DNA of 64,000 bases from positions 1 to 64,000 of the forward strand of contig DUNG01000005.1 in the NCBI GenBank assembly GCA_012839475.1. The letters are read 5' to 3'. The translations under genes were made by a program, and so were the position numbers. The notes under the pieces were generated by a model. It ran no database searches and had not been told where the DNA came from. It saw only the letters and a list, made by a program, of their open reading frames with translations. This document shows positions 1-64,000 of this stretch, one piece after another; position 1 is the stretch's first letter, and each line of letters begins with the position of its first letter. The DNA comes from Petrimonas sp. (GTDB lineage: Bacteria; Bacteroidota; Bacteroidia; Bacteroidales; Dysgonomonadaceae).

Positions 1-222
1 CCACTAAGGTACGATTAAAAGTCATAGTGAATATTATTTGAAGTTTGCTTATAATTTCGTTTCAATTCCACTAAGGTACGATTAAAAGCTTGGTATTATT
101 GATTAAAGCACCGTTACATTCGTGGTTTCAATTCCACTAAGGTACGATTAAAAGCGTCGATAATATTTTTTATCCCATTATCTAAAACTTTTGTTTCAAT
201 TCCACTAAGGTACGATTAAAAG
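1..222 (-). CRISPR. CRISPR array, leader-proximal end (4 repeats visible)
   Basis: Three complete 30-bp repeats (59-88, 125-154, 193-222) and the last 21 bases of a fourth (1-21) are identical where they overlap. On the + strand each begins GTTTCAATTCC and ends ACGATTAAAAG. Spacers are 37, 36 and 38 bp (22-58, 89-124, 155-192) and unrelated to each other. Read on the minus strand the repeat ends in ATTGAAAC, the usual 8-base 5' handle of Cas6-processed type I crRNAs. This means the array is transcribed leftward, away from cas2, with the youngest spacer at 155-192. The array continues past the left edge, so its total length is unknown. Confidence 0.97.
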
Positions 223-298
223 CCGTTAAGTAACGGCAAAAAAACGGCTGATATTCAGCTATATGATTTTATTAAGTAAACGTTTTTCGGAGTCAAAA

Positions 299-342
299 GT
301 TGTCGATGGTCAATAATAAAAAATGAACCGACCATCGACAAC
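299..342 (-). promoter_or_regulatory. perfect 13-bp inverted repeat in the CRISPR leader
   Basis: GTTGTCGATGGTC (299-311) and GACCATCGACAAC (330-342) are perfect reverse complements separated by 18 AT-rich bases. On the minus strand the stem is followed by TTTTGACT, so it could be a weak intrinsic terminator for the leftward cas operon. It also overlaps the expected start point of the leader promoter at 342-374, so it could be an operator or a structured 5' end of the pre-crRNA. Two smaller palindromes lie between it and the first repeat: CCGTTA-AG-TAACGG (223-236, touching the repeat) and GCTGA-TAT-TCAGC (247-259). The structure is certain; the function is inferred. Confidence 0.6.
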
Positions 343-374
343 TAATATAATGTTTTGATTTTCAATATGTCAAA
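342..374 (-). promoter_or_regulatory. candidate CRISPR leader promoter
   Basis: On the minus strand a TTTG (371-374, within TTTGACA) is followed after 21 bases by TATATTAG (342-349), a one-base-off match to the Bacteroidota TAnnTTTG box. It points into the array and lies in the AT-rich, gene-free stretch 223-434 between cas2 and the first repeat, where a leader belongs. Confidence 0.45.
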
Positions 375-434
375 GAGCTTTTTGTTTTGATTAATCATGC
401 AAATTGTATAAAAAAAGGAATGTTCGACAATCAA

Positions 435-698
435 TTATAAGAAATTGTCTATGCTACTTCGCTCTTTACCAATTATTTGCTTATCTAACCACTTTTCGCT
501 TCTACTCGAGAAAATAATCAGGCTATCGTTTTCTAAATCCATGATTTTCTCTGCTCTCAAAGATAATTCTTTTAGCTTAACCTCGGAAATTTCGCCTTCG
601 AAAACCGAGTTTTGTATCCAATTCAAGTATTTTCTGCATAGTTTGAGCATCTTGCCAACTCGTTTTTCGCCACAATCATAAACCAAAATCACGTACAT
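435..698 (-). CDS. cas2: CRISPR-associated endoribonuclease/integrase subunit Cas2
   Basis: An 87-residue protein, the normal size for Cas2. It opens with a hydrophobic beta strand ending in the conserved aspartate (VILVYD, Asp8). A second strand region carries the VFEGEI segment (about residues 32-37), as in the ferredoxin-fold Cas2 family. Cas2 forms the central dimer of the Cas1-Cas2 spacer integrase; the DNase/RNase activity reported for some members is not needed for integration. It starts four bases after cas1 ends and is the last gene before the leader, so it is surely co-transcribed with cas4 and cas1. Confidence 0.95.
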   Translation of the reverse strand: MYVILVYDCGEKRVGKMLKLCRKYLNWIQNSVFEGEISEVKLKELSLRAEKIMDLENDSLIIFSSRSEKWLDKQIIGKERSSIDNFL

Positions 699-702
699 AA
701 CT

Positions 703-1719
703 TTACCACCACATTTTAAAAGGTTTATACTCTTCCATTCCCAACAAATGCTTGCTAAGTTTGTAACACTCCAATTTTATCAAATGCTTATAACTTACTT
801 TTCTTTTTAATGAGCGATGTTGAATGGTCTCATTTAATCGGTCGTCGAAAGCCTTTACAAAAATCTTTTTCCCGGAAGGATTAAGTAAGCAGCGGTTTAA
901 TTTGCTTTCGAAGTGGCGTTCTTGCAACTCTCTTCTATTCAGTAATTTAAATATAACTCTATCTACTAAGATCGGCTTGAAAATCTCGGAAATATCCAAC
1001 GAAAGCGAGTAACGTCTTTCGCCCGGCGAGTGTAAATAACTGATCGTGGGATTGAGTTGCGTTTGATGTATGGCACGCAAACATTGGCTGTAGCACATCA
1101 TGTTCCCAAACGAAATAAGAGCGTTAACCTCGTTTTGCGGTGGCTGCTTGGTACGAGTACCCATTTCAAAATCGTTGATTATCAAATCAAAGCCTTCATA
1201 GTATATTTGCCTGATATTGCCTTCCAATCCCATCAACTCTTCCACGGATGTAGCAAATGGCAATTGCAATTCGTACTGCTCGATTTTTTCTATTAAAGCA
1301 TCCAAATCTTTACCGCGTGTGTTGTAATAACGTAGATTTTTAAGCATATTAAATGCGCCACCTTCAACAAATTTTCGGGCAAGCTCTATTCGCTTCTTTT
1401 TGTTTTGATGGGCTGATGTTTGTGCCAAAAGCATTTTGCCCGAAAGCAATCCGTCGCGAGGCATAAATGAACCGGTATAATTTTCGTAGTAATCGAAGAA
1501 GTGGACGGCTATTCCGTTTTGCCCCAAAAAGTTGTAAAGCGAACTGTTGGCATTGAGTGCGCCGAAAGCGTAAAACTCGGCAATATCTTCCACGGGTAAG
1601 TATCGTGGTTGTCCCTCCTGCTGATTTCCATTGCCATCTTCTTCCATTGGCGTGAAACGCAGCGTGTTGTCTTTGCGTTGAAGCGTACCGGGATTAAATA
1701 AATAATAGGTCTTTTTCAT
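703..1719 (-). CDS. cas1: CRISPR-associated endonuclease Cas1
   Basis: The spacer integrase of the locus, 338 residues from the ATG at 1719 (MKKTYYLF). That start makes an ATGA overlap with the cas4 stop and removes an unlikely basic 16-residue extension. The three metal-binding residues of the family are recognisable: Glu166 in LEGN, His230 in SYLHSPGE and Asp242 in SLDISEIF. The [16 protein letters not shown] stretch is highly typical of type I-B style Cas1. It works with Cas2 to insert prespacers at the leader-proximal repeat, and with Cas4 for PAM trimming. Confidence 0.97.
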
Positions 1720-2228
1720 TCTTCTTCTTTCACGTAACAAAATTCGTAATAACTGCAACTTTTGCAAATTCTTGCATTGATAACAGGTGGACAGGTCTCC
1801 GATTCTACAATTTGCTCAATTTCTCTCTCCATCTTCTGGATTTTTGCACTGTCGTTATCGGAAAGTGTAACCCGGGCTGTATGTCGCAAAGTGGGGTATT
1901 CTAAAATTCCTGAAACACCCTCTATACCTGTTTGTTCCAACACGTATATGTAGTATTTCACTTGCCACTCGTGCGCTCTTTCTATTTTATTGGAACGTTT
2001 TATCTCGTGAATAACCTTGTTGCGAGCATCAAAAAAGTCGATTTTTATACCGCCCATTTCTAACTCTTCGTATCGTTCCGATCGTTGTGGATATGTCGTT
2101 TCTTGAATTAGCTTACCGTCATAAACCAAATCGGAAGTGTGTTCCATGTTTAGCCCATTGGCGAAAAGCCAAAGTTTCCGCTTACAGACTTGATAGTAGT
2201 TGAAGTGAGTCCCGGTGATGTTCATCAT
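1716..2228 (-). CDS. cas4: CRISPR-associated exonuclease Cas4
   Basis: A 170-residue RecB-family nuclease. It has the four iron-sulfur cysteines of Cas4 (Cys15 in VCKRKLW; Cys155, Cys158 and Cys164 in [10 protein letters not shown]). The nuclease core is also visible: KIDFFD, the E-x-K of HEIKRS, and QVKYYIYVL corresponding to the QxxxY motif. Cas4 processes prespacers and selects the PAM before integration by Cas1-Cas2. Two adjacent ATG codons (2228, 2225) can start it. It overlaps cas1 by four bases and is separated from cas3 by the AbiE insertion, so the adaptation genes form their own cluster. Confidence 0.95.
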
Positions 2229-2237
2229 CTCTTTAAG

Positions 2238-2354
2238 TTAATGAAATAAAGGTTCTAAAATCTGTTTCATTGCAGGACGGTTTTTGTAAGTGTTAAGCAG
2301 CTCTTCTTTCAATGATTTTTCAGTAAAAAGATGCTCATAGAGCGGGGTGTTGTT
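2238..2354 (-). pseudogene. 38-codon open relic of an unknown gene upstream of cas4
   Basis: Between abiEii and cas4 the minus strand carries an open frame of 38 codons ending in TAA (2238-2240), with a stop immediately upstream (2355-2357). The translation has a natural, charged protein composition (PLYEHLFTEKSLKEELL, then NRPAMKQILEPLFH). It begins without a start codon and looks like the C-terminal end of a longer protein, cut off on its upstream side. It may be what was left of the gene that originally preceded cas4 when the AbiE segment arrived. I do not recognise the family. Confidence 0.35.
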
Positions 2355-2383
2355 TTAGAATAAATTTGGACATGGAGTTTTGT

Positions 2384-3247
2384 TTATTTCCACTTAATTG
2401 ATTTACAAACATTTTTAAGTTCCATTACAACCTTTTCAAATGATGGTAACTGATATTCAGCCAAATGTCCTGATAAACTGTTGTTCCACGCTTTCTGAAC
2501 TTTAGCTAACTCGGAATGCATAAAAAAATCGTCCGGCGAATTAAATTTTATTGCCTTAAAGGTACATTTCTTATGAAAGGTTTCAGCAATTACTTTACCA
2601 GTGCTTTCATCCAAATTTTTAGTTAGAAACCATAAGTCGTAATAATCGCGTGGTGCAGGATAGCTTCTTTGCAACAAGGCTCGAAATTTTTCTGCAATGA
2701 TTTCAATTAACGAATAGCATGGAATATTAACTTCCGGTATTAAGGCCCTGTCGGAGTAATTGTGAAATATCTTTCTGATAACAGGTTTATTAACAACAGT
2801 TTCATAGAAAATTATTTCTATCTTTATTTCAGTTAACCAACGATTGCTTGGCGGTGGTGGATGATTCTTCTTGTGATTTGCACCCCAAAATCGGATGTGT
2901 GTTTCATAACCTACAACCTTGTCATTCCTATGTTTTGGTATAACATTGATTTTAGAAAACAGTATTCCGATATTCTGCGTAATTGAATTGCAAACATTCT
3001 GCAAAATTTTGTTTGTAATCGGATAATCCGGATTGACCAATGTAAAGTCCAAATCTTCCGAGAATCGGTAATCATCAAAATAACATTTTTTCAAACAGGT
3101 ACCTCCTTTAAATACCAAATTGTCTTTTGCCCAATTTTGATTAAACAATTCTCCCAAGAAATGACCTAAAACCCAGTCTTTATCAATGGTAGAAGGTGGG
3201 ACGCCAGTCGATTCGGCTTTTTTAAATATTTCGCTTTGCAATATCAT
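2384..3247 (-). CDS. abiEii: AbiEii/AbiGii-family nucleotidyltransferase toxin
   Basis: Toxin of a type IV toxin-antitoxin system, 287 residues. It shows the nucleotidyltransferase signature near residue 45: FKGGTCLKK, then RFSEDLDFTL, which matches the family's KGGT...DLD catalytic core. Further downstream, SLIEIIAEKFRALLQR and PAPRDYYDLWFL are typical of AbiEii. The ATG at 3247 overlaps the antitoxin stop (TGATG), the tight coupling seen in abiE pairs; a TTG one codon earlier is possible. AbiE systems block phage growth and stabilise DNA, with the nucleotidyltransferase arresting growth. Here the pair is lodged inside a cas operon. Confidence 0.93.
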   Translation of the reverse strand: MILQSEIFKKAESTGVPPSTIDKDWVLGHFLGELFNQNWAKDNLVFKGGTCLKKCYFDDYRFSEDLDFTLVNPDYPITNKILQNVCNSITQNIGILFSKINVIPKHRNDKVVGYETHIRFWGANHKKNHPPPPSNRWLTEIKIEIIFYETVVNKPVIRKIFHNYSDRALIPEVNIPCYSLIEIIAEKFRALLQRSYPAPRDYYDLWFLTKNLDESTGKVIAETFHKKCTFKAIKFNSPDDFFMHSELAKVQKAWNNSLSGHLAEYQLPSFEKVVMELKNVCKSIKWK

Positions 3248-4026
3248 CAATACATGTTTTTTATCATGCCCAGCAAATCATTGCGGCTAATATTAAGTCG
3301 AATGCGCCATTTGCTTACAAATTCACCTTTGTTGAGTCCCATCGGGTCAATTAGGGTATATCTTTGATTAAGTATTTTCAACACCTGTTCCCTGAAACGT
3401 GAAAATCCTTTCATCTCGAATAGCTCCGACAAAAAAGCCAATCGCTTCAGAACCGATAAATTTCCCATTTTCATGCCATATTCAAATAAACGGGTACTGC
3501 TTATCTTTGCATGATAAAACGCTCTTATAAGTTCTTCATAACCTCCTGAGTATTGTGGCAAATCAAAGCAATCAAGCAATGTTTTTTCTGTATCGGTAAT
3601 ACGAAACTCTCCATTACCGTAACCAAGCGTAGTAATTCCACAAATCTTCTTCGGCTTTACTTTGACAAACTTGTAACGGACCCCGAAAACTTCTTTATCT
3701 CTCTTGCTGTGAATTGATTGTAAATATACAATATTGGGAATTTGCTCGGTAAGTCCGTGAAGGTTCAGGGCTGACCAATAAGCAACAGCACTCTCTTTGA
3801 GCATTGCTGTTCCTATTACATACGGATCACGGAAGTTACGAACGACATACAAACCCTTCTCTATCATTGATAATTGTCCATCTCTCACCAAAATTCTTAA
3901 AGAGTTCTTAAGCTCTGGATACGTTTTCCCTGTCAACTGCATTATCCTATCTAAACTCGCAATTGATAGTTCGTTATCAACCAGCTTGTTAATTATATAG
4001 GAGCCAGTATGTATATTAGTATTCAT
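3247..4026 (-). CDS. abiEi: AbiEi-family antitoxin/transcriptional repressor
   Basis: A 259-residue antitoxin. The N-terminal part is a winged-helix region (about residues 14-65, with LDRIMQLTG and LRILVRDGQLSMIEKGLYVV). It is followed by AVAYWSALNLHGLTEQIP and RITDTEKTLLDCFDLPQYSGG, which are hallmarks of AbiEi. Family members neutralise AbiEii without stable binding and repress their own promoter through inverted repeats. A matching inverted repeat sits at 4045-4065, 19 bases upstream of the start. The gene is complete and coupled to abiEii, so the module is likely active. Confidence 0.92.
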   Translation of the reverse strand: MNTNIHTGSYIINKLVDNELSIASLDRIMQLTGKTYPELKNSLRILVRDGQLSMIEKGLYVVRNFRDPYVIGTAMLKESAVAYWSALNLHGLTEQIPNIVYLQSIHSKRDKEVFGVRYKFVKVKPKKICGITTLGYGNGEFRITDTEKTLLDCFDLPQYSGGYEELIRAFYHAKISSTRLFEYGMKMGNLSVLKRLAFLSELFEMKGFSRFREQVLKILNQRYTLIDPMGLNKGEFVSKWRIRLNISRNDLLGMIKNMY

Positions 4027-4044
4027 TTTCTAAAAAACACAATT

Positions 4045-4074
4045 ACCTTTAGTGTGATTAAAGGTGCAAATATA
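4045..4074 (-). promoter_or_regulatory. abiE promoter -7 box and candidate AbiEi operator
   Basis: TATATTTG on the minus strand (4067-4074) matches the Bacteroidota -7 box. Just downstream, overlapping the expected start point, are ACCTTTA (4045-4051) and TAAAGGT (4059-4065), a perfect 7-bp inverted repeat with a 7-base centre. AbiEi proteins are known to repress abiE through inverted repeats in the promoter, so this is the natural candidate operator. No clear -33 TTTG is visible. Confidence 0.6.
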
Positions 4075-4175
4075 ATACCTTTTGTTTAATGAAAAGTTAT
4101 AAAGTCTGTTTAATAGGTACGTTTTCAAAATTAATTTATACTATACGTTGCTTCAATTTTTTTAATTGTGCTGTC

Positions 4176-4529
4176 TTAATACTGCTCCCACATATCTCCA
4201 AACTCGTAAGTAAACCCACAAGCTGTTTCGGGCAATGTTATCATCAGATCGGCAAGCAGATCAGGCGAAGGCTTTAAGGCTCTAAAGTCTGAAATCGCTT
4301 TTTTACAAACCGAAAATCGTATTTTAGGATTCAATGACTTGGTATCGGGATAAAACATCTGAATTATAATTTTGTGATACTTCTCAAGAATTTCCTTTTC
4401 GTTGGGATTGAGATAATACTCCATAAACACCCTTGCCGGTTTCACGTTGTCGTATATCTGCAATACCAAATCAATTGTCTGTTCCTTGGTAAGTGTTTGG
4501 AAATGTTGTTTTAGTGTGGATTTGGGCAT
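4176..4529 (-). CDS. DUF6155-like protein, probably truncated at the C-terminus
   Basis: A 117-residue protein that starts MPKSTLKQHF and contains LNPKIRFSVCKKAISDFRALKP and FTYEFGDMWEQY. This resembles the DUF6155 family of Bacteroidota as I recall it, whose members run longer. After the TAA stop the same frame continues for 14 plausible codons (DSTIKKIEATYSIN) before the next stop. The gene therefore appears cut by a nonsense change or by the adjoining insertion. It begins 41 bases after cas3 ends. A function is not known to me; it could be a passenger that arrived with AbiE or an ancient accessory. Confidence 0.6.
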   Translation of the reverse strand: MPKSTLKQHFQTLTKEQTIDLVLQIYDNVKPARVFMEYYLNPNEKEILEKYHKIIIQMFYPDTKSLNPKIRFSVCKKAISDFRALKPSPDLLADLMITLPETACGFTYEFGDMWEQY

Positions 4530-4570
4530 TGAGCTACATTATGATTAAAATCGATAAATTATTTCTATGT

Positions 4571-6826
4571 TTACAAAAACACACTTTCCTCATTAAATGT
4601 GACGCCTTTTATATTGTTGTAAAAACCTTTACGAATAACATACAGGGTTTCTGTTTCATCTTTGATCTTTATGTTTTCCACATCAATCATATGATTTTTT
4701 CTCCCTTTTTCTATTAAGTATAGAGGTAATTCTAGTGAGTTTTTTATTTTCCAACTTTGAAATTCCAAGTAATTACAGAAGTAGCTATGATCTGGTTTCT
4801 TAACAAAAACCGTGTCTTGTGGTGCAATATTTCTACTTTTCCAATGATTGGTTGTTGAGTCATCAGTAGCCACCACTTGCATCGGATTAATAAGCCAATT
4901 GTATTTAAAATGTTCTTTCAGCATTTGCGAGTTTGTCATTGCATTGTTAGAAAATTCACTTTCATCAGAGTAAACTTGGTTAAGTAATCCTACTAATTCC
5001 CCTGCACTGTATTTGGTTTTCGTTAATAGTTCTTTGGTTTTGACTATGGCTTTACAAGGTACCCATGTTTTTTCTTTTAAATTATATTCTCCATAAGGTG
5101 CCGGATACAATGAACCGTTTTTTTGGGGAATTAACAAATGCAATTCTCCTATCTTTGATTTGTCAAATCTGCATAATCTCCCAGCACGCTGAGTCAATCT
5201 ATCAATTGGACAAAGCTCGGAAATCATTAAATCTGCACTTATATTAATACTCATTTCTCCTATTTGAGTAAGAATGGTAATTCCTTGTGCACAATTGTTT
5301 TCCCATGCGCTTTTTCCCAATGAATCAATAAGCTCTTGCTCTTTGTCTTTCTTATGTGGCTCAGTAAATCTACTATGATACAGCATAGGTTTTATGCCTC
5401 GTTTTTCAAACCATTGATATAACTTTATAGCTTTATCTACGGTATTAATGTAAATTATTGCTGTTCCTTTATCAATACAGAGATTTAACAAGTCTTCTAT
5501 TTCAGAAAACTCTGAATACTTTTTAATTGTTTTTATTTCAAATCTGTCTCTGTGATTATCAGTTGTATCTTCAATTATTTTATCAATTTTATATCCAATG
5601 CCACGATAAGTAGGTAAGATTGACTCTGGTAATGAGGCACTCATTAAAAGTATTGGTACATTCCAATATTTTAAAATCTCAAGAAGTACCAGAATATTAG
5701 CTTGTGTAAAGTCATCATAAAAATCTGCTTCATCAATTACAAGGCAAGAATTTGCTAAATTAAACAAAATCAGGTGATGATCTTCTCTTGTTAAAGTCAA
5801 TGCTATCAATAAATGATCTATTGTACATACTGTTATTGGCGTTTGAAGTAAACGGGCAAATTCATGAAATTTTTCAGCTGTTCTTTTATTTATTATACCA
5901 GCATCAACCTGTTCTTGAAACTTAGTAAACCATGCGCTAGAATGATACAAACCGGTATCAGATAAGCTTTCAGCCACATTGATAGCTAGGGCATTAGATG
6001 TAAAGCGAGTGGGCATGGCAATTATTAAGCGATCTGCCCTTTTAGATTCAATTTGCTTTTGTGCCCACAATAAAGACGCATCTGTTTTCCCTGAACCTGT
6101 TGGTGCACGAACTAATAATAAATCATCGTTCCTCCAATGTTTTTCAATCAGTTTCTGAGCACCTCTTTTTTCACTATGTGGAAATTTATAGTTGAAATTA
6201 GACAATTCTGGAACATAACTTCCCTCTTCTTTTGCGCTTGCCCTGTGATCTGCTAATTGAAGTAGTCCCCTAATCCCTGAAAATTCATAGTGAGTTTTCG
6301 CTGTTAGTTCCAATGTCCTTTCCTTGTAACTTTCAATTTTGAATTTTTTCCAAAAACACTTAAACCCTTCGCTTATCCATCTATTTTCAAAATTTTCACC
6401 TAACTTTCCATGATGTGCAGCAATGGCAACTTGTATAGGTGACGGCAGAGTTTTATTTTTTAAAAGAGAGTAAAACTCGTGGCGGACAGCAGCTTTTCGA
6501 ATATGCTTGCCAGCATCTTCTTCTGTTGCGTACTCTGTGAAGCTCCTTCCGTTGTTTAATCGTTGCCAGTTTAGAAATTCTTCATAGTCTTTTTGACATG
6601 CAGATTGCCATTTTTTTGATAGTTCTTTACCTGCATCGTGAAACTGACAAGCTAGTTCTACTCTTTTTTTTAAGCTTTTCCCGGTAAGTTTGTTGTATTT
6701 GTTTGTTGTTGTTGGAATATTTTTTAGCAATAACAGACCTTCTGATATAACATTTTGACTATGTGTATCGAGTGTAATACCAGAAGGTTTTGCCAAAATA
6801 GGGTGTTTGAATTTACTCACCTCCAA
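4571..6826 (-). CDS. cas3: CRISPR-associated helicase/nuclease Cas3 (HD + DExH)
   Basis: The 751-residue effector nuclease-helicase that degrades target DNA after Cascade binding. The N-terminal HD nuclease domain has its metal ligands at His22, His63-Asp64 (QFHDAGKE), a histidine near 116 (VRHEFYSLL) and a His-His pair near 136 (AAHHGKLG). The superfamily 2 helicase follows, with RAPTGSGKT (motif I, about residue 240), LVIDEADFYDDF (motif II), LMSASLP (motif III) and LTQRAGRLCR (motif VI). Both domains look complete, so interference is plausible. The start overlaps the end of cas7 by 14 bases. Confidence 0.96.
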   Translation of the reverse strand: MEVSKFKHPILAKPSGITLDTHSQNVISEGLLLLKNIPTTTNKYNKLTGKSLKKRVELACQFHDAGKELSKKWQSACQKDYEEFLNWQRLNNGRSFTEYATEEDAGKHIRKAAVRHEFYSLLKNKTLPSPIQVAIAAHHGKLGENFENRWISEGFKCFWKKFKIESYKERTLELTAKTHYEFSGIRGLLQLADHRASAKEEGSYVPELSNFNYKFPHSEKRGAQKLIEKHWRNDDLLLVRAPTGSGKTDASLLWAQKQIESKRADRLIIAMPTRFTSNALAINVAESLSDTGLYHSSAWFTKFQEQVDAGIINKRTAEKFHEFARLLQTPITVCTIDHLLIALTLTREDHHLILFNLANSCLVIDEADFYDDFTQANILVLLEILKYWNVPILLMSASLPESILPTYRGIGYKIDKIIEDTTDNHRDRFEIKTIKKYSEFSEIEDLLNLCIDKGTAIIYINTVDKAIKLYQWFEKRGIKPMLYHSRFTEPHKKDKEQELIDSLGKSAWENNCAQGITILTQIGEMSINISADLMISELCPIDRLTQRAGRLCRFDKSKIGELHLLIPQKNGSLYPAPYGEYNLKEKTWVPCKAIVKTKELLTKTKYSAGELVGLLNQVYSDESEFSNNAMTNSQMLKEHFKYNWLINPMQVVATDDSTTNHWKSRNIAPQDTVFVKKPDHSYFCNYLEFQSWKIKNSLELPLYLIEKGRKNHMIDVENIKIKDETETLYVIRKGFYNNIKGVTFNEESVFL

Positions 6827-7736
6827 ATGCTTTTTGGAACGTTACAATCTCTCCATTATCTGACGGGTCGAATAAGGTGTTTTCACTATTTTGTAGAAAT
6901 TCTATTGCTTTATTGTATGCTTTATACACACTATTTTCTGTTGTATCATCTCCGAAAAAACAAACAGCTCCTCTATTATTGAGTTCATCTAGAATGTTTT
7001 TTCTTTCCTGATCTCCGGCAACGAAATATCTACTTGCTTTACGGCTTAAAATTGTATCGAAAATAATTAATACTTTTTTTGGTTCTCCGCTAACCGCATT
7101 ACGAGCTTGACTTGCATAATCATTCATTGATTTTGTGGCTTCAAGATAAAGTCTTACTCTTCGCTTTCGTTCATCGTCATCAGCGTGTTTAAAATATTGT
7201 GTTTCAATGTTGAAACTATTCTCATATTTAAATCCCTTGGAGATGCTTAATGCACTTATATCAAGAAAAAAATTCATATGCATTATGTCTTTTTGACTAA
7301 ATTCTTTAGTTGCAAGTGCTTGCTCTTTTGCATCATCAGATTCATTCAAACGAATACGAACCAATAAGTCGCGCCCAATTTCACTTTCATCGATGGCAAC
7401 AGCAGGTGTTACTGATAAAGGAGAAGTTCTTCTTCCGGAATAATCTCCTTTTGAAGGATGCATAAATCCTCCCATATCTGCACGTAAGTCTTTTTCTATT
7501 TGATTGCTAATGCCATCTCCATTTGAAACAAATGTGTCTCCCTTGTTTGGATCAGAAAAATTCAGACGATCCATTGCCGAAAAAAGCACATGGCGCTGCA
7601 TCTGACCTGAAATATATACACGTCCATCGGGTCTTCTTTTAATTGAAGACGCATTGCCTAATAATTTTTCACCACCATTGGCTATGTGATTTTCGAACGG
7701 AGCCAAAGCCGATACTAAAATTCCTTTAATTACCAT
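6813..7736 (-). CDS. cas7: Cascade backbone subunit Cas7 (DevR/Csp1 type)
   Basis: A 307-residue RAMP-fold protein that would polymerise along the crRNA spacer. It starts MVIKGILVSALAPFENH and has SSIKRRPDGRVYISGQMQRHVLF, DLRADMGGFM and RRTSPLSVTPAVA, all characteristic of the DevR/Cst2/Csp1 branch of Cas7. The DLRADMGGF block is what I associate with the PGING variant first described in Porphyromonas. It lies 22 bases after cas8 and overlaps cas3, in one effector operon. The assignment to Cas7 is firm; the exact variant name is less so. Confidence 0.93.
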   Translation of the reverse strand: MVIKGILVSALAPFENHIANGGEKLLGNASSIKRRPDGRVYISGQMQRHVLFSAMDRLNFSDPNKGDTFVSNGDGISNQIEKDLRADMGGFMHPSKGDYSGRRTSPLSVTPAVAIDESEIGRDLLVRIRLNESDDAKEQALATKEFSQKDIMHMNFFLDISALSISKGFKYENSFNIETQYFKHADDDERKRRVRLYLEATKSMNDYASQARNAVSGEPKKVLIIFDTILSRKASRYFVAGDQERKNILDELNNRGAVCFFGDDTTENSVYKAYNKAIEFLQNSENTLFDPSDNGEIVTFQKAFGGE

Positions 7737-7758
7737 GTTATTCTGTTTTTAAAATTGT

Positions 7759-8181
7759 TTATTCGTTACTATAGTCTTCTTCATCTTTATTGTAATTTTC
7801 AATGTCATTGTTTTTTTGATTAGTAGCTTCTGATTTACTCCTTAAACGTGAAAATGCAATAAGTAAATTTTTAGCACTATCAAGAGGTAGTTCTCCACTT
7901 GCTGTTTGTTCCATAAACAACGTTGCTCCTTCAGGTGCGTCCATACCTGTTAACCTTCCGGCTCTAGTTATTGCTTGTGCTAACAATGCATCGCCAGTCT
8001 TAGCTGAGAAAATGGAACTTTCAAGTTCAACTAAAACCTTTGCTTTTGTTTTGTTAATTTCTTCCCAGTATGTAGGACTTTCTTCTGATACTTCATTTTT
8101 GGCTGCAATATAAGCTACATTATTAAGCCATTTGCCTAAAATCTTGGCAGATTGTACGATTTTTAAATTTATTTTTTCCAT
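7759..8181 (-). CDS. possible internally initiated Cas11 small subunit
   Basis: In-frame ATG at 8181 (Met373 of Cas8, MEKINLKIV) would produce a 140-residue protein made of the Cas8 C-terminal part. Types I-B, I-C and I-D are known to make the Cascade small subunit Cas11 this way, and 140 residues is a usual length. The segment is rich in helix-forming sequence (SAKILGKWLNNVAYIAAK, KTKAKVLVELESSIF). The bases before the ATG are AT-rich (TATTTTACCAAA), as at many Bacteroidota starts, with no Shine-Dalgarno. This is inference only. Confidence 0.35.
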   Translation of the reverse strand: MEKINLKIVQSAKILGKWLNNVAYIAAKNEVSEESPTYWEEINKTKAKVLVELESSIFSAKTGDALLAQAITRAGRLTGMDAPEGATLFMEQTASGELPLDSAKNLLIAFSRLRSKSEATNQKNNDIENYNKDEEDYSNE

Positions 8182-9297
8182 TTTGGTAAAATATGTGGTA
8201 AATAATATTTCAATGTTATACGGGTATTCAGCTCTGAAAGATAAGAAATCTCTAAATGCTGCTTTGTTAAAAAGTTGCAAAAAACGACTCGTAAATAAGT
8301 CAAATTTTTGATATTCACTATTACTGCTTTTCCTTCTGTCTTGATTATATAATTTAGAATAATATAAACTATCAATGATTGCCCTTAGCTTACTTTCTTT
8401 GGCTAAATCTATAACATGGTGGTTGTATGTGAAAACATCTGCACTACCATACTTTATAGTGTAAATCTCTGTTCCTTTCAAACTTTCCAATACTCTTTTG
8501 GCTTGTTCCGAATACTCTGCAATTTTCGCAAATTCTCCAATTGCTCCTAAAAGAACAATTGCCCCTAAAGCACTACTACGAGGGGGATTGGGGAAATTGC
8601 CTCTAAAAATTAATGGGCGTTTAGGTGAATAAATGATTTTTTTATTATTTTCCTTTCCTGATTCTTCTTTAATTACATTCCCAATCATTAGGTCATCTGC
8701 AGTTTGAGATATTAGCATTCTCTTGAAAAACGAAATAAAATCTTTCATTTTATCAATTTCTAAGTTTGGGATTAAACAGACATTAAACATTTCCGGCTGT
8801 CCTATTTTATCTATTCGATATTGCAGACATGGTTTGTATTTGGTCAATGTGGTTATAGCACTTAAAGAAAGATCCAATAGACTTGATTTTGGCTTACCTC
8901 TTCCTATTTTTCCACCAATTGAGAAGTTTAAATATTCACCTGCTGTTGGGGCAACTGCCATTGTTACGTCTTTTGTGCAATCTAGTGGTTTTGATTTTAA
9001 ATCATTGATCAAAGATATCGCAGCTTTCCATAGATTCTTTGCATATTTGTCAGATGATATAACATTTGGCGATAAAAAAACACCTTTAGACGGATTTCCT
9101 TTTTCTTCTCTATAAAAATCATATTTAACTTTTGTTTCACCATAAAATAATGATACGGGTTTTACCCTAAAGGATTGAAGCCCTTTTTCGATTTCGTTTA
9201 TTAAATGATCGTTTGAAATGTCTTTACAATCATTCAAATCGTTTTCTAGTAAAATTAAAGCCTGAGCATATTTTAAAACCGGATGTTTTGTGTTCAT
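7759..9297 (-). CDS. cas8: Cascade large subunit Cas8 (Csp2-like)
   Basis: The 512-residue protein sits where the large subunit is expected, between cas5 and cas7. It has no recognisable enzymatic motif, as is normal for Cas8, whose job is PAM recognition and Cas3 recruitment. Features include VAPTAGEYLNFSIGGKIGRG (about residues 113-132), NFPNPPRSSALGAIVLLGA (about 245-263) and an acidic Asn/Asp/Glu-rich tail. The position and the neighbouring Cas5/Cas7 types suggest Csp2/Cas8c-like. The start overlaps the end of cas5 by four bases (ATGA). An alpha-helical C-terminal third may also be produced separately as Cas11. Confidence 0.88.
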   Translation of the reverse strand: MNTKHPVLKYAQALILLENDLNDCKDISNDHLINEIEKGLQSFRVKPVSLFYGETKVKYDFYREEKGNPSKGVFLSPNVISSDKYAKNLWKAAISLINDLKSKPLDCTKDVTMAVAPTAGEYLNFSIGGKIGRGKPKSSLLDLSLSAITTLTKYKPCLQYRIDKIGQPEMFNVCLIPNLEIDKMKDFISFFKRMLISQTADDLMIGNVIKEESGKENNKKIIYSPKRPLIFRGNFPNPPRSSALGAIVLLGAIGEFAKIAEYSEQAKRVLESLKGTEIYTIKYGSADVFTYNHHVIDLAKESKLRAIIDSLYYSKLYNQDRRKSSNSEYQKFDLFTSRFLQLFNKAAFRDFLSFRAEYPYNIEILFTTYFTKMEKINLKIVQSAKILGKWLNNVAYIAAKNEVSEESPTYWEEINKTKAKVLVELESSIFSAKTGDALLAQAITRAGRLTGMDAPEGATLFMEQTASGELPLDSAKNLLIAFSRLRSKSEATNQKNNDIENYNKDEEDYSNE

Positions 9298-10025
9298 ACG
9301 TCGTCGTTTATTGTTATATTAATCCACCCTTCACTGTTCCCCAAGTATGCTATATTATTTGTTTGTATTGCTTCCAGAAGTAATTCGTATAAGTCTCCAT
9401 CTAATAGTATTTTAGCTTTATAAAAACCATTCATGCTGATATATTCACGTTTTGTTGGAGTTGAATAATAAAGTGGAAATTTCGACAAATTCTCCTTAAA
9501 AAATCGTTCTAATTCTTTATCATCTACCTGTTTGGTATCCTTTTTATTTCTGCCTAATGACCACTTGTCTCTTATAATATCATAGCTTATATTGAAGGTT
9601 CCTTTAGGATGGACAATGGCGTCTGCTCTGCGGTAAGCTTTGCTCCAAAGGTCATCATAAAATTCTGCTTTTGTAAAAATGGGAACTATGTCTATTATTT
9701 CAAAGTAATCCATTAACAGAGGCAAATAGCTTGAGCCTTTAGAATAATCTATAAATTCCAATTGAGAAGTTTCTTTCGCTTGCTTTTTTCTAAATTGAAC
9801 AATATCTTTTACGATATTTTTTCTATCAGATAAATCTATGTGCCACCCAATAAGATTTTCTATAAGTCCGCATAGCATTTTTTTTGTAGGTGTTTTTACT
9901 GTTTTATAATATGAACCAGGTAATTCGCACACCATTGATAACGGGGCTAATGGTTCTATCTGCATGATGACTGTTTTATCAAGAGATGGTAACGTTTTGA
10001 GTATTGAAATATCTATTTTTAACAT
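9294..10025 (-). CDS. cas5: Cascade subunit Cas5 (PGING-like)
   Basis: A 243-residue RAMP protein that would cap the crRNA 5' handle. The segment IEPLAPLSMVCELPGSYYKT, then TPTKKMLCGLIENLIGWH, matches the Cas5 N-terminal region as known from the PGING-type systems of Porphyromonas. An alternative start is Met21 (MQIEPLAPL, position 9965), which would be closer to the family norm. The first ATG is kept here because it follows the AT-rich spacer directly. The C-terminus (NSEGWINITINDDV) overlaps cas8 by ATGA. A TATATTTG box at 10070-10077 on the minus strand may give this operon its own promoter. Confidence 0.88.
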   Translation of the reverse strand: MLKIDISILKTLPSLDKTVIMQIEPLAPLSMVCELPGSYYKTVKTPTKKMLCGLIENLIGWHIDLSDRKNIVKDIVQFRKKQAKETSQLEFIDYSKGSSYLPLLMDYFEIIDIVPIFTKAEFYDDLWSKAYRRADAIVHPKGTFNISYDIIRDKWSLGRNKKDTKQVDDKELERFFKENLSKFPLYYSTPTKREYISMNGFYKAKILLDGDLYELLLEAIQTNNIAYLGNSEGWINITINDDV

Positions 10026-10118
10026 AATAGATCCTTACTAATTATTTAATTATCAAAGTCTGTTTTTCACAAATATAAACAACAAATTTTAATACCGCTT
10101 TGTTATTTGCTTTAATTT

Positions 10119-10175
10119 TTAAATGTGTTTAGGTCCCACTTCCTTAACTATCCCAAAAACGATGCTGTTTTTGTA
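10119..10175 (-). pseudogene. relic of a second, diverged cas6 3' end
   Basis: Immediately downstream of the cas6 stop the minus strand encodes KNSIVFGIVKEVGPKHI followed by TAA. The end of the intact Cas6 reads KNSIGFGMVREVNG. The two share the glycine-rich loop pattern but differ at many synonymous positions (for example AAC/AAT, AGC/AGT, ATC/ATT). This is therefore a diverged allele and not a recent duplication. It looks like the tail of a former cas6 left behind when the present cas6 was swapped in. Confidence 0.7.
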
Positions 10176-10178
10176 CAC

Positions 10179-10961
10179 TCATCCATTCACTTCCCTCACC
10201 ATTCCAAACCCAATACTATTTTTACTACCGATGCCCGTTTCATAGGCAATTTTTTGCAACTCTACGGGGGCGGTTAGGCGAATGTTGCACATAAATCCTC
10301 TAACTTTACTCGCTTGAGGAGTACCCGATTTTATATGAATCAAGTTCGATTTGGGCTCATTAAGTATCTCGACTGCAAACGGGAATTCGTCTGACGAAAA
10401 TTCGTTCCCCGTTAATGCTAAGTATTTGTCTAAAAGATTTTGTTTTATCAATCGGGTGGCTTCGGAATGATTCGGGGCAATATACTTGTCGTAGCCTTCG
10501 AGCTGTCTTAGTGCTAGACATATAGGTGAAAGGGTCTCGTAACTCATTTTTTCCGAGAATATGGGTGGGGGCATCAGCTCCACGCTTTGCACTTGAAAGC
10601 GCACGTTCGACTTTCTTGTTCCCACCTCGAATTGTTGATTGTTAAAAATCCCGACAATAAACTGCTCGGTTGACTTTTCTGGTAGAAACGAGATATACCA
10701 GACCACGTTGTCGGATAGTATTTCAAGCTCTGCCGTTTGTTTTAAAATACGGTATCTCTCCACTTCGAACCTTGAGTAACTAAACAATTTGAAGCTTTTG
10801 CCACTTGCCAGTTTATAGCCATTCTCGTGTAGCCATATGGTGTATTCCTCATTGGCTTGTGCCAAAATGCGGTAGATGGCGGCACTCTGCTCGTACTGGT
10901 AGTTGAGCGGTAGTTTTTTGCCAAAAGAGTTTGTTAAAGAAAGAGTTAGTTTGAATCTCAT
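10179..10961 (-). CDS. cas6: CRISPR pre-crRNA endoribonuclease Cas6
   Basis: A 260-residue RAMP-fold RNase that cuts the pre-crRNA within each repeat to leave the ATTGAAAC handle. It opens MRFKLTLSL, keeps the two-ferredoxin pattern, and ends in the glycine-rich loop GSKNSIGFGMV (about residues 245-255), the clearest Cas6 signature. The ATG at 10961 is preferred over an upstream TTG at 10982. It is the first gene of the cas cluster, separated from cas5 by 153 bases that contain a relic of another cas6. The three palindromes at 11134-11218 lie upstream. Confidence 0.93.
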   Translation of the reverse strand: MRFKLTLSLTNSFGKKLPLNYQYEQSAAIYRILAQANEEYTIWLHENGYKLASGKSFKLFSYSRFEVERYRILKQTAELEILSDNVVWYISFLPEKSTEQFIVGIFNNQQFEVGTRKSNVRFQVQSVELMPPPIFSEKMSYETLSPICLALRQLEGYDKYIAPNHSEATRLIKQNLLDKYLALTGNEFSSDEFPFAVEILNEPKSNLIHIKSGTPQASKVRGFMCNIRLTAPVELQKIAYETGIGSKNSIGFGMVREVNG

Positions 10962-11133
10962 AGTCAGTGCACTTATTGGCAATTATTTGCTTGTTGTCCC
11001 AGGTCGTTAAAGAAATCTCTCAGGATAATTATCGCCTTTTATTACTACCGCAAGTTACTGAGAATTTGCGAACAAAAACGAGGTAGATGAGAATAATTCA
11101 CATCTAATACCTTTATGACCTAAACATGTAAAT

Positions 11134-11218
11134 TGTTCGTTGCAAAAGAACAATTATAGGGTGTTTTGTTCTTTACAAACGAACAAAATCCGCTATAATC
11201 ATTCGTTTATAAAGAACA
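11134..11218. repeat. three 19-bp palindromes at exact 33-bp spacing upstream of cas6
   Basis: Imperfect palindromes occupy 11134-11152 (TGTTCGTTGCAAAAGAACA), 11167-11185 (TGTTCTTTACAAACGAACA) and 11200-11218 (CATTCGTTTATAAAGAACA). Their starts are exactly 33 bp apart, about three helical turns, and the middle copy is inverted. The 14-bp linkers also pair with each other: ATTATAG at 11153-11159 is inverted as CTATAAT at 11193-11199, and CCGC at 11189-11192 matches GCGG further right. It lies between the end of the HAD gene and cas6, both leftward. It could be a cooperative operator for the cas promoter or a cluster of terminator hairpins. Confidence 0.65.
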
Positions 11219-11266
11219 GATTATTAGCGGGGTTTTGTTTTTGTTGGCAACGAGTAAATTGCTGTT

Positions 11267-12145
11267 TTAGTGCAGCAAGCTTTTTACCCGGCTCTTGTCT
11301 TTCACGAATTTGCTCAGTTCCGCGTGGGCGGATATGGCGTCTATGGTCAACCTGATGATGTTGTATAGTCGACTGTTTTCTGTGTAATCAGCCGGGGCGA
11401 TATGGGTGGCTCTTTTTTGCTTGATGAGTTTCAAGCAGGTTTGCCTGGCCTTTTGTCCGGCTTTCGTCCGCACGTTGGGGTTATACACCGCGATGGACGT
11501 TCCGCCCTGGTAATTGATCATTTTCATGGCGGGAATATCCGTTTCCCCGTCACCGATATAGATCATCCGAGAAAACGGGATGGGACGCTCTTCTTCCGCT
11601 AAGAACTCGTTGATGGTGGAGTTGTCCCAAGAGTTATTTATCCCCTTGTTGACGCGGAACAGGAATTGCGTTTTGTTCGTGTAGTCAATCGCCACGGCCG
11701 GCCATTCGGCGTATCCATTCACGTTGTACTTGTAGCCTGAGGCGAACACGTTGGTGAATTTCTCGTATATGCTGGTGCCCTCAATGATATCCCTTAGACC
11801 CGAAGATATCACGTAGTGATTTACCTTGATGTTCTTGGTTTTGGCGTACCCGTTTATCTTGTCGAAATACTCCTCCACCCCGGCAAAAAACTCGATATCT
11901 TTTCCATGATCCCTGAATGCCTGCTTGGTGATTTGTTGGTTTTTCTCGTTTGCTTTTCTGAGCATTAAGTGCATGTACGATAGGATCTCGTTCATATCGT
12001 TGGCTTCTGACATATCTTTCACCTCATTCCAGAAGTCCTGCTTGTTGATGTTTAGCGCAGGTAGGAAGCTCCTCTCCTGCATGTTCCCGGGTGCCAGTGT
12101 GCCATCGAAGTCGTAAGCGATGGCTATTTCGGTGTATTTGCTCAT
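11267..12145 (-). CDS. HAD-superfamily phosphatase
   Basis: A 292-residue haloacid dehalogenase-type hydrolase. Motif I is YDFDGTLAPG near the N-terminus (nucleophile aspartate and acid/base aspartate), motif II is the serine in VISSG, and motif IV is GDGETDIPAMK. Cap and core are of the kind found in conserved, uncharacterised Bacteroidales HAD proteins (YMHLMLRKA, NYTNKTQFLFRVNKG, FSRMIYIGDGETD). The ATG at 12145 (MSKYTEIAIAYDFDG) places motif I where the family has it; longer starts up to 12289 would add a lysine/glutamine-rich extension. The substrate is unknown. It is in the same orientation as cas6 but 305 bases upstream. Confidence 0.85.
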   Translation of the reverse strand: MSKYTEIAIAYDFDGTLAPGNMQERSFLPALNINKQDFWNEVKDMSEANDMNEILSYMHLMLRKANEKNQQITKQAFRDHGKDIEFFAGVEEYFDKINGYAKTKNIKVNHYVISSGLRDIIEGTSIYEKFTNVFASGYKYNVNGYAEWPAVAIDYTNKTQFLFRVNKGINNSWDNSTINEFLAEEERPIPFSRMIYIGDGETDIPAMKMINYQGGTSIAVYNPNVRTKAGQKARQTCLKLIKQKRATHIAPADYTENSRLYNIIRLTIDAISAHAELSKFVKDKSRVKSLLH

Positions 12146-12366
12146 ATCTGATTTGCTGAAATATTGGTTCATATGCTTGATCATCATTCGCAAAGGTAAT
12201 TGATTCTGTTTACAATTCATCAAATTATCCTTCTCTCTTCCATATCGTTTTTGTTGCTTGTAAACATGTGAACCTTTGATGCAAAGCATCTATCGAACTT
12301 TTTTATCCGTATTCTTGTAGTAGCTTCTCTCGGTTGTTAGAAAACGGATTGTATGACAAAAATGTG

Positions 12367-12374
12367 TACTTTTG
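12367..12374 (+). promoter_or_regulatory. -7 box upstream of the alpha-galactosidase gene
   Basis: TACTTTTG fits TAnnTTTG and lies 38 bases before the ATG at 12413. It sits downstream of the earlier in-frame ATG at 12353, which supports the 12413 start with its Tat signal. Confidence 0.4.
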
Positions 12375-12412
12375 CTCATAGTAGCTTTCAATATTTATTT
12401 AACTCAATAGGA

Positions 12413-14659
12413 ATGACAGGACGCAGGGACTTTTTAAAAACAGCGGCCATGGGCACCCTAGCGGTTTCGCCGGTGGGGGGTATAGCGGGACTTGCAAGCG
12501 AGCCGCTGGTATCTGGCGAGTCACGGCAAGAATCGCCTGAATCGCATTGGGGCTCCTGGGAGGTGGATTTTAGCGAGAGGGAGTCGGAACTGGTGTTAAG
12601 GAACCAGGGAGCCCTCTTACGGGGTACGTTGCGGTTCAAATCGGGCGACGAGGTGTGGAAGGTGGTGCGTTCGAGGGACGGGGTTCCCGGTCGCTACGCC
12701 TTGGTGGACAAGGGGGGCGACGTGCAGGGGTACTGGCTGTTCAATCAAACCGGGGCACGGCTGGAGCTACAGTTTTACCACCGAACGGCGCAACGCTTCG
12801 AGGGGCGTCTCTATTGGGAGGGTGACATCACGTTTTTCGAGGATGCCTTCCCCTGTCGTACCCGACCAGGCGTGGAGGAGAAGGTGCTGCAACTGGCGAA
12901 CGGGCGGACCGACTCCTTGCTAAACGACTCTCTTTTTTCTCCTCTCCATGACGCGGTGTTACAGATGAATGCGGCAGAACTGGCTATCGTGCACAACAAA
13001 GATGGCTCATTTGCTTTTCGGATGAGCGGGGATATCCGGGAAGCAAAGGAGGCTACCTTCACCTTTCAATTGCTGGAGGACTACTTCAAAAACAGCTATG
13101 TTCCCTATTATCAGCCCATTGACCGGGAGCGTTGTCCGGTAGCGCCCACGGGATGGATGTCGTGGAATACCTATTTCGATAAGGCGACCGCTGAGGATAA
13201 CTTGAAGGAGGCGAGGATAGGAAAGAGGTACCTGCAATCGTTCGGGTGTGAATACTGGTCGATCGAGTCGTGGCAGGGGAACTCAGACCAGCTCCCCGTA
13301 CGGGATTTCTACAACATGAACCTGGAGGTGAACGAAAAGCAGTTCCCCAAAGGGATGAAGCACCTGGCTGACGAGATCAGAAAGCTGGGGTTCCGCCCTG
13401 GTTTGTGGATGGCTCCCTTCGGCACGGGCAATGATGCGTTCTACGAGGAGCACAAGGGGTGGTTCCTGCATGACGAAAAGGGGCAGCCTATCTCGTCGTG
13501 GAACGGGAAGTACACGCTCGACCCCACTGTGAAGGAGGCCCGCGATCACCTGCGCGAGATACACCGGGTGGCGTCACGAGAGTGGGGGTACGAGTTTTTT
13601 AAGATCGATGGGATGTCGGGGAGAAATCGTGGCTATTGCGCGCACCTCTACGAGCGGCCGGAGGTGAGGGCCCGCTTCAAGGATCCTGATTGCCCCAACC
13701 CGTTCGAGCTGTGCGTGCAGGCGTTTCGGGAGGGGATAGGGGAGGACCGGGTTTTCCTGGCTTGCCAGGGGCATGCCTCGGGTCCCGAGGCGGCCTACGC
13801 GGATGCCTCTCGGCTGGGGGCGGATATCGTTCACCCCAACGAGCCTGTCAAATGGAGCGGCGTGCTGAACCAGGCGAGCTGCCTGTTGAACCAGGCGTTC
13901 ACCCATAACATCGTGATGTATGCCGATCCGGATACGCTACTGGTGAGGGATTTGCCGCTGGAGGAGGCACGGACCTCCGCCACGATCGTGGCGCTGCCGG
14001 GGCAGTTGACCTTCTTTGGGGATAAACTGGCTGGTCTCCCGAGCGAGCGGATGAAGATCCTGCAACAGACACTGCCGGTGGCTGACGTGCGCCCCGTGAG
14101 CCTTTATCCCTACTTCAGGATGTTGCCTGTCTGGAACCTCTCGGTAAACCACGAGCGGTTGGGCCGCTATAACGTGGTGGCCTTTTTTAACTGGGGGGAT
14201 GAGGCGGCGACCATCTCCGTGACGCCCGCGGAACTGGGGATACCGGACGTGGATTACACCGGCTTCGAGTTCTGGGAACAGCGGGCCTTCATCTACAAGG
14301 TGGCCGGTAAGCAGCTCTCCCTGGAGGTGCCTCCCCATGGGGTGAGGGTGGTGGCAATCCATCCGCCGCAAGATATTCCGCAGTGGGTGGGTAGCGACCG
14401 CCATATCGCCCAAAATGGGATGGAGGTGGTGGATTTGGGGTGGGATGCCAAGCAGAAACGATTGAGGGGAACCCTCCGGCTCGTGGGCTCGTTCCCCCTT
14501 ACCTTGTTTCTCAGGGTGCCCAATCCATATCGCTTTGAACGGGCAGCGTGCAAAGAGGCATCGTGCCGCGTTGAGCAGAAGGGCGACCTGCTTGCGATTA
14601 CCCTGCAACGGACGAAATCGGGCGAAACCGACTTCAATATCCTCTTCACCGCTTCATAG
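12413..14659 (+). CDS. Tat-exported GH36-like alpha-galactosidase (melibiase)
   Basis: A 748-residue secreted glycoside hydrolase of clan GH-D. The start at 12413 gives a textbook twin-arginine signal (GRRDFLKTAAMGTLA). The catalytic (beta/alpha)8 barrel begins at PTGWMSWNTYF. It carries GFRPGLWMAPF, the nucleophile Asp399 in FFKIDGM and a likely acid/base aspartate in RLGADIVHP. N-terminal and C-terminal beta domains flank the barrel. Enzymes of this type remove terminal alpha-galactose from oligosaccharides. No Sus genes adjoin it. It is divergent from the HAD gene. The alpha-galactosidase specificity is inferred from the family; related GH-D enzymes act on other alpha-sugars. Confidence 0.85.
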   Translation: MTGRRDFLKTAAMGTLAVSPVGGIAGLASEPLVSGESRQESPESHWGSWEVDFSERESELVLRNQGALLRGTLRFKSGDEVWKVVRSRDGVPGRYALVDKGGDVQGYWLFNQTGARLELQFYHRTAQRFEGRLYWEGDITFFEDAFPCRTRPGVEEKVLQLANGRTDSLLNDSLFSPLHDAVLQMNAAELAIVHNKDGSFAFRMSGDIREAKEATFTFQLLEDYFKNSYVPYYQPIDRERCPVAPTGWMSWNTYFDKATAEDNLKEARIGKRYLQSFGCEYWSIESWQGNSDQLPVRDFYNMNLEVNEKQFPKGMKHLADEIRKLGFRPGLWMAPFGTGNDAFYEEHKGWFLHDEKGQPISSWNGKYTLDPTVKEARDHLREIHRVASREWGYEFFKIDGMSGRNRGYCAHLYERPEVRARFKDPDCPNPFELCVQAFREGIGEDRVFLACQGHASGPEAAYADASRLGADIVHPNEPVKWSGVLNQASCLLNQAFTHNIVMYADPDTLLVRDLPLEEARTSATIVALPGQLTFFGDKLAGLPSERMKILQQTLPVADVRPVSLYPYFRMLPVWNLSVNHERLGRYNVVAFFNWGDEAATISVTPAELGIPDVDYTGFEFWEQRAFIYKVAGKQLSLEVPPHGVRVVAIHPPQDIPQWVGSDRHIAQNGMEVVDLGWDAKQKRLRGTLRLVGSFPLTLFLRVPNPYRFERAACKEASCRVEQKGDLLAITLQRTKSGETDFNILFTAS

Positions 14660-14692
14660 TCGTTTCGTTATCGCTCGCTCTTTTAACTTTCA

Positions 14693-14716
14693 AAGCGAAG
14701 ACCTTCGCTTGTTTTG
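14693..14716 (+). terminator. candidate terminator after the alpha-galactosidase gene
   Basis: AAGCGAA (14693-14699), loop GACC and TTCGCTT (14704-14710) form a short hairpin followed by GTTTTG, 34 bases after the stop codon. The T run is weak. The rest of 14660-14865 shows nothing coding. Confidence 0.4.
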
Positions 14717-14865
14717 TGGGGACACATCCTGCGCAGTTCGCGTTAAAAAGAAAAGTTGTTTGAGGCGAAGCCGAACTTTTGCATTAAGCTTAACTCGCTT
14801 AATTGATCAGGAAGTGCAGTTTCAAGTAAAACGATACCGCAACGGGTTGCTCTCTCTGTGCTGTT

Positions 14866-17800
14866 TTAATTGATTAAAAAGTGTAAGCGGTTTTGTAAGT
14901 TCACCTCCGCCATCCCGCCATCGATGTCGAGGTAGAGCAGGCTCACGTGGGGGTAGAGTTTCTTTAACCGCTTCTCTATCCCCTTGGCGATGATGTGGTT
15001 AGCGATGCACGCGAAGGGCTGCAGGCAGACCACCCGGTTGACACCCGAACGGGCGAAGCAGGACACCTCCGCGGCGATGTTCCATCCCTCACCATACTGG
15101 TTGGCCAGGTCGAGGACCTCAGACGCGTACGCCGCTTGCGTGAAGACGGAGACCGGGGGAGAGTAGCGGAGATAGTTTCGTTTGATGGCCTCCACCTTCT
15201 CGATGCGGCGGTTCATGAAGCTCAGGGCAACGGGGTTGAGTTTGTTCTTCAGCAGGCTGCCCCGCATCACACCGTTGTCGCGGTTGACCTCGGAGTTGAC
15301 GAAGTACTGCATGCAGAAATCGAGGATAGGTGGGGTGACCACCTCCATATCATGCGCCCGGAGCCATTCCGACGTGTTGGCTTGGCCGTAGCTGTTGAGT
15401 CGGACGTAGATCTCGCCGATAACCCCCACTTTGGTCACCTCGCCGTCGTGAACCGCCACCAGGTTAAAGTCGGCTACCGCCTGTTCCAGTATCGAGAGCA
15501 ACCGCCTGCAGTCGTTTGCCCGGATGGCCTCGATGCCGCGCTCGGTGTAGAAGTCGAACAGTTTTTTGGCGCTTCCTTTTTTGAGCTCGCGGGAGACGGT
15601 GCTGTTGAACATCTCGTAGAGGGCATCGGCGTAGAGCATCGCGTAGATGGTAATGTTCAATATTTTGAGTATGGGTACCTTGAAACCCGACTGATCGTTT
15701 TGGTACACCTTCCCCGTCGATAGCACCAGGATGGGGATGTGGGAGAACCCGGCGGACTCCATACCGAACTTGATTTGCGCTACGTAGTTGGTCGCCCGGC
15801 ACTGCCCACCCGTTTGGGTGATGGCTACCACCACGTTATCGAGGTCGTACTTACCTGATTGTAACGCCGTGATGATATCGCCCAACACCAGGGTGGAGGG
15901 GTAACACACCTCGTTGTGCCCATACACCAGCCCCGCTTCGGCCGAGGCCTTGTTGGTCCTGGGGAGGTTGACGATGTTGTACCCTGCTAGCTCGCCTAAC
16001 GCGGGGATGTAGGGCGAGAGATGGTCGGCCAGCCAGGGGGCCAGGATGGTACGCTTCCGGTCCTCCTTGGTGAAGCTTGACGGGTATTTCTCAAACGGTT
16101 TGTAGTCGACCTTCCGGTTTGTTTTCTTGGCTTTTAGCGACTCGATGAGCGAGCGCATCCGCAGCCGGACGGAGCCGGGACTGGCGATCTCGTCAATGCG
16201 CAGGATAGTGTGGTTTTTGCTAGCCCCATTCAGTATTTGACCAATCTCGTCCATGAAGAACGAGTCGGGCCCACAGCCGAACGAGTTGAGCTGGATCAGC
16301 TGCACGTTCATAGGGAGCCGGGCCACTTCTAGCGCGGCCTTGACCACCCGGTTGGGGTAGGGCCACTGGGTGATGATGTTGAGTTCGGCCAGCTCCTCGT
16401 TGTCGCTGCCCCGGAACAGGTCGTCCGTGAAGACGTGAGCCCCCATATCGGTGAGGATCTGTCCCACCTTCTGCTGTACCAGGGGGTCGGCGTGGTAGGG
16501 TCTACCCGCCACGATGAAGACCAGCTTGTTCTCTTTCACGGCCCGGTCAAACCGCTCTTTTTGGGCGTGGATGAGCTGGTGGTGGGTCCGGTTGCTCTCC
16601 TCCTTGGCTAGCTTGAAGGCGTTGTCGAACACATCCCTGCTGACCCCCAGGGGCGACAGGTAGTTGAAGCAGCGCTCCCGGAGGTGTCTCTCGTTGCTGA
16701 AGGTGAACACCGGCTTGTCGTACGGCACACCGTACTTCTCGGTGGGTTCCATCGAGCTGCGCACCACGTCGGGGTAGCCGCAGATGATGGGGCAGTTGTA
16801 GGAGTTGGAGGCCGAGTGGAACTCCTTCCTGTCCTTGATGATCATCGGGTAGAAGATGCGGTCGACTCCTTGGTCGACCAGCGCGATGATGTGGCCGTGT
16901 ACCAGCTTGGCGGGGAAGCAGATGTTATCTGACATGATGCAACCGACTCCCTTTTGATAGAGGGAGGTGTTGGACTCGGGCGAGAGCACCACTTCGAAGC
17001 CGCACTCGGTGAAGAGGGTGTGCCAGAAAGGGTAGTGCTCGAACATGTTCAATACCCGGGGAATCCCGATCCGGAGTGGTTTGTTATCGCTCTTGACCGT
17101 ATTTGCTCCGTTTGTCTGGTTAGGGACGTTGATGCCGTTCATCTTAACGGCTGCATGGAGCGTATTGCTTACGTTTGCTGTTTTTTCCGCTTGTTGGTCT
17201 ATCTTTCGGGTATCGTTCGTGGAACTTGCGACATTGCGGACTTTCTCTAGTTCGCCTGTTTCTGTAGAGTCCTGTTTGTTAGCAGCGTGCGGTCTATGAC
17301 CCCGCTCAAACAAAATCCGGTTCTTCTCGTCGAAGGCGTTAAACCCCTTCTTTGGAGCCGTGGCCTTGTTGTAGAACACCTTCTCGCATTTGTTCCCGGC
17401 GTAGCAGACGTTGCCGTTATCGAATCTGAAGCGGAGGATGGAGCAGGCGTTGGTGCATCCCTTGCATTGCAGCTCCCGGGTATCGATTCGCTCCACGTTG
17501 GGCAGGGCGTCCAGCCCAGCGAACGTTGTCTCTTTTTTGTTGGCTTGCCACGCCTTTTTCGCGTAGAGGGCTGCCCCGACTGCCCCCATTAGTTCGGGGT
17601 GATCGGTGGAGCTGACCGACTTCCCGGAGAGGAGCTCCAGGGCACGGTAGACCGCGTCGTTGCGGAAAGTGCCGCCCTGCACCACGATATGGTCGCCCAG
17701 CGTGTTGAGGTTGGATATCTTGAGTACCTTGAAGAGGCAGTTCTTGACGACGGAGTAGGAGAGGCCCGCCGCGATGTCGCCCAGGGTCGCGTTCTGGCGC

Positions 17801-19443
17801 AGCAGCTGCTTTACCTTGGAGTTCATGAAGACGGTGCAGCGGGAACCCAGGTCGCCCGGGTGGTCGGCGAGGCAGGCCGCCTCGGTGAACTCAGACAGGC
17901 TCAGGTTCATTGCCGAAGCAGAGTTCTGCAGGAACGAGCCGCAGCCCGATGAGCAGGCTTCGTTAAGCTCGATGTTGGCGATCACGCCGTCGCGGATGAA
18001 AATCGACTTCATGTCCTGCCCCCCGATATCGAGGACGAACGAGACGTCGGGTTCCACGTATTGCGCCCCGGTGAGGTGGGCCATGGTCTCCACGATGCCG
18101 TGGTCGATGTTGAGGGCCGACTTCACCATATCTTCCCCGTAGCCGGTGACGGCAGTGGAGAGGATGTTGACGGTGACCCCCTTCTCGTTCGCCTCGTCCG
18201 CAAATTGTTGGAGGCCCCTCACCACCGTCTTCAGGGGGTTGCCCCGGTTGGAATCATAAAACGAGAAGATGATGTTGTCCGAGGGGTCCATAGCTACCAT
18301 CTTAGAGGTAGTGGAGCCGGAGTCGACTCCCAGGAAGCAGTCAATTTGCTTTTTTTCTCCTACACCTCCGGATTCTCTCGGTTTTCTTGCTTCCTTTGGT
18401 CTTTCCGTTTTACCCGGCTTGCCCAGTTGCCCCGTTTTATCCGGTTCACCGGATTTGCCCGTGTTTGTCCTGTTTCCTGCTTTAACCACCTCCCCCAAAT
18501 CTACCCGCTTCAGCCGCTTCACCTTGCGCGACCGTTTCCACGCGCGGTACGCCTCCTCGCTCTCAAACAGGGGAGGCAGGTGGTCGTCAGCGAAGCTTTC
18601 GTTTGTTTTGAGTTTCTCGATGAGCGGGGTCAGGTCGTCGAAGGTCTCCCCTTCGGCCTGCTCCATGGCCACGCCCATGGCGGGGAAGTACTCGCTGTTC
18701 TCGGGCAGAATCAACTTTGAGTCGTCAATGCCCAGTATCTCCACGATCGCTTGCCTTAACGCGGGGATAAAGGTCAACGGACCACCGATGCAGATGGTAG
18801 TGGAGTTGATCTCACGACCGCGAGCGAGCGTGGTGATGCTCTGCAGTGCGACGGCATGGAGTACCGACATGGCGATATCGGGGCGGGGAATATTGCGGGA
18901 GAGCAGGTTCTGCACGTCGGTTTTGGCGAACACGCCGCAGCGGGAGGCGACGGGCAACACCTTGTTATATTCCAGCGCTTCGTCGGCCAGTTGCTCTAGC
19001 GAGATGTTCATCAGGTCGGCCATCTGGTCGATAAAAGAGCCGGTCCCCCCGGAGCAGCTACCGTTCATACGGATATCGGGTTGCCTCCCTTCGTCGAAAA
19101 AGACGATCTTGGCATCTTCGCCACCCAGGTCAATGAGCACGCGGGCATCACTATAGCGCTCCTGAACCACCCGGATGGAGGAGATCACCTCCTGTACGAA
19201 CGGGATGCCCGTGCGTTCGGCAACACCCATCCCCGCGGAGCCGGTTACCCCGATGGTGAACCGGGTTGATCCCTCTTTTTGAAAGAGCGATCGCACCGTT
19301 TTCAACTCTTGTAGTAGGGTCTCGTTAAAATCGGCCTTGTGGCGGCGGTACACCTTGTGAACCACCTCCTTGAAGGTGTTCAGTACCACCACCTTTAACG
19401 TGGTGGAACCAATATCAATCCCTATATTATATCTATTTGTCAT
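14866..19443 (-). CDS. giant acyl-CoA dehydratase activase-like protein (BcrA/HgdC-DUF2229-HgdB-like)
   Basis: A 1525-residue cytoplasmic multidomain protein. Two BadF/BcrA-type ATPase domains stand in tandem: the first starts NIGIDIGSTTLKVVVLN (about residues 6-260), the second FLGVDSGSTTSKMVAMD (about 370-640). Each has the NGSCSGGTGSF/NEACSSGCGSF iron-sulfur loop. A cysteine cluster follows (CKGCTNAC...CYAGNKC, about 655-690), then a DUF2229 region (PLRIGIPRVLNMFEHYPFW) and a 2-hydroxyacyl-CoA dehydratase-like C-terminal part. Activases of this family use ATP to push one electron into a dehydratase. Two low-complexity linkers (about 315-365 and 720-800) separate the blocks. A TetR gene lies directly upstream and an operator lies before the start. 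Confidence 0.9.
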   Translation of the reverse strand: MTNRYNIGIDIGSTTLKVVVLNTFKEVVHKVYRRHKADFNETLLQELKTVRSLFQKEGSTRFTIGVTGSAGMGVAERTGIPFVQEVISSIRVVQERYSDARVLIDLGGEDAKIVFFDEGRQPDIRMNGSCSGGTGSFIDQMADLMNISLEQLADEALEYNKVLPVASRCGVFAKTDVQNLLSRNIPRPDIAMSVLHAVALQSITTLARGREINSTTICIGGPLTFIPALRQAIVEILGIDDSKLILPENSEYFPAMGVAMEQAEGETFDDLTPLIEKLKTNESFADDHLPPLFESEEAYRAWKRSRKVKRLKRVDLGEVVKAGNRTNTGKSGEPDKTGQLGKPGKTERPKEARKPRESGGVGEKKQIDCFLGVDSGSTTSKMVAMDPSDNIIFSFYDSNRGNPLKTVVRGLQQFADEANEKGVTVNILSTAVTGYGEDMVKSALNIDHGIVETMAHLTGAQYVEPDVSFVLDIGGQDMKSIFIRDGVIANIELNEACSSGCGSFLQNSASAMNLSLSEFTEAACLADHPGDLGSRCTVFMNSKVKQLLRQNATLGDIAAGLSYSVVKNCLFKVLKISNLNTLGDHIVVQGGTFRNDAVYRALELLSGKSVSSTDHPELMGAVGAALYAKKAWQANKKETTFAGLDALPNVERIDTRELQCKGCTNACSILRFRFDNGNVCYAGNKCEKVFYNKATAPKKGFNAFDEKNRILFERGHRPHAANKQDSTETGELEKVRNVASSTNDTRKIDQQAEKTANVSNTLHAAVKMNGINVPNQTNGANTVKSDNKPLRIGIPRVLNMFEHYPFWHTLFTECGFEVVLSPESNTSLYQKGVGCIMSDNICFPAKLVHGHIIALVDQGVDRIFYPMIIKDRKEFHSASNSYNCPIICGYPDVVRSSMEPTEKYGVPYDKPVFTFSNERHLRERCFNYLSPLGVSRDVFDNAFKLAKEESNRTHHQLIHAQKERFDRAVKENKLVFIVAGRPYHADPLVQQKVGQILTDMGAHVFTDDLFRGSDNEELAELNIITQWPYPNRVVKAALEVARLPMNVQLIQLNSFGCGPDSFFMDEIGQILNGASKNHTILRIDEIASPGSVRLRMRSLIESLKAKKTNRKVDYKPFEKYPSSFTKEDRKRTILAPWLADHLSPYIPALGELAGYNIVNLPRTNKASAEAGLVYGHNEVCYPSTLVLGDIITALQSGKYDLDNVVVAITQTGGQCRATNYVAQIKFGMESAGFSHIPILVLSTGKVYQNDQSGFKVPILKILNITIYAMLYADALYEMFNSTVSRELKKGSAKKLFDFYTERGIEAIRANDCRRLLSILEQAVADFNLVAVHDGEVTKVGVIGEIYVRLNSYGQANTSEWLRAHDMEVVTPPILDFCMQYFVNSEVNRDNGVMRGSLLKNKLNPVALSFMNRRIEKVEAIKRNYLRYSPPVSVFTQAAYASEVLDLANQYGEGWNIAAEVSCFARSGVNRVVCLQPFACIANHIIAKGIEKRLKKLYPHVSLLYLDIDGGMAEVNLQNRLHFLIN

Positions 19444-19449
19444 CTTTAT

Positions 19450-19467
19450 ATTAAACGATCGTTTAAT
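19450..19467. promoter_or_regulatory. perfect 18-bp palindrome, TetR operator copy 2
   Basis: ATTAAACGATCGTTTAAT is a perfect palindrome seven bases upstream of the activase start and just downstream of the tetR stop. Its core TTAAACGATCGTTTAA differs by one base from the palindrome in the tetR promoter. Confidence 0.8.
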
Positions 19468-19483
19468 AATCGGGTAAAAAATT

Positions 19484-20098
19484 TTAGGGCTTCAACCCTC
19501 TTAAAACGAAATCGACTACATGCTGCTTATGTTCTTTTAAGAGCTCGTTGTAGTTCTCTTCAGAAATAGAGACCGTCCGGGTGATGTACCCGCCAAACAT
19601 GAATGGGAACATACAGAGTGACAGGATACTCAGTCCCAAATCCAATACCGGCACGGGACGTATTGCTCCCTTTTCGACCTCTTCATCCAACCTTTCCGAG
19701 AGGTACCCCAAGATTTTCCCGGGGTTCTTTTGGGCTATCTTCTTGACCAGTTCCTCCGGGCTACGATTAATCTCGCTCAAAACGAACATCGGTATCTGTG
19801 GGTACCGTGGTAGCAAATCGTAATAGGTGGTGATCCACATCTCGATCATCTCCTCGAACGGCAGGTTCGAATCAACGATCCCGCTTACCCGCTGTATCAA
19901 GATATCGAATGCCTCGTCGAATATAATTTCGAAGAGCTTGGACTTGGAACCGAAGTAGTACTTCACATGGGCCACGTTCGCGTCGGACGCCGTCGCTATA
20001 TCGCGAACGCTCGTCCCCGCGTATCCATTCTCAATAAACAGCCCTTTGGCGGAATCGAGGATGCGTTCTTTTACACCGGGTAATTGCTCTTTAATCAT
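19484..20098 (-). CDS. TetR/AcrR-family transcriptional repressor
   Basis: A 204-residue regulator from the ATG at 20098 (MIKEQLPGVKERIL). The N-terminal helix-turn-helix is plain: ILDSAKGLFIENGYAGTSVRDIATASDANVAHVKYYFGSKSKLFEIIF, where the YYFGSK end of the HTH is the family mark. The remaining helices form the ligand-binding and dimer domain. An upstream TTG (20137) would put the start inside the -7 box and is unlikely. It lies 40 bases upstream of the activase gene in the same direction, and matching palindromes stand before both genes. It therefore most likely represses itself and the activase in response to an unknown, possibly acyl-CoA type, ligand. Confidence 0.9.
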   Translation of the reverse strand: MIKEQLPGVKERILDSAKGLFIENGYAGTSVRDIATASDANVAHVKYYFGSKSKLFEIIFDEAFDILIQRVSGIVDSNLPFEEMIEMWITTYYDLLPRYPQIPMFVLSEINRSPEELVKKIAQKNPGKILGYLSERLDEEVEKGAIRPVPVLDLGLSILSLCMFPFMFGGYITRTVSISEENYNELLKEHKQHVVDFVLRGLKP

Positions 20099-20134
20099 AT
20101 GCTTGTCAGGAGAGTTACTACTACTATTACCCCA

Positions 20135-20166
20135 CAAAGTTAAACAATCGTTTAAATGGCTCCAAA
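20135..20166 (-). promoter_or_regulatory. tetR promoter with overlapping operator copy 1
   Basis: On the minus strand TTTG (20163-20166) and TAACTTTG (20135-20142) are 20 bases apart, a near-ideal Bacteroidota promoter. The palindrome TTAAACAATCGTTTAA (20140-20155) fills the spacer and touches the -7 box, an ideal position for repression. Confidence 0.75.
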
Positions 20167-20202
20167 TATTTATTCGTGTTTTTTGAAAACATTCTTTATT
20201 TA

Positions 20203-20304
20203 TTTACTAACTTGCGGGTTTATAAAATATATCATGATTTTTGATTTTTTGATTGAAGATTAATGATAGAAGAAATGCGCTTTAGAAACTTTTTGAAACA
20301 CTGT
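20203..20304 (+). repeat. about 100-bp intergenic element, copy A
   Basis: This stretch and 49078-49182 align over their whole length: TTTACTAACTTGCGG versus TTTATTAACTTGCGG, a shared CATGATTTTT, and GATAGAAGAAATGCGCTTTA versus GATAGAAAAAATACGCTTTA. Both lie on the + strand just before a rightward gene, here nine bases before the C10 protease start. Confidence 0.6.
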
Positions 20305-20312
20305 CCTCGCGG

Positions 20313-23300
20313 ATGAAAAGAGGTATTCTCCTATTATTCTCATTTGTTTCTATCTTCTCGGCACTCGTCGCCGCCCCAATAGAACGAGCTGCGGCATTAC
20401 AATATGCCAAGCAGTTTTTAAATCAGACTTCGGTTTCACAGTTTACCCGGAGTGCTGCTTTAGAAGTAGAGTCGGAACCGGTTTATATCGGCAAAGACGC
20501 GTTGACCGGGACGTCTCATTTTTACGTGTATAACCTCTCAAATGACGGCGGATTCGTTATTGTTGCTGCCGATACGCGTGTTAGAATAATTCTTGGTTAT
20601 TCATTCAACGGGGGTTTTGATGAAAAAAAGATTCCCGTAAACATGCGGGAGTGGCTAAACGAGTACTCGTCGCAGATAACCTATGCCATTAAACAATTGC
20701 CCGAGACCACTACGCCCCCCGTCGTTACTCGCGGTAATTCCATGAATAGTGTTGTTGTTGGTCCGCTTTTGGGTGACATCAAGTATAACCAAGGTGCTCC
20801 TTATAATGACATGTGCCCTATGGATGGTCCTCATAGGTCGGTTACGGGCTGCGTGGCAACGGCCATGGTGCAGGTGATGCGTTATTATCAACATCCGTCG
20901 GCAGGTAAAGGCACCAAGACTTATGACGCAAAAAAGTTAAACCGAGAACTTACCGTAAATTTTAGCAATACCACGTACGATTGGGGCAATATGCTACCCA
21001 GCTATGATTCGACGGCTACCGATGTGCAAAAAACCGCGGTGGCAACCCTGATGTATCATGCCGGGGTAGCGGCAGAAATGGATTACACGGCAACAGGGAG
21101 TGGAGCCTATATGAGTGACGCTGCATTGGGGTTGTATCAGCATTTTGACTATGACTTAGGTATTGGCTTAGCTTTGCGGCAGTATTACTCGGAGGAGGAG
21201 TGGTTGCAGCTGATTAAAACAGAATTGAATGAAGCCCGCCCCGTGATAATGAGCGGACGAAATGAGGAAGTAGGGCATGCTTTTGTCTGTGATGGGTATG
21301 ATACCGATAATCTCCTGCATATCAATTGGGGATGGGGAGGATATCAGGACGGCTATTTTCAAGTATCGGCATTGAAGCCAGGTGGTTCAGGCACAGGAGG
21401 AGGTGGAGATGGTGGCTACAACTTAAACCAGTCTGTTTGTTACGGTATTCAAATACCTGTCGCGGGTTCTGTGGCGAATAGGGTACTTGGAATTACTGAA
21501 ATAACGGTAGATAAGAGCTCCATAAGCGGAGATCAAAAGGCACGGTTTAAGCTGTCTAATGTGACTGGATTGGATATATTCGGATTTAAAGGAGAGCTGG
21601 CACTTGCCCTCTATGATGACGTTGGAAACTTTGTGAAGATGATCAAGAGCTCGGCTATAAGCGACCTTGCCTATGAACATTACTATTCTTCTCTCTCTTT
21701 CGATATTGGCGTATCCGATATACGTCCCAACGAGTCGGCAACAGGAATATATTACATCACGCCTGTTTGTCGGGTACAAGGTGAGGGTACGTGGAAACCG
21801 GTGATGGTGGAAAACGGGAAAGTGTCTGAAATCCCGGCAGTCATAACCAATTTAGGTGTCAGTTTCACTATCATTGAAATGAAGTTTGAACTTTCAGAGG
21901 CGGCTCCGGCCGTTGTGAAAAACGCTCCTTACACCATAATTGAAGATAGAGAGCTAAATATTGAACTACGAATTTCAAATACCGGCAATATAGATTACCG
22001 GGCACAGATAGGTGTGAAAGCGGTTTCTCTTGCCGATGAAACGAAGGTGTTCGAACTGGCGCACGCGAAAGCCATTTTGCCTGTAGGGGAAACGACGGTA
22101 GTGAGTTTAGTAGGTGTCATTAATTTCCCGCGAGGGCAATATAAGCTCGAAGCGTACTATGACCCCGCGAATGGGGAAGAGGATTTATCATTCCCATCCG
22201 CCAAAATTGGGGGTGAAACAGCGGCTACTGAATTTACTGTACTACCGCCCCCTGAACCTTATCAACTGTCGCTCGCCAAAGCTATCGAAATGCCCGAGGA
22301 GATAGAGCAGGGTACTCCTTTTACATTTAAAGCAACCATTACCAATTCGGGCGGTTATTTTGACGGTAGTTTATTGTTAAGATTCTTAAAAGCGCGAAAT
22401 GATGGCTCGGGTGATTATGATCACGTGTATGATCCTAACCCTTATCAGGTGGTTATTTTGACTGAGACAAAGGAGGTGGCGATAAGATATACCCTGGATT
22501 TAGCTCCCAACTCCGGTTATGCCGCCCAACTGTATTACGTGGATGATGCTACAGGAACTAACACCTCTTTTGGTGACAACCCAGAGAATTGGCGTTACTT
22601 TACCGTTAAGGAAAGGACTCCTGTAACCCTTTACTCAATTGATGTTTCAGCTAACCCTAGAACAGGTGGAACGGTTACTGGCGGCGGTGGTTTCGCTTAC
22701 GGTACTCCTCATACGGTAAGAGCCAAAGCGAGATCAGGTTACATTTTTATCAGTTGGACGGAAAACGATTCAGTGGTTTCCACAGAACCAAACTATAGTT
22801 TTACCGTTGAAAAAGAGAGATCATTGGTTGCTAACTTTGCTGCTGATAAATACGCGGTAAGCTTCACGAAGCCCTCCAACGGCACGCTTAAACTGTTTAA
22901 AGAGACGACCGAAATTCAATCGGGCACATTGGTAGAGTACGGGGCCAAGCTGCGTGTAGAAGCCATCCCCGATACCGGGTACGGGTTGGTGTCGTTGCAG
23001 GCGAACGGGCAAGATATCATCGATAACACGGTAACGGTAATGGAGACGATGGAGATCGTGGCCGTTTTTGCGAAACAGGAGCTTACGGTAAACTTCACGA
23101 AACCTGCCAACGGTTCGCTCAAGGTGTTCAAGGAGACGACCGAAATTCAATCGGGTTCACAAGTAGAGTACGGGACCAAACTAAGGGTGGAAGCCATCCC
23201 CGATACCGGTTACGAGTTGGTGTCGCTGCAGGCGAACGGGCAAGATATCATCGAAAACACGGTAACGGTAATGGAGACGATGGAGATCGTGGCCGTTTTC

Positions 23301-24494
23301 GCGAAACAGCAGTTCCCGGTAAGCTTCACGAAACCTGCCAACGGTTCGCTCAAGGTGTTCAAGGAGACGACCGAAATTCAATCGGACACACCAGTAGAGT
23401 ACGGGACCAAATTAAGGGTGGAAGCCATCCCCGATACCGGTTACGAGTTGGTGTCGCTGCAGGCGAACGGGCAAGATATCATCGAAAACAGGGTAACGGT
23501 AACGGGTGCGACGGAGATCGTGGCCGTTTTCGCGAAACAGCAGTTCCCGGTCAGTTTCACGAAGCCCGCCAACGGCACGCTCAAGGTGTTCAAGGGGATG
23601 ACCGAACTTCAATCGGGCACACCAGTAGAGTACGAGACCAAACTGCGTGTAGAAGCCATCCCCGATATGGGCTATAAACTGGTGTCGCTACAGGCGAACG
23701 GGCAAGCTATAACCAACGACACGGTAACGGTAACGGGTGTGACGGAGATAAAAGCCCTGTTCGAGCGGTGGGTAAGCACGGACAATTATCGAATAAAAGT
23801 GACCAACGCGGCCTGCCCGGGTAGCAATGATGGCAAAATAGAGATCAGTTTTGCCAAACAACTCGATTACACCGTGACCGTGAAAAACGACAGCGGCTTT
23901 GAAAAAACGGAAAGGGTAACGGCAACCACCTACAGCTTGACGGACCTTGCCGCCGGGAACTATTCGGTATGCTTCACGATAGAGGGAGCAACCAACTACA
24001 AGCAGTGTTTCGAGGTGGTCATTTCCCAACCGAAAGACTTAAGCGTGTTTAAATCGGCTGTTGCCGATAACCACGCGACGTACAGGGTAAGCGGTGGTAC
24101 GCGCTACACGGTGACCCACAACGGGCGAAGCATGGAGACAACTGATAATGTGATACAAGTCCCGCTACGCAGGGGGAGGAACCTTATCCGTATTACTGCG
24201 GAAAACGAATGCCAAGGCGTGTTTGAAGAGGAAGTGTACCATACTGATAGCCATAAACTGATTCTTTTCCCCAATCCCACGACGGGACAGTTCTCGCTCA
24301 TCCTCCCCGACGGTGAGGATGAGGTCACGGTGGAAATTATCTCGATACTGGGGCATTCGGTCTTGAAAGAGAAGCGAAGGGTTTCACTTAACGGCTTGAT
24401 CAGTATGAATATATCGGCGTTACCCAACGGGATCTACCTGGTGAGGGTAAACGGCAAAACCGTTAAACAGGTGACGAAAGTAATTAAGAAATAA
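20313..24494 (+). CDS. secreted C10-family cysteine protease (streptopain/PrtT-like) with T9SS tail
   Basis: A 1393-residue multidomain protein. A signal peptide (about residues 1-20) and a Spi-type propeptide (QYAKQFLNQ...HFYVYNL..GFVIVAADTRV) precede the papain-fold domain. Catalytic Cys180 is in TGCVATAMVQVMRYYQHP; His322 is in VGHAFVCDGYD, followed by LHINWGWGGYQDGYF. Ig/CARDB-like domains come next, then four 77-residue repeats (about 849-1156) and a SprB-like segment. The last roughly 80 residues (LFPNPTTGQFSL...LPNGIYLVRV) are a type A Por secretion tail, so the type IX system should export it; sprA is also in this window. Relatives degrade host proteins. Confidence 0.93.
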   Translation: MKRGILLLFSFVSIFSALVAAPIERAAALQYAKQFLNQTSVSQFTRSAALEVESEPVYIGKDALTGTSHFYVYNLSNDGGFVIVAADTRVRIILGYSFNGGFDEKKIPVNMREWLNEYSSQITYAIKQLPETTTPPVVTRGNSMNSVVVGPLLGDIKYNQGAPYNDMCPMDGPHRSVTGCVATAMVQVMRYYQHPSAGKGTKTYDAKKLNRELTVNFSNTTYDWGNMLPSYDSTATDVQKTAVATLMYHAGVAAEMDYTATGSGAYMSDAALGLYQHFDYDLGIGLALRQYYSEEEWLQLIKTELNEARPVIMSGRNEEVGHAFVCDGYDTDNLLHINWGWGGYQDGYFQVSALKPGGSGTGGGGDGGYNLNQSVCYGIQIPVAGSVANRVLGITEITVDKSSISGDQKARFKLSNVTGLDIFGFKGELALALYDDVGNFVKMIKSSAISDLAYEHYYSSLSFDIGVSDIRPNESATGIYYITPVCRVQGEGTWKPVMVENGKVSEIPAVITNLGVSFTIIEMKFELSEAAPAVVKNAPYTIIEDRELNIELRISNTGNIDYRAQIGVKAVSLADETKVFELAHAKAILPVGETTVVSLVGVINFPRGQYKLEAYYDPANGEEDLSFPSAKIGGETAATEFTVLPPPEPYQLSLAKAIEMPEEIEQGTPFTFKATITNSGGYFDGSLLLRFLKARNDGSGDYDHVYDPNPYQVVILTETKEVAIRYTLDLAPNSGYAAQLYYVDDATGTNTSFGDNPENWRYFTVKERTPVTLYSIDVSANPRTGGTVTGGGGFAYGTPHTVRAKARSGYIFISWTENDSVVSTEPNYSFTVEKERSLVANFAADKYAVSFTKPSNGTLKLFKETTEIQSGTLVEYGAKLRVEAIPDTGYGLVSLQANGQDIIDNTVTVMETMEIVAVFAKQELTVNFTKPANGSLKVFKETTEIQSGSQVEYGTKLRVEAIPDTGYELVSLQANGQDIIENTVTVMETMEIVAVFAKQQFPVSFTKPANGSLKVFKETTEIQSDTPVEYGTKLRVEAIPDTGYELVSLQANGQDIIENRVTVTGATEIVAVFAKQQFPVSFTKPANGTLKVFKGMTELQSGTPVEYETKLRVEAIPDMGYKLVSLQANGQAITNDTVTVTGVTEIKALFERWVSTDNYRIKVTNAACPGSNDGKIEISFAKQLDYTVTVKNDSGFEKTERVTATTYSLTDLAAGNYSVCFTIEGATNYKQCFEVVISQPKDLSVFKSAVADNHATYRVSGGTRYTVTHNGRSMETTDNVIQVPLRRGRNLIRITAENECQGVFEEEVYHTDSHKLILFPNPTTGQFSLILPDGEDEVTVEIISILGHSVLKEKRRVSLNGLISMNISALPNGIYLVRVNGKTVKQVTKVIKK
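22857..23780 (+). repeat. four tandem 231-bp coding repeats in the C10 protease gene
   Basis: Units begin at about 22857, 23088, 23319 and 23550, each encoding a 77-residue domain that starts with FTKPANGS/T LKVFK and ends AVFAKQ (a bacterial-repeat type beta domain). The second and third copies are nearly identical in DNA, including the stretch after AAGGTGTTCAAGGAGACGAC, while the outer copies are more diverged. Such tracts change copy number by recombination. Confidence 0.9.
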
Positions 24495-25225
24495 TGAAAC
24501 GAAGGCTATATATTATCGCGATAAGTTTTTTGACGCTATTCACCGCGTTAAACTGCGGCGGAGGTGACGAGCCGACACCCGATCCTCCCGGCCCCCCCGA
24601 TCCTCCCGTGGTGGTCGTCCCCGATAAGGTGATGTTGCTCATGCCGGCCGACAATAGCGCATGCTTGAAAGGCTCATCGGAAAGCGGTACCACGGCCTCC
24701 CTCTCTTTCTCGTGGGAAAAAGCCGCTCACGCCGACAGTTACCAACTGGACGTGAAAAACCTACTCACGCAACAGGTAAGCTCCTTTACCACCACCAACT
24801 TGACCTATAGTGCCACGTTAACAGTAAACATGCCCTACTCGTGGAGCGTGACCTCGGTAAACAGCAAGGGAAAAACAAGCGGTGCGACCTGGAAGTTCTA
24901 CCTGGCGGGAACGGCGACAAGCAATTACGCGCCGTTCCCGGCGGAGCTGATTGCCCCCGCGTCGGGTACGGAAATCAACGCGAACGGCGCGGCATCGGTC
25001 CAAGTCTCTTTCGCCTGGCAAGGGAGCGATGTAGATAACGATATCGCTTCATACGCGTTGTACTTGGATAACGAGAAAGCCACCACTCAGGTAATAGCCT
25101 CGCAAACCGATACTACCGCCACCCAAACGCTGACAAGCGGTAAAACCTATTATTGGAAAGTGGTTACAACGGATAAGGTGGGAAACAAGTCGAACTCGGC
25201 AATCAGCGGCTTTCAAATTAAATAA
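24494..25225 (+). CDS. lipoprotein with two fibronectin-III-like domains
   Basis: A 243-residue exported protein. An N-terminal hydrophobic segment ends at Cys21 (FTALNCGGG), a loose lipobox. A proline-rich spacer (PTPDPPGPPDPP) follows, then two beta-sandwich domains of similar design (SFSWEKAAHADSYQLDV and SFAWQGSDVDNDIASYALYLD, each ending with a YxWxV strand). Its ATG overlaps the protease stop by one base (TAATG), so translation is coupled. C10 proteases in Bacteroides often neighbour small inhibitor genes, but this one does not resemble the known inhibitors. It may bind, anchor or restrain the protease; the function is unknown. Confidence 0.75.
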   Translation: MKRRLYIIAISFLTLFTALNCGGGDEPTPDPPGPPDPPVVVVPDKVMLLMPADNSACLKGSSESGTTASLSFSWEKAAHADSYQLDVKNLLTQQVSSFTTTNLTYSATLTVNMPYSWSVTSVNSKGKTSGATWKFYLAGTATSNYAPFPAELIAPASGTEINANGAASVQVSFAWQGSDVDNDIASYALYLDNEKATTQVIASQTDTTATQTLTSGKTYYWKVVTTDKVGNKSNSAISGFQIK

Positions 25226-25352
25226 TGGAAACAGGGTTGTATTGCACTTGTTTGAAAAAAATCACTATATCTCAGCGAATAATGAATAAAAGTCACTAAA
25301 TTAGTCGTGCTGATTTGGACAAGTCAGTAGGTTCCACTATTTTAGACTGGTT

Positions 25353-26375
25353 ATGAAACAACTTCTTTTGGTAATTCTTTTGGTATGCGCGCCTTCCATA
25401 TTGGCGCAGACCCACTGCGTGGAGGTGAGCAAGATATGGGATAACGGATCTCATTCCGCATTTACCTCGCTAATCAAGTTCAAGGGCGACTATTACTGCT
25501 CCTTTAGGGAGGGAGAATCGCACATTTTCGACAAGGAGGGGAAGGCGGAAGGTAAAGTGAGGATTATCAAATCATCGGATGGGATTAATTGGGAGAGCGT
25601 TGCCTTGCTTAACAAGAGCGGATACGACCTGAGGGATCCCAAGTTATCGATCACCCCCACTGGCAAGTTAATGGTTATTATTGGTGGCTCCATTTACGAG
25701 GATAGGATGTTAACCGGGCTGGTTCCACAGGTCTCCTTCAGTGACGATGGCCGCGTTTTTACCGATCCGCTATCGGCAAAGATAGACGATTCCGCCAGTA
25801 ATGGCTACGGTTGGATATGGAGGGTCACGTGGGAAGGTGAGGTAGGGTATGCCGCGATGTACTCTCCTCGTGATGACGGTGAGGCCAATTTATACCTGCT
25901 TTCAACGAGGGACGGGGTCACCTTTGACCTGATTACCGGGTTTGATATTTCTGGTTTCCCGAACGAGGCCACGATTCGGTTTGACGCCAAAGGGGATATG
26001 CTGATGATGGTTAGAAGGGAAAAAGGGAACGAAAGGGGCTACTGGGGGAAAAGTAGTGCACCCTACACGGACTGGACATGGAAGGAGATGGAGGTTCGAC
26101 TGGGTGGCCCTGACTTTATCCATGTAAACGACGATTTAATCGTTATGGGTACCCGCTCCTACTACACCTCCTTTCCAAAAACCGTGTTGTGGGCCGGAAA
26201 CGGCAGCGAGAAGTTCCAAGAGGTGTACGTCCTCCCCTCGGGCGGCGATACCAGCTACCCGGGCTTTATCGTGGAGGGAGATCAGTTATGGGTGAGCTAT
26301 TACTCCACCCACGAAACGCCCCTGGCCTCGGTTTACCTGGCTAAAATTCCCCTGGAGATTTTTTATTTGAAGTAA
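25353..26375 (+). CDS. secreted sialidase-fold (BNR-type) beta-propeller protein
   Basis: A 340-residue protein with a signal peptide ending SILAQ. The repeating pattern of short strands with Asp-box-like turns (SSDGINWESV, SFSDDGRVFTD, STRDGVTFD) is that of the sialidase/neuraminidase six-bladed propeller. LRDPKLSITPTGKLMVIIGG and WVSYYSTHETPLASVYLAKIPL are seen in exo-alpha-sialidase-like family members. The first arginine of a sialidase triad could be Arg53 in SFREGESH, but the full triad is not certain. It may therefore be another propeller hydrolase. The 127-base upstream gap holds no obvious signal. Confidence 0.7.
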   Translation: MKQLLLVILLVCAPSILAQTHCVEVSKIWDNGSHSAFTSLIKFKGDYYCSFREGESHIFDKEGKAEGKVRIIKSSDGINWESVALLNKSGYDLRDPKLSITPTGKLMVIIGGSIYEDRMLTGLVPQVSFSDDGRVFTDPLSAKIDDSASNGYGWIWRVTWEGEVGYAAMYSPRDDGEANLYLLSTRDGVTFDLITGFDISGFPNEATIRFDAKGDMLMMVRREKGNERGYWGKSSAPYTDWTWKEMEVRLGGPDFIHVNDDLIVMGTRSYYTSFPKTVLWAGNGSEKFQEVYVLPSGGDTSYPGFIVEGDQLWVSYYSTHETPLASVYLAKIPLEIFYLK

Positions 26376-26404
26376 TTGAAACGATTGGTAAAATATAATG
26401 GATT

Positions 26405-27439
26405 ATGATGGATGAAGTATACAAAGCAGACGAGAATCGGTACGACGGCACCATGAGGTACCGGCGTTCCGGGAGAAGCGGGATCTTGCTGAGCGAGGTG
26501 GCGTTGGGTCTTTGGCACAACTTTGGGGGCGTTAACCCCTTGGAGAACAGCAAGAAGATGCTGCACTACGCGTTTGATAAGGGTGTGACCTATTTCGACC
26601 TGGCTAACAATTATGGCCCCCCGTACGGCTCGGCGGAAGAGACCTTTGGAAAGGTGATGAAGTCGTCGTTCATGCCCTACCGCTCCGAGCTGTTTATAGC
26701 CACCAAGGCCGGGCACGACATGTGGCCGGGACCGTATGGTGAGTGGGGTTCGCGAAAGAACCTGATGAATAGCCTCCACGCGAGCTTACAGCGAATGAAC
26801 CTCGATTACGTGGATGTTTTTTACTCGCACCGGTATGACCCCGATACGCCGCTGGAGGAGACCTTGCAAACATTGGTGGACATCGTGAAGCAGGGGAAAG
26901 CGCTGTACGCGGGTATCTCTAAGTACCCGACGGAAGCGGCACGCTTCGCTTACAATTACTTACGTCAGCGGGATGTCCCGTGTCTGGTGTATCAGGGGCG
27001 CTACAACCTGCTGGACAGGGCGGTGGAGCAGGAGGGAATTCTCGATCAAGCGCAAGAGGAGGGAGCCGGGTTTGTCGCCTTCTCCCCGCTGGCTCAGGGG
27101 CTGCTGTCTGACCGCTACTTGAGCGGCAAGGTGGCAGAGGGAAGCCGCATGTCAAGAGCGCACTTCTTGCGCCCCGAAGTGTTGACAGATGGGCTGTTGA
27201 AGGGCCTGAACGCCTTGGCGGAGGTGGCCCGTGACAGGGGGCAGACCCTCGCCGAGATGGCATTGGCCTGGTTGCTGAAAGACGATAAGGTGACTTCGGT
27301 CATCGTTGGAACCAGCTCGCTGGAGCAGCTGCAGATGAACCTCAACGCGTTGAAAAACACCTCTTTCAGCGAGGAGGAACTGGCGCGGATCGACCGCCTG
27401 TTAGCGGCAACCCCGTCACCCTTTACCGGCCGTGGATAG
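26405..27439 (+). CDS. aldo/keto reductase (YghZ/L-glyceraldehyde-3-phosphate reductase type)
   Basis: A 344-residue cytoplasmic NADPH-dependent reductase with a TIM-barrel fold. The catalytic tetrad is complete: Asp65 and Tyr70 in FDLANNYG, Lys101 in IATKAGHDMWPGPYG and His142 in YSHRYDP. The GPYGEWGSRKNL segment is characteristic of the YghZ/AKR14 group, which reduces methylglyoxal and L-glyceraldehyde 3-phosphate. The start could be either of two adjacent ATG codons. It lies 29 bases after the sialidase-like gene and 72 bases before an esterase gene, all rightward. Confidence 0.93.
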   Translation: MMDEVYKADENRYDGTMRYRRSGRSGILLSEVALGLWHNFGGVNPLENSKKMLHYAFDKGVTYFDLANNYGPPYGSAEETFGKVMKSSFMPYRSELFIATKAGHDMWPGPYGEWGSRKNLMNSLHASLQRMNLDYVDVFYSHRYDPDTPLEETLQTLVDIVKQGKALYAGISKYPTEAARFAYNYLRQRDVPCLVYQGRYNLLDRAVEQEGILDQAQEEGAGFVAFSPLAQGLLSDRYLSGKVAEGSRMSRAHFLRPEVLTDGLLKGLNALAEVARDRGQTLAEMALAWLLKDDKVTSVIVGTSSLEQLQMNLNALKNTSFSEEELARIDRLLAATPSPFTGRG

Positions 27440-27511
27440 TGGTACCGCACTGATTACAACCTTTGTTTGAGTTGCCGGGTAATTTTGTCACTTAATTTAA
27501 AATAGATCATA

Positions 27512-28390
27512 ATGAAGAGATTTACGTTACTTTTTACATTAACCGTTGCTTGCATGGGACTGTTCGCGCAATCCAACTGGGGTCCCCAGAGTAAGGTGGA
27601 GATGAAAACCATTCATAGCAAGGTGTTGGATGCCGAACGCGAGTACACCATCTTTTTACCCATCTCGTACGAGCAGGAACCGGATCGGGCCTACCCCATC
27701 CTTTACCTGCTTCACGGGATGACGGATACCAACAAGGGATGGTACGACCGGGGACACGTGAAAGATGTTATGGATGTCCTGGTTGCATCGGGAGAGGCGG
27801 TGGAGATGATCGTCGTTACCCCGAACGCCGGGGGTAATATCTATGAAGGGGTGTGGAACGGCTACTTCAATATGCCGGGCTGGGCGTACGAGACCTTTTT
27901 CTTTACGGAGTTCATGCCTTATATCGAATCTACCTACCGGGTAATCGGGAATAAAGAGAACCGGGCCGTCGCCGGCTTGTCAATGGGTGGGGGTGGGGCT
28001 ACCGTGTATGGACAGAAATACCCGGAAAAGTTTAGTTCGGTATACGCCATGAGCGCGCTGATGTCTATCCCGGAACCGGATGAGGAGCAACCCCACGAGC
28101 CCGGCGACAAGATGGTGCTCCTCATGAAGTCAGTACGGGAGAATTGCGCGGTGCAATTCGTGAAAGATGCGGATGAAGAGCGGGTGAATGCATTACGATC
28201 GGTCAACTGGTTCGTGGATTGTGGCGATGACGATTTCCTGCTCGATCGTAACATCGAGTTTAATCAAGCGATGCGGGAGAAACGGATCAAGCATGAGTTT
28301 AGGGTGCGCGATGGTGGCCACACGTGGGAGTACTGGCACTCTGCCCTGTATACCTGTTTGTCGTACGTTTCCCGTGGCTTTGGGAAATAA
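27512..28390 (+). CDS. secreted CE1/esterase-D type alpha/beta hydrolase
   Basis: A 292-residue exported esterase with signal peptide MKRFTLLFTLTVACMGLFAQ. The alpha/beta hydrolase core shows LYLLHGMTD (oxyanion strand), Ser157 in the nucleophile elbow AGLSMGGGG, an acid in WFVDCGDDDFLLD and His in RDGGHTWEYW. This set is typical of the putative esterase/feruloyl-esterase family (CE1), which removes acyl groups from plant polysaccharides, and of trehalose mycolyltransferase relatives. The downstream gene encodes a second, larger member of the same family. Confidence 0.88.
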   Translation: MKRFTLLFTLTVACMGLFAQSNWGPQSKVEMKTIHSKVLDAEREYTIFLPISYEQEPDRAYPILYLLHGMTDTNKGWYDRGHVKDVMDVLVASGEAVEMIVVTPNAGGNIYEGVWNGYFNMPGWAYETFFFTEFMPYIESTYRVIGNKENRAVAGLSMGGGGATVYGQKYPEKFSSVYAMSALMSIPEPDEEQPHEPGDKMVLLMKSVRENCAVQFVKDADEERVNALRSVNWFVDCGDDDFLLDRNIEFNQAMREKRIKHEFRVRDGGHTWEYWHSALYTCLSYVSRGFGK

Positions 28391-28554
28391 CGGTCGAGGC
28401 GAGAGTGGGGGTCGATGGGGTTAAAAGGTAACGGTAACGAAGAACGATTAGAAACGATGAAACCCTGGTAACGAGCGGTAATCAGTAGTAATGAATAGCG
28501 ATGAACAGATAAAAAAAGAATAACAGCAAGATAACTTAGTAAAGTAGTAACAAC

Positions 28555-29733
28555 ATGAGACGATTAATGATTTTAGCCGTGGCTCTTCTCGCGGTCACGG
28601 TGGCGATGGCGCAAGAAGCCATCTGGGGAAGGCAGGCCGTGGTCTCCCCTGAAATACACGACGACAACACGGTAACGTTCCGGATGCGGGCACCCAAGGC
28701 GATTAAGGTAGAGGTGACGGGTGACTTCTTTGGGGTTGATGCCCCACGTATCGCGGAGCTGAAGGAGAATCAAGAGGGCGTTTGGGAGTATACTACCCCG
28801 GAGCCGTTGCCCTCGGAGCTCTATAGTTATACCTTTATCGTGGACGGGGTACGGATGAACGACCCCAGTAACGTGATGATGATTCGCGACGTGGCATCTG
28901 TCGCGAGTGTGTTTATTGTACCGGGTGACCCGGGTGACCTCTACAGCGTGAACGATGTTCCGCACGGTACGGTAGCCCGGCGGTGGTATGATAGCCCAAC
29001 GTTGAAAGAGCAGCGCCGGATTACTGTTTACACCCCTCCCGGATATGAGAATAGCAAGCAGACCTATCCCGTTTTTTACCTGTTGCACGGATCGGGAGGT
29101 GACGAGGAGGCATGGATCTCGCTGGGGCGTACCGCCCAGATCATGGACAACCTGATCGCGCAGGGGAAGGCCAAGCCGATGATCGTGGTGATGCCCAACG
29201 GACACACGCAGAACGCGGCCGCACCGGGTGAGTCGAGTCGAGACTACCTGCCCGCGATGGGGGGTGGACAGCGGCAAGCGGTTGCCAGCATGGAGGATAG
29301 CTTTGGCGATATCATCGCTTTCGTGGAGAGTAACTACCGGGTGAAGAAAAACCGGGCTAATCGGGCCATCGCCGGCCTATCAATGGGGGGCATGCACTCT
29401 TCGGCTATCTCCGCCCAATACACCAAAACGTTTGATTACGTGGGGATCTTCTCCGCACCACCCATCTCTACCATGAGGGCAGGCAGCAACGAAGAGGCGG
29501 TAAAACGGGCTGAGGAGTTCGTCAATAAGCTGAAGACCCAACAGGCGAACGGATTCAAGCTTTATTGGATCGCGTGCGGTAATACCGACTTCCTCTACCA
29601 GGGCGTGATCGATAGCATGAAGAAGATGGACGAAATTGGCTTCAACTACACCTATCGGGAGAGCGGCGAAGGACATATCTGGAAGAACTGGCGAATATAC
29701 CTGTCGGAGTTTGCACCGATGCTGTTTCAATAA
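28555..29733 (+). CDS. secreted CE1-type esterase with N-terminal E-set (CBM48-like) domain
   Basis: A 392-residue exported protein with a signal peptide ending AMAQ. Residues about 30-125 form an early-set beta sandwich like the glycogen-debranching N-domain (VTFRMRAPKAIKVEVTGDFFG, YSYTFIVDGVRMNDPSN). The alpha/beta hydrolase follows, with FYLLHGSGGDEEAW, Ser276 in AGLSMGGMHS, an acidic residue in WIACGNTDFLY and His in SGEGHIWKNW. This layout is common in Bacteroidota acetyl-xylan/feruloyl esterases. It is separated from the first esterase by 164 bases with no clear signal and ends at a strong terminator. Confidence 0.9.
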   Translation: MRRLMILAVALLAVTVAMAQEAIWGRQAVVSPEIHDDNTVTFRMRAPKAIKVEVTGDFFGVDAPRIAELKENQEGVWEYTTPEPLPSELYSYTFIVDGVRMNDPSNVMMIRDVASVASVFIVPGDPGDLYSVNDVPHGTVARRWYDSPTLKEQRRITVYTPPGYENSKQTYPVFYLLHGSGGDEEAWISLGRTAQIMDNLIAQGKAKPMIVVMPNGHTQNAAAPGESSRDYLPAMGGGQRQAVASMEDSFGDIIAFVESNYRVKKNRANRAIAGLSMGGMHSSAISAQYTKTFDYVGIFSAPPISTMRAGSNEEAVKRAEEFVNKLKTQQANGFKLYWIACGNTDFLYQGVIDSMKKMDEIGFNYTYRESGEGHIWKNWRIYLSEFAPMLFQ

Positions 29734-29734
29734 C

Positions 29735-29772
29735 AAAACGGGAGAGAATCGATAAGTTCTCTCCCGTTTTTT
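29735..29772. terminator. bidirectional terminator between the esterase gene and rprY
   Basis: AAAACGGGAGAGAA (29735-29748) and TTCTCTCCCGTTTT (29757-29770) are perfect complements around an 8-base loop, with T runs on both strands. It lies two bases after the esterase stop and 35 bases beyond the rprY stop, and serves both convergent genes. Confidence 0.92.
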
Positions 29773-29807
29773 AAAAGAGGAGGGTGTCCTCTCGTCGAAT
29801 GGCGATC

Positions 29808-30521
29808 TTATTGCTCGCCCTCGTTCTCTTCAGTCGGCACAATGAGCTTGTATCCCTTGCCGTGAATATTGATGATCTCGATGTTGGGTTCGGGCCTCAA
29901 CAGCTTGCGCAGCTTGGTGATGTACACGTCCATGCTGCGGGCGTTGAAGTAAGTATCCTCTTCCCAGATCTGCTTCAGGGCGTGGTTTCTCTCCAGGATG
30001 TCGTTCGCGTGGGCACAGAGTAGCGACAGCAACTCCGATTCCTTGGTCGTCAACTTCTTGGTCTCGTCGTTAATGGTCAGGAGCTGCTTTTGCGTGTCGA
30101 ACCTCATGTTACCGAAGTTGTACACCTGTTGCTCCTTGCTCTTCTTCCCCCTCACGCGGCGGATAATGGCCTCGATGCGGAATACCAGTTCTTCCATGCT
30201 GAACGGCTTGGTGATATAATCGTCCGCTCCAGCCTTGAATCCTTCCAGTACATCCTCCTTCATGTTCTTCGCGGTGAGGAAGATAACGGGAACCTCAGAG
30301 TTGATGCTCCGGATCTCTTTCACCAGCGTAATCCCATCCTTCTTTGGCATCATCACATCGACGATGCAGAGGTCATACTTGGTTTTCACGAATCCTTTGT
30401 AACCGGCTTCCCCATCGGGGAACAGGTCGGTTTCAAATCCTTTTGCCTGGAGATACTCTCTCAGCAACATGCCAAGATTCTCATCATCTTCGCATAAAAA
30501 AATTCTCAATTTTTCTTCCAT
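29808..30521 (-). CDS. rprY: OmpR-family response regulator RprY
   Basis: A 237-residue two-component regulator. The receiver domain has the acidic pocket CEDD, phospho-acceptor Asp55 (CIVDVMMPKKDG), the switch threonine in LTAKN and the lysine in DYITKPF. The C-terminal winged helix (about 140-232) ends with MDVYITKLRKLL and INIHGKGYKL. It matches RprY of Bacteroides and Porphyromonas, a regulator tied to oxidative stress and membrane functions. It starts one base after the rprX stop, so the pair is one leftward operon. Confidence 0.9.
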   Translation of the reverse strand: MEEKLRIFLCEDDENLGMLLREYLQAKGFETDLFPDGEAGYKGFVKTKYDLCIVDVMMPKKDGITLVKEIRSINSEVPVIFLTAKNMKEDVLEGFKAGADDYITKPFSMEELVFRIEAIIRRVRGKKSKEQQVYNFGNMRFDTQKQLLTINDETKKLTTKESELLSLLCAHANDILERNHALKQIWEEDTYFNARSMDVYITKLRKLLRPEPNIEIINIHGKGYKLIVPTEENEGEQ

Positions 30522-30522
30522 A

Positions 30523-32082
30523 TTATTTCTGTATTATTACGGGTAAACTAATTATAAACTTGGTTCCCTTGCCCAACTCGCTATCGGCTCGGATAGTCCC
30601 GTTGAGGTCGGTCACCACTTTCTTCACGTAGGCCAGCCCCAAGCCGAATCCTTTCACGTCGTGCCTATTGCCGGTGTGCACGCGGTAAAAACGCTCGAAT
30701 ACTTTTTTGGCGTCCTCCTTTTTCATCCCGATCCCGTTGTCTTCAATCGAGATCGTGATCTTGTTCCCCTCGTTTTTCGTTCGGATCATTAGCTCTGGTG
30801 CAACGTTTTCTCTCCTGTACTTTAGCGCGTTATCCAGAATGTTGAAGAGCACGTTGGTGAAATGCATCTCATCCACCCGGATGGTCGATTCCTCCGCCTG
30901 CAGGTCGATGTCGAGCGTCCCTTCAAGCTTCTCCACCTTAAGGAGGTGCGTGTTGGCTACGCTGGCCACCAAGTCGTTCGCATCGATATCTTCCATCCTC
31001 AGCGTGGTTCGCTGCTTATCGAAGAGCGACATGTGCAATACCTTCTCTACCAGGAAACTCAGGCGTTTGGTCTCGTCTTGAATCACGCTGGTAAGGTGAT
31101 TGAAGGTCGCGGGCGACTTGTTGACTGATGGGTCACTCAGCAGTTGCGAAGCCAGGGAGATAGACGACACGGGCGTTTTCAGCTCGTGGGTCATGTTGTT
31201 GACGAAGTCGTTCTTCATCTCCGACAGACGCTTTTGCCTGAACAGGGAGACCACCGTGAAGATAAAGGTGACCAAGAGGATGAACGTGAAGAGCAGCGAG
31301 GGGACGAAAAAATTCAGCTCGCTATACACGTAGTTCCTCTTTGTCGGGAAATAGACCCTCAACTGGTTGAGCTTGGCCGGTGGATCGTTCGGGAACAGGG
31401 TTTGCGCGTAAATCGCATCCTTGTACCTGGATGTAAACCCGGGGGAGGAGTAGACTGCCACGTTGTTGAAGTTCACCACCTGAAAACTAAACGGCTCGTT
31501 CAGACCATTGTATGATAACTCGTATCGAATGTATTGCTCCAGAGTGTTGAAATGAATCCGTTCCTCGATTGGCTTGCTGCTGGCTTGGCTCATGATCTTG
31601 TAGATCACCTCATCAAACAACGCCCGCTCGTATAGGTACCGCTTCGACAGGGATTGCTGCATGTCGTACTGCGTCTTCGAGATGGTGCTGCTCCTCTGCT
31701 TGGGCTGCATGAACAACCGTTGAGGTTGATCCTTGGGGCGCAACGACTGGTCGGGCACGTTCAAATCAGTCAGGGGTTGGCTCCCGTCAGGGGAGATAAT
31801 GGTCGATGGGGTATTATCGCCCGTGATATCATGTGAACTTCTCGGCTGATTATACCTCGAATATCGGTTTTCCGACTCGATCATATCCTGCTCCAGGTAA
31901 TCGCGCGTTTGGTCCTGCTCCAGGTCCCTCATCACGTTGTATAAACTTCTCTTCACCTGTTCATCGAACTGCTGGGTGCGCATGTCCAGGCTTGTCTTCA
32001 TGTACTTTACCTGCAAGAACAGCAGCGCGAGAAAGGCGGTAAGCATCACAGCGGCAAGCAACCAGATTGTCGACTTTTTCAT
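30523..32082 (-). CDS. rprX: sensor histidine kinase RprX
   Basis: A 519-residue membrane kinase, partner of RprY. There is one transmembrane segment near the N-terminus (WLLAAVMLTAFLALLFLQV) and a second around residues 255-280 (LFTFILLVTFIFTVVSLF). A long periplasmic sensor region lies between them. The HisKA box holds the phospho-acceptor histidine in NNMTHELKTPVSSISLA, and the ATPase domain shows N, G1 and G2 boxes (NILDNALKYR, EDNGIGM, FGLGLAYVK). The upstream 264 bases (32083-32346) hold no gene and no convincing box. Confidence 0.9.
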   Translation of the reverse strand: MKKSTIWLLAAVMLTAFLALLFLQVKYMKTSLDMRTQQFDEQVKRSLYNVMRDLEQDQTRDYLEQDMIESENRYSRYNQPRSSHDITGDNTPSTIISPDGSQPLTDLNVPDQSLRPKDQPQRLFMQPKQRSSTISKTQYDMQQSLSKRYLYERALFDEVIYKIMSQASSKPIEERIHFNTLEQYIRYELSYNGLNEPFSFQVVNFNNVAVYSSPGFTSRYKDAIYAQTLFPNDPPAKLNQLRVYFPTKRNYVYSELNFFVPSLLFTFILLVTFIFTVVSLFRQKRLSEMKNDFVNNMTHELKTPVSSISLASQLLSDPSVNKSPATFNHLTSVIQDETKRLSFLVEKVLHMSLFDKQRTTLRMEDIDANDLVASVANTHLLKVEKLEGTLDIDLQAEESTIRVDEMHFTNVLFNILDNALKYRRENVAPELMIRTKNEGNKITISIEDNGIGMKKEDAKKVFERFYRVHTGNRHDVKGFGLGLAYVKKVVTDLNGTIRADSELGKGTKFIISLPVIIQK

Positions 32083-32346
32083 ACGATCTCTATTTTTTAC
32101 CTATTTCTACTCTTTCGTGAATTGTTGCCATGTTTATTTCAAAGAGCGTCTCTTAGGATTACCATTTTAACAATTGAACCCCCCTTTTGTTTAACATTTA
32201 CCCTTAAAATTAAAAAAAAACGGCGAAACTTGAGGAGACCCTGGTGTTTTTCTCACCCCGCCTTGCTCTCGGCAAACGGTTTCATGGTTTGAATATTGGC
32301 AGCTTCTCCTTGTAGTATCCCGAGAACTTCTCAAACCATTGTGCTT

Positions 32347-35300
32347 TTATAGGTTGAATTTCAGGCTGATGCCTCCGTTGGTTACGGATGTGGGGTAGGA
32401 GGTGGACGACACAAGCGGGCGGTGAATGATGGTGTCGTAATAGGCTTGCAGGGTTAGCTTACGACTGAACGCGTAATCCGCGGTAAGGCGCACGGTGGTG
32501 GAACGGATACCGCTGGTGGCCTGGGTGAATCCATCCTCGATCTTCCGGATAAGTGCACGGGTCAGCTGGTGAGACAGGTCTAGCCGTAGTGTCCAGTCGT
32601 ATAGCTGGTACCCCATACCCGCCGTCAGGTCGTTCTCGTTGGTCTCAACGATCTGGTAGGAGCCGACGTTCAGGTTCAACGCCCGGGTCTTGTTCAGGCG
32701 CAACACGAAGTTTAAGTTATTGTAGAGCATGGCGCTGACTTCTATCAGTGGGTTGAAGCTCTCCACGATGGCCGCCGAGGAGATATCGAACCGGGAGGAG
32801 GCAACCCTTTGACCCGTCACCGGGTCACTGACGAAGCCCAGCTTGCTCCCCTCACGCAATGGAACCCAGCTCTGGAACGACGCGTATGAGCCGATTTGAA
32901 AACGCGACGTGTACCCGTGCATCAGATCGAGCGACCGCAGGTAATCCCGAAGGATGGGTATCATCGTCAGCAGGTCGTAAGATAAGTTCCAATTAGGCAT
33001 CAGCGACGCGAGCTTTGGGAAAGGAGTAAGCGGGATGGTGCGGGCATCCCTTCCGGTGTAAGCCGACAGGAAGGCGGGGATCAGCACGTCGGCGGATCGA
33101 CTGGACGCGTTGGCTTGAGCGATGGGGTGAGGTAGACCGGCTGCCTGGCTTTCGGTGTTGTACTGTTCCTGCACGCGGGCGGCGATCGTTTCACGGTTCG
33201 ACAGGAACCTCTCGAACGCGTGTGAGCGGTAGTTGTTCGCGGCATTCGAACCATCAAACAGCGAAGCGAGGGATACCGTGCTAATCGCGAAACTGCCACC
33301 TAGCGTTTTTGGTATTCCGCCAGTTATCCCATTCACTATACCATTCGTTGGCCCATTTGCCGTCTTGTTTGTTGCTCCTCCAATCCTGTATTGGAATTCG
33401 GTGCGGCGGTTGTCCTCGAACAGTCCGTGTAGCTCGATCTTGAGCCCCATGAAAGGTTCCACGTTAGCGTCCAGCTGGAACTGTTTCGTTTGGTTAAATA
33501 GGGCTCGCCGCGCATTGCCCGCATCGATCACCAGCTGCCCCCGGTTGAGCGACCGCTCGATAAACCGTTCCCCTCCATCTACTCCAAACGCGAAGCCTAG
33601 ACCAGGGCTTAGCCCATCTGAACTACTTCGTTGCCCGAAAAGATCGCCAATCATCGGCTTGAATCCCGGGATGTCGGTGCGCGTTTTGTGGCTGAAGTTG
33701 AAGCCGACCGAACGTACCATCATCGCGGTCCTCGCAACGAAAAGGGTGAAGTCGTGTATCGACGAGCTTGTTCGCCTACCAGCTTGAACGTTGTCCCTAG
33801 TGCTGCCACCCTTTGCGCCGGTTTCCTCCCCACTGAACCTTTTGTTGGCTTCACGCAGAAAGGGCCATTTGTTATAGAGTGACAGCAAATCGAGTTGGCC
33901 ATTGAGGGTGAGTGACAGTTGGTTTTGGAGGTGGTTGCCCATACTCAGTGTCTTGTCATCAAACCGTGCACCCCGTTCCCATCGGTAGGCAGAGCTGTAC
34001 GCGCTGCTCGCGTGTATCCAATCTAACGGGGCGATAGCGGCGAACGGGAGGGTGTAGGTCACATCGGCGCTCTGCTCGTACCGGTTGGGTAGTCCCAGGT
34101 TACGGATGCTGTGGGCTACCGAGTCGCGCCACACCTCGTAATCGCTTCGGTTGATTTTTTTGTTTACTTGCAGGTAGGGCTCCTCTACTTCCGCTATGGT
34201 GCCTGAGCGGAAGGAGGTTTTAAGGCGTGGGGTGATGTCCCACGTGAAGGCGAACCCCCTGTCCCACGCGAAGTGGCTTCCGAACGTCAGCTGACCCGCG
34301 TTTGTTCTGCCGTCGATCGCTTGCTGGGTCAGGTCACGAAGCTGTCTCTCCTGGTATTGGCGCATCAGGTTGGAGTGCAGTTGCAGCTGGTTAGGCAGCG
34401 GCTTGAAAGTGAGTGCGTTCACTTTTTTCAAGGGCTGTAGGGCACGTACCTCAGGTGCGTAGATGTATCGCGCTTCCAGCCGTTGGCTCTTGTTGGCGGC
34501 GTACTCCGTCGTCGGGTCGTGAAATTGGTTCAGGCTGTTCGCGTAGGTGAAACTGAAGTTTGCCGGGTCGTACGGCATTGGGGTGCGGCTCTGGATGTTG
34601 ACCTTCACGTTGCTTAGGCTTACGCTTCGGCTGAGGGTGCGAGTGGTGGCGCGGTTACGTAGCGAGTCACGATGGTGTGGGTTCACTACGCGGCCGATTG
34701 ATTCGGCAAAAAGGATATCCTGGTTCAAGGGGTCGTATAGCGGTGAGGAGAGCTGGTTGGAAAGGCTGTAGTAGAGCGGGGCGCTGATTTTCGCCTGCTT
34801 GGGGAGGAAGCGTCCTAACTCCAGGTTTAGCGTGAAGTGGAGCGACTGGTAATCGTCGTTGCGCCGTTGCATGAGCCGCTGGCTCAATGCCCCGAAACCG
34901 GCCGTCTCTTTTTGTCCCGAAAGGTGAACCGTCCCCAGGTCCGAAAGGGCTAGCTGCACTTCACCCCGTGCCGCCCAGCCCCCCTTCTCGTCGTAGTCGC
35001 TTAACCGCAGCTCGTTCACCCACACCTCGGCAGAGCGTTGACTTTCGGAGCGGTTTCTTATCCCGATCATGATGACGCTCACCTCGGCCAGCGATGGGTG
35101 CCCCGTTACGGTCACCCGGTTGTTGGGTTTCTCCGGGTCAGCCTTGGAGTAGGGAGTGCGGGTGGTGGCGTTGCGCGTGAAGTCGGGGTCCGCATCCCTC
35201 TCCAATTTCAAGTTCGTGAGCAGCGACAGCGGGAAGTCCAGCCGGTTCTCTTCCGGCCACACCGCCTCCCGGTCGCTCATGTTGTAGGTGCTGTATTGCC

Positions 35301-38300
35301 CCTCCGGCGTAATTCGCAGCGGAACCTCGTACTCGTAATAGTTGTCCCGGAAGTCCGACCCCATCCGAAGAAAGAGAGTGAGGTCACCATCATTCAACGT
35401 GGTGGCTTCCTCTTTTACCCGCTCGGCGTGCACGAACATCTGCAGCCGCTTGTGGCGCCGTGCGTCGTACGACCGGTTCCGGTACACGGCCCGCTCGTCA
35501 CCCACTTCCAGACGGGTCACTTTCAGCGAGAGCGACTGCTCGTTCTCTTGCCTCAGTTGCGGCTCGCCCGGGTCGATCACCCGGGTGACCCCCGGGGGCA
35601 GCACGTAGTTCACCGGCGAGCGGCTCCCGTTTTCCTCGATATTTACTGCAGATATATCGAGTTGTCCGGTTCCCGTGACGCCTCCCCCGGTGGTCAGGTC
35701 CTTCTGGTACTCCCGCCACTCTCCCCGCATGAGCTCCAGTGTCGCGAAGCGCAGGAAGGTGGGCTCCCCGAAATCGGTCAGGAATATCCGCATGAAGCGA
35801 ATGTTGTTGAAGCCCTGTATGTTGCCCGACTTGCCCTGATACTCCCGGATGGGTACCTTGAACTGGTACCAGGTCACCTTACCGTCACTGCCGTCACGCA
35901 GCCGCACGCTCGCCTTCCGCTTATCGGTGATGTGGTTGCGCCCCACCTCCATCTCGTCGGGGCGGAGCGAGATCCGGTATTGGTAGTAGGCCTCCTGCTC
36001 GTTCAGCGTGTTGTCATGGTCGAGGTCCTCCACGTCGGGTACGCTCTTCGCGGTGCTCGCGTAGGGATCCTCTTCCTGGGCGATCGAATTTCCCTCGGTG
36101 TTGTTGTAGTGCTTGTATCGCTCCAAGATGCTCATGTTCAGTCGATCCTGCTCTATCCCGCGGTAGTGGCGGAAGTTGTCGCCCGCCGGGTCGTTGAGTG
36201 GCGATTGGGGATCCTCTTTCATACGGGCGATGGTTGCGTCGGATAACTTCGCTTGCAGCTGGTCGAGGTACTCCACGTAGGTGGGGTAGTTTTTCTCCTC
36301 CTCAGTGCTTAGCCCGTTTAGTCCCACGTCCTGCATTTTCAGTGACTCCATGCCCATCGAGTGGTCGAACGCGTATACGGTGGATGGACGTTTTGGGTAT
36401 TTGCCCCACACGCTGTACCCCACGGCCTCGCTGTCGCCATCTACCGGCAACCCGTTTTCGAAGAATTTTTTGCCATCTTTTAGTACATCCTCCGAGATGG
36501 TTCCCAGGTTGAAGTAGAGGTCGCCCCCCCGCGCAGTACCCAGCGTGTCGTGCGCGAACGGGTCCATCAGCCAGAATTCGATATATTCGATGTTGGCCTC
36601 CTCGAAATCGCGGATATCCATGCGACGGGTGATGCCTCCCCAGCGTTCCCTGGGATTGAGGAGCCTTCCCTCGCTGTCCACGTTGGTGTCGAGGTTGTAA
36701 GGTCCCCGCTCGTTGGGGTAGTAGGAGAGGTTAAGTACCGGTATGGTGGCTGGTTGGCCGTGGTGCGCCTGCCGGTTGGGGAACACCTCACGTTCCAGGA
36801 CCTCCCTCACCCGGTGGTCCGATAGTTGTTTCAGGTCGTTACGTATATGGGTGGGGGTGAGACCCGAGTTGGTACGCGTGAAGATACCGTCGATAAAGAA
36901 CCAGGCGAGCAGCGCGCGGTTTTTCCCGTAATCGATGTGGTTGGATAGGGCCGCCTCCGGGAAGAGGCTCTCCGGTCCGTCGTTGTGGGGGGTGGCGGCG
37001 AGCGACCACGCGTAGGGCGAGCGCAGGTCGATCCCCGAGATGGAGGTCTCGAAATCGTCCAGGTAGGAGTGGCCGCCGCGCTCCCCGCTTTCACGGTAGC
37101 CCGGTATCATCTGCGCGAACTCCAGGCGGGTAGTCAGCTCCGACGGCTGGGTCGCTTCCACGAAGGGGAGCTTGTTCAGCAGGTTGGTCAGCGCGATCGA
37201 CTCCTTGCGGTAGGCCATGTTCGCACCCCACAGCGTATTTCGTGCCGACTCGTCGTCGTACGCCGTTTTTACCACCAGCGGCTTCTCCCGGTAGTGCATG
37301 AGCGTGGCGCCAAGGGTGAGGTTTTTCGACAGGTCGTATTGCAGGTCGATGCCCGCCAGCGTCTTCCGTTGCCTACGTGTTACCGCCCTATCTTCCAGGG
37401 TGACCTGGATGGGCGTTCCCGCGTCGAGTATGGAGCGGTTGATGATGCGCACCGTCCCTGAAAGGTAGTCCACCATGTAATCGGCCCCCTCGCTCAGGGG
37501 TACGCCCCCCGCCATCACCTTTACCGAGCCGGGGGGGACGTTGTAGGCATTAAGGTTTATCTCCGTGCCGGAGCTGCCCCGGTACTCCCCGGTGAGGCGG
37601 AACTTGTTCTTCTCGGGGTGTTGCCGTGCGATGGTACGGGTGGAGTCGTACAGCTCCTGGAACAGGAATCGCTCCGCGGCGGGGTTATCACCCAGGCGGG
37701 AGCGTAGGTGCGACCCGAACGGCTCGGTAACCGGGAAGATGATGTAGCCGTTGTCGCTGTCGATGGTCAGCCCTTCCAGGAAGTCGAACATCCCATCGGG
37801 GTAGGGATCTCCACGGTCGTTCAGGCGGTCCAGGTTCATTACGCGGAGCAACGGCTCGGAAGCGTTGCCACCGCTTCCATCGCCTCCACCACTCCCGCCA
37901 CCCACGTTATCCCTGCTTACGCTACCTACCCCTCCACGCCCATCGCTTCCGCCACCATCGCCGAGTCGTGTCGTAATTCCCGGCAGGTAGTCAAGCCAGG
38001 TACCCGTGCTATCGCTCCGGTAGCTTATGTCGAGACGAAAGCGGTCCCGTTCTACTTGATAAGCATTGGGTCCCAGCGAGTAGATGTTTTTCATCATCAG
38101 GTCCCACGTGCTGGAGGCGGGGGAGAAGGAGACCGGTTTCAGCAGCTTCACGAAGAGCGCCTTATCCTGTTCCACGTCGCGGGCGAATTCACCGACCTGG
38201 TATGCCTGCCCGTCGACCGTGTACTCGTAGGCTACTGCCAGTACTTCGTCGGGTTGTAGCGGCAGTCGAAGCGTAACGTAACCTAACTGCCGTTGGAGCG

Positions 38301-39570
38301 TGTACTCCGAGGGGTCCAGCAGTCTCGCGTTTCCCAGTTTCTCGTAGTCGTTTCCCGCCACCATCCCCCCGGGGAGAAGCTGGTCGCTTTCGGATAGCTC
38401 CCGTGCACCCGCGTACCGGGTGACCAGCTGATCGTACAGGGTGTTGGCTCGGTTGGCCGGCCATGTGCTCGATCCGCTTGCTTCCCACAGGGGGTTGTGA
38501 ATGACACGGCGTTCGCCCAGGTCCGCGAACGCCACGATGTCTCGTGACTGGTCGTACACCCCTCGTCGGTTGGTGACCCATACCTCGATCCGCTCGATCC
38601 GCACGGGCGACTGGACGTAGGGGAGCCGGCTCAGCGCCTCGTTGTAGGTGTCGCGGAAGTGGTACCCGAGAAAGAAGTGGCGGTTTTCATCGTAGTTGTC
38701 GGCGCTTATTTCGAACGGGATGACTTGTGTACCCCGTTGGCTGTTGACCGTGCGGACTTCCGACTCTTGTTGGGATAGCAGCGTATTCACCCGGAGCTTC
38801 CCGAACTGCAGGTCGGCCTTGACACCGAACAGTGCTTCGCCCGCGTCGATGAGCGAGTTGCGGGTGGTCATGTTCACGTTCCCCGCCTCCAGGTGCCGGA
38901 TGATCTCATCTTCGTCACCCTGGTACGCTAGTTTTATCTTCCTGGCCTCCATGTCGAACGCCTCCTGGCTATCGTAATTGATGTCGAAGTCGATCTTCTC
39001 GCCCACCTTCGCGTTCAGGTTGACACGGATATCCTGTCCCATGTCGAAGGTGGTACGCCGCCTTGCCCGCTGGGGGAGGGTGGGGTTGTCTGTTCTATCG
39101 TGTTTTATCCCCATCGATATCTCAAACGTACCTTGGGTGGTCAGCCGCACGCCCCCAACACCAAAAACGGTTCCGGCGGGTTGTTCCGGCTTTCGCTTGT
39201 CACCAAGCGTGGATAGGGTGGACAGGCTGCGCGGGGCGAGGGAGTCGGCTTGCCCGATGGCGTTGCGTGACCTAAAGTAACGGGTCTGGAACCGCCAGGT
39301 GCGGTAGACCATGTACTCCTCCGGTGTCATGGTAAGCGTGACGATCACCCCGTTGTCACCGATCTTTTTTTCAAAGAGATAGCGGTTGGAGAGCGGGTCG
39401 TAGCGCGGTTCACCAAGCTCTTGGGATAAGGCACGGGGGGGCGGTAATTCATGCGTAACACTGGAAGGAAACGGCGTGTTCCCGTTCACAGTTGCAAATA
39501 GTCTATTCCCGTTTCCTGGCAGTAGGGAAAACAGAAGCAGCAGTAGGAGTGTATGTAGGAACTTTTTCAG
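32347..39570 (-). CDS. sprA: type IX secretion outer-membrane translocon SprA/Sov, likely CTG start
   Basis: This encodes the giant beta-barrel pore of the type IX secretion system, about 2400 residues. Family marks include PRYDPLSNRYLFEKKIGDNGVIVTLTM at the N-terminus, long repeated SprA domains (LAYQGDEDEIIRHLEAGNVNM, YEVWVTNRRG-like strands) and a barrel C-terminus ending SVTNGGISLKFNL. The first normal start is GTG at 39489, but the frame stays open upstream. There it encodes an ideal signal peptide (KKFLHTLLLLLLFSLLPG) preceded only by CTG (39568-39570), with a stop four codons earlier. Initiation at CTG gives 2407 residues. It follows ruvA, a neighbourhood conserved in Bacteroidota, and should export the C10 protease. 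Confidence 0.92.
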   Translation of the reverse strand: MKKFLHTLLLLLLFSLLPGNGNRLFATVNGNTPFPSSVTHELPPPRALSQELGEPRYDPLSNRYLFEKKIGDNGVIVTLTMTPEEYMVYRTWRFQTRYFRSRNAIGQADSLAPRSLSTLSTLGDKRKPEQPAGTVFGVGGVRLTTQGTFEISMGIKHDRTDNPTLPQRARRRTTFDMGQDIRVNLNAKVGEKIDFDINYDSQEAFDMEARKIKLAYQGDEDEIIRHLEAGNVNMTTRNSLIDAGEALFGVKADLQFGKLRVNTLLSQQESEVRTVNSQRGTQVIPFEISADNYDENRHFFLGYHFRDTYNEALSRLPYVQSPVRIERIEVWVTNRRGVYDQSRDIVAFADLGERRVIHNPLWEASGSSTWPANRANTLYDQLVTRYAGARELSESDQLLPGGMVAGNDYEKLGNARLLDPSEYTLQRQLGYVTLRLPLQPDEVLAVAYEYTVDGQAYQVGEFARDVEQDKALFVKLLKPVSFSPASSTWDLMMKNIYSLGPNAYQVERDRFRLDISYRSDSTGTWLDYLPGITTRLGDGGGSDGRGGVGSVSRDNVGGGSGGGDGSGGNASEPLLRVMNLDRLNDRGDPYPDGMFDFLEGLTIDSDNGYIIFPVTEPFGSHLRSRLGDNPAAERFLFQELYDSTRTIARQHPEKNKFRLTGEYRGSSGTEINLNAYNVPPGSVKVMAGGVPLSEGADYMVDYLSGTVRIINRSILDAGTPIQVTLEDRAVTRRQRKTLAGIDLQYDLSKNLTLGATLMHYREKPLVVKTAYDDESARNTLWGANMAYRKESIALTNLLNKLPFVEATQPSELTTRLEFAQMIPGYRESGERGGHSYLDDFETSISGIDLRSPYAWSLAATPHNDGPESLFPEAALSNHIDYGKNRALLAWFFIDGIFTRTNSGLTPTHIRNDLKQLSDHRVREVLEREVFPNRQAHHGQPATIPVLNLSYYPNERGPYNLDTNVDSEGRLLNPRERWGGITRRMDIRDFEEANIEYIEFWLMDPFAHDTLGTARGGDLYFNLGTISEDVLKDGKKFFENGLPVDGDSEAVGYSVWGKYPKRPSTVYAFDHSMGMESLKMQDVGLNGLSTEEEKNYPTYVEYLDQLQAKLSDATIARMKEDPQSPLNDPAGDNFRHYRGIEQDRLNMSILERYKHYNNTEGNSIAQEEDPYASTAKSVPDVEDLDHDNTLNEQEAYYQYRISLRPDEMEVGRNHITDKRKASVRLRDGSDGKVTWYQFKVPIREYQGKSGNIQGFNNIRFMRIFLTDFGEPTFLRFATLELMRGEWREYQKDLTTGGGVTGTGQLDISAVNIEENGSRSPVNYVLPPGVTRVIDPGEPQLRQENEQSLSLKVTRLEVGDERAVYRNRSYDARRHKRLQMFVHAERVKEEATTLNDGDLTLFLRMGSDFRDNYYEYEVPLRITPEGQYSTYNMSDREAVWPEENRLDFPLSLLTNLKLERDADPDFTRNATTRTPYSKADPEKPNNRVTVTGHPSLAEVSVIMIGIRNRSESQRSAEVWVNELRLSDYDEKGGWAARGEVQLALSDLGTVHLSGQKETAGFGALSQRLMQRRNDDYQSLHFTLNLELGRFLPKQAKISAPLYYSLSNQLSSPLYDPLNQDILFAESIGRVVNPHHRDSLRNRATTRTLSRSVSLSNVKVNIQSRTPMPYDPANFSFTYANSLNQFHDPTTEYAANKSQRLEARYIYAPEVRALQPLKKVNALTFKPLPNQLQLHSNLMRQYQERQLRDLTQQAIDGRTNAGQLTFGSHFAWDRGFAFTWDITPRLKTSFRSGTIAEVEEPYLQVNKKINRSDYEVWRDSVAHSIRNLGLPNRYEQSADVTYTLPFAAIAPLDWIHASSAYSSAYRWERGARFDDKTLSMGNHLQNQLSLTLNGQLDLLSLYNKWPFLREANKRFSGEETGAKGGSTRDNVQAGRRTSSSIHDFTLFVARTAMMVRSVGFNFSHKTRTDIPGFKPMIGDLFGQRSSSDGLSPGLGFAFGVDGGERFIERSLNRGQLVIDAGNARRALFNQTKQFQLDANVEPFMGLKIELHGLFEDNRRTEFQYRIGGATNKTANGPTNGIVNGITGGIPKTLGGSFAISTVSLASLFDGSNAANNYRSHAFERFLSNRETIAARVQEQYNTESQAAGLPHPIAQANASSRSADVLIPAFLSAYTGRDARTIPLTPFPKLASLMPNWNLSYDLLTMIPILRDYLRSLDLMHGYTSRFQIGSYASFQSWVPLREGSKLGFVSDPVTGQRVASSRFDISSAAIVESFNPLIEVSAMLYNNLNFVLRLNKTRALNLNVGSYQIVETNENDLTAGMGYQLYDWTLRLDLSHQLTRALIRKIEDGFTQATSGIRSTTVRLTADYAFSRKLTLQAYYDTIIHRPLVSSTSYPTSVTNGGISLKFNL

Positions 39571-39762
39571 AGCAACAACAGCTTAATACGGGTTTCCCGT
39601 GTTGACACCGTATCACGTAATCACACCTGTTATTGACTCTTTGGATGTTTCGCTTTATTAATTTTCGTGTTGACGGATTTTGTAGGCTTGCTTCGTTGAT
39701 TTTGCGTTCGGCTTTCTGCAAATATTCGCTTTGTAACCTGTTTGTTTCTTCGTTTTCAAGCG

Positions 39763-40353
39763 CTACAATCGTTTCAGCGCCTCTTTGATGACTCCCTCTA
39801 CCGGTAGGGTGGGCGACTCCTTGATGATTTTCGAGACGACCTTTCGCGAGGCGGTTTGTACGAAGCCCAGCATCACCAGGGCCGCAACGGCTGAGTGCCC
39901 CGTCTCTGACAGGTCGGTCTTATCGGGTAACTGGATGGCACCGCTTTCGTCGGTCAGCTTGATTTTGTCCTTCAGATCCACGATGATGCGTTGGGCCGTT
40001 TTCGCGCCGATACCCTTCACCGTTTGCAGTACGGTTGCGTTCTCTGTAGCGATCACGCTCTCCAGCTCTTTCGAGCTTAGCGACGAGAGGATGACCCGCG
40101 CCGTGGCGGGACCCACACCCGATACACTGATCAGCATAAGGAAGAGCTCCCGCTCATGTTTATCCATGAAGCCGAAGAGCACATGCGCATCATCCCGAAT
40201 CGATTCGTAGACGTAGAGCTTGGCCGTCGATTGGTTACTGATGGCACCGTACGTGTTGAGTGTGATGTTCAACTGGTAGCCGATGCCGCCCTGTTCCAGC
40301 GTGACCGAGGTAGGGCTCAATTCCGCCACCTCTCCTTTAATGTAATCTATCAT
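39763..40353 (-). CDS. ruvA: Holliday junction branch-migration protein RuvA
   Basis: A 196-residue DNA-binding protein that, as a tetramer, holds Holliday junctions for RuvB. The OB-fold domain is at the N-terminus ([17 protein letters not shown]). The two helix-hairpin-helix motifs read [15 protein letters not shown] and [19 protein letters not shown]. The C-terminal RuvB-contact domain is present ([10 protein letters not shown]...VIKEALKRL). Normal length. It is 192 bases upstream of the sprA signal-peptide region and in the same direction. The region 40354-40539 on its other side holds nothing that I can identify. Confidence 0.96.
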
Positions 40354-40539
40354 AATTCTTTAGTCAGATGCTCGTTTGCCGGCGAGCCGCCTCTCCGGCA
40401 GGGAAACGAGGGTAAGGGTGATTACGTGATACCGTACCTATAACGGTGAAAACCCCGAAAAAGTATGCAGCGGCTCAGAAAGTTGGGGCAACGGTTCACG
40501 TTGGGCGCTCAGTTGAGCGCATGTATCTTAAATATCAAT

Positions 40540-41769
40540 TTAATGTTTGTCTGAAGTAAAAACGTGCCCTTTGGCCAACCCCCCTTCGCCTGTCTCTTTG
40601 TAGAGCGAGGGGAGGTCGTGCCCGGTCTCCTTCATTACCTGAACCACCCGATCGAACGACACGCGGTGGATGCCATCGGTGAAGGAGGAGTAGATGTTCG
40701 CGTCTAACGCGCGGGCAGCGGCATAAGCATTTCGCTCGATGCAAGGGATCTGTACCAGCCCGCATACCGGGTCGCAGGTCATCCCCAGGTGATGCTCCAG
40801 CCCCATCTCGGCCGCGTACTCGATTTGGGCCGGGCTACCGCCAAAGAGCTGGCTGGCCGCTGCGGCCGCCATCGCGCATGCGGTACCTATCTCGCCTTGG
40901 CAGCCCACCTCGGCGCCCGATATTGACGCGTTCTTCTTTACGAAGTTGCCCACCAGCCCGGCCGTCGCTAACGCCCTTAGTACCCGGTTCTTACTAAATT
41001 CGCGGGTTCTTTCCAGGTGGTACAGCACCGCGGGAACCACCCCGCAAGAACCACAGGTGGGGGCGGTCACGATCATACCTCCCGCGGCGTTCTCTTCCGC
41101 GACCGCCAGCGCGTAGGCGAACACGAGCCCCCTCGACTTCAGTGAGGCGTTGTGTCCCTTCGCCTTGATGTGGTAGCTGCAAGCCTTTCGGTGCAGGCTC
41201 AGCGGACCGGGGAGGATCCCCTCGTTGTCGAGTCCTCTCTCCACGGCGGATCTCATCGCCTCCCACACCTTCTCCAGGTAGTCCCAGATATCCTCGCCCT
41301 CGCACTCTTCCACGTACTCCCAGTAACTTTTGCCCGTACGTTCGCACCACCTCATCACATCGGTCATGGTGCTCATTGGGTAGATCGTCTGCCCCTCATC
41401 GTCGGAGCTGCCGATGGTCTTCTCGCCATCGGAGAGGCTCCCCCCGCCCACGCTGTAAATGGTTTGGGACTCCAGGAGCGCATCGTTGGCATCGTACGCC
41501 TCGAACTTCATCGCGTTGGGATGAAACGGCAGGAAGATGCTTGGCAACCACTCGATGGTGGTGGGTGCGATGGGCTCCATGACGTTCAGGATCGCCTGGT
41601 CGGTCAAGTGCCCTTTTCCGGTGGCAGCCAGGCTGCCATAGAGGGTGACGACGTATCGCTTCGCCTTGGGATGCTTCACGGTGAATAGGGTGGCGGCCTT
41701 CTTGGGTCCCATGGTGTGGCTACTCGATGGCCCGTTGCCAATGCGGTACAGTTTTTTAATTGATTTCAT
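40540..41769 (-). CDS. sdaA: L-serine ammonia-lyase (L-serine dehydratase), single-chain
   Basis: A 409-residue iron-sulfur enzyme that converts L-serine to pyruvate and ammonia. The N-terminal beta domain begins with the substrate-binding GNGPSSSHTMGPKKAA. The alpha domain has the 4Fe-4S cysteines in TCGSCGVVPAVLYHL and CDPVCGLVQIPCIERNAYAA. Both domains are on one chain, as in Escherichia coli SdaA. A TATATTTG box on the minus strand at 41822-41829 fits its promoter. It is divergent from the thioesterase gene across a 231-bp region with a 43-bp direct repeat. Confidence 0.96.
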   Translation of the reverse strand: MKSIKKLYRIGNGPSSSHTMGPKKAATLFTVKHPKAKRYVVTLYGSLAATGKGHLTDQAILNVMEPIAPTTIEWLPSIFLPFHPNAMKFEAYDANDALLESQTIYSVGGGSLSDGEKTIGSSDDEGQTIYPMSTMTDVMRWCERTGKSYWEYVEECEGEDIWDYLEKVWEAMRSAVERGLDNEGILPGPLSLHRKACSYHIKAKGHNASLKSRGLVFAYALAVAEENAAGGMIVTAPTCGSCGVVPAVLYHLERTREFSKNRVLRALATAGLVGNFVKKNASISGAEVGCQGEIGTACAMAAAAASQLFGGSPAQIEYAAEMGLEHHLGMTCDPVCGLVQIPCIERNAYAAARALDANIYSSFTDGIHRVSFDRVVQVMKETGHDLPSLYKETGEGGLAKGHVFTSDKH

Positions 41770-41847
41770 ATGATTGTTTTATTGTTTGTTTCGGTATATG
41801 GAACTCGCTTTTTATCTTTCGCAAATATAACTATAAAGTTTGATGTT

Positions 41848-41969
41848 CAAGCAAGCTTGTCCTCTGCTCATTTGACTTAACGAAATAGTTCACTAGTGTT
41901 AGACTATTTCTCGTCATGGCATAGTACAAGCAAGCTTGTCCTCTGCTCATTTGACTTAACGAAATAGTT
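41848..41969 (+). repeat. 43-bp perfect direct repeat in a divergent promoter region
   Basis: The 43 bases at 41848-41890 recur exactly at 41927-41969, with a 36-base unique segment between. The unit opens CAAGCAAGCTTGTCCTCTGC and ends TTAACGAAATAGTT. The segment between contains ACTATTTC (41903-41910), the reverse complement of GAAATAGT (41882-41889) at the end of the first copy, so an 8-bp hairpin is possible. The second copy supplies the -33 box of the thioesterase promoter; the first copy contributes to the sdaA promoter on the other strand. Confidence 0.85.
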
Positions 41970-41980
41970 TTGTAAATTTG
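41950..41980 (+). promoter_or_regulatory. consensus promoter of the thioesterase gene
   Basis: TTTG (41950-41953), 19 bases, then TAAATTTG (41973-41980) is an exact match to the Bacteroidota sigma-70 consensus, 20 bases before the ATG at 42001. The -33 half lies in the second copy of the direct repeat. Confidence 0.8.
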
Positions 41981-42000
41981 CGGTTTAAAATAGAAATGAG

Positions 42001-42738
42001 ATGAACGCTCGGGGAAATTACACCTACACGATCGAGGCACAGGATATCGATTTCAGGCGTCGGGTATCGCTTGCTTCGTTGACTAATTTCGTGCTGATCA
42101 CAGCGGGCAGGAATGCCGATGAGAACGGGTTTGGCCTGTTGGAGTTGCAAACGGGGAACTACACGTGGGTGCTTTCGCGGCTCGTGATCGATATGAAGCG
42201 GATGCCGACGGAGGGCGACTCGCTCTCCATTGAGACCTGGATTGAGCACGTGGGAGCCGTATTCACGACCCGTAATTTTAGGCTTAGTGACGCCTCGGGG
42301 GAGGTGATCGGTTACGCCGCCTCCACGTGGGCAGCGATAGATATGGAGACCCGGCGAAGCGTTCGCCTAGATACCTTACCCTCGATGCACGGTTTTATCG
42401 TTCCCGAAAGCACGCCGATTGGTGTGCCGGGACGAATCCCAAGCGCTAACGGAGAGGTGGCCAACACCTTTTCCATCAAGTACAGCGATATTGACGTGAA
42501 CGATCACGCCAACAGCCTTCATTATATCCGTTGGATTTCGGACTGCTTCACGCCCGATTTTTACCGGGCACACTTTATTCGTCGGTTCGAGATCAACTTC
42601 CTGCAGGAGCTCACCTTTGGTGATGAGGGTGAAGTGTACCGAGAAACAGTTACGGGCGAGGAGTACCTTTTTCAGATCGTTACGCGTGACCGGGGTGCCG
42701 CCTGCCGCGCCCGGCTTCTGTTCGAACCGGCGTATTAG
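42001..42738 (+). CDS. acyl-ACP thioesterase
   Basis: A 245-residue double-hotdog thioesterase that releases fatty acids from acyl carrier protein. The N-terminal hotdog has NYTWVLSRLVIDMKRMP and IETWIEHVGAVFTTRNF. The second carries the catalytic Asp-x-Asn-x-His pattern in YSDIDVNDHANSLHYIRW, as in bacterial relatives of plant FatA/FatB. The length is normal for the bacterial family. The start follows a consensus promoter by 20 bases. It stands alone between sdaA and phoH, which are both leftward. Confidence 0.92.
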   Translation: MNARGNYTYTIEAQDIDFRRRVSLASLTNFVLITAGRNADENGFGLLELQTGNYTWVLSRLVIDMKRMPTEGDSLSIETWIEHVGAVFTTRNFRLSDASGEVIGYAASTWAAIDMETRRSVRLDTLPSMHGFIVPESTPIGVPGRIPSANGEVANTFSIKYSDIDVNDHANSLHYIRWISDCFTPDFYRAHFIRRFEINFLQELTFGDEGEVYRETVTGEEYLFQIVTRDRGAACRARLLFEPAY

Positions 42739-42802
42739 CCAGACTTTGTCTCTAATTTGTCTACTCCTACCGTTGCGGGATTTCCAGTATCAGCTTGTTG
42801 TT

Positions 42803-44170
42803 CTACAAGAGATTGCTTGCCAATTCCGAGAGTTCGCTTCGTTCCCCTTTCACGAGGTTCACGTGGGCGAATAGGTTTTGTCCCCTCATTTTGTCGATCA
42901 TGTAGGCCAGTCCGTTTGACCACGTGTCGAGGTAGGGAGAGTCGATCTGTTGTAGGTCGCCCGTGAACACCATTTTCGTCCCTTCGCCCGCCCTGGTGAT
43001 GATGGTTTTCACCTCGTGTGGGGTCAGGTTTTGCGCTTCATCGATGATGCAGAACGTATTGGTAAGGCTTCTTCCCCTTATAAAGGCCAATGCTTCAATC
43101 TCGAGCCGTCCCGACTTTTGTAATTCATCTATCAGTTGAATCTCGGAGCTATTTTTTCCCAATTGCGATTTAATCACGTTCAGGTTATCGAACAGCGGCT
43201 GCATGTAGGGTGCAATTTTCTGTTTCTCGTCTCCCGGTAAGTAGCCCAGGTCCTTGTTTGACAGCGTCACGATGGGGCGTGCCAGCAGTATCTGTTGGTA
43301 CGTTCGGTGCTGTTTCAGCGCGGCTGCTAGCGCGAGGAGCGTCTTGCCCGTCCCCGCTTTCCCCGTGAGCCCCACCAGCTTTATCTTGGGGTCATTCAGT
43401 ATCTCCAGCGCGAAGGTCTGCTCCGCGTTACGTGGGTGGATGCCGAAATTCCCCGTCTTCTCTACCTTCTGCACGGTTTGTGTAAAGGGGTTGTACCGTG
43501 CCAGCACGCTGTTGCGCTCACTGGTTAGGATAAAGCACTGGTTGGGATCGAACTTGATGTTGAATTCGAACTCATCCAGGTCCACCCCCTCCGGTTGTAT
43601 GTACATTTTATCGATCAGGTCGGGGTTGACCCCTTCGATGGCCGTTTCGGAGCGATCGAACAGGTCTACATCGACCACCTTGTCGTTAATGTAATCCTCC
43701 GCCACTAACCCGAGAGAGCGTGCTTTCATGCGAAGGTTGATATCCTTGGAGACCAGGATGGTTTTTGTTCCCTGGTTCTTTTCCGCCACTTCCCACACCA
43801 CGGAGAGGATGCGGTTATCGGCTGTTTTTTCAGGGAAGGCCTCCGCTATCTTTTTGCCAGTGTCGAACGAGGCATTCACGATATATAGTTTTCCTCGACC
43901 TAAGCCCAACTCTGCGCCATTGGTGAACAGGTCGTCGTCGGTAATCAGGTCCAGCTCCCGCACGAATGCACGGGCGTTGAAGTTAATCTGGTCGCTCCCC
44001 TTTTTGAACTTGTCCAGCTCCTCCAGTACCACGAACGGGATATAGATGTCGTTCTCCTCGAAATTGTCGAGGCACTTGTAATCGTGCAGTATCACGTTCG
44101 TGTCGATAATGAAATTCTTTTTTGTTGCTTTGGTTGTTCTTTTCCCCTTGCTTGCAGTAGATGTTGCCAT
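42803..44170 (-). CDS. phoH: PhoH2 protein: PIN ribonuclease domain fused to PhoH ATPase
   Basis: A 455-residue cytoplasmic protein. After a basic tail ([18 protein letters not shown]) comes a PIN domain with [21 protein letters not shown] and the acidic residues typical of RNA nucleases (about 19-150). The PhoH-type ATPase follows, with Walker [21 protein letters not shown] and Walker [20 protein letters not shown], then [19 protein letters not shown]. The PIN-PhoH fusion is known as PhoH2/YlaK and is reported as an RNA helicase-nuclease linked to toxin-antitoxin biology in other phyla. It looks complete. It converges with the thioesterase gene. Confidence 0.93.
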
Positions 44171-44578
44171 GTTTCAACAGTTTTGTTGGTTTCGTATGTT
44201 ACTTTTCAAAGGTTGCAGTTGTGTAGTGCCTCTTAGTAAAAAACGTTCAACCTGCTAAAAATGTTTTGGCACGTTTGCTTTCTTCTCTATTCTTCTGTTT
44301 CTCGTGCTTTTTCTCTCCTTTTCTTGATTTGTCATTTCCGCCCTTGGCTTACTCTTCTCTTCCCTCTGCCAAAGCGAAAAGTAGACACCGCGCATTATTT
44401 TTTAAAAAATTGACCGATTTATTTTTTTGCAATCATTTTATCTCTATCTTTGCGACGCACAAGTGTTTTTTTTAGTGGCTGTTATATAGTTTCTTCACGT
44501 TGTTAAGTTATTTATTAACTCCCCCTTATATAAAGGACTTCTGCGTAAATCATTTATTTTTCATTTTAATTACTTTAC
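44171..44578 (+). promoter_or_regulatory. 408-bp spacer with RRM-gene promoter and long 5' leader
   Basis: No convincing gene is present. TATCTTTG (44445-44452) is a good -7 box. Transcription from it would leave about 120 untranslated bases, rich in T and containing ATATAGTTTC and CCCCCTTATAT, before the RRM start at 44579. Long leaders are usual for genes of small RNA-binding and cold-shock proteins that control themselves. Roughly 44171-44400 shows nothing that I can name apart from the presumed phoH upstream region. Confidence 0.45.
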
Positions 44579-44896
44579 ATGAACATTTTTGTAGCCGGCC
44601 TAAGTTATCAGATTACTGAGGCCGATTTAAGAGAACTTTTCGAGGAGTATGGCGAAGTTTCCTCCGCGAAAATCATTACCGACCGCGAAACCCGCCGCTC
44701 CAAAGGCTACGGATTCGTAGAAATGCCCAATGAAGAAGAGGGACAGCATGCCATTGACGAACTGAACGAAGCTGAATATTACGGGCGCACTTTGTCTGTA
44801 TCGCTCGCTCGACCACGTCCCGAGGGGGATCGTCCAAGGGGTAACTTCCGTAGAGAAGGTGAAGGCTTCGGCCACCGCGATAGGAACAGGTACTAA
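44579..44896 (+). CDS. RRM-domain RNA-binding protein
   Basis: A 105-residue protein that is almost entirely one RNA recognition motif. RNP2 is IFVAGL at residues 3-8 and RNP1 is KGYGFVEM at about 42-49. A short basic, glycine/arginine-rich tail (PRPEGDRPRGNFRREGEGFG) follows. Small RRM proteins of this form are widespread in Bacteroidota, where they take the place of Hfq-like factors in post-transcriptional control. A long leader upstream and a terminator 22 bases downstream show a single-gene transcript. Confidence 0.95.
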   Translation: MNIFVAGLSYQITEADLRELFEEYGEVSSAKIITDRETRRSKGYGFVEMPNEEEGQHAIDELNEAEYYGRTLSVSLARPRPEGDRPRGNFRREGEGFGHRDRNRY

Positions 44897-44917
44897 TCTT
44901 TATAGGTTCACCAGGAA

Positions 44918-44945
44918 AGCTGCATCGTTCGATGCGGCTTTTTTT
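44918..44945 (+). terminator. intrinsic terminator of the RRM gene
   Basis: AGCTGCATCG, loop TT and CGATGCGGCT form a 10-bp stem with one T-G pair, followed by seven T residues. It begins 22 bases after the stop. Confidence 0.9.
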
Positions 44946-45077
44946 GTATCTTCGCGGAGAAGAGTTGAGGTCCGCACACGGTCTTCTAAAGGTGAATCTT
45001 ATCAACGGTATTAATAGGCGAATCGTACGGTTTGGGTTGTTTCATGAACCGTCCGATAATTTCAAGGTAAAGTAATT

Positions 45078-45779
45078 ATGTGTTGCACGCTCCTAACCAT
45101 TGAGACATCCACCTCCGTTTGTTCCTGTGCCCTTTCACGGGGTGGCGAGGTAATGGTGAACAGGGAGAACTATGAAGGACAATCGCACGCCTCGCTCCTG
45201 GGTGTTTTCGTTCATGAGATCATGGAGCATGCGCGGCGAGAGGGTTTACCACTCGACGCGGTGGCCGTGAGCAGCGGCCCCGGCTCCTACACGGGCCTGC
45301 GGATTGGCGTTTCGACCGCAAAGGGGCTCAGCTACGGGCTGGATCTGCCGCTTATTGCCATACCTACCCCTACGATTATGGCCTCGATGATGGCTGGCAG
45401 GGTGGGCGAGGGGGAGTGGCTCTGCCCGATGATAGATGCCCGCCGGATGGAGGTATATGCCACCTTGTACGACCGCTCGTTGAACGTGCTCCGGGAGACT
45501 TCGGCCGATATCGTGGAGGAGGGGAGCTACGCCGACTGGTTGGATAAGCGACCGATAACCTTCTTTGGGGATGGTGCTGCCAAGTGCCGCTCCAAGATCA
45601 CGCACACCAACGCCCGGTTCGTGGATGATGTGCATCCCCTCGCCTCGGCGATGGTGCCGCTGGCCGAGGAGGCGTTTCGTGCCGGCTGTTTCGAGGATAC
45701 CGCCTATTTTGAACCCTTTTACCTAAAAGAGTTTGTGGCCACCGTGCCGAGAAATAAATTGATACACAATAAAGCTTGA
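45078..45779 (+). CDS. tsaB: tRNA threonylcarbamoyladenosine biosynthesis protein TsaB
   Basis: A 233-residue ASKHA-fold protein that pairs with TsaD and TsaE to make t6A37 in tRNAs reading ANN codons. It opens [16 protein letters not shown] and has NREN...[30 protein letters not shown] and [16 protein letters not shown], the usual TsaB blocks. The TsaD-type metal histidines are absent, as expected. It ends 10 bases before the ABC ATPase gene, with which it is probably co-transcribed. Confidence 0.95.
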
Positions 45780-45789
45780 GCAGCACAAA

Positions 45790-46464
45790 ATGATACGAGC
45801 GGAAAAAATATACAAGAGCTTTGGTTCGCTTCAAGTGTTGAAGGGGATCGACCTGCAGGTGCAGAAAGGAGAGATCGTCTCTATCGTGGGACCGAGTGGC
45901 GCGGGTAAGACCACCCTGCTCATGATCATGGGCACGTTGGAGAAGGCCGACTCGGGCAAGGTCATCATTGATGGCCACGAGTTGCATACTCTTGGAGAGA
46001 AGAAGCTGGCCGCTTTCCGCAATCAAAATATCGGCTTCGTCTTCCAGTTTCACCAGTTGCTGCCCGAGTTCACCGCGCTGGAGAACGTGATGATCCCCGC
46101 GCTGATAGGTCGGGCGAGGCATGCCGATGCTGAGAAGCGGGCAGAGGAGCTGCTTAGGCTCATGGGGCTTATGGAGCGTGCGGAGCACAAGCCGGCCGAG
46201 TTGTCCGGTGGGGAAAAACAACGGGTGGCGGTGGCCCGTGCCCTGATCAACGACCCGCTGGTGGTGTTCGCCGACGAGCCCTCGGGGAGCCTCGATTCCG
46301 ACAACAAGGATGAGCTGCACCGCCTTTTCTTCGAGTTGCGCGACAAGCTCGATCAAACATTTATCATCGTTACGCACGATGAGCAGCTGGCATCGATTAC
46401 CGACCGAACCATCCACATGCTGGACGGCGAGATTGTTACGCCAGGCGAGAGATTATCTAAGTAA
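45790..46464 (+). CDS. LolD/MacB-type ABC transporter ATP-binding protein
   Basis: A 224-residue ATPase with Walker [13 protein letters not shown]-loop [18 protein letters not shown], signature [15 protein letters not shown], Walker [14 protein letters not shown] and the switch histidine in [10 protein letters not shown]. The [22 protein letters not shown] segment is typical of LolD, which powers lipoprotein release from the inner membrane, and of the related MacB group. No permease gene adjoins it, so the partner is elsewhere and LolD is the likely but not proven role. Confidence 0.9.
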
Positions 46465-46489
46465 ACAATTAAAATCAAACGAGATACCT

Positions 46490-48592
46490 ATGAAGTTTAA
46501 AATTCTACTTATGGCAATGGCAATAGGCGGAAGCTTACTCGCTTGCGGTGAGGCTTCCAATGAGAGAAAAGGGGCGAACGAGCCGGATGAACTAATCGGC
46601 AAGGCATCGCCCGTGATAGAGAACGGCGTGATGACCCCGGAAGTGTTGTACAGCTTCGGGCGCGTGGGCGACCTGTCGGTATCGCCTGACCGCTCCCGCA
46701 TCGTTTACCAGGTTACCTACGTCAGCATTCCCTATAACCGCACCAACTCCGAGCTGTTCGTGATGAATAGCGACGGCTCTGACAAAAAGCAGCTCACCGC
46801 GACGAACTTCCGGGAGAGCCAACCCCGTTGGATTGGGAACGGCGAGCGAATCGCCTTCTTGAGCAACGAGAGTGGATCGTCGCAACTATGGACGATGAAG
46901 TCCGATGGTAGTGATAAGAAACAGTTATCGGAAGTGGAAGGGGGGATGAGTGGCTTTATCTTCTCGCCCGATGAGACGAAGCTGCTGTTCGTGAATAGCG
47001 TGAAGACGGTGCAGACCGCCCCGGATAGGTACGCCGACCTGCCGGAGGCATCGGGACGGGTTGTAGATGACCTGATGTATAAGCATTGGGACCACTGGGT
47101 GGAGAGCGCTCCCCATCCCTTCGTGGCCGACCTTTCTGACGGTAAGCTCATCAGCGTCCGTGACATCATGGAAGGTGAGCCCTACGAATCGCCTATGCTT
47201 CCCTTCGGGGGAGTCGAGCAGTTGGCGTGGAGCCCCGATAGCAAGACCATCGCTTACACCTGCCGCAAGAAGACGGGGAAGGAGTACGCGGAGTCGACCA
47301 ACTCCGATATTTACTTCTACGATGTTGAGAGCGGTGAGACACACAACATGACCGAGGGGATGATGGGGTATGACGTGAACCCGAGTTTCTCCCCCGATGG
47401 TACAAAACTCGCCTGGTTGAGCATGGAGCGCGATGGCTACGAGGCGGACAAGAATCGGCTTTTCGTGATGGAGTTGGCCACGGGCCAGAAGAGCTACGTT
47501 ACCGAGTCGTTCGATTACAATGCCGAGGTCATCGCCTGGGCTGATGATAACCGCACCCTCTACATGGTGTCGCCCTACCAGGGGACCAATCGTCTCTTCT
47601 CGGTCGATGCTGTCACTTGCGAGATCAAGGAGATCGCCAGCGGGAAGCATGACTACCTCTCGGTGGACCTGATTGATGGCGCATTAATCGCCAGGCGTCA
47701 GTCGATGTCCCAGCCTGCCGAGATATACCGGGTAGAGCTGGCCTCGGGTGAGGCTACCGAGCTGTCGTTCGAGAACAAGCATATTTTAGATCAGCTTACC
47801 ATGGGAGAGGTGGAGGAGCGGTGGATCACTACCACCGACGGGAAGCAAATGCTTACCTGGGTAATCTACCCGCCCCATTTCGATCCTTCGAAGAAGTACC
47901 CCACGCTTCTCTACTGCCAGGGCGGGCCGCAAAGCATGGTCAGCCAGTTCTGGTCGTACCGCTGGAACCAGCAGATCATGGCGGCTAATGGCTATATCGT
48001 GGTGGCACCCAACCGCCGCGGGTTGCCCGGTTTCGGTCAGGAGTGGCTGGAGCAGATCAGCGGCGATTACGGGGGACAAAACATGAAGGATTATCTATCG
48101 GCCATCGACGCGTTGGCCAAGGAGCCTTTCGTGGATGAGGAGCGACTGGGGTGTACCGGTGCCAGCTACGGTGGTTTTTCTGTTTTCTGGTTAGCCGGGA
48201 ACCACAACAAGCGCTTCAAGGCCTTCTTCGCACATGCGGGTATCTTTAACCTGGAGGCGCAGTACCTTGAGACTGAGGAGATGTTCTTCGCCAATTGGGA
48301 TATGGGTGGTCCCTACTGGGATAAGTCGAATGCGACGGCGCAACGCACCTACCAGAATTCACCGCACCGGTTCGTCGACAGGTGGGATACCCCCATTATG
48401 ATTTCGCACGGTGAGTACGACTACCGCATCCTGGCCTCGCAGGGCATGATGGCATTTAACGCCGCCCAGTTGAGGGGTATCCCGTCGCGGATGCTCATCT
48501 TCCCCGATGAGAACCACTGGATCTTCAAGCCGCAGAACGGTATCCTTTTCCAACGCGAGTTCTTCCGCTGGTTCAACGAGTGGTTGAAGTAA
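46490..48592 (+). CDS. S9-family serine peptidase lipoprotein (DPP/acylaminoacyl-peptidase type)
   Basis: A 700-residue exocytoplasmic peptidase from the ATG at 46490 (MKFKILLMAMAIGGSLLAC). The lipobox LLAC at Cys19 predicts a lipoprotein. The N-terminal beta-propeller repeats are visible (DLSVSPDRSRIVYQV, SGFIFSPDETKLLFV, PSFSPDGTKLAWLS). The C-terminal alpha/beta hydrolase has Ser559 in TGASYGGF, Asp in ISHGEYDYRI and His in PDENHWIFKP. Such enzymes cleave dipeptides or acyl-amino acids from peptides, part of the proteolytic lifestyle also shown by the C10 protease. An upstream-extended frame inside the ABC gene is rejected. Confidence 0.93.
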   Translation: MKFKILLMAMAIGGSLLACGEASNERKGANEPDELIGKASPVIENGVMTPEVLYSFGRVGDLSVSPDRSRIVYQVTYVSIPYNRTNSELFVMNSDGSDKKQLTATNFRESQPRWIGNGERIAFLSNESGSSQLWTMKSDGSDKKQLSEVEGGMSGFIFSPDETKLLFVNSVKTVQTAPDRYADLPEASGRVVDDLMYKHWDHWVESAPHPFVADLSDGKLISVRDIMEGEPYESPMLPFGGVEQLAWSPDSKTIAYTCRKKTGKEYAESTNSDIYFYDVESGETHNMTEGMMGYDVNPSFSPDGTKLAWLSMERDGYEADKNRLFVMELATGQKSYVTESFDYNAEVIAWADDNRTLYMVSPYQGTNRLFSVDAVTCEIKEIASGKHDYLSVDLIDGALIARRQSMSQPAEIYRVELASGEATELSFENKHILDQLTMGEVEERWITTTDGKQMLTWVIYPPHFDPSKKYPTLLYCQGGPQSMVSQFWSYRWNQQIMAANGYIVVAPNRRGLPGFGQEWLEQISGDYGGQNMKDYLSAIDALAKEPFVDEERLGCTGASYGGFSVFWLAGNHNKRFKAFFAHAGIFNLEAQYLETEEMFFANWDMGGPYWDKSNATAQRTYQNSPHRFVDRWDTPIMISHGEYDYRILASQGMMAFNAAQLRGIPSRMLIFPDENHWIFKPQNGILFQREFFRWFNEWLK

Positions 48593-48719
48593 GGGGCATA
48601 TATGTTTGAGGAAGACCTGGTCAATGGTTTCATCCCCTACATAAATGGATATAAAGGCAAAAGCTGAAAATATTTTGCAGAAAACAGCGGATTTATTTTT
48701 TTTGTAATAAAAAAATAGC

Positions 48720-48727
48720 TACATTTG
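48720..48727 (+). promoter_or_regulatory. -7 box of the tRNA-Asp gene
   Basis: TACATTTG matches TAnnTTTG and lies 35 bases before the mature tRNA. A T-rich tract ending in TTTG at 48701-48704 precedes it at a rather short distance of 15 bases. Confidence 0.5.
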
Positions 48728-48762
48728 CAGCCGCTACAGTAATGATGTGGCTATTTTGACAG

Positions 48763-48836
48763 GGTGTGGTAGTTCAGTTGGTTAGAATACCGGCCTGTCA
48801 CGCCGGGGGTCGCGGGTTCGAGTCCCGTCCATACCG
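48763..48836 (+). tRNA. tRNA-Asp (anticodon GTC)
   Basis: The 74-base cloverleaf is complete. The acceptor is GGTGTGG/CCATACC with one G-T pair, then a D arm GTTC/GAAT, an anticodon stem CCGGC/GCCGG with loop CTGTCAC (anticodon GTC), a T arm GCGGG-TTCGAGT-CCCGT and discriminator G. CCA is not encoded. Confidence 0.98.
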
Positions 48837-48837
48837 C

Positions 48838-48866
48838 AAAAGCGACTTTTTAAGTCGCTTTTTTTT
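48838..48866 (+). terminator. intrinsic terminator of the tRNA-Asp gene
   Basis: AAAAGCGACTT (48838-48848), loop TTT and AAGTCGCTTTT (48852-48862) form an 11-bp stem that runs into a T tract, directly after the tRNA. Confidence 0.93.
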
Positions 48867-48902
48867 ATGCGCAATCGCTAAAGCCCTTCTTTAAAGGAGA
48901 TT

Positions 48903-49022
48903 ATGTTAAGGTTAAGGCTTGTTCCCGAAAGCTTTGCAGCTGTTGGAGCCGTTGTTGTAGCTTTCAACGTTGCTCTAGTATATCTCCTGTTCCGATCCCA
49001 TAAAGGCTTCAAGTTGATGTGA
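48903..49022 (+). CDS. possible 39-residue membrane microprotein
   Basis: ATG at 48903 is preceded by AAAGGAGATT and opens a 39-codon frame ending in TGA. The peptide begins MLRLRLVPESF, has one hydrophobic stretch (AAVGAVVVAFNVALVYLLF) and a basic end (RSHKGFKLM), as small membrane proteins do. It lies alone between the tRNA terminator and the repeat element at 49078. I know no family for it. A short frame of this size can occur by chance. Confidence 0.25.
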   Translation: MLRLRLVPESFAAVGAVVVAFNVALVYLLFRSHKGFKLM

Positions 49023-49077
49023 TGTGAGTTCAAAATCGTGTTTAGTCCGTCTTTTTTTGTGGAATATCTTCCAATAA

Positions 49078-49182
49078 TTTATTAACTTGCGGCTGTGTAA
49101 AGTGCATGATTTTTATTTTTTTAGTTTGCAGTTCAAAAATCAAAGATAGAAAAAATACGCTTTACATACTTTTAGGGACAGT
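49078..49182 (+). repeat. about 100-bp intergenic element, copy B
   Basis: Copy B of the element at 20203-20304, in the same orientation and ending 24 bases before the next gene. Shared blocks are TTTA(C/T)TAACTTGCGG, CATGATTTTT, GATAGAA(G/A)AAAT(G/A)CGCTTTA and ACTTTT. Copy B has a few extra bases in the middle. Confidence 0.6.
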
Positions 49183-49206
49183 AACTGAAAAATTCAAAAA
49201 ATAAAC

Positions 49207-50244
49207 ATGAAAATATCATCAATAAAGCTTTTAGGAATATTATTCCTTTCAATCATGTTCGTAGCGTGTGGAGTTAATACCAATAAGCAGATACCATCAA
49301 CAAAGAAAGGCATCATGGATGCCTTCAAGGCAGGCACATTGCCTCAATCTTATGTGCCGGCGGCATTTTTTGTGCACTTCAATCAAGATCAAAAGACGGG
49401 AGATTCAGCCGTAAACGCCCATCTACATTTCCTGCAGAATACCGATGCGGATATATTGAAAGTCCAATTTGAGCAGTATGTAGCGCGTATATCCGGACTC
49501 GACAAACAGGAGACATGGGATAATATTACCCCCATCCCCACAGATTTTTATCGTCCAACGGTAGAGATTATCAAGAAAATTTACGATCAGGTCGGTCAAG
49601 ATGTATACGTTATTCCGACGGTATATTCTGCCTATCAGGTAGCACGTCAGTCTCTACGCGATGAGAATATTGCCAAAGCAGGCATAGAGCGTCCTGAGGA
49701 CTTGAAACGCGTTTTGGGCTATTATCAAGAGGCTTTGAAATGGTTTGTCAGTGAATGTAAGGAGATAGGTATACAGGGATTTTATATGACAACTCAGGGC
49801 GGAGAGATGAAGTATAATGATATTCCTGGATTCTTTACTGACATCATCAAACCGTATGATTTGGAACTCATGAATATGTGTCAAAAGGATGCCAAATTAA
49901 CCATTCTGCATATATGTGATTGGGAAGGCACATACGATGATCTCAGCAAGTATGTAGACTATCCTGGGGATATTGTAAACACTCCGTTGCATTTAAATGG
50001 TAAGCCTTTTACACTGAAAGACGGTGAGCAGCTCTTCCGTCGTCCTGTCCTTGGTGGATTACAGAGAGAGGGCATCATTATCAAAGGCACTACTGACGAG
50101 GTAAGGGTTGCTGTAAGCGAAGCCATCGAAAAAGGGCCGAAGGGACGCATGATGTTAGGTGCCGATTGTACCGTTTCCGCTGCTCCGGTAGAAAACATAC
50201 ATGCTGCTGTAGCTACGGCCCACGGTGTAAGTAAAGCGAAATAA
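49207..50244 (+). CDS. lipoprotein with uroporphyrinogen decarboxylase (URO-D) fold
   Basis: A 345-residue protein. A signal with lipobox FVACG (Cys21) predicts export and lipidation. The rest resembles the URO-D/methyltransferase TIM barrel: VPAAFFVHF, ADILKVQFEQYV, the helical middle (YQEALKWFVSECKEIGIQGFYM), LTILHICDWEG, DIVNTPLHLNG, RRPVLGGLQREGII and the final GRMMLGADCTVSA. URO-D proteins normally act in the cytoplasm in haem or corrinoid chemistry, so an exported member is odd. It stands before the mannan/fucose genes but on the other strand from GH76; a link to glycans is only positional. Confidence 0.75.
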   Translation: MKISSIKLLGILFLSIMFVACGVNTNKQIPSTKKGIMDAFKAGTLPQSYVPAAFFVHFNQDQKTGDSAVNAHLHFLQNTDADILKVQFEQYVARISGLDKQETWDNITPIPTDFYRPTVEIIKKIYDQVGQDVYVIPTVYSAYQVARQSLRDENIAKAGIERPEDLKRVLGYYQEALKWFVSECKEIGIQGFYMTTQGGEMKYNDIPGFFTDIIKPYDLELMNMCQKDAKLTILHICDWEGTYDDLSKYVDYPGDIVNTPLHLNGKPFTLKDGEQLFRRPVLGGLQREGIIIKGTTDEVRVAVSEAIEKGPKGRMMLGADCTVSAAPVENIHAAVATAHGVSKAK

Positions 50245-50313
50245 AAGAGGCAGGTATATTGTGGCTACAATGTTAGCAGGAAAACTCCGTTCTTGAAAAG
50301 AGTATCTGGGTTA

Positions 50314-51501
50314 TTATTTTATGGGCTTTAATATACACATGGCTTCCATTAACATGCATCCGGAAAGATGCGGCGTTAGACATACCGGCTCATCATCCGC
50401 CGGTGCTTTACGCCAACGACCGGCATACAACATGGTATTCGGGTTTACTCCCTGCTCAACCATGATGGTTGCCAGGTTGGTCAAATAGTCATGAAATTTC
50501 TGCCGCGTGGTTCGATTCAAAGCTTCCTCATTAACTAATTTGACAAAATAGCGAAAAAATATCCCATGGAATAAACCGCCATCGCCCGAGGTGGCATCGG
50601 GAAGCACACCGTTTCTTGAGAGATGATCGGTTGCATAACTTGCCGCCAAAGCGGCATCATCCAAGTATTGCTGATCGCCTGTAATAAGGAAAAGCTCATG
50701 GGCTGCTCCAAGGAACGTTCCAATATTATAGGTGAAAATCCAATTTCTCTGAATTTCCCCCCGACTATTGATGTTATCGTAAACAGCGCCGGTTTCACGG
50801 TCAAACAGGTAGTTCTTTTCCCAAACGTAAATCTTGATGGCTTCATTCAAATAAGCGTTCTTCAACTTGCCATCCTTAAATTTAGCCTGATCAAAATGAC
50901 GAAAAAGCCGGGCAGCAATCAAAGCGGCTGGTCCGTTGGAACAGGCATTCTTTGACTTTGAGGCATCCGTTTTCCAAGTGATACCGCCATACCATGGGGC
51001 TTCATCTTCAGGTCCCCATGTCGGCCAAATCCAATCATCATACATCTGACGGGCTTTTTGAATGTACATTTTATTCCCTGTACACTCAAACATGCGGATT
51101 TGCGCCAGGACAAACCACTCCATGTCATCCACGTAAACATTCCACCACGGATCTTTCGGATTCATTTTGCCGGCAAAATTGTATTTAGGCATTCCTTCCC
51201 ACCACAAGGGAAAAAGCTTCTTATACTGCTTGTCACCAGTTCGTGTATAGGCATCAACCAAAACATCCATAGCATGAGCTTGTGGCCAATAATGGTCGGT
51301 TGTCATATCAGACAAATTGCTGCCGTAATTAAAATAATAACGTTCCGGGTATCCTTCAAAATTAGCTCCCCAAAAATTCTTGATAAGTGCCTGCGACATA
51401 CCGTCAGCCATCTTGTTCCAATAAGCGGCATCCTTCTGCGCGAAAGAAGGGAGCCAAATACCCGCAACCAATAACAATGTTGCAAATAATCTCATATTCA
51501 C
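50314..51501 (-). CDS. GH76 family alpha-1,6-mannanase
   Basis: A 395-residue secreted enzyme with signal peptide ending SFAQ. The (alpha/alpha)6 barrel shows HYWPQAHAMDVLVDAY, the paired catalytic aspartates Asp125-Asp126 in YVDDMEWF, and GGITWKTDASKSKNACSNGPAALIAARL, all standard in GH76. These enzymes cut alpha-1,6-mannan backbones such as those of yeast mannan. Its neighbours GH29, SusCD and GH92 fit a mannose-rich glycan locus. A TATATTTG box on the minus strand (51526-51533) lies 25 bases upstream. Confidence 0.93.
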   Translation of the reverse strand: MNMRLFATLLLVAGIWLPSFAQKDAAYWNKMADGMSQALIKNFWGANFEGYPERYYFNYGSNLSDMTTDHYWPQAHAMDVLVDAYTRTGDKQYKKLFPLWWEGMPKYNFAGKMNPKDPWWNVYVDDMEWFVLAQIRMFECTGNKMYIQKARQMYDDWIWPTWGPEDEAPWYGGITWKTDASKSKNACSNGPAALIAARLFRHFDQAKFKDGKLKNAYLNEAIKIYVWEKNYLFDRETGAVYDNINSRGEIQRNWIFTYNIGTFLGAAHELFLITGDQQYLDDAALAASYATDHLSRNGVLPDATSGDGGLFHGIFFRYFVKLVNEEALNRTTRQKFHDYLTNLATIMVEQGVNPNTMLYAGRWRKAPADDEPVCLTPHLSGCMLMEAMCILKPIK

Positions 51502-51881
51502 GTCTAATTATTAAGTTTACTACGGCAAATATATTCATTTTTACTTTTCAAATCTCTTTTAGGTTCGCATGGTACTGTTTTACTTCTTTGATACAGGTCT
51601 TGCCAGTTTGATTGGAAACGAAATACTCGAAAAGCAGACCTCTTTAACTCTTGCTCCGTTTTTGATATGTTGTACTTGTTGATAAAGCCCGTTTTTCTAG
51701 GCAAAAAAAGCTAACAGTTAAATTTGCTTTTTGTTATAATAGTAAAGAGGTTCGTTCTGTCAATGCCATTGCCAGCTTCTTGATAAATATAACAGGGCCC
51801 TGTAAAATGTTTTACAGGGCCCTGTTATACTTTGAAAGTAGTTGACAGGTTACGAAAAAGCCAATAAAAAGCACTATTCGC
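51502..51881. other. 380-bp intergenic stretch between GH76 and GH29 genes
   Basis: This contains the GH76 -7 box (TATATTTG, minus strand, 51526-51533), an isolated TAAATTTG on the + strand (51719-51726) with no gene behind it, and the large hairpin at 51789-51828. A 66-codon frame (51504-51704, minus) has no recognisable features. It may be decayed sequence. Confidence 0.5.
51789..51828. terminator. 19-bp perfect hairpin downstream of the GH29 gene
   Basis: ATAACAGGGCCCTGTAAAA (51789-51807) and its exact reverse complement (51810-51828) are separated by TG only. Each arm contains the palindrome ACAGGGCCCTGT, so the element is a direct repeat as well as an inverted one. It lies 53 bases past the GH29 stop and probably ends that transcript. 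T runs are short, so it may rather be a barrier or processing hairpin. Confidence 0.6.
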
Positions 51882-53267
51882 TTATTTCACGCTAAAGGCA
51901 AATGCCAGCGGCTCGTTTTTTAAACCCTTGGGCAGGGTTACCGTAACTTTATCGTCATTGACTTTGTATCGTAAAGATTTTCCGGTTTGCAAAAGCGTTA
52001 CCTTGCTCCCTTTCGCGGGGATATTGGTTCGCCACTCTATGGTTGCGGGTAGAGTGTCGTTTTCAGGTAAGGCGTAAAGGGCATACATCTTCTTACCATC
52101 CTTGGCTGCTGTAAACCAGATGTTGCCGTCGTTATAATAGGGGGTGATGGTGGTTCCATAGATAGCTTCTCCGTTTTTTTGGAGCCATTTGCCTATTTCT
52201 TCAAAACGAGAGTAAACCTCATCCGGGAAATTGCCTTTCCCATCGGGACCGGCACCCAACAACAAGCTTCCACCTTTGGCAACTATCTCCATCAACTTGC
52301 CTATTACTAAATTTGAAGATTTGAATCTTGCACGTGGTGTCCATCCCCAATCGGCGCTCAGCGTCATGCAACTTTCCCAAGGGTAGGGGAGCTGTACTTC
52401 CGGAATTTGCTGCTCGGGTGTTTGATAATTCTCAAATTCACCATGAATGGTCCTATCCACAATGATAAGCCCGGGCTGAGCCTTGCGGGCCATGTCAGCA
52501 ATTTTAGGCATGTCAATAAAGACCTGTCTGCGTTCGCTGTTTACCCATCCGCCATCTAACCACAAGATGTCAATGTCACCGTAATTGTTCATCAGCTCTT
52601 CTATTTGGTTATAGGTGAATGTTTTGTACCTTTCCCACCGTTCGGGGTTTTGTTCGATGCTGTAATTATGTGCACGGTCAGGTGTTGCACGATGGGGCCA
52701 CCAATAATCGGGGCAATGCCAGTCGGGTTTCGAGAAATAGGCGCCAATCATAAACCCCTCTTTTCTGAACGCGTTGAAGACGTGTTTTGTCACATCGGCT
52801 CTCGGGTTCTCTTTGAAAGGACCTTTCGTGATGGAATAATCGCTATATTTTGTGTCGAACATGTTAAATCCATCATGATGCTTTGTGGTAAAGACAAGGT
52901 ATTTCATCCCGGCCTCTTTGGCAGCATGTGCCCATCTTTCGGGGTCATATTCGGTAGGAGTAAACTGTTTTGATAAATCCCAGTACCAATGCTTGTACTC
53001 TTCATAGGTCATGGTAGTATCGCGTGTAATCCAATCTTCGGATGTAATTGCCCACGATTCCACCATCCCGGGAACGGAGTAAATGCCCCAGTGAATGATA
53101 AGTCCGAACTTTAAATCCTGCCACGCGTGCAGTTTATCCAGCACTTTTTGGTCTGTCGGCCATACGTATTTATCGGATACGCCGTGCACGAAACTTTGTT
53201 GGCTATATAGCGACAAGGAGAGCAAAAAAACCAATGTTACTGCAAATAGCTTTCTTTCGTTGATCAT
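51882..53267 (-). CDS. GH29 alpha-L-fucosidase
   Basis: A 461-residue secreted enzyme with signal peptide ending SLYSQQ. The retaining (beta/alpha)8 barrel has KFGLIIHWGIYSVPG, YLVFTTKHHDGFNMFDT, the nucleophile Asp238 in DIDILWLDGGWV, and SLLLGAGPDGKGNFPDEV, all characteristic of GH29. A C-terminal beta domain follows. It removes alpha-L-fucose from glycans. It lies just downstream of the SusC/SusD genes in the same direction, so it likely belongs to that operon or its regulon. Confidence 0.95.
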   Translation of the reverse strand: MINERKLFAVTLVFLLSLSLYSQQSFVHGVSDKYVWPTDQKVLDKLHAWQDLKFGLIIHWGIYSVPGMVESWAITSEDWITRDTTMTYEEYKHWYWDLSKQFTPTEYDPERWAHAAKEAGMKYLVFTTKHHDGFNMFDTKYSDYSITKGPFKENPRADVTKHVFNAFRKEGFMIGAYFSKPDWHCPDYWWPHRATPDRAHNYSIEQNPERWERYKTFTYNQIEELMNNYGDIDILWLDGGWVNSERRQVFIDMPKIADMARKAQPGLIIVDRTIHGEFENYQTPEQQIPEVQLPYPWESCMTLSADWGWTPRARFKSSNLVIGKLMEIVAKGGSLLLGAGPDGKGNFPDEVYSRFEEIGKWLQKNGEAIYGTTITPYYNDGNIWFTAAKDGKKMYALYALPENDTLPATIEWRTNIPAKGSKVTLLQTGKSLRYKVNDDKVTVTLPKGLKNEPLAFAFSVK

Positions 53268-53350
53268 GATTAATTGTCTTGTAAAGAAGAAAGAGACTGT
53301 ACCAAAAGCATGATTACCTGATACAGTCCCTTTTTTGAATATATTATATC

Positions 53351-54919
53351 TTATTTAGCCCAAAACATCTTGTCAGTAAAATTATCTTTATCTTTAAAGA
53401 GATTGTAATTCTCCGGGTTTGAGTTCCTTTCACTTGGCGGATAACGCAACCTATTGGGAACATTCGGATTTGTTGAAGAAGAGTGGTCCGTTGGGAAGTA
53501 TAATTCCGGATATCCGCTTCTTCTAATTTCTGACCAAGCTTGGGTAGTTTGAAGGAAACCAAAGTTCAACCAAGTTTGTGTCGCGATAACTTCTTCTTTG
53601 TTTGAAGCGGTCTCCCATTTGTTTTCTGCAAAGGCGATAACATCTTCTGCCGCGGGAGGAGGCGTAGGGGGACGGTATGTAGCTGTCGAATTGATATCGT
53701 AATAAAATTCGGTTGAAAAAACCATGCCGTTTACGAATGCCTCTTTTGCATCACCGCTTGCATAACCCTTGTTTATCGCGCTTGCTTTATATAACGCAAC
53801 CTCGGCAGCCGAAATTATGATTCCCGGCATATCCCTGTTACGGCTGAATGTAGCCGTATCATAGGAACAATAATAGTTTTCATTGTTCGGTCTTTCGAAA
53901 AGAGCTACTTGGGTTGCATAATCAGTACGTGTATCCACCCCAACGTAGTTGCCTTCGGAATTTGCATCAAATAGAATAACCAGCCTGGAGTCTCCTTCCA
54001 ATGCATCTATCATTGCCTGAGAGGCCCTGTTTAGCTGTCCACTCCAAGTTTCCCATCCACCTTGATACCCGTCGCCATAGTTAAATCCGTCACGATCCGG
54101 AACTACCTTGATATTCTCATCATTGTTATCAACCATAGGATATTTTGATGGGTTTTCAAGCATCTCCCTGATAGCAGCTTGTCCTTCCGTTTTTAAAGAA
54201 CCGTTATCCGCAACTCTTGTAGCAACGCGCAAACGCAATGAGTTGCAGTATTTCCGCCACAACATTAAATCGCCCCCGTTAATAAAATCCTGCGCTTTTA
54301 AGGCACTTGATGTAAGGGTAGAGAGAGAGGTCATGTTTGCCAATTGATCATTAATAGACTTTAAATCCGTTAGAACCAACGAGTAAATAGATTCTGCCGT
54401 GTCGTAAGCCGGATATGATTCAGCAACATTGCTGGTAACGGCCAAATAACCTGCTTTCGTAAATGGAACGTCCCCCCAGCAATCGGAAACCTGGATTAAA
54501 TGGTCATACACGAAAATACGGGATAACAGTACAAAAACCTCGTAATTGGGCTTACTGGCATCGCTTAACTTACTGTAAACATCTTCTAAAACCCGATACT
54601 GAGTTAACGCGTCGTAAAAATTATTCCAACGCTCTTCATAATAATTGTCGGAGTTTTGGTATCGTCCTTCAGAATTTAAAAATCCCAATGTTTGAGCAAA
54701 ACGGCTAATAGCAGAGTAGTCCCATGCAAATATTCTCATATAGGAGTTGAAAGTATATTCTCTTCCGGCATAAAACACTCCTGTCATTAGTTTTTCACAA
54801 GAGGCATCGTTTGTTTTAGAAGGATCAGCATACTTAGAAGAATAATCTTCTTCACTACAAGCAACCATTGTCAATGCAAAGATGCCTATGAAAAGTAATT
54901 TGGTAAATATATGTTTCAT
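53351..54919 (-). CDS. susD: SusD/RagB-family glycan-binding outer-membrane lipoprotein
   Basis: A 522-residue lipoprotein with lipobox TMVACSEED (Cys21). Helical TPR-like segments and ISRFAQTLGFLNSEG, LSRIFVYDHLIQVSDCWGDVPFTKA, GGDLMLWRKYCNSLRLRVATRV and WLNFGFLQTTQAWSEIRRSGYPELYF place it in the SusD-like 2 branch. It forms the lid of the SusC transporter and binds oligosaccharide at the cell surface. It is 45 bases downstream of susC. An imperfect hairpin at 53295-53328, whose T run is on the + strand, lies between it and the GH29 gene. Confidence 0.93.
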   Translation of the reverse strand: MKHIFTKLLFIGIFALTMVACSEEDYSSKYADPSKTNDASCEKLMTGVFYAGREYTFNSYMRIFAWDYSAISRFAQTLGFLNSEGRYQNSDNYYEERWNNFYDALTQYRVLEDVYSKLSDASKPNYEVFVLLSRIFVYDHLIQVSDCWGDVPFTKAGYLAVTSNVAESYPAYDTAESIYSLVLTDLKSINDQLANMTSLSTLTSSALKAQDFINGGDLMLWRKYCNSLRLRVATRVADNGSLKTEGQAAIREMLENPSKYPMVDNNDENIKVVPDRDGFNYGDGYQGGWETWSGQLNRASQAMIDALEGDSRLVILFDANSEGNYVGVDTRTDYATQVALFERPNNENYYCSYDTATFSRNRDMPGIIISAAEVALYKASAINKGYASGDAKEAFVNGMVFSTEFYYDINSTATYRPPTPPPAAEDVIAFAENKWETASNKEEVIATQTWLNFGFLQTTQAWSEIRRSGYPELYFPTDHSSSTNPNVPNRLRYPPSERNSNPENYNLFKDKDNFTDKMFWAK

Positions 54920-54964
54920 CGTTATAATTGTTAATGATTGTTATAAACATGTCGATTTCATAAA

Positions 54965-57900
54965 TTAAAAAGCAGCTCTAAGGGAAATCCCAAATGTTCT
55001 GGTTGTCGCTGTTGACCCTCCAATCTGTGTTTGAGAAATCCACGATGTTCCATCAGTAGCTTCCGCGTCAAAAATGGGTAGGTTTTTATATAAGTAGAAT
55101 GGATTTCTTGCAAAAACAGCTATCGATAGATTTCTACAATCAAATCGTGACGTGACATGTTTGGGAAGATTATATCGCAAAACCAGTTCTCTAACTTTAA
55201 CATAACTGTTTTCAAAAACAGAATGGGAATAATAGGTAGGAACGCCAACCCCCCAATTGTATGTCCAGTTGTACCATTTATCAGCTTCTAAGATAATGTC
55301 GTTGACAGAGCCGTCTTCTTTAACACCGGGTAGGATAATTCCATTATCATATACAATGGCCCCGGCAGGAGCATTACCTGTTCCTATACCAACAGGCTTG
55401 TTTGTTCCAATGTTATCTGGAAAATAATACCTTAATCCCCCATGTTCGGCATCTCTGTATTTCATTGATTCAACTAACGATCCTCGTCCCATTATATATT
55501 GGTAGGGCGTGTTCAGGATGTCGCCTCCAATACGAAAATCAAGAGATACATCGAAAGAGAAATTTTTGAAACTTAGTGTAGAACTAACGCCACCAACCGA
55601 TTTAGGCATAGCATTTCCTACTTTTACCCGATCTTCCGTTAGCTTATAAAAACCGTCACTACCTACAACGAAATTTCCATTACTGTCTTGCAGAGGAGCA
55701 AAAGAGTAAAGGTCACCCATAGGTTCTCCAACATGAGATTCTACACGAAGTGCCCCACCATCAATTGATGAATGAACCAATACATCGACACCCTCCGTTA
55801 GTTTTGTAACTTTGTTCTTGTTGAAAGCGATGTTACTGCTGACGTCCCAACGCCAATCTTCTGTCTGTATGGGTGTTCCGTATACTGCAAATTCGAATCC
55901 GTGATTTTGAAGTTCTCCGATATTTAAGAGAATAGATCTACCTCCCGAACTACTCGGCATAGTGGTCTCTAATATCTGGTCTTTAACGACGTTACTATAA
56001 AAAGATGCCTCAAATCCTAATCTATTGCCAAAAAATTTGCTTTCCCATCCGGCTTCAAACTCATATTTCTGTTCAGGACGAATTTTTTCATTACCAACAC
56101 TGGTTGAAACCGTGTTGTGTATATATCCCGAAGACGCTCCTTGATTGTATGCCTGAACTGCCTTATAGATTTCAGGAGCATTACCCACTTTTCCATACGA
56201 AACACGGAGTTTCCCATAATCATACCATCTTGGGATGGAATTACGGAAGGCATCCGTGTAAATAATACTTGAGTTGACGGACGGGTAGAAGAAAGAATTA
56301 CTACCTTTTGCCAATGTTGAAGTCTTCTCTTGTCTTCCTGTTCCTTCGATGAAAAAGTAATTATCCCATGACAAGCTTAATGTACCTAAGAAAGCCGTTT
56401 TTAGGTATTCACTCTTGTACATAGAGGCATTGGGAGTATTTTTACTTGCATTTATGTGGAACCAGTTTTCAACGGATAGACCATCTCTTGTCGAGACAGA
56501 TGAATTAAATACTTTTTCTGTTCTTCCTTGCCAACCGGCATTTGCTACCATTCCAATTTTATCGGTGAGATTGCGATTAAACATCAATAGGATGTCTCCA
56601 TAGTATATCTCATAACTCCTGTTGGACAATCCATAACTACCGGTATATGACCCATAAGCAAGCGGTCTTTCTGTTTTGTTTTTATTTTCTATTGCCTCGG
56701 TGGTGTAGTCTGTTGATAACCTGCCTTGTAGCGTTAATCCGTCAATTATTTGCCAACTTGGGGTTACACTTGCAATGAGGCGATTATTACTCTCTAATTG
56801 CTCTTTACCAAATATGTTCCAAAAATATTCAGACACAAGAGAACTGGCAGCTAAAGGATACGCGAACGACTCTTCAGGGGTGGGGCTTTGTTCGGCACTA
56901 TGTACGTTCATATAGCCCAAACTTGTAATAGTATGATCCCGGATATAGGCTACATCATCAAAGGCATTTGCCATACCTGAATAGTTATTTGTCAATCGGG
57001 TTATGCGGTATGGCCTATTTTTAATATCTTGAAGAATATAATTGGCAGTATATTGTAATTTTAACTTTTCATTTAGAGAATATGCTCCTGTCAGGCTAAA
57101 ATTGTGCTTTTTATAAGTACTGTTATATTGCGTGGGCAAATTGTCGATATAGGTGTACGAAAAACGCATATTCCCTTTTTGTGAGCCTTGCGTTACAGCC
57201 AAATTGTACGTTTGGTTCCATCCCGTTCTGAAAATCTCATTCCAAGGATTAGCGCTAACCGGTTCGTACTTACGAACTGTTCCATCGTAAAACAAAATAT
57301 CACTGCCGTCATATTTTGGGCCGAACGTTGCTGTCGCGGTTCTGATGGATTTATACGTTTTCCCGTTATAGGTCCTTTCCCAAAATCCCCCGGTAGCCTT
57401 TTCATAATCGCCGCGTGACCCCACGCGTACTCCAGGACCATAAGTCGTTTGATAAACAGGCATATATGCAACATAATCCGCGCTTATATTTGCATTGAAG
57501 TCAACTCCGATTCCCGATGTAGCAGAACCACTCTTGGTAGTAATCATCACGACACCGTTTGCTGCTTCAGAACCGTATAAAGCCGATGCGGATGCCCCTT
57601 TCAAAATAGATAAACTCTCGATATCTTCAGGGTTAATATCAACCAACCCGTTACTATTGATTCGTTGATCGTTCCAATAATCCCTTTCATTGGCGTCACC
57701 ATTTCTAATAGGGACACCATTCACGATGATCAACGGTTGGTTTGTGCCGGTAATAGAGCTCAGTCCGCGAACATTTATTGATACAGCGGCAGCATTTCCT
57801 CCCGGTGCTGCCTGAATACGGACTCCTGAAGCTTTACCGTATAATGAAGTGGCAAAGTTTGGAGTTCCCGTTTTTACCAACTCAGACGCGGATACCGTTG

Positions 57901-58291
57901 ATATAGAGTATCCCAATGCCTTAGATTCTCTCTTGATACCCAACGCGGTTACAACCACCTCCTCGAGCATTTCGGAGTCTTCTTCCAATACCACGTTGAT
58001 ACTTGTTCTACCATTAACGGCAACGGTCTGACTCTTCATTCCAACATAGCTAAAAATCAAGCTGCCATCTGATGGCACATTGCTCAATTCAAAATTTCCA
58101 TCCAAGTCAGTTGCGGTTCCATGACTTGCATTACTTTGAAGCACAACGGTTGCACCAATAATAGGCTCACCGTAAGCGTCTTGTACGGTACCTTGCACAA
58201 CAATGTTTTGTGCGAATAGGCCGATTGATCCAACCCACATGAATGTGAGAAATAGAGACCTCAATCGTTTGGATAAATTCTGTTTTTCCAT
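54965..58291 (-). CDS. susC: SusC/RagA-family TonB-linked outer-membrane transporter
   Basis: A receptor of about 1108 residues from the ATG at 58291 (MEKQNLSKRL), with signal peptide ending GLFAQ. A carboxypeptidase-like beta domain follows (VVQGTVQDAYGEPIIGATVVLQ, GNFELSNVPSDGSLIFSYVGM), then the TonB box region (EEVVVTALGIKRE), a plug (YGKASGVRIQAAPGGNAA, INPEDIESLSILKGASASALYG) and the 22-strand barrel ending GGSTATTRTFGISLRAAF. With SusD it imports glycan fragments using TonB energy. A TATCTTTG box (58397-58404, minus) fits its promoter. It is divergent from the GntR regulator. Confidence 0.96.
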   Translation of the reverse strand: MEKQNLSKRLRSLFLTFMWVGSIGLFAQNIVVQGTVQDAYGEPIIGATVVLQSNASHGTATDLDGNFELSNVPSDGSLIFSYVGMKSQTVAVNGRTSINVVLEEDSEMLEEVVVTALGIKRESKALGYSISTVSASELVKTGTPNFATSLYGKASGVRIQAAPGGNAAAVSINVRGLSSITGTNQPLIIVNGVPIRNGDANERDYWNDQRINSNGLVDINPEDIESLSILKGASASALYGSEAANGVVMITTKSGSATSGIGVDFNANISADYVAYMPVYQTTYGPGVRVGSRGDYEKATGGFWERTYNGKTYKSIRTATATFGPKYDGSDILFYDGTVRKYEPVSANPWNEIFRTGWNQTYNLAVTQGSQKGNMRFSYTYIDNLPTQYNSTYKKHNFSLTGAYSLNEKLKLQYTANYILQDIKNRPYRITRLTNNYSGMANAFDDVAYIRDHTITSLGYMNVHSAEQSPTPEESFAYPLAASSLVSEYFWNIFGKEQLESNNRLIASVTPSWQIIDGLTLQGRLSTDYTTEAIENKNKTERPLAYGSYTGSYGLSNRSYEIYYGDILLMFNRNLTDKIGMVANAGWQGRTEKVFNSSVSTRDGLSVENWFHINASKNTPNASMYKSEYLKTAFLGTLSLSWDNYFFIEGTGRQEKTSTLAKGSNSFFYPSVNSSIIYTDAFRNSIPRWYDYGKLRVSYGKVGNAPEIYKAVQAYNQGASSGYIHNTVSTSVGNEKIRPEQKYEFEAGWESKFFGNRLGFEASFYSNVVKDQILETTMPSSSGGRSILLNIGELQNHGFEFAVYGTPIQTEDWRWDVSSNIAFNKNKVTKLTEGVDVLVHSSIDGGALRVESHVGEPMGDLYSFAPLQDSNGNFVVGSDGFYKLTEDRVKVGNAMPKSVGGVSSTLSFKNFSFDVSLDFRIGGDILNTPYQYIMGRGSLVESMKYRDAEHGGLRYYFPDNIGTNKPVGIGTGNAPAGAIVYDNGIILPGVKEDGSVNDIILEADKWYNWTYNWGVGVPTYYSHSVFENSYVKVRELVLRYNLPKHVTSRFDCRNLSIAVFARNPFYLYKNLPIFDAEATDGTSWISQTQIGGSTATTRTFGISLRAAF

Positions 58292-58377
58292 TTGAAACAA
58301 TTAATAGTGATAAATATTTGCGTTTTTTTCGCTGTGTTTTGAATTAACATGAGATTTCAAGCAAACTTCTACATATA

Positions 58378-58404
58378 TGTTTAGACATTCAAATGCAAAG
58401 ATAT
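58378..58404 (-). promoter_or_regulatory. susC promoter box with adjacent palindrome
   Basis: TATCTTTG (minus, 58397-58404) is the probable susC -7 box. TGTTTAGACA (58378-58387), a 3+3 palindrome of the loose form seen at HutC/GntR sites, and ACATATATGT (58371-58380) lie just downstream of it, where a repressor could act. On the + strand TAATTTTG (58470-58477) may serve gntR. Confidence 0.4.
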
Positions 58405-58489
58405 ATAAAAAACAAAAGCAAAGTTTTTTTTTTGTTATTTTTTTTTGTTATTTTTTTCACTTATCTTTTTAATTTTGAAGAAAAAAAGC

Positions 58490-59239
58490 ATGAAAATAGA
58501 TCGTAATAGCCCTATTCCTTTGCACAAGCAGGCTGAGACACTTCTTCGGGAATTAATAACAGAGGAAGAATACAAAGAAGGGAAAATGTTGCCCAATGAA
58601 GTGGAATTGTCTAAACAATTGAAAATATCGAGAAATACATTGAGACAAGCCATCAACACGTTGGTTACGGAAGGTTTGTTGATACGAAAAAAAGGGGTGG
58701 GGACAAGGGTTGCCGAAAAAAACCTCTACAGTGAAGCGACTAATTGGTTGAGTTTTACGCAGGAAATGAGGGTGTTAGGGGTGAAAGTAGAAAATTTTGA
58801 ATTGCACTTGTCTAAACAGACGCCAACAGGCGATGCGATGAAATTCTTTGGAATACCCAATGATATAAAAATTCTTCGTTTAGAAAGGTTGAGAGGTAAA
58901 GAAAACTATCCATTTGTTTACTTCCATTCCGAATTTAATCCCATAATAGGATTAGACGGTACAGAAAACTTCACTCGCCCACTCTACAAGATATTAGAAA
59001 ACGATTATAATATAATCGTAAAAACCTCAAGAGAAGAGATCCGGGCAGCGGGAGCGGACAAATTCATCGCATCAAAATTAGAAATTGAAGTTGGCGATCC
59101 CATTCTCATAAGAAAAAGATTTGTAAGTGATGTAAATAACGTGCCAATCGAATACAATGTAGGTTGGTATAGGGCTGATTCTTTTAGCTACAAAATTGAA
59201 TGTGTCAGGGAATTTAAAGTATCTTCTGATGGAATGTAA
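58490..59239 (+). CDS. GntR-family (HutC/UTRA) transcriptional regulator
   Basis: A 249-residue regulator from the ATG at 58490 (MKIDRNSPIPLHKQ). The winged helix covers about residues 10-75 (GKMLPNEVELSKQLKISRNTLRQAINTLVTEGLLIRKKGVGTRVA). The UTRA effector domain follows (ILRLERLRGKENYPFVYFHSEFNP...PIEYNVGWYRADSF). UTRA members bind sugar phosphates or similar metabolites. It sits between susC and the isomerase-kinase genes and is the natural local regulator. Candidate sites are at 59328-59341 and 62463-62477. The upstream in-frame ATG (58445) would put the promoter box inside the gene. Confidence 0.93.
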   Translation: MKIDRNSPIPLHKQAETLLRELITEEEYKEGKMLPNEVELSKQLKISRNTLRQAINTLVTEGLLIRKKGVGTRVAEKNLYSEATNWLSFTQEMRVLGVKVENFELHLSKQTPTGDAMKFFGIPNDIKILRLERLRGKENYPFVYFHSEFNPIIGLDGTENFTRPLYKILENDYNIIVKTSREEIRAAGADKFIASKLEIEVGDPILIRKRFVSDVNNVPIEYNVGWYRADSFSYKIECVREFKVSSDGM

Positions 59240-59314
59240 TTACAGTAGTCGCCATTTTTCTTTGTAAAAGAGGTAAAAAATATTAAAAATAAATGTCGTA
59301 ATTAATAGTTTATT

Positions 59315-59341
59315 TACTTTTGCATTTTGTATGTTCATACA
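59315..59341 (+). promoter_or_regulatory. promoter box and candidate GntR operator before the isomerase gene
   Basis: TACTTTTG (59315-59322) is a -7 box. TGTATG-TT-CATACA (59328-59341), a perfect 6-bp inverted repeat, lies at the expected start point, 31 bases before the ATG. Nearly the same site stands before the GH92 gene. Confidence 0.55.
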
Positions 59342-59372
59342 TTGTGTTGTATAGATTATAGGCACGTGCAAA

Positions 59373-61115
59373 ATGGTTCTAAGCAGAAAAAATAATTACG
59401 ATAAAAGTCCTTCAATTACATTAACAGAAGGATTTATACGTGAGGGATGGCAAAAAGTTTCATCTTTTATAAAGGAGAAAGCAAAAAACACCCAAACATT
59501 AACGATTGATTGTTATACCGGAATTTATTACGACTTTCTAAAATCGAAATTTCAAGAAATCGATAACACGTTGTTTATCGACACGTTAGAATTACTCAAA
59601 TCGAAGGATGAAGTTGATGCATTAACCCGGTCTTTTTTAACCAAAGATATTCTGTTTGGTTTTTACACCAATCTTTCCGTCAGCGACTATTTCGATGAAG
59701 AAAAACTCCGTTCCGCGAGGGAAAGCATTGAGCAAACCCCAGGCACGGTAATCGTTTTCGGGTACGGAGCAGAGTATGTAACAAAAGGCGATATAACCAT
59801 TTACGCGGATATGCCCCGATGGGAAATCCAGCAGCGGATGCGAAGAAAGGAAGTGAACGGGTTGGGAGTAAACAACAAAGATGAAGCTTTTTCACTTCAA
59901 TACAAACGGGGTCTTTTTAACGACTGGAAAGTACTGGACAAGCACAAAAAATCAATCTATGATACTGTTGATTTCTGGCTTGACACTGTCAATGATGAAC
60001 GACCCAAACTGATTGACAAAAATACTTTCTTCAAGGGAATGGATAAAGCATCGAGTTCCCCTTTCAGGGTTGTACCTTTTTTCGATCCCGCGCCTTGGGG
60101 CGGGCAATGGATGAAAGAGGTGTGCGATTTGGATCGTACGGTAAGTAATTTTGGCTGGTGTTTTGACTGTGTGCCCGAAGAGAACAGCCTGCTGCTTAAA
60201 GTTAAGGGTATTGAATTCGAGATGCCATCGATTAACCTGGTTTATACCCGAAGCAAAGAGTTGCTTGGGGAACCCGTTGAAGCCCGTTTCGGGAAAGAAT
60301 TCCCTATCCGATTTGACATTTTGGATACAATGGGGGGAGGCAATCTCAGTTTGCAGGTACACCCAACAACCGAGTATGCACGGGATAACTTTGGTTTGTC
60401 TTACACACAAGATGAAAGTTATTACATTGTGGATGCCAAAGAGGATAGTTATGTCTATTTGGGGCTTAAAACCGGCATAAATCCTGATGAAATGATTGCC
60501 GATTTAGAAGAAGCCCAAAAAAACCCCCGCTTTGTGTTTGATGTGGATAGATACGTGAATAAAGTTCCCGCGAAAAAGCACGATCATTTCCTTATTCCCG
60601 GCGGAACCATACATTGTTCGGGAAAAGATACTTTGGTACTTGAAATTAGCTCGACTCCCAATCTTTTTACTTTTAAGCTCTGGGACTGGCAGCGGTTGGG
60701 ACTCGATGGGAAACCGCGTCCGATAAATGTTGAACGCGGCAAGAAAGTGATTGCATGGGAAAGAGATACCGAGTTTACTTACAATGAACTTGTAAACAGG
60801 ATGGAGGTTTTAAGTGAAACCGATACGGTTCGAGAAGAAAAAACGGGGTTGCATAGGAATGAGTTTATCGAAACAAGGAGGCATATATTTACCGATAAGG
60901 TAACGCACTACACCAACGATTCGGTTAACGTGCTAAATCTGGTAGAAGGCGATTCGGTGATTGTGGAGAGCCTAAACGGTCATTTTGAACCTTTTGTTGT
61001 CCATTATGCTGAAACCTTTATAGTGCCGGCTAAAGTGAAAATATATACCATTCGACCCTATGGTAGTTCAGAAGGGAAAGAGTGTGTTACCATAAAAGCA
61101 TCCGTGCGATGTTAA
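59373..61115 (+). CDS. class I mannose-6-phosphate isomerase with N-terminal extra domain
   Basis: A 580-residue protein, about 200 longer than a plain ManA. The C-terminal part is a type I phosphomannose isomerase: WGGQWMKEV, the zinc-site LSLQVHPTTEYA (Gln328-His330), HDHFLIPGGTIHCSG and LEISSTPNLFTFKLWDW. The N-terminal 200 residues (TLTIDCYTGIYYDFL, PGTVIVFGYGAEYV) resemble a degenerate nucleoside/uridine-kinase-like domain found fused to this enzyme in Bacteroidota. It interconverts mannose-6-phosphate and fructose-6-phosphate in the cytoplasm, downstream of the ROK kinase in the pathway. It heads the operon isomerase-transporter relic-kinase. Confidence 0.92.
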   Translation: MVLSRKNNYDKSPSITLTEGFIREGWQKVSSFIKEKAKNTQTLTIDCYTGIYYDFLKSKFQEIDNTLFIDTLELLKSKDEVDALTRSFLTKDILFGFYTNLSVSDYFDEEKLRSARESIEQTPGTVIVFGYGAEYVTKGDITIYADMPRWEIQQRMRRKEVNGLGVNNKDEAFSLQYKRGLFNDWKVLDKHKKSIYDTVDFWLDTVNDERPKLIDKNTFFKGMDKASSSPFRVVPFFDPAPWGGQWMKEVCDLDRTVSNFGWCFDCVPEENSLLLKVKGIEFEMPSINLVYTRSKELLGEPVEARFGKEFPIRFDILDTMGGGNLSLQVHPTTEYARDNFGLSYTQDESYYIVDAKEDSYVYLGLKTGINPDEMIADLEEAQKNPRFVFDVDRYVNKVPAKKHDHFLIPGGTIHCSGKDTLVLEISSTPNLFTFKLWDWQRLGLDGKPRPINVERGKKVIAWERDTEFTYNELVNRMEVLSETDTVREEKTGLHRNEFIETRRHIFTDKVTHYTNDSVNVLNLVEGDSVIVESLNGHFEPFVVHYAETFIVPAKVKIYTIRPYGSSEGKECVTIKASVRC

Positions 61116-61118
61116 TTC

Positions 61119-61337
61119 ATGAAGATGATGAGCACATTGAAAAAATCTAATCTCCTTGCTCCCATTGCTGCTTTTTTAGGCTTTTTTATCATGGGGGTTG
61201 TAGGTGGCGCTGTTATACCCTTTATCCAGGGGCTGGTAAATGACAGCATCAGCTTTGTTGCCGCGCTTTCGGTAATTTTCATCTCTCTTTCACTTATTCT
61301 GTTTTTTACCTTTAACCTCAAAAAAAATGTTCAGTAA
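61119..61337 (+). pseudogene. C-terminal remnant of a sugar MFS transporter
   Basis: A 72-codon frame, two transmembrane helices long. FIMGVVGGAVIPFIQGLVND followed by SFVAALSVIFISLSLILFF resembles the last two helices of FucP/glucose-galactose type MFS symporters, which have about 12 helices and 400 residues. The rest of the transporter is missing: the complete isomerase gene ends three bases upstream. An ATG has allowed the frame to stay open, and it overlaps the ROK start by 11 bases, as an intact transporter gene might have done. It is probably a deletion relic. A working two-helix peptide is less likely. Confidence 0.6.
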
Positions 61338-62418
61338 CGATTCACGAACAGTAATGACTTTGGATGCCGGTGGTACTAATTTTGTCTTTACGGCAATACA
61401 AGGCAATCAGGAAATAGTAAATCCTGTTGTATTGCCTTCCCATTCCGGCAACCTGTATGTTTGTCTGGAAACGATTGTTGAAGGATTTAACATGATAGAG
61501 AAAATGTTGGATGATAGACCTGTTGCCATCAGCTTTGCATTTCCGGGTCCCGCGGATTACGAGAACGGCATAATAGGTGATTTACCCAACTTCCCCGCAT
61601 TCCGTGGCGGTGTGGCATTAGGCCCTTACCTGAATGAAAAATTCGGCTTGCCTGTTTTTATCAATAATGACGGCAACCTTTTCGCTTATGGAGAGGCCAT
61701 TGCCGGAGCATTGCCTGAAATAAACGGCAAGTTGAAGAAGGCCGGAAGTTCCAAGCAATATAAAAACCTGCTTGGGATTACCATGGGAACAGGCTTTGGA
61801 GGCGGAGTGGTAATCAATAATATACTACTTACGGGTGACAACGGTTGTGGAGGTGATGTATGGTGTTCAGCGAATAAGTATAACAATGGTTTGATCGCGG
61901 AAGAGGGGGTCAGTATTCGTGCCGTTAAAAGGGTGTATCACGAATTGTCGGGCGATGATACAGAACTGACTCCCAAAGAGATTTATGACATTGCGGAAGG
62001 CGAACTGTCGGGCGATAGGAACGCGGCTATTGGTGCTTTTGAAGAACTTGGCAGGGTAGCCGGTTTTACCGTTGCCGAATCGCTCAACATTGTAGATGGC
62101 ATTGTGGTGATTGGAGGGGGAATCTCCAAAGCATACAAATACATTTTACCGGCAATGGTAGATGAAATGAGTGGTACACGCGGCATGATAAGCGGCAACA
62201 TCTTCCCTCGTCTGCAAATGAAAGTTTATAACCTTATGAGTGATGCGGATAGAAAAGAGTTTTTGCAGGATGAGTCGGTGTTGGTTCCCATCCCCGGTTC
62301 TGATAAAGAGGTGAGTTATAACATCGAAAAAAAGACAGGCGTGGTTGTAAGCAGCATCGGGACCAGTCGAGCCGTTGCTTTAGGTGCTTACGCGTACGCG
62401 TTGCGGATGTTGAATTAA
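61327..62418 (+). CDS. ROK-family sugar kinase (gluco/mannokinase-like)
   Basis: A 363-residue kinase. The phosphate loop is MTLDAGGTNFVF and the sugar-binding and catalytic part is PVFINNDGNLFAYGE (Asp in NND is the base). ITMGTGFGGGVVINN and IVVIGGGISKAYKY complete the ASKHA fold. The usual ROK zinc motif is altered (CGGDVWC in place of the Cys-rich loop). Within this locus mannose is the expected substrate, giving mannose-6-phosphate for the isomerase two genes upstream. The start overlaps the transporter relic by 11 bases, which points to co-transcription. Confidence 0.92.
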   Translation: MFSNDSRTVMTLDAGGTNFVFTAIQGNQEIVNPVVLPSHSGNLYVCLETIVEGFNMIEKMLDDRPVAISFAFPGPADYENGIIGDLPNFPAFRGGVALGPYLNEKFGLPVFINNDGNLFAYGEAIAGALPEINGKLKKAGSSKQYKNLLGITMGTGFGGGVVINNILLTGDNGCGGDVWCSANKYNNGLIAEEGVSIRAVKRVYHELSGDDTELTPKEIYDIAEGELSGDRNAAIGAFEELGRVAGFTVAESLNIVDGIVVIGGGISKAYKYILPAMVDEMSGTRGMISGNIFPRLQMKVYNLMSDADRKEFLQDESVLVPIPGSDKEVSYNIEKKTGVVVSSIGTSRAVALGAYAYALRMLN

Positions 62419-62451
62419 CCTGTTCTATTTTATTTAAAACGTTAATTTTTT

Positions 62452-62477
62452 AAATACAATATTGTATTTTTCATACA
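62452..62477 (+). promoter_or_regulatory. palindromes upstream of GH92, candidate GntR operator
   Basis: AAATACAATATTGTATTT (62452-62469) is a perfect 18-bp palindrome. It runs into TGTAT-TTTTC-ATACA (62463-62477), which shares TGTAT and TTCATACA with the site at 59328-59341. Together they lie 27-52 bases before the GH92 ATG. Confidence 0.5.
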
Positions 62478-62503
62478 CTGAAGTATAAAAACAAAATAGT
62501 CTT

Positions 62504-64000
62504 ATGAAAAAAATAATTCTTCTTTTCTATTTGATCTCAACTGTAATCCTCGTTCAGGCACAAACAGTTTGGAGTATTGGTGAAAAAGACAACAGCGCTG
62601 CCGAATTTGCCTTGGCGCCTGATAAATATGCCGATTTCTTAAAAAACGATTTCGGATGGGAAGATAGATATTACATCATCGGGCTATCCAAGCCTGAAAA
62701 AGACTTCCCCTACATTCTCCCGGGAACCTCAGACGTTTGGGCAGGTTCGCTCAGTATGGCAGGATTGCGCACACAGGAGATAAATATCCTTTTCCGCATG
62801 AAAAAAGCAGGCCTCGGCAGAGATTACAAGTTGACGCTCGATATCCTGGACGTACAAAGTAAGTATCCGCCGTTACTTAAAGTAACCGTAAACGGAGAAA
62901 TTCACAAGTTTGTATTGCCACCAGGGAAAAGCGACGCTTCCTTAATCGGAAATTACGATTCCATAACACCCCATACAATTGAAATTCCAATTAAAAATAT
63001 TGCCGCGGGATCCAATACCATTCAATTGAAAATAATTGAAGGTTCGTGGCTCATTTTTGATGCTGTGCGCCTTGAAGGACCGGCTGAGGCAATGCTGGAA
63101 AATGTAAATCCTTCAGTTTACCTGAGAAATGTGAAAGCAGCCCAATACCAACTTTCACCGGAAATACAACCACTGTTGGTAGATGTTGAACAGCTGGCGG
63201 GTTTTCCGCAAATCACCGTTATGCTCGATGGAGAAAATATTCTTCAGCAACAATTGGAGAAAGGACGCTATAAACTGGAGGCACCCATGCCTGCTGTAAA
63301 AAATGCGATGACAAGCAGGTATGAAATTATAGCAGACGGTAAGCTCATTGAAGAGGGTTCCATTTTGCGTTCTCCGCAGCATATCATCACACCGGCAGAT
63401 TATGTCGATACCCACATGGGTACCGCTCATTCGCGTTGGATGATTGCCCCCGGTCCATGGATGCCGTTCAGCATGGTGAAATTAAGTCCCGACAACGAAA
63501 AAGCCGGCTGGCAGGGCGGTTATGATCCATCCATCGAAAGCATAGGCGTTTTCAGCCATATTCATGAATGGACCATGGCCGGACTGGGCATGTTGCCCGT
63601 AAACGGTCCCTTAAAAATCAAAATAGGCGATCCGTCGGAAATAAACCGGGATCCTGACGCTTATCGCTCTGCCATAGACAAATCGACCGAAGAGACGCCG
63701 CTCGGTTACTACAAGGTAAACCTTACCGATTACGGCATCAAAGCCGAACTCACATCTACCACGCGCTGCAGCTTCCAGCGATACACTTTTCCACAGGATA
63801 AAGAGGGACGTGTGATGATTGACCTCAAGATTCCTGCTGAATACTGGTATCATATTTTGGATGCAGGTTTAAAACAGGTAAACGACCATACCATCGAGGG
63901 ATACAGCCAACAGCAAACAACCAGGGTATGGTCTGAAGACGATAATCAGGACTACACCATCTATTTTACGATCGAATTCGATAAACCTATCAAAAACTTT
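62504..64000 (+). CDS. GH92 alpha-mannosidase, 5' part (runs off the right edge)
   Basis: The first 499 codons are visible and no stop is reached. Signal peptide MKKIILLFYLISTVILVQAQ is followed by a beta-sandwich of the rhamnogalacturonan-lyase type (about residues 21-190, TVWSIGEKDNSAAEFAL, with NTIQLKIIEGSWLIFDAVRLEG). The GH92 region begins near residue 300: YVDTHMGTAHSRWMIAPGPWMPFSMVKLSPDN, then GWQGGYDPSIESIGVFSHIHEWTMAGLGMLPVNG. GH92 enzymes are calcium-dependent exo-alpha-mannosidases; linkage cannot be told. The lyase-type N-domain is known in part of the family. It completes the mannose route of this locus. Confidence 0.9.
   Translation, partial: MKKIILLFYLISTVILVQAQTVWSIGEKDNSAAEFALAPDKYADFLKNDFGWEDRYYIIGLSKPEKDFPYILPGTSDVWAGSLSMAGLRTQEINILFRMKKAGLGRDYKLTLDILDVQSKYPPLLKVTVNGEIHKFVLPPGKSDASLIGNYDSITPHTIEIPIKNIAAGSNTIQLKIIEGSWLIFDAVRLEGPAEAMLENVNPSVYLRNVKAAQYQLSPEIQPLLVDVEQLAGFPQITVMLDGENILQQQLEKGRYKLEAPMPAVKNAMTSRYEIIADGKLIEEGSILRSPQHIITPADYVDTHMGTAHSRWMIAPGPWMPFSMVKLSPDNEKAGWQGGYDPSIESIGVFSHIHEWTMAGLGMLPVNGPLKIKIGDPSEINRDPDAYRSAIDKSTEETPLGYYKVNLTDYGIKAELTSTTRCSFQRYTFPQDKEGRVMIDLKIPAEYWYHILDAGLKQVNDHTIEGYSQQQTTRVWSEDDNQDYTIYFTIEFDKPIKNF

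Follow-up and report, generated by a model that had tools for sequence, protein, structure and literature searches.

The described systems closest to the gene pair reported here are the type IV AbiE toxin–antitoxin systems of Streptococcus agalactiae and Serratia. As far as the accessible text of the two sources reaches (PMC3985639; PMC7725324), the likeness lies in the bicistronic abiEi–abiEii arrangement, in the AbiEii motifs I–IV and in inverted half-sites at the promoter, which we see in some loci, and the difference is that the present lineage is embedded in cas operons and abuts cas5 in one of its seats. In arrangement, the nearest counterparts are CreTA and other CRISPR-linked toxin–antitoxin pairs, which are likewise nested in CRISPR-Cas loci; CreTA, however, is an RNA pair under Cascade control, whereas both AbiE partners are proteins, and a search for a repeat-like element at the nine loci with an array was negative (PMC12737573 and PMC8730458, in their accessible parts). 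There, AbiE appears in the reference list only (PMC12737573) or is absent from the main text (PMC8730458). The accessible part of PMC10910872 treats the association of toxin–antitoxin modules with cas genes in general, and a paper that names DarT, DarG and ParD in a legend likewise associates such genes with cas loci, with no occurrence of AbiE in its main text. An AbiE pair in a cas operon is not described in the accessible portions of PMC12737573, PMC7725324, PMC3506569, PMC3985639, PMC6452270, PMC10910872, PMC5704556, PMC10367356 or PMC8730458, and we found no description in the open literature, although a prior listing in subscription papers, such as the CRISPR-linked gene screen cited by PMC6452270, is possible.

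An AbiE pair between cas3 and cas4

The window, a stretch of 64,000 nucleotides from a Petrimonas sp. contig (DUNG01000005.1), carries at 435–10982 a leftward type I-B (PGING) cas operon in which Csp1, Csp2, Cas5p, Cas3, Cas6 and Cas4-1-2 were all found. Read leftward, with all genes on the minus strand, it consists of cas6 (10179–10982; TIGR01877, 2.6e-34), cas5p (9294–10025; TIGR03488, 4.3e-83), cas8/csp2 (7759–9297; TIGR03487, 2.1e-201), cas7/csp1 (6813–7736; TIGR03489, 1.3e-162), cas3 (4571–6826; profile searches), a DUF6155 fragment (4176–4529; Pfam PF19652, 7.5e-13), abiEi (3247–4026), abiEii (2384–3250), cas4 (1716–2228; PF01930, 1e-53), cas1 (703–1719, with a start that we chose as shorter than that of the listed frame, 703–1767; PF01867, 1.8e-88) and cas2 (435–698; PF09827, 1.5e-21), followed by a CRISPR array (1–223, cut by the window edge) with the repeat GTTTCAATTCCACTAAGGTACGATTAAAAGC, identified by repeat search. 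An earlier note on this DNA had claimed a complete AbiE pair within the operon that parts the effector genes from the adaptation genes, and gene order and the Pfam and PADLOC matches agree on this. Its statement that both AbiE genes look intact also appears correct. The pair is seated between cas3 and cas4 on the strand of the cas genes, abiEi is encoded directly upstream of the toxin gene (PADLOC AbiEi, 1.6e-79) and the abiEii ATG overlaps the abiEi stop (TGATG). AbiEii is a nucleotidyltransferase by profile (PF08843, 1.1e-38; PADLOC, 7.3e-85), and its alignment contains all four motif regions I–IV as GGT, YRFSEDLDF, K188/R190-QR and PRDYYD, following the definitions, including the RDxxD signature, in the accessible text of PMC3985639. 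The window's AbiEi protein, the antitoxin and repressor, had no Pfam match at E<=0.01 and a weak phmmer match to structure 6y8q (E=0.006); its predicted structure (pLDDT 40) was set aside as evidence. Judged by these sequence features, the window pair most likely acts as an ordinary type IV toxin–antitoxin pair.

Both edges of the pair carry scars, as had been claimed. The DUF6155 gene is truncated to 117 aa, as compared with 171 aa in L018 and 184 aa in L016 and L017 (L numbers are our locus labels), and past its TAA about 10 codons, read by eye, are still family-like. A complete DUF6155 gene lies after cas3 in L016 (Proteiniphilum sp. X52, same genus; identical with L008), Tannerella forsythia L017 and L018, and AbiE was not found in the fetched stretches of these three loci; L014 is truncated by the end of its contig. 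Since the gene follows cas3 without AbiE in L016 and L017, DUF6155 is an older occupant of the junction that predates the AbiE insertion and is not part of it. On the other side, a 155-nt stretch parts abiEii from cas4 and holds a relic (2238–2373, minus strand) that begins with a DUF6155-resembling start (MSKFILKQH) and continues with 34 open codons in another frame. These codons had no accepted match in sequence searches; a candidate match to TnpV (E=0.067) was rejected.

A broken copy of a neighboring gene flanks AbiE at the cas3/cas4 seat in three loci, namely in the window, in L055 and in L013. In L055, AbiE has a cas4 stub of 82 aa on one side and a longer cas4 frame (154 aa) on the other, the two cas4 copies being near-identical over their common N-terminal part and 66% identical over 64 residues overall; L013 is a Prevotellaceae MAG in which 26 codons of cas4 stand ahead of abiEi, and its contig ends within abiEi. 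Broken flanking copies of this sort would be expected after homologous recombination with an incoming cassette that bears abiE. No clear neighbor-gene stub was seen at L050, L054, L059 and L060. The proposal that AbiE was inserted into an ancestral operon gains support from a direct cas3–cas4 junction in 11 relatives' loci (gaps −95 to +11 nt), which were chosen by us and include the window's effector kind in L079 and L083 only, and from further relatives in which other genes, not AbiE, occupy the junction.

Linkage of one AbiE subfamily to cas operons

A search of 393 Bacteroidales genomes with the window's AbiEii (E<=1e-20) gave 35 places in 33 genomes, and all 35 neighborhoods were read with I-B references for up to about 10 kb on each side or to the contig end. 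The AbiEii tree of 34 places (L065, with its toxin in two frames, was omitted) splits into 18 rows with the window and 16 others, with a support of 100/100; L066, which forms a long branch and falls on the other side in the AbiEi tree, was counted outside the window's subfamily, and L065 inside. The earlier note had named AbiE at unrelated sites in relatives as the sign of a chance insertion, and the outcome speaks for a conserved cas link: in the window's subfamily, 13/18 places are linked to a cas operon or remnant, as compared with 1/17 outside (Fisher p=6.4e-5), or 14/18 if the scarred locus L061 is also counted. Without the weakest locus, L067, for which the evidence consists of a c12-like ORF, 44 residues of cas4 and an AbiEii truncated where the contig ends, the proportions are 12/17 and 1/17 (p=1.2e-4). 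The 13 linked loci bear 13 different family labels, and the sole linked locus outside the subfamily, L084, follows a type II locus (Cas9-Cas1-Cas2) and the array of that locus. On the AbiEii tree the cas label requires five changes against a shuffled mean of 10.6, and on the AbiEi tree (42 rows) six against 12.5, with 0/500 shuffles as low in either case.

The unlinked members of the subfamily within the order are L051, L052, L057, L058 and L061. No cas remnants were detected beside AbiE at E<=1e-4 with I-B references in L051, L052, L057, L058, L149 and L150; in L051, L052 and L058 the fetched stretch breaks off at AbiE or close to it, and a link on the missing side is possible. For other CRISPR types, 124 frames of >=150 aa within 7 kb of 20 of the 21 unlinked places (L061 left out) were compared with PADLOC, and no Cas family is among the best 25 of the 172 families matched, so that any Cas match would have to be weaker than 1.6e-56. 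Argonaute, methyltransferases and other defense families are among these best 25. Outside the order, 326 genomes of the phylum gave 21 with a match and 22 places including the window's own; 19 of the 21 further places were read (G755:C88 and G676 left out), and I-B references found no cas genes near any of these 19. Two of them, L149 and L150, fall into the window's subfamily on the AbiEi tree, yet are not cas-linked, and of the other 17, the four that were placed on this tree all lie outside it. Order and phylum taken together give 13/20 against 1/34 (p=8e-7). The idea that the subfamily is borne by phages or plasmids was rejected, as no close relative was found there: the best plasmid identity was 33.5% among the 15 of 44 records listed, one phage record reached 23.4%, and 11 viral contigs had AbiE-like matches at 27–33%.

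At least three kinds of I-B effector occur among the linked loci, comprising PGING (window, L013), a TNEAP-like kind (L050, L059, L060), another I-B kind (L054) and a Csh-like kind that we label cas8h, and embedded AbiE always reads in the direction of the cas genes around it. A search of 386 genomes of the order for cas8h gave 18 loci, 16 of which are informative (L119 and L126 end before the seat). AbiE occupies a second seat, between cas7 and cas5, in 6/16 (L053, L056, L062–L065) and the cas3/cas4 seat in 2/16 (L055, L121); in 3/16 (L116–L118) the cas7/cas5 position is taken by an IS200-like Y1 transposase, confirmed by Pfam on L116 only, and 5/16 (L120, L122–L125) have no AbiE and a direct cas7–cas5 junction. 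These direct junctions measure −4 to +55 nt, and the seat occupied by AbiE has 87–220 nt ahead of abiEi and −4 to +7 nt between abiEii and cas5. AbiE is not followed by any cas gene in L059. Among 12 fetched PGING loci, two of which (L012, L014) end before cas4, AbiE is present in one of the remaining ten (L013), and it is absent from the fetched stretches of seven distant Csp2 loci (L077–L083); AbiE is therefore a minority state in this effector kind. Other cargo at the same junctions includes Fic, IS200-like and SLFN_AlbA_2 genes.

Promoter, losses and movement

The Bacteroidota −7 element has the form TAnnTTTG. It occurs within 110 nt upstream of 10/14 abiEi genes, as compared with 1.7 expected from shuffles, and upstream of only 2/57 other cas gene starts. 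In nine of the 14 abiEi upstream regions, including that of the scarred L061, it lies at −40 to −52, where the abiEi starts of L061 and L055 were set later than in the longest frame; the sole match in L055 is at −109, and L050, L053, L054 and L060 have none within 110 nt. The putative promoter/operator of the window (4040–4090, minus strand) has the −7 element TATATTTG 48 nt upstream of abiEi, the element being surrounded by half-sites (AAAGGTA/ACCTTT). 8-mers of the AAAAGGTA/TACCTTTT type flank the element in L056, L059 and L065 and, in less perfect form, also in the window; in the first 12 kb of the window they occur nowhere except at the abiE promoter. They are also found upstream of abiEi in L013 and L053 and are not in the abiEi promoters of L055, L062, L063, L064 and L121, and most loci have some elsewhere. 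Perfect inverted repeats upstream of abiEi exceed shuffles (P<=0.055) in six of the 14 loci, but not in the window (P=0.64). In a scan of the window, sigma-70 promoter and terminator counts were no higher than in shuffles, and no leftward terminator-like site was found at 1500–7000. As a −7 element precedes abiEi in most loci and abiEii abuts cas5 in the cas7/cas5 seat, the abiE promoter probably reads into the downstream cas genes.

Losses have affected both partners of the association. In L061, an intact AbiE has ~42 C-terminal residues of cas7 on one side and the opening codons of cas5 on the other, which indicates that cas genes were lost around it. In L121, the toxin has been lost, with only the first codons of abiEii remaining, joined to other sequence, and antitoxin and cas genes are kept; in L065, the toxin gene is in two frames. 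The dN/dS values of 0.06–0.09 among L062, L063 and L061, computable in 3/8 comparisons (the other five, including all with the window, are saturated at synonymous sites), fit purifying selection on both abiE genes, which for L061 is not datable to after the cas loss.

On a cas4+cas1 tree of 27 loci, effector kinds require 10 changes as compared with 10.7 when shuffled; they are thus scattered much as at random, and adaptation cassettes exchange their effectors freely. The nearest relative of the window is L121 both in cas4+cas1 (75% identity, support 80/66) and in AbiEi (64–65%, support 97/90), whereas L121 has a cas8h effector, unlike the window, and the two cas3 proteins are 24% identical. 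This agreement in AbiEi and cas4–cas1 but not in the effector suggests that AbiE and the adaptation cassette may travel together. The AbiE label is weakly clustered on the tree (six changes versus 7.8; 49/500 shuffles as low), and co-travel is therefore supported for the window–L121 pair, not generally: with moderate tree support, AbiE probably moves with the cassette in the window's lineage.

Competing explanations and significance

The anatomy of these loci points to a mechanism in which AbiEi would repress its own promoter and counter the nucleotidyltransferase toxin AbiEii, and in which this promoter would also feed the cas genes behind it, namely cas4-cas1-cas2 in the window and cas5-cas3-cas4-cas1-cas2 in the cas7/cas5 seat. 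If AbiEi dropped or were displaced, for example upon infection, the toxin and the cas genes behind it would increase in step, and growth arrest would be imposed alongside immunity. In the window's lineage, the pair would move with the adaptation cassette and be swapped between effector modules at the cas3/cas4 boundary. Building on the observed linkage, orientation, tight junctions and toxin motifs, we assign this explanation as a whole, a cas-resident AbiE with a promoter that would feed downstream cas genes and with cassette movement, a probability of about 0.5, a joint figure that includes the membership of the window pair in an AbiE lineage resident in Bacteroidales type I-B cas operons. 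A more far-reaching version is tentative: AbiEi would have been recruited as the switch of the cas operon, with one internal promoter and one signal raising the toxin together with Cas5-Cas3-Cas4-Cas1-Cas2 or Cas4-Cas1-Cas2, which would give time for spacer capture; the module would move between effector types with the adaptation cassette, and L121 would be a regulator-only end state.

AbiE could instead be a selfish passenger, that is, a self-contained addictive pair that inserts into mobile cas operons and rides with them without any immune role, and we regard this as possible, if doubtful. The separate seats with partial copies of neighboring genes (the cas4 stubs of L055 and L013, the DUF6155-like start in the window), the persistence of AbiE after the cas deletion in L061, the other cargo at the same junctions and the GC content of the window's cas locus (~32–42%, as compared with 50–59% from 12 kb onward) all fit a passenger, but a passenger alone leaves unexplained why one subfamily is concentrated at cas loci, as compared with 1/17 among its other relatives, and why orientation and junctions keep the operon open. 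A guard role of the kind proposed for CreTA, in which losing the cas operon would be selected against, is unlikely. AbiE can stabilize mobile elements, according to the accessible text of PMC3985639, and a pair inside the operon would be removed by deletion of the whole locus; however, an embedded pair protects only itself and not flanks that are deleted piecemeal, and the guard role is weakened by L061, where AbiE was kept after the cas genes on both sides were lost, and by L121, where the cas genes were kept without the toxin. The functional part of the earlier note, a second line of defense or a pair that makes loss of the cas locus costly, is accordingly upheld in part, the costly loss being the part that suffers from these two loci. 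There is a loose resemblance between the window's abiE promoter and the CRISPR repeat, as would be expected if a crRNA-like RNA or Cascade repressed abiE in the manner of CreTA/CreR, but in all nine loci with an array the region upstream of abiE did not stand out from other 200-nt windows, of which a fraction of 0.10–0.96 scored as high. On repeat similarity, the only aspect considered, a CreA/CreR-type promoter element was rejected in 9/9 loci, and we consider such crosstalk very improbable.

Returning to the cas-resident AbiE with its putative promoter, three aspects go beyond the earlier note: that this promoter likely reads into cas genes, that AbiE has a second seat at the cas7/cas5 junction, and that the pair may move together with the adaptation cassette. 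That adaptive immunity is coupled to programmed dormancy has long been proposed (PMC3506569, in its accessible part), and the idea becomes testable with a defined protein toxin–antitoxin pair inside a cas operon. The cas3/cas4 boundary would mark a seam along which effector modules are joined to changing adaptation modules, and in the window's lineage AbiE would go with the latter. Our data suggest that in Bacteroidales CRISPR immunity and AbiE defense are inherited together, and perhaps they are also switched on together.

Occupants of the two seats in cas operons

In the cas3–cas4 gap, where AbiE sits in the window, other genes are found beside DUF6155, the older occupant of this junction: in Tannerella forsythia a Fic/DOC gene adjoins it (locus L017:15349-16353), and in Proteiniphilum sp. 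X52 what we take to be a RhuM-like tail does so (L016:15434-15604). An ORF family, c12, recurs in cas loci and often lies in the cas3–cas4 interval, both with and without AbiE (for example, L018:15967-16479, L050:6627-7160, L056:2710-3498, and L015:14828-15610). This cluster comprises 14 loci, 13 of them distinct, as L007 and L015 represent one contig, and a Pfam search of four members gave no match. The cas7–cas5 seat, which is occupied by AbiE elsewhere, holds an IS200-like Y1 transposase ORF in three loci (L116:5807-6274, L117:3296-3757, and L118:8555-9016), identified by Pfam in L116, the one member searched.

Two further families recur. The c14 ORF (e.g., L018:15331-15951), presumably RAYT-like and without a Pfam match, was found in eight type I-B cas loci, seven of which are distinct, and an HTH-WYL regulator (c15) is present in L062:14261-15160 and six other cas loci, adjoining cas6 in several of them.

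AbiE beyond the intact I-B operon

At L061:3223-5229, an intact AbiE is flanked by the tail of cas7 on one side and the head of cas5 on the other; the cas operon around AbiE has been deleted. In another locus (L084:4589-13397), a more distant AbiE pair follows a type II system made up of Cas9-Cas1-Cas2 and an array. The neighbours of AbiE pairs that are not linked to cas genes (L068, L069, L085-L097, and others) include Argonaute, methyltransferase, and further PADLOC defence families, among the 25 of 172 families listed.

Composition of the window

At 22855-23733, the window carries a tandem repeat in which a 231-bp unit occurs 3.8 times, with 88% matches. Within positions 1-18000, the GC content of the cas locus is approximately 32-42%, compared with 50-59% at 12-18 kb, and this low GC content suggests that the cas locus of this Petrimonas genome was imported.
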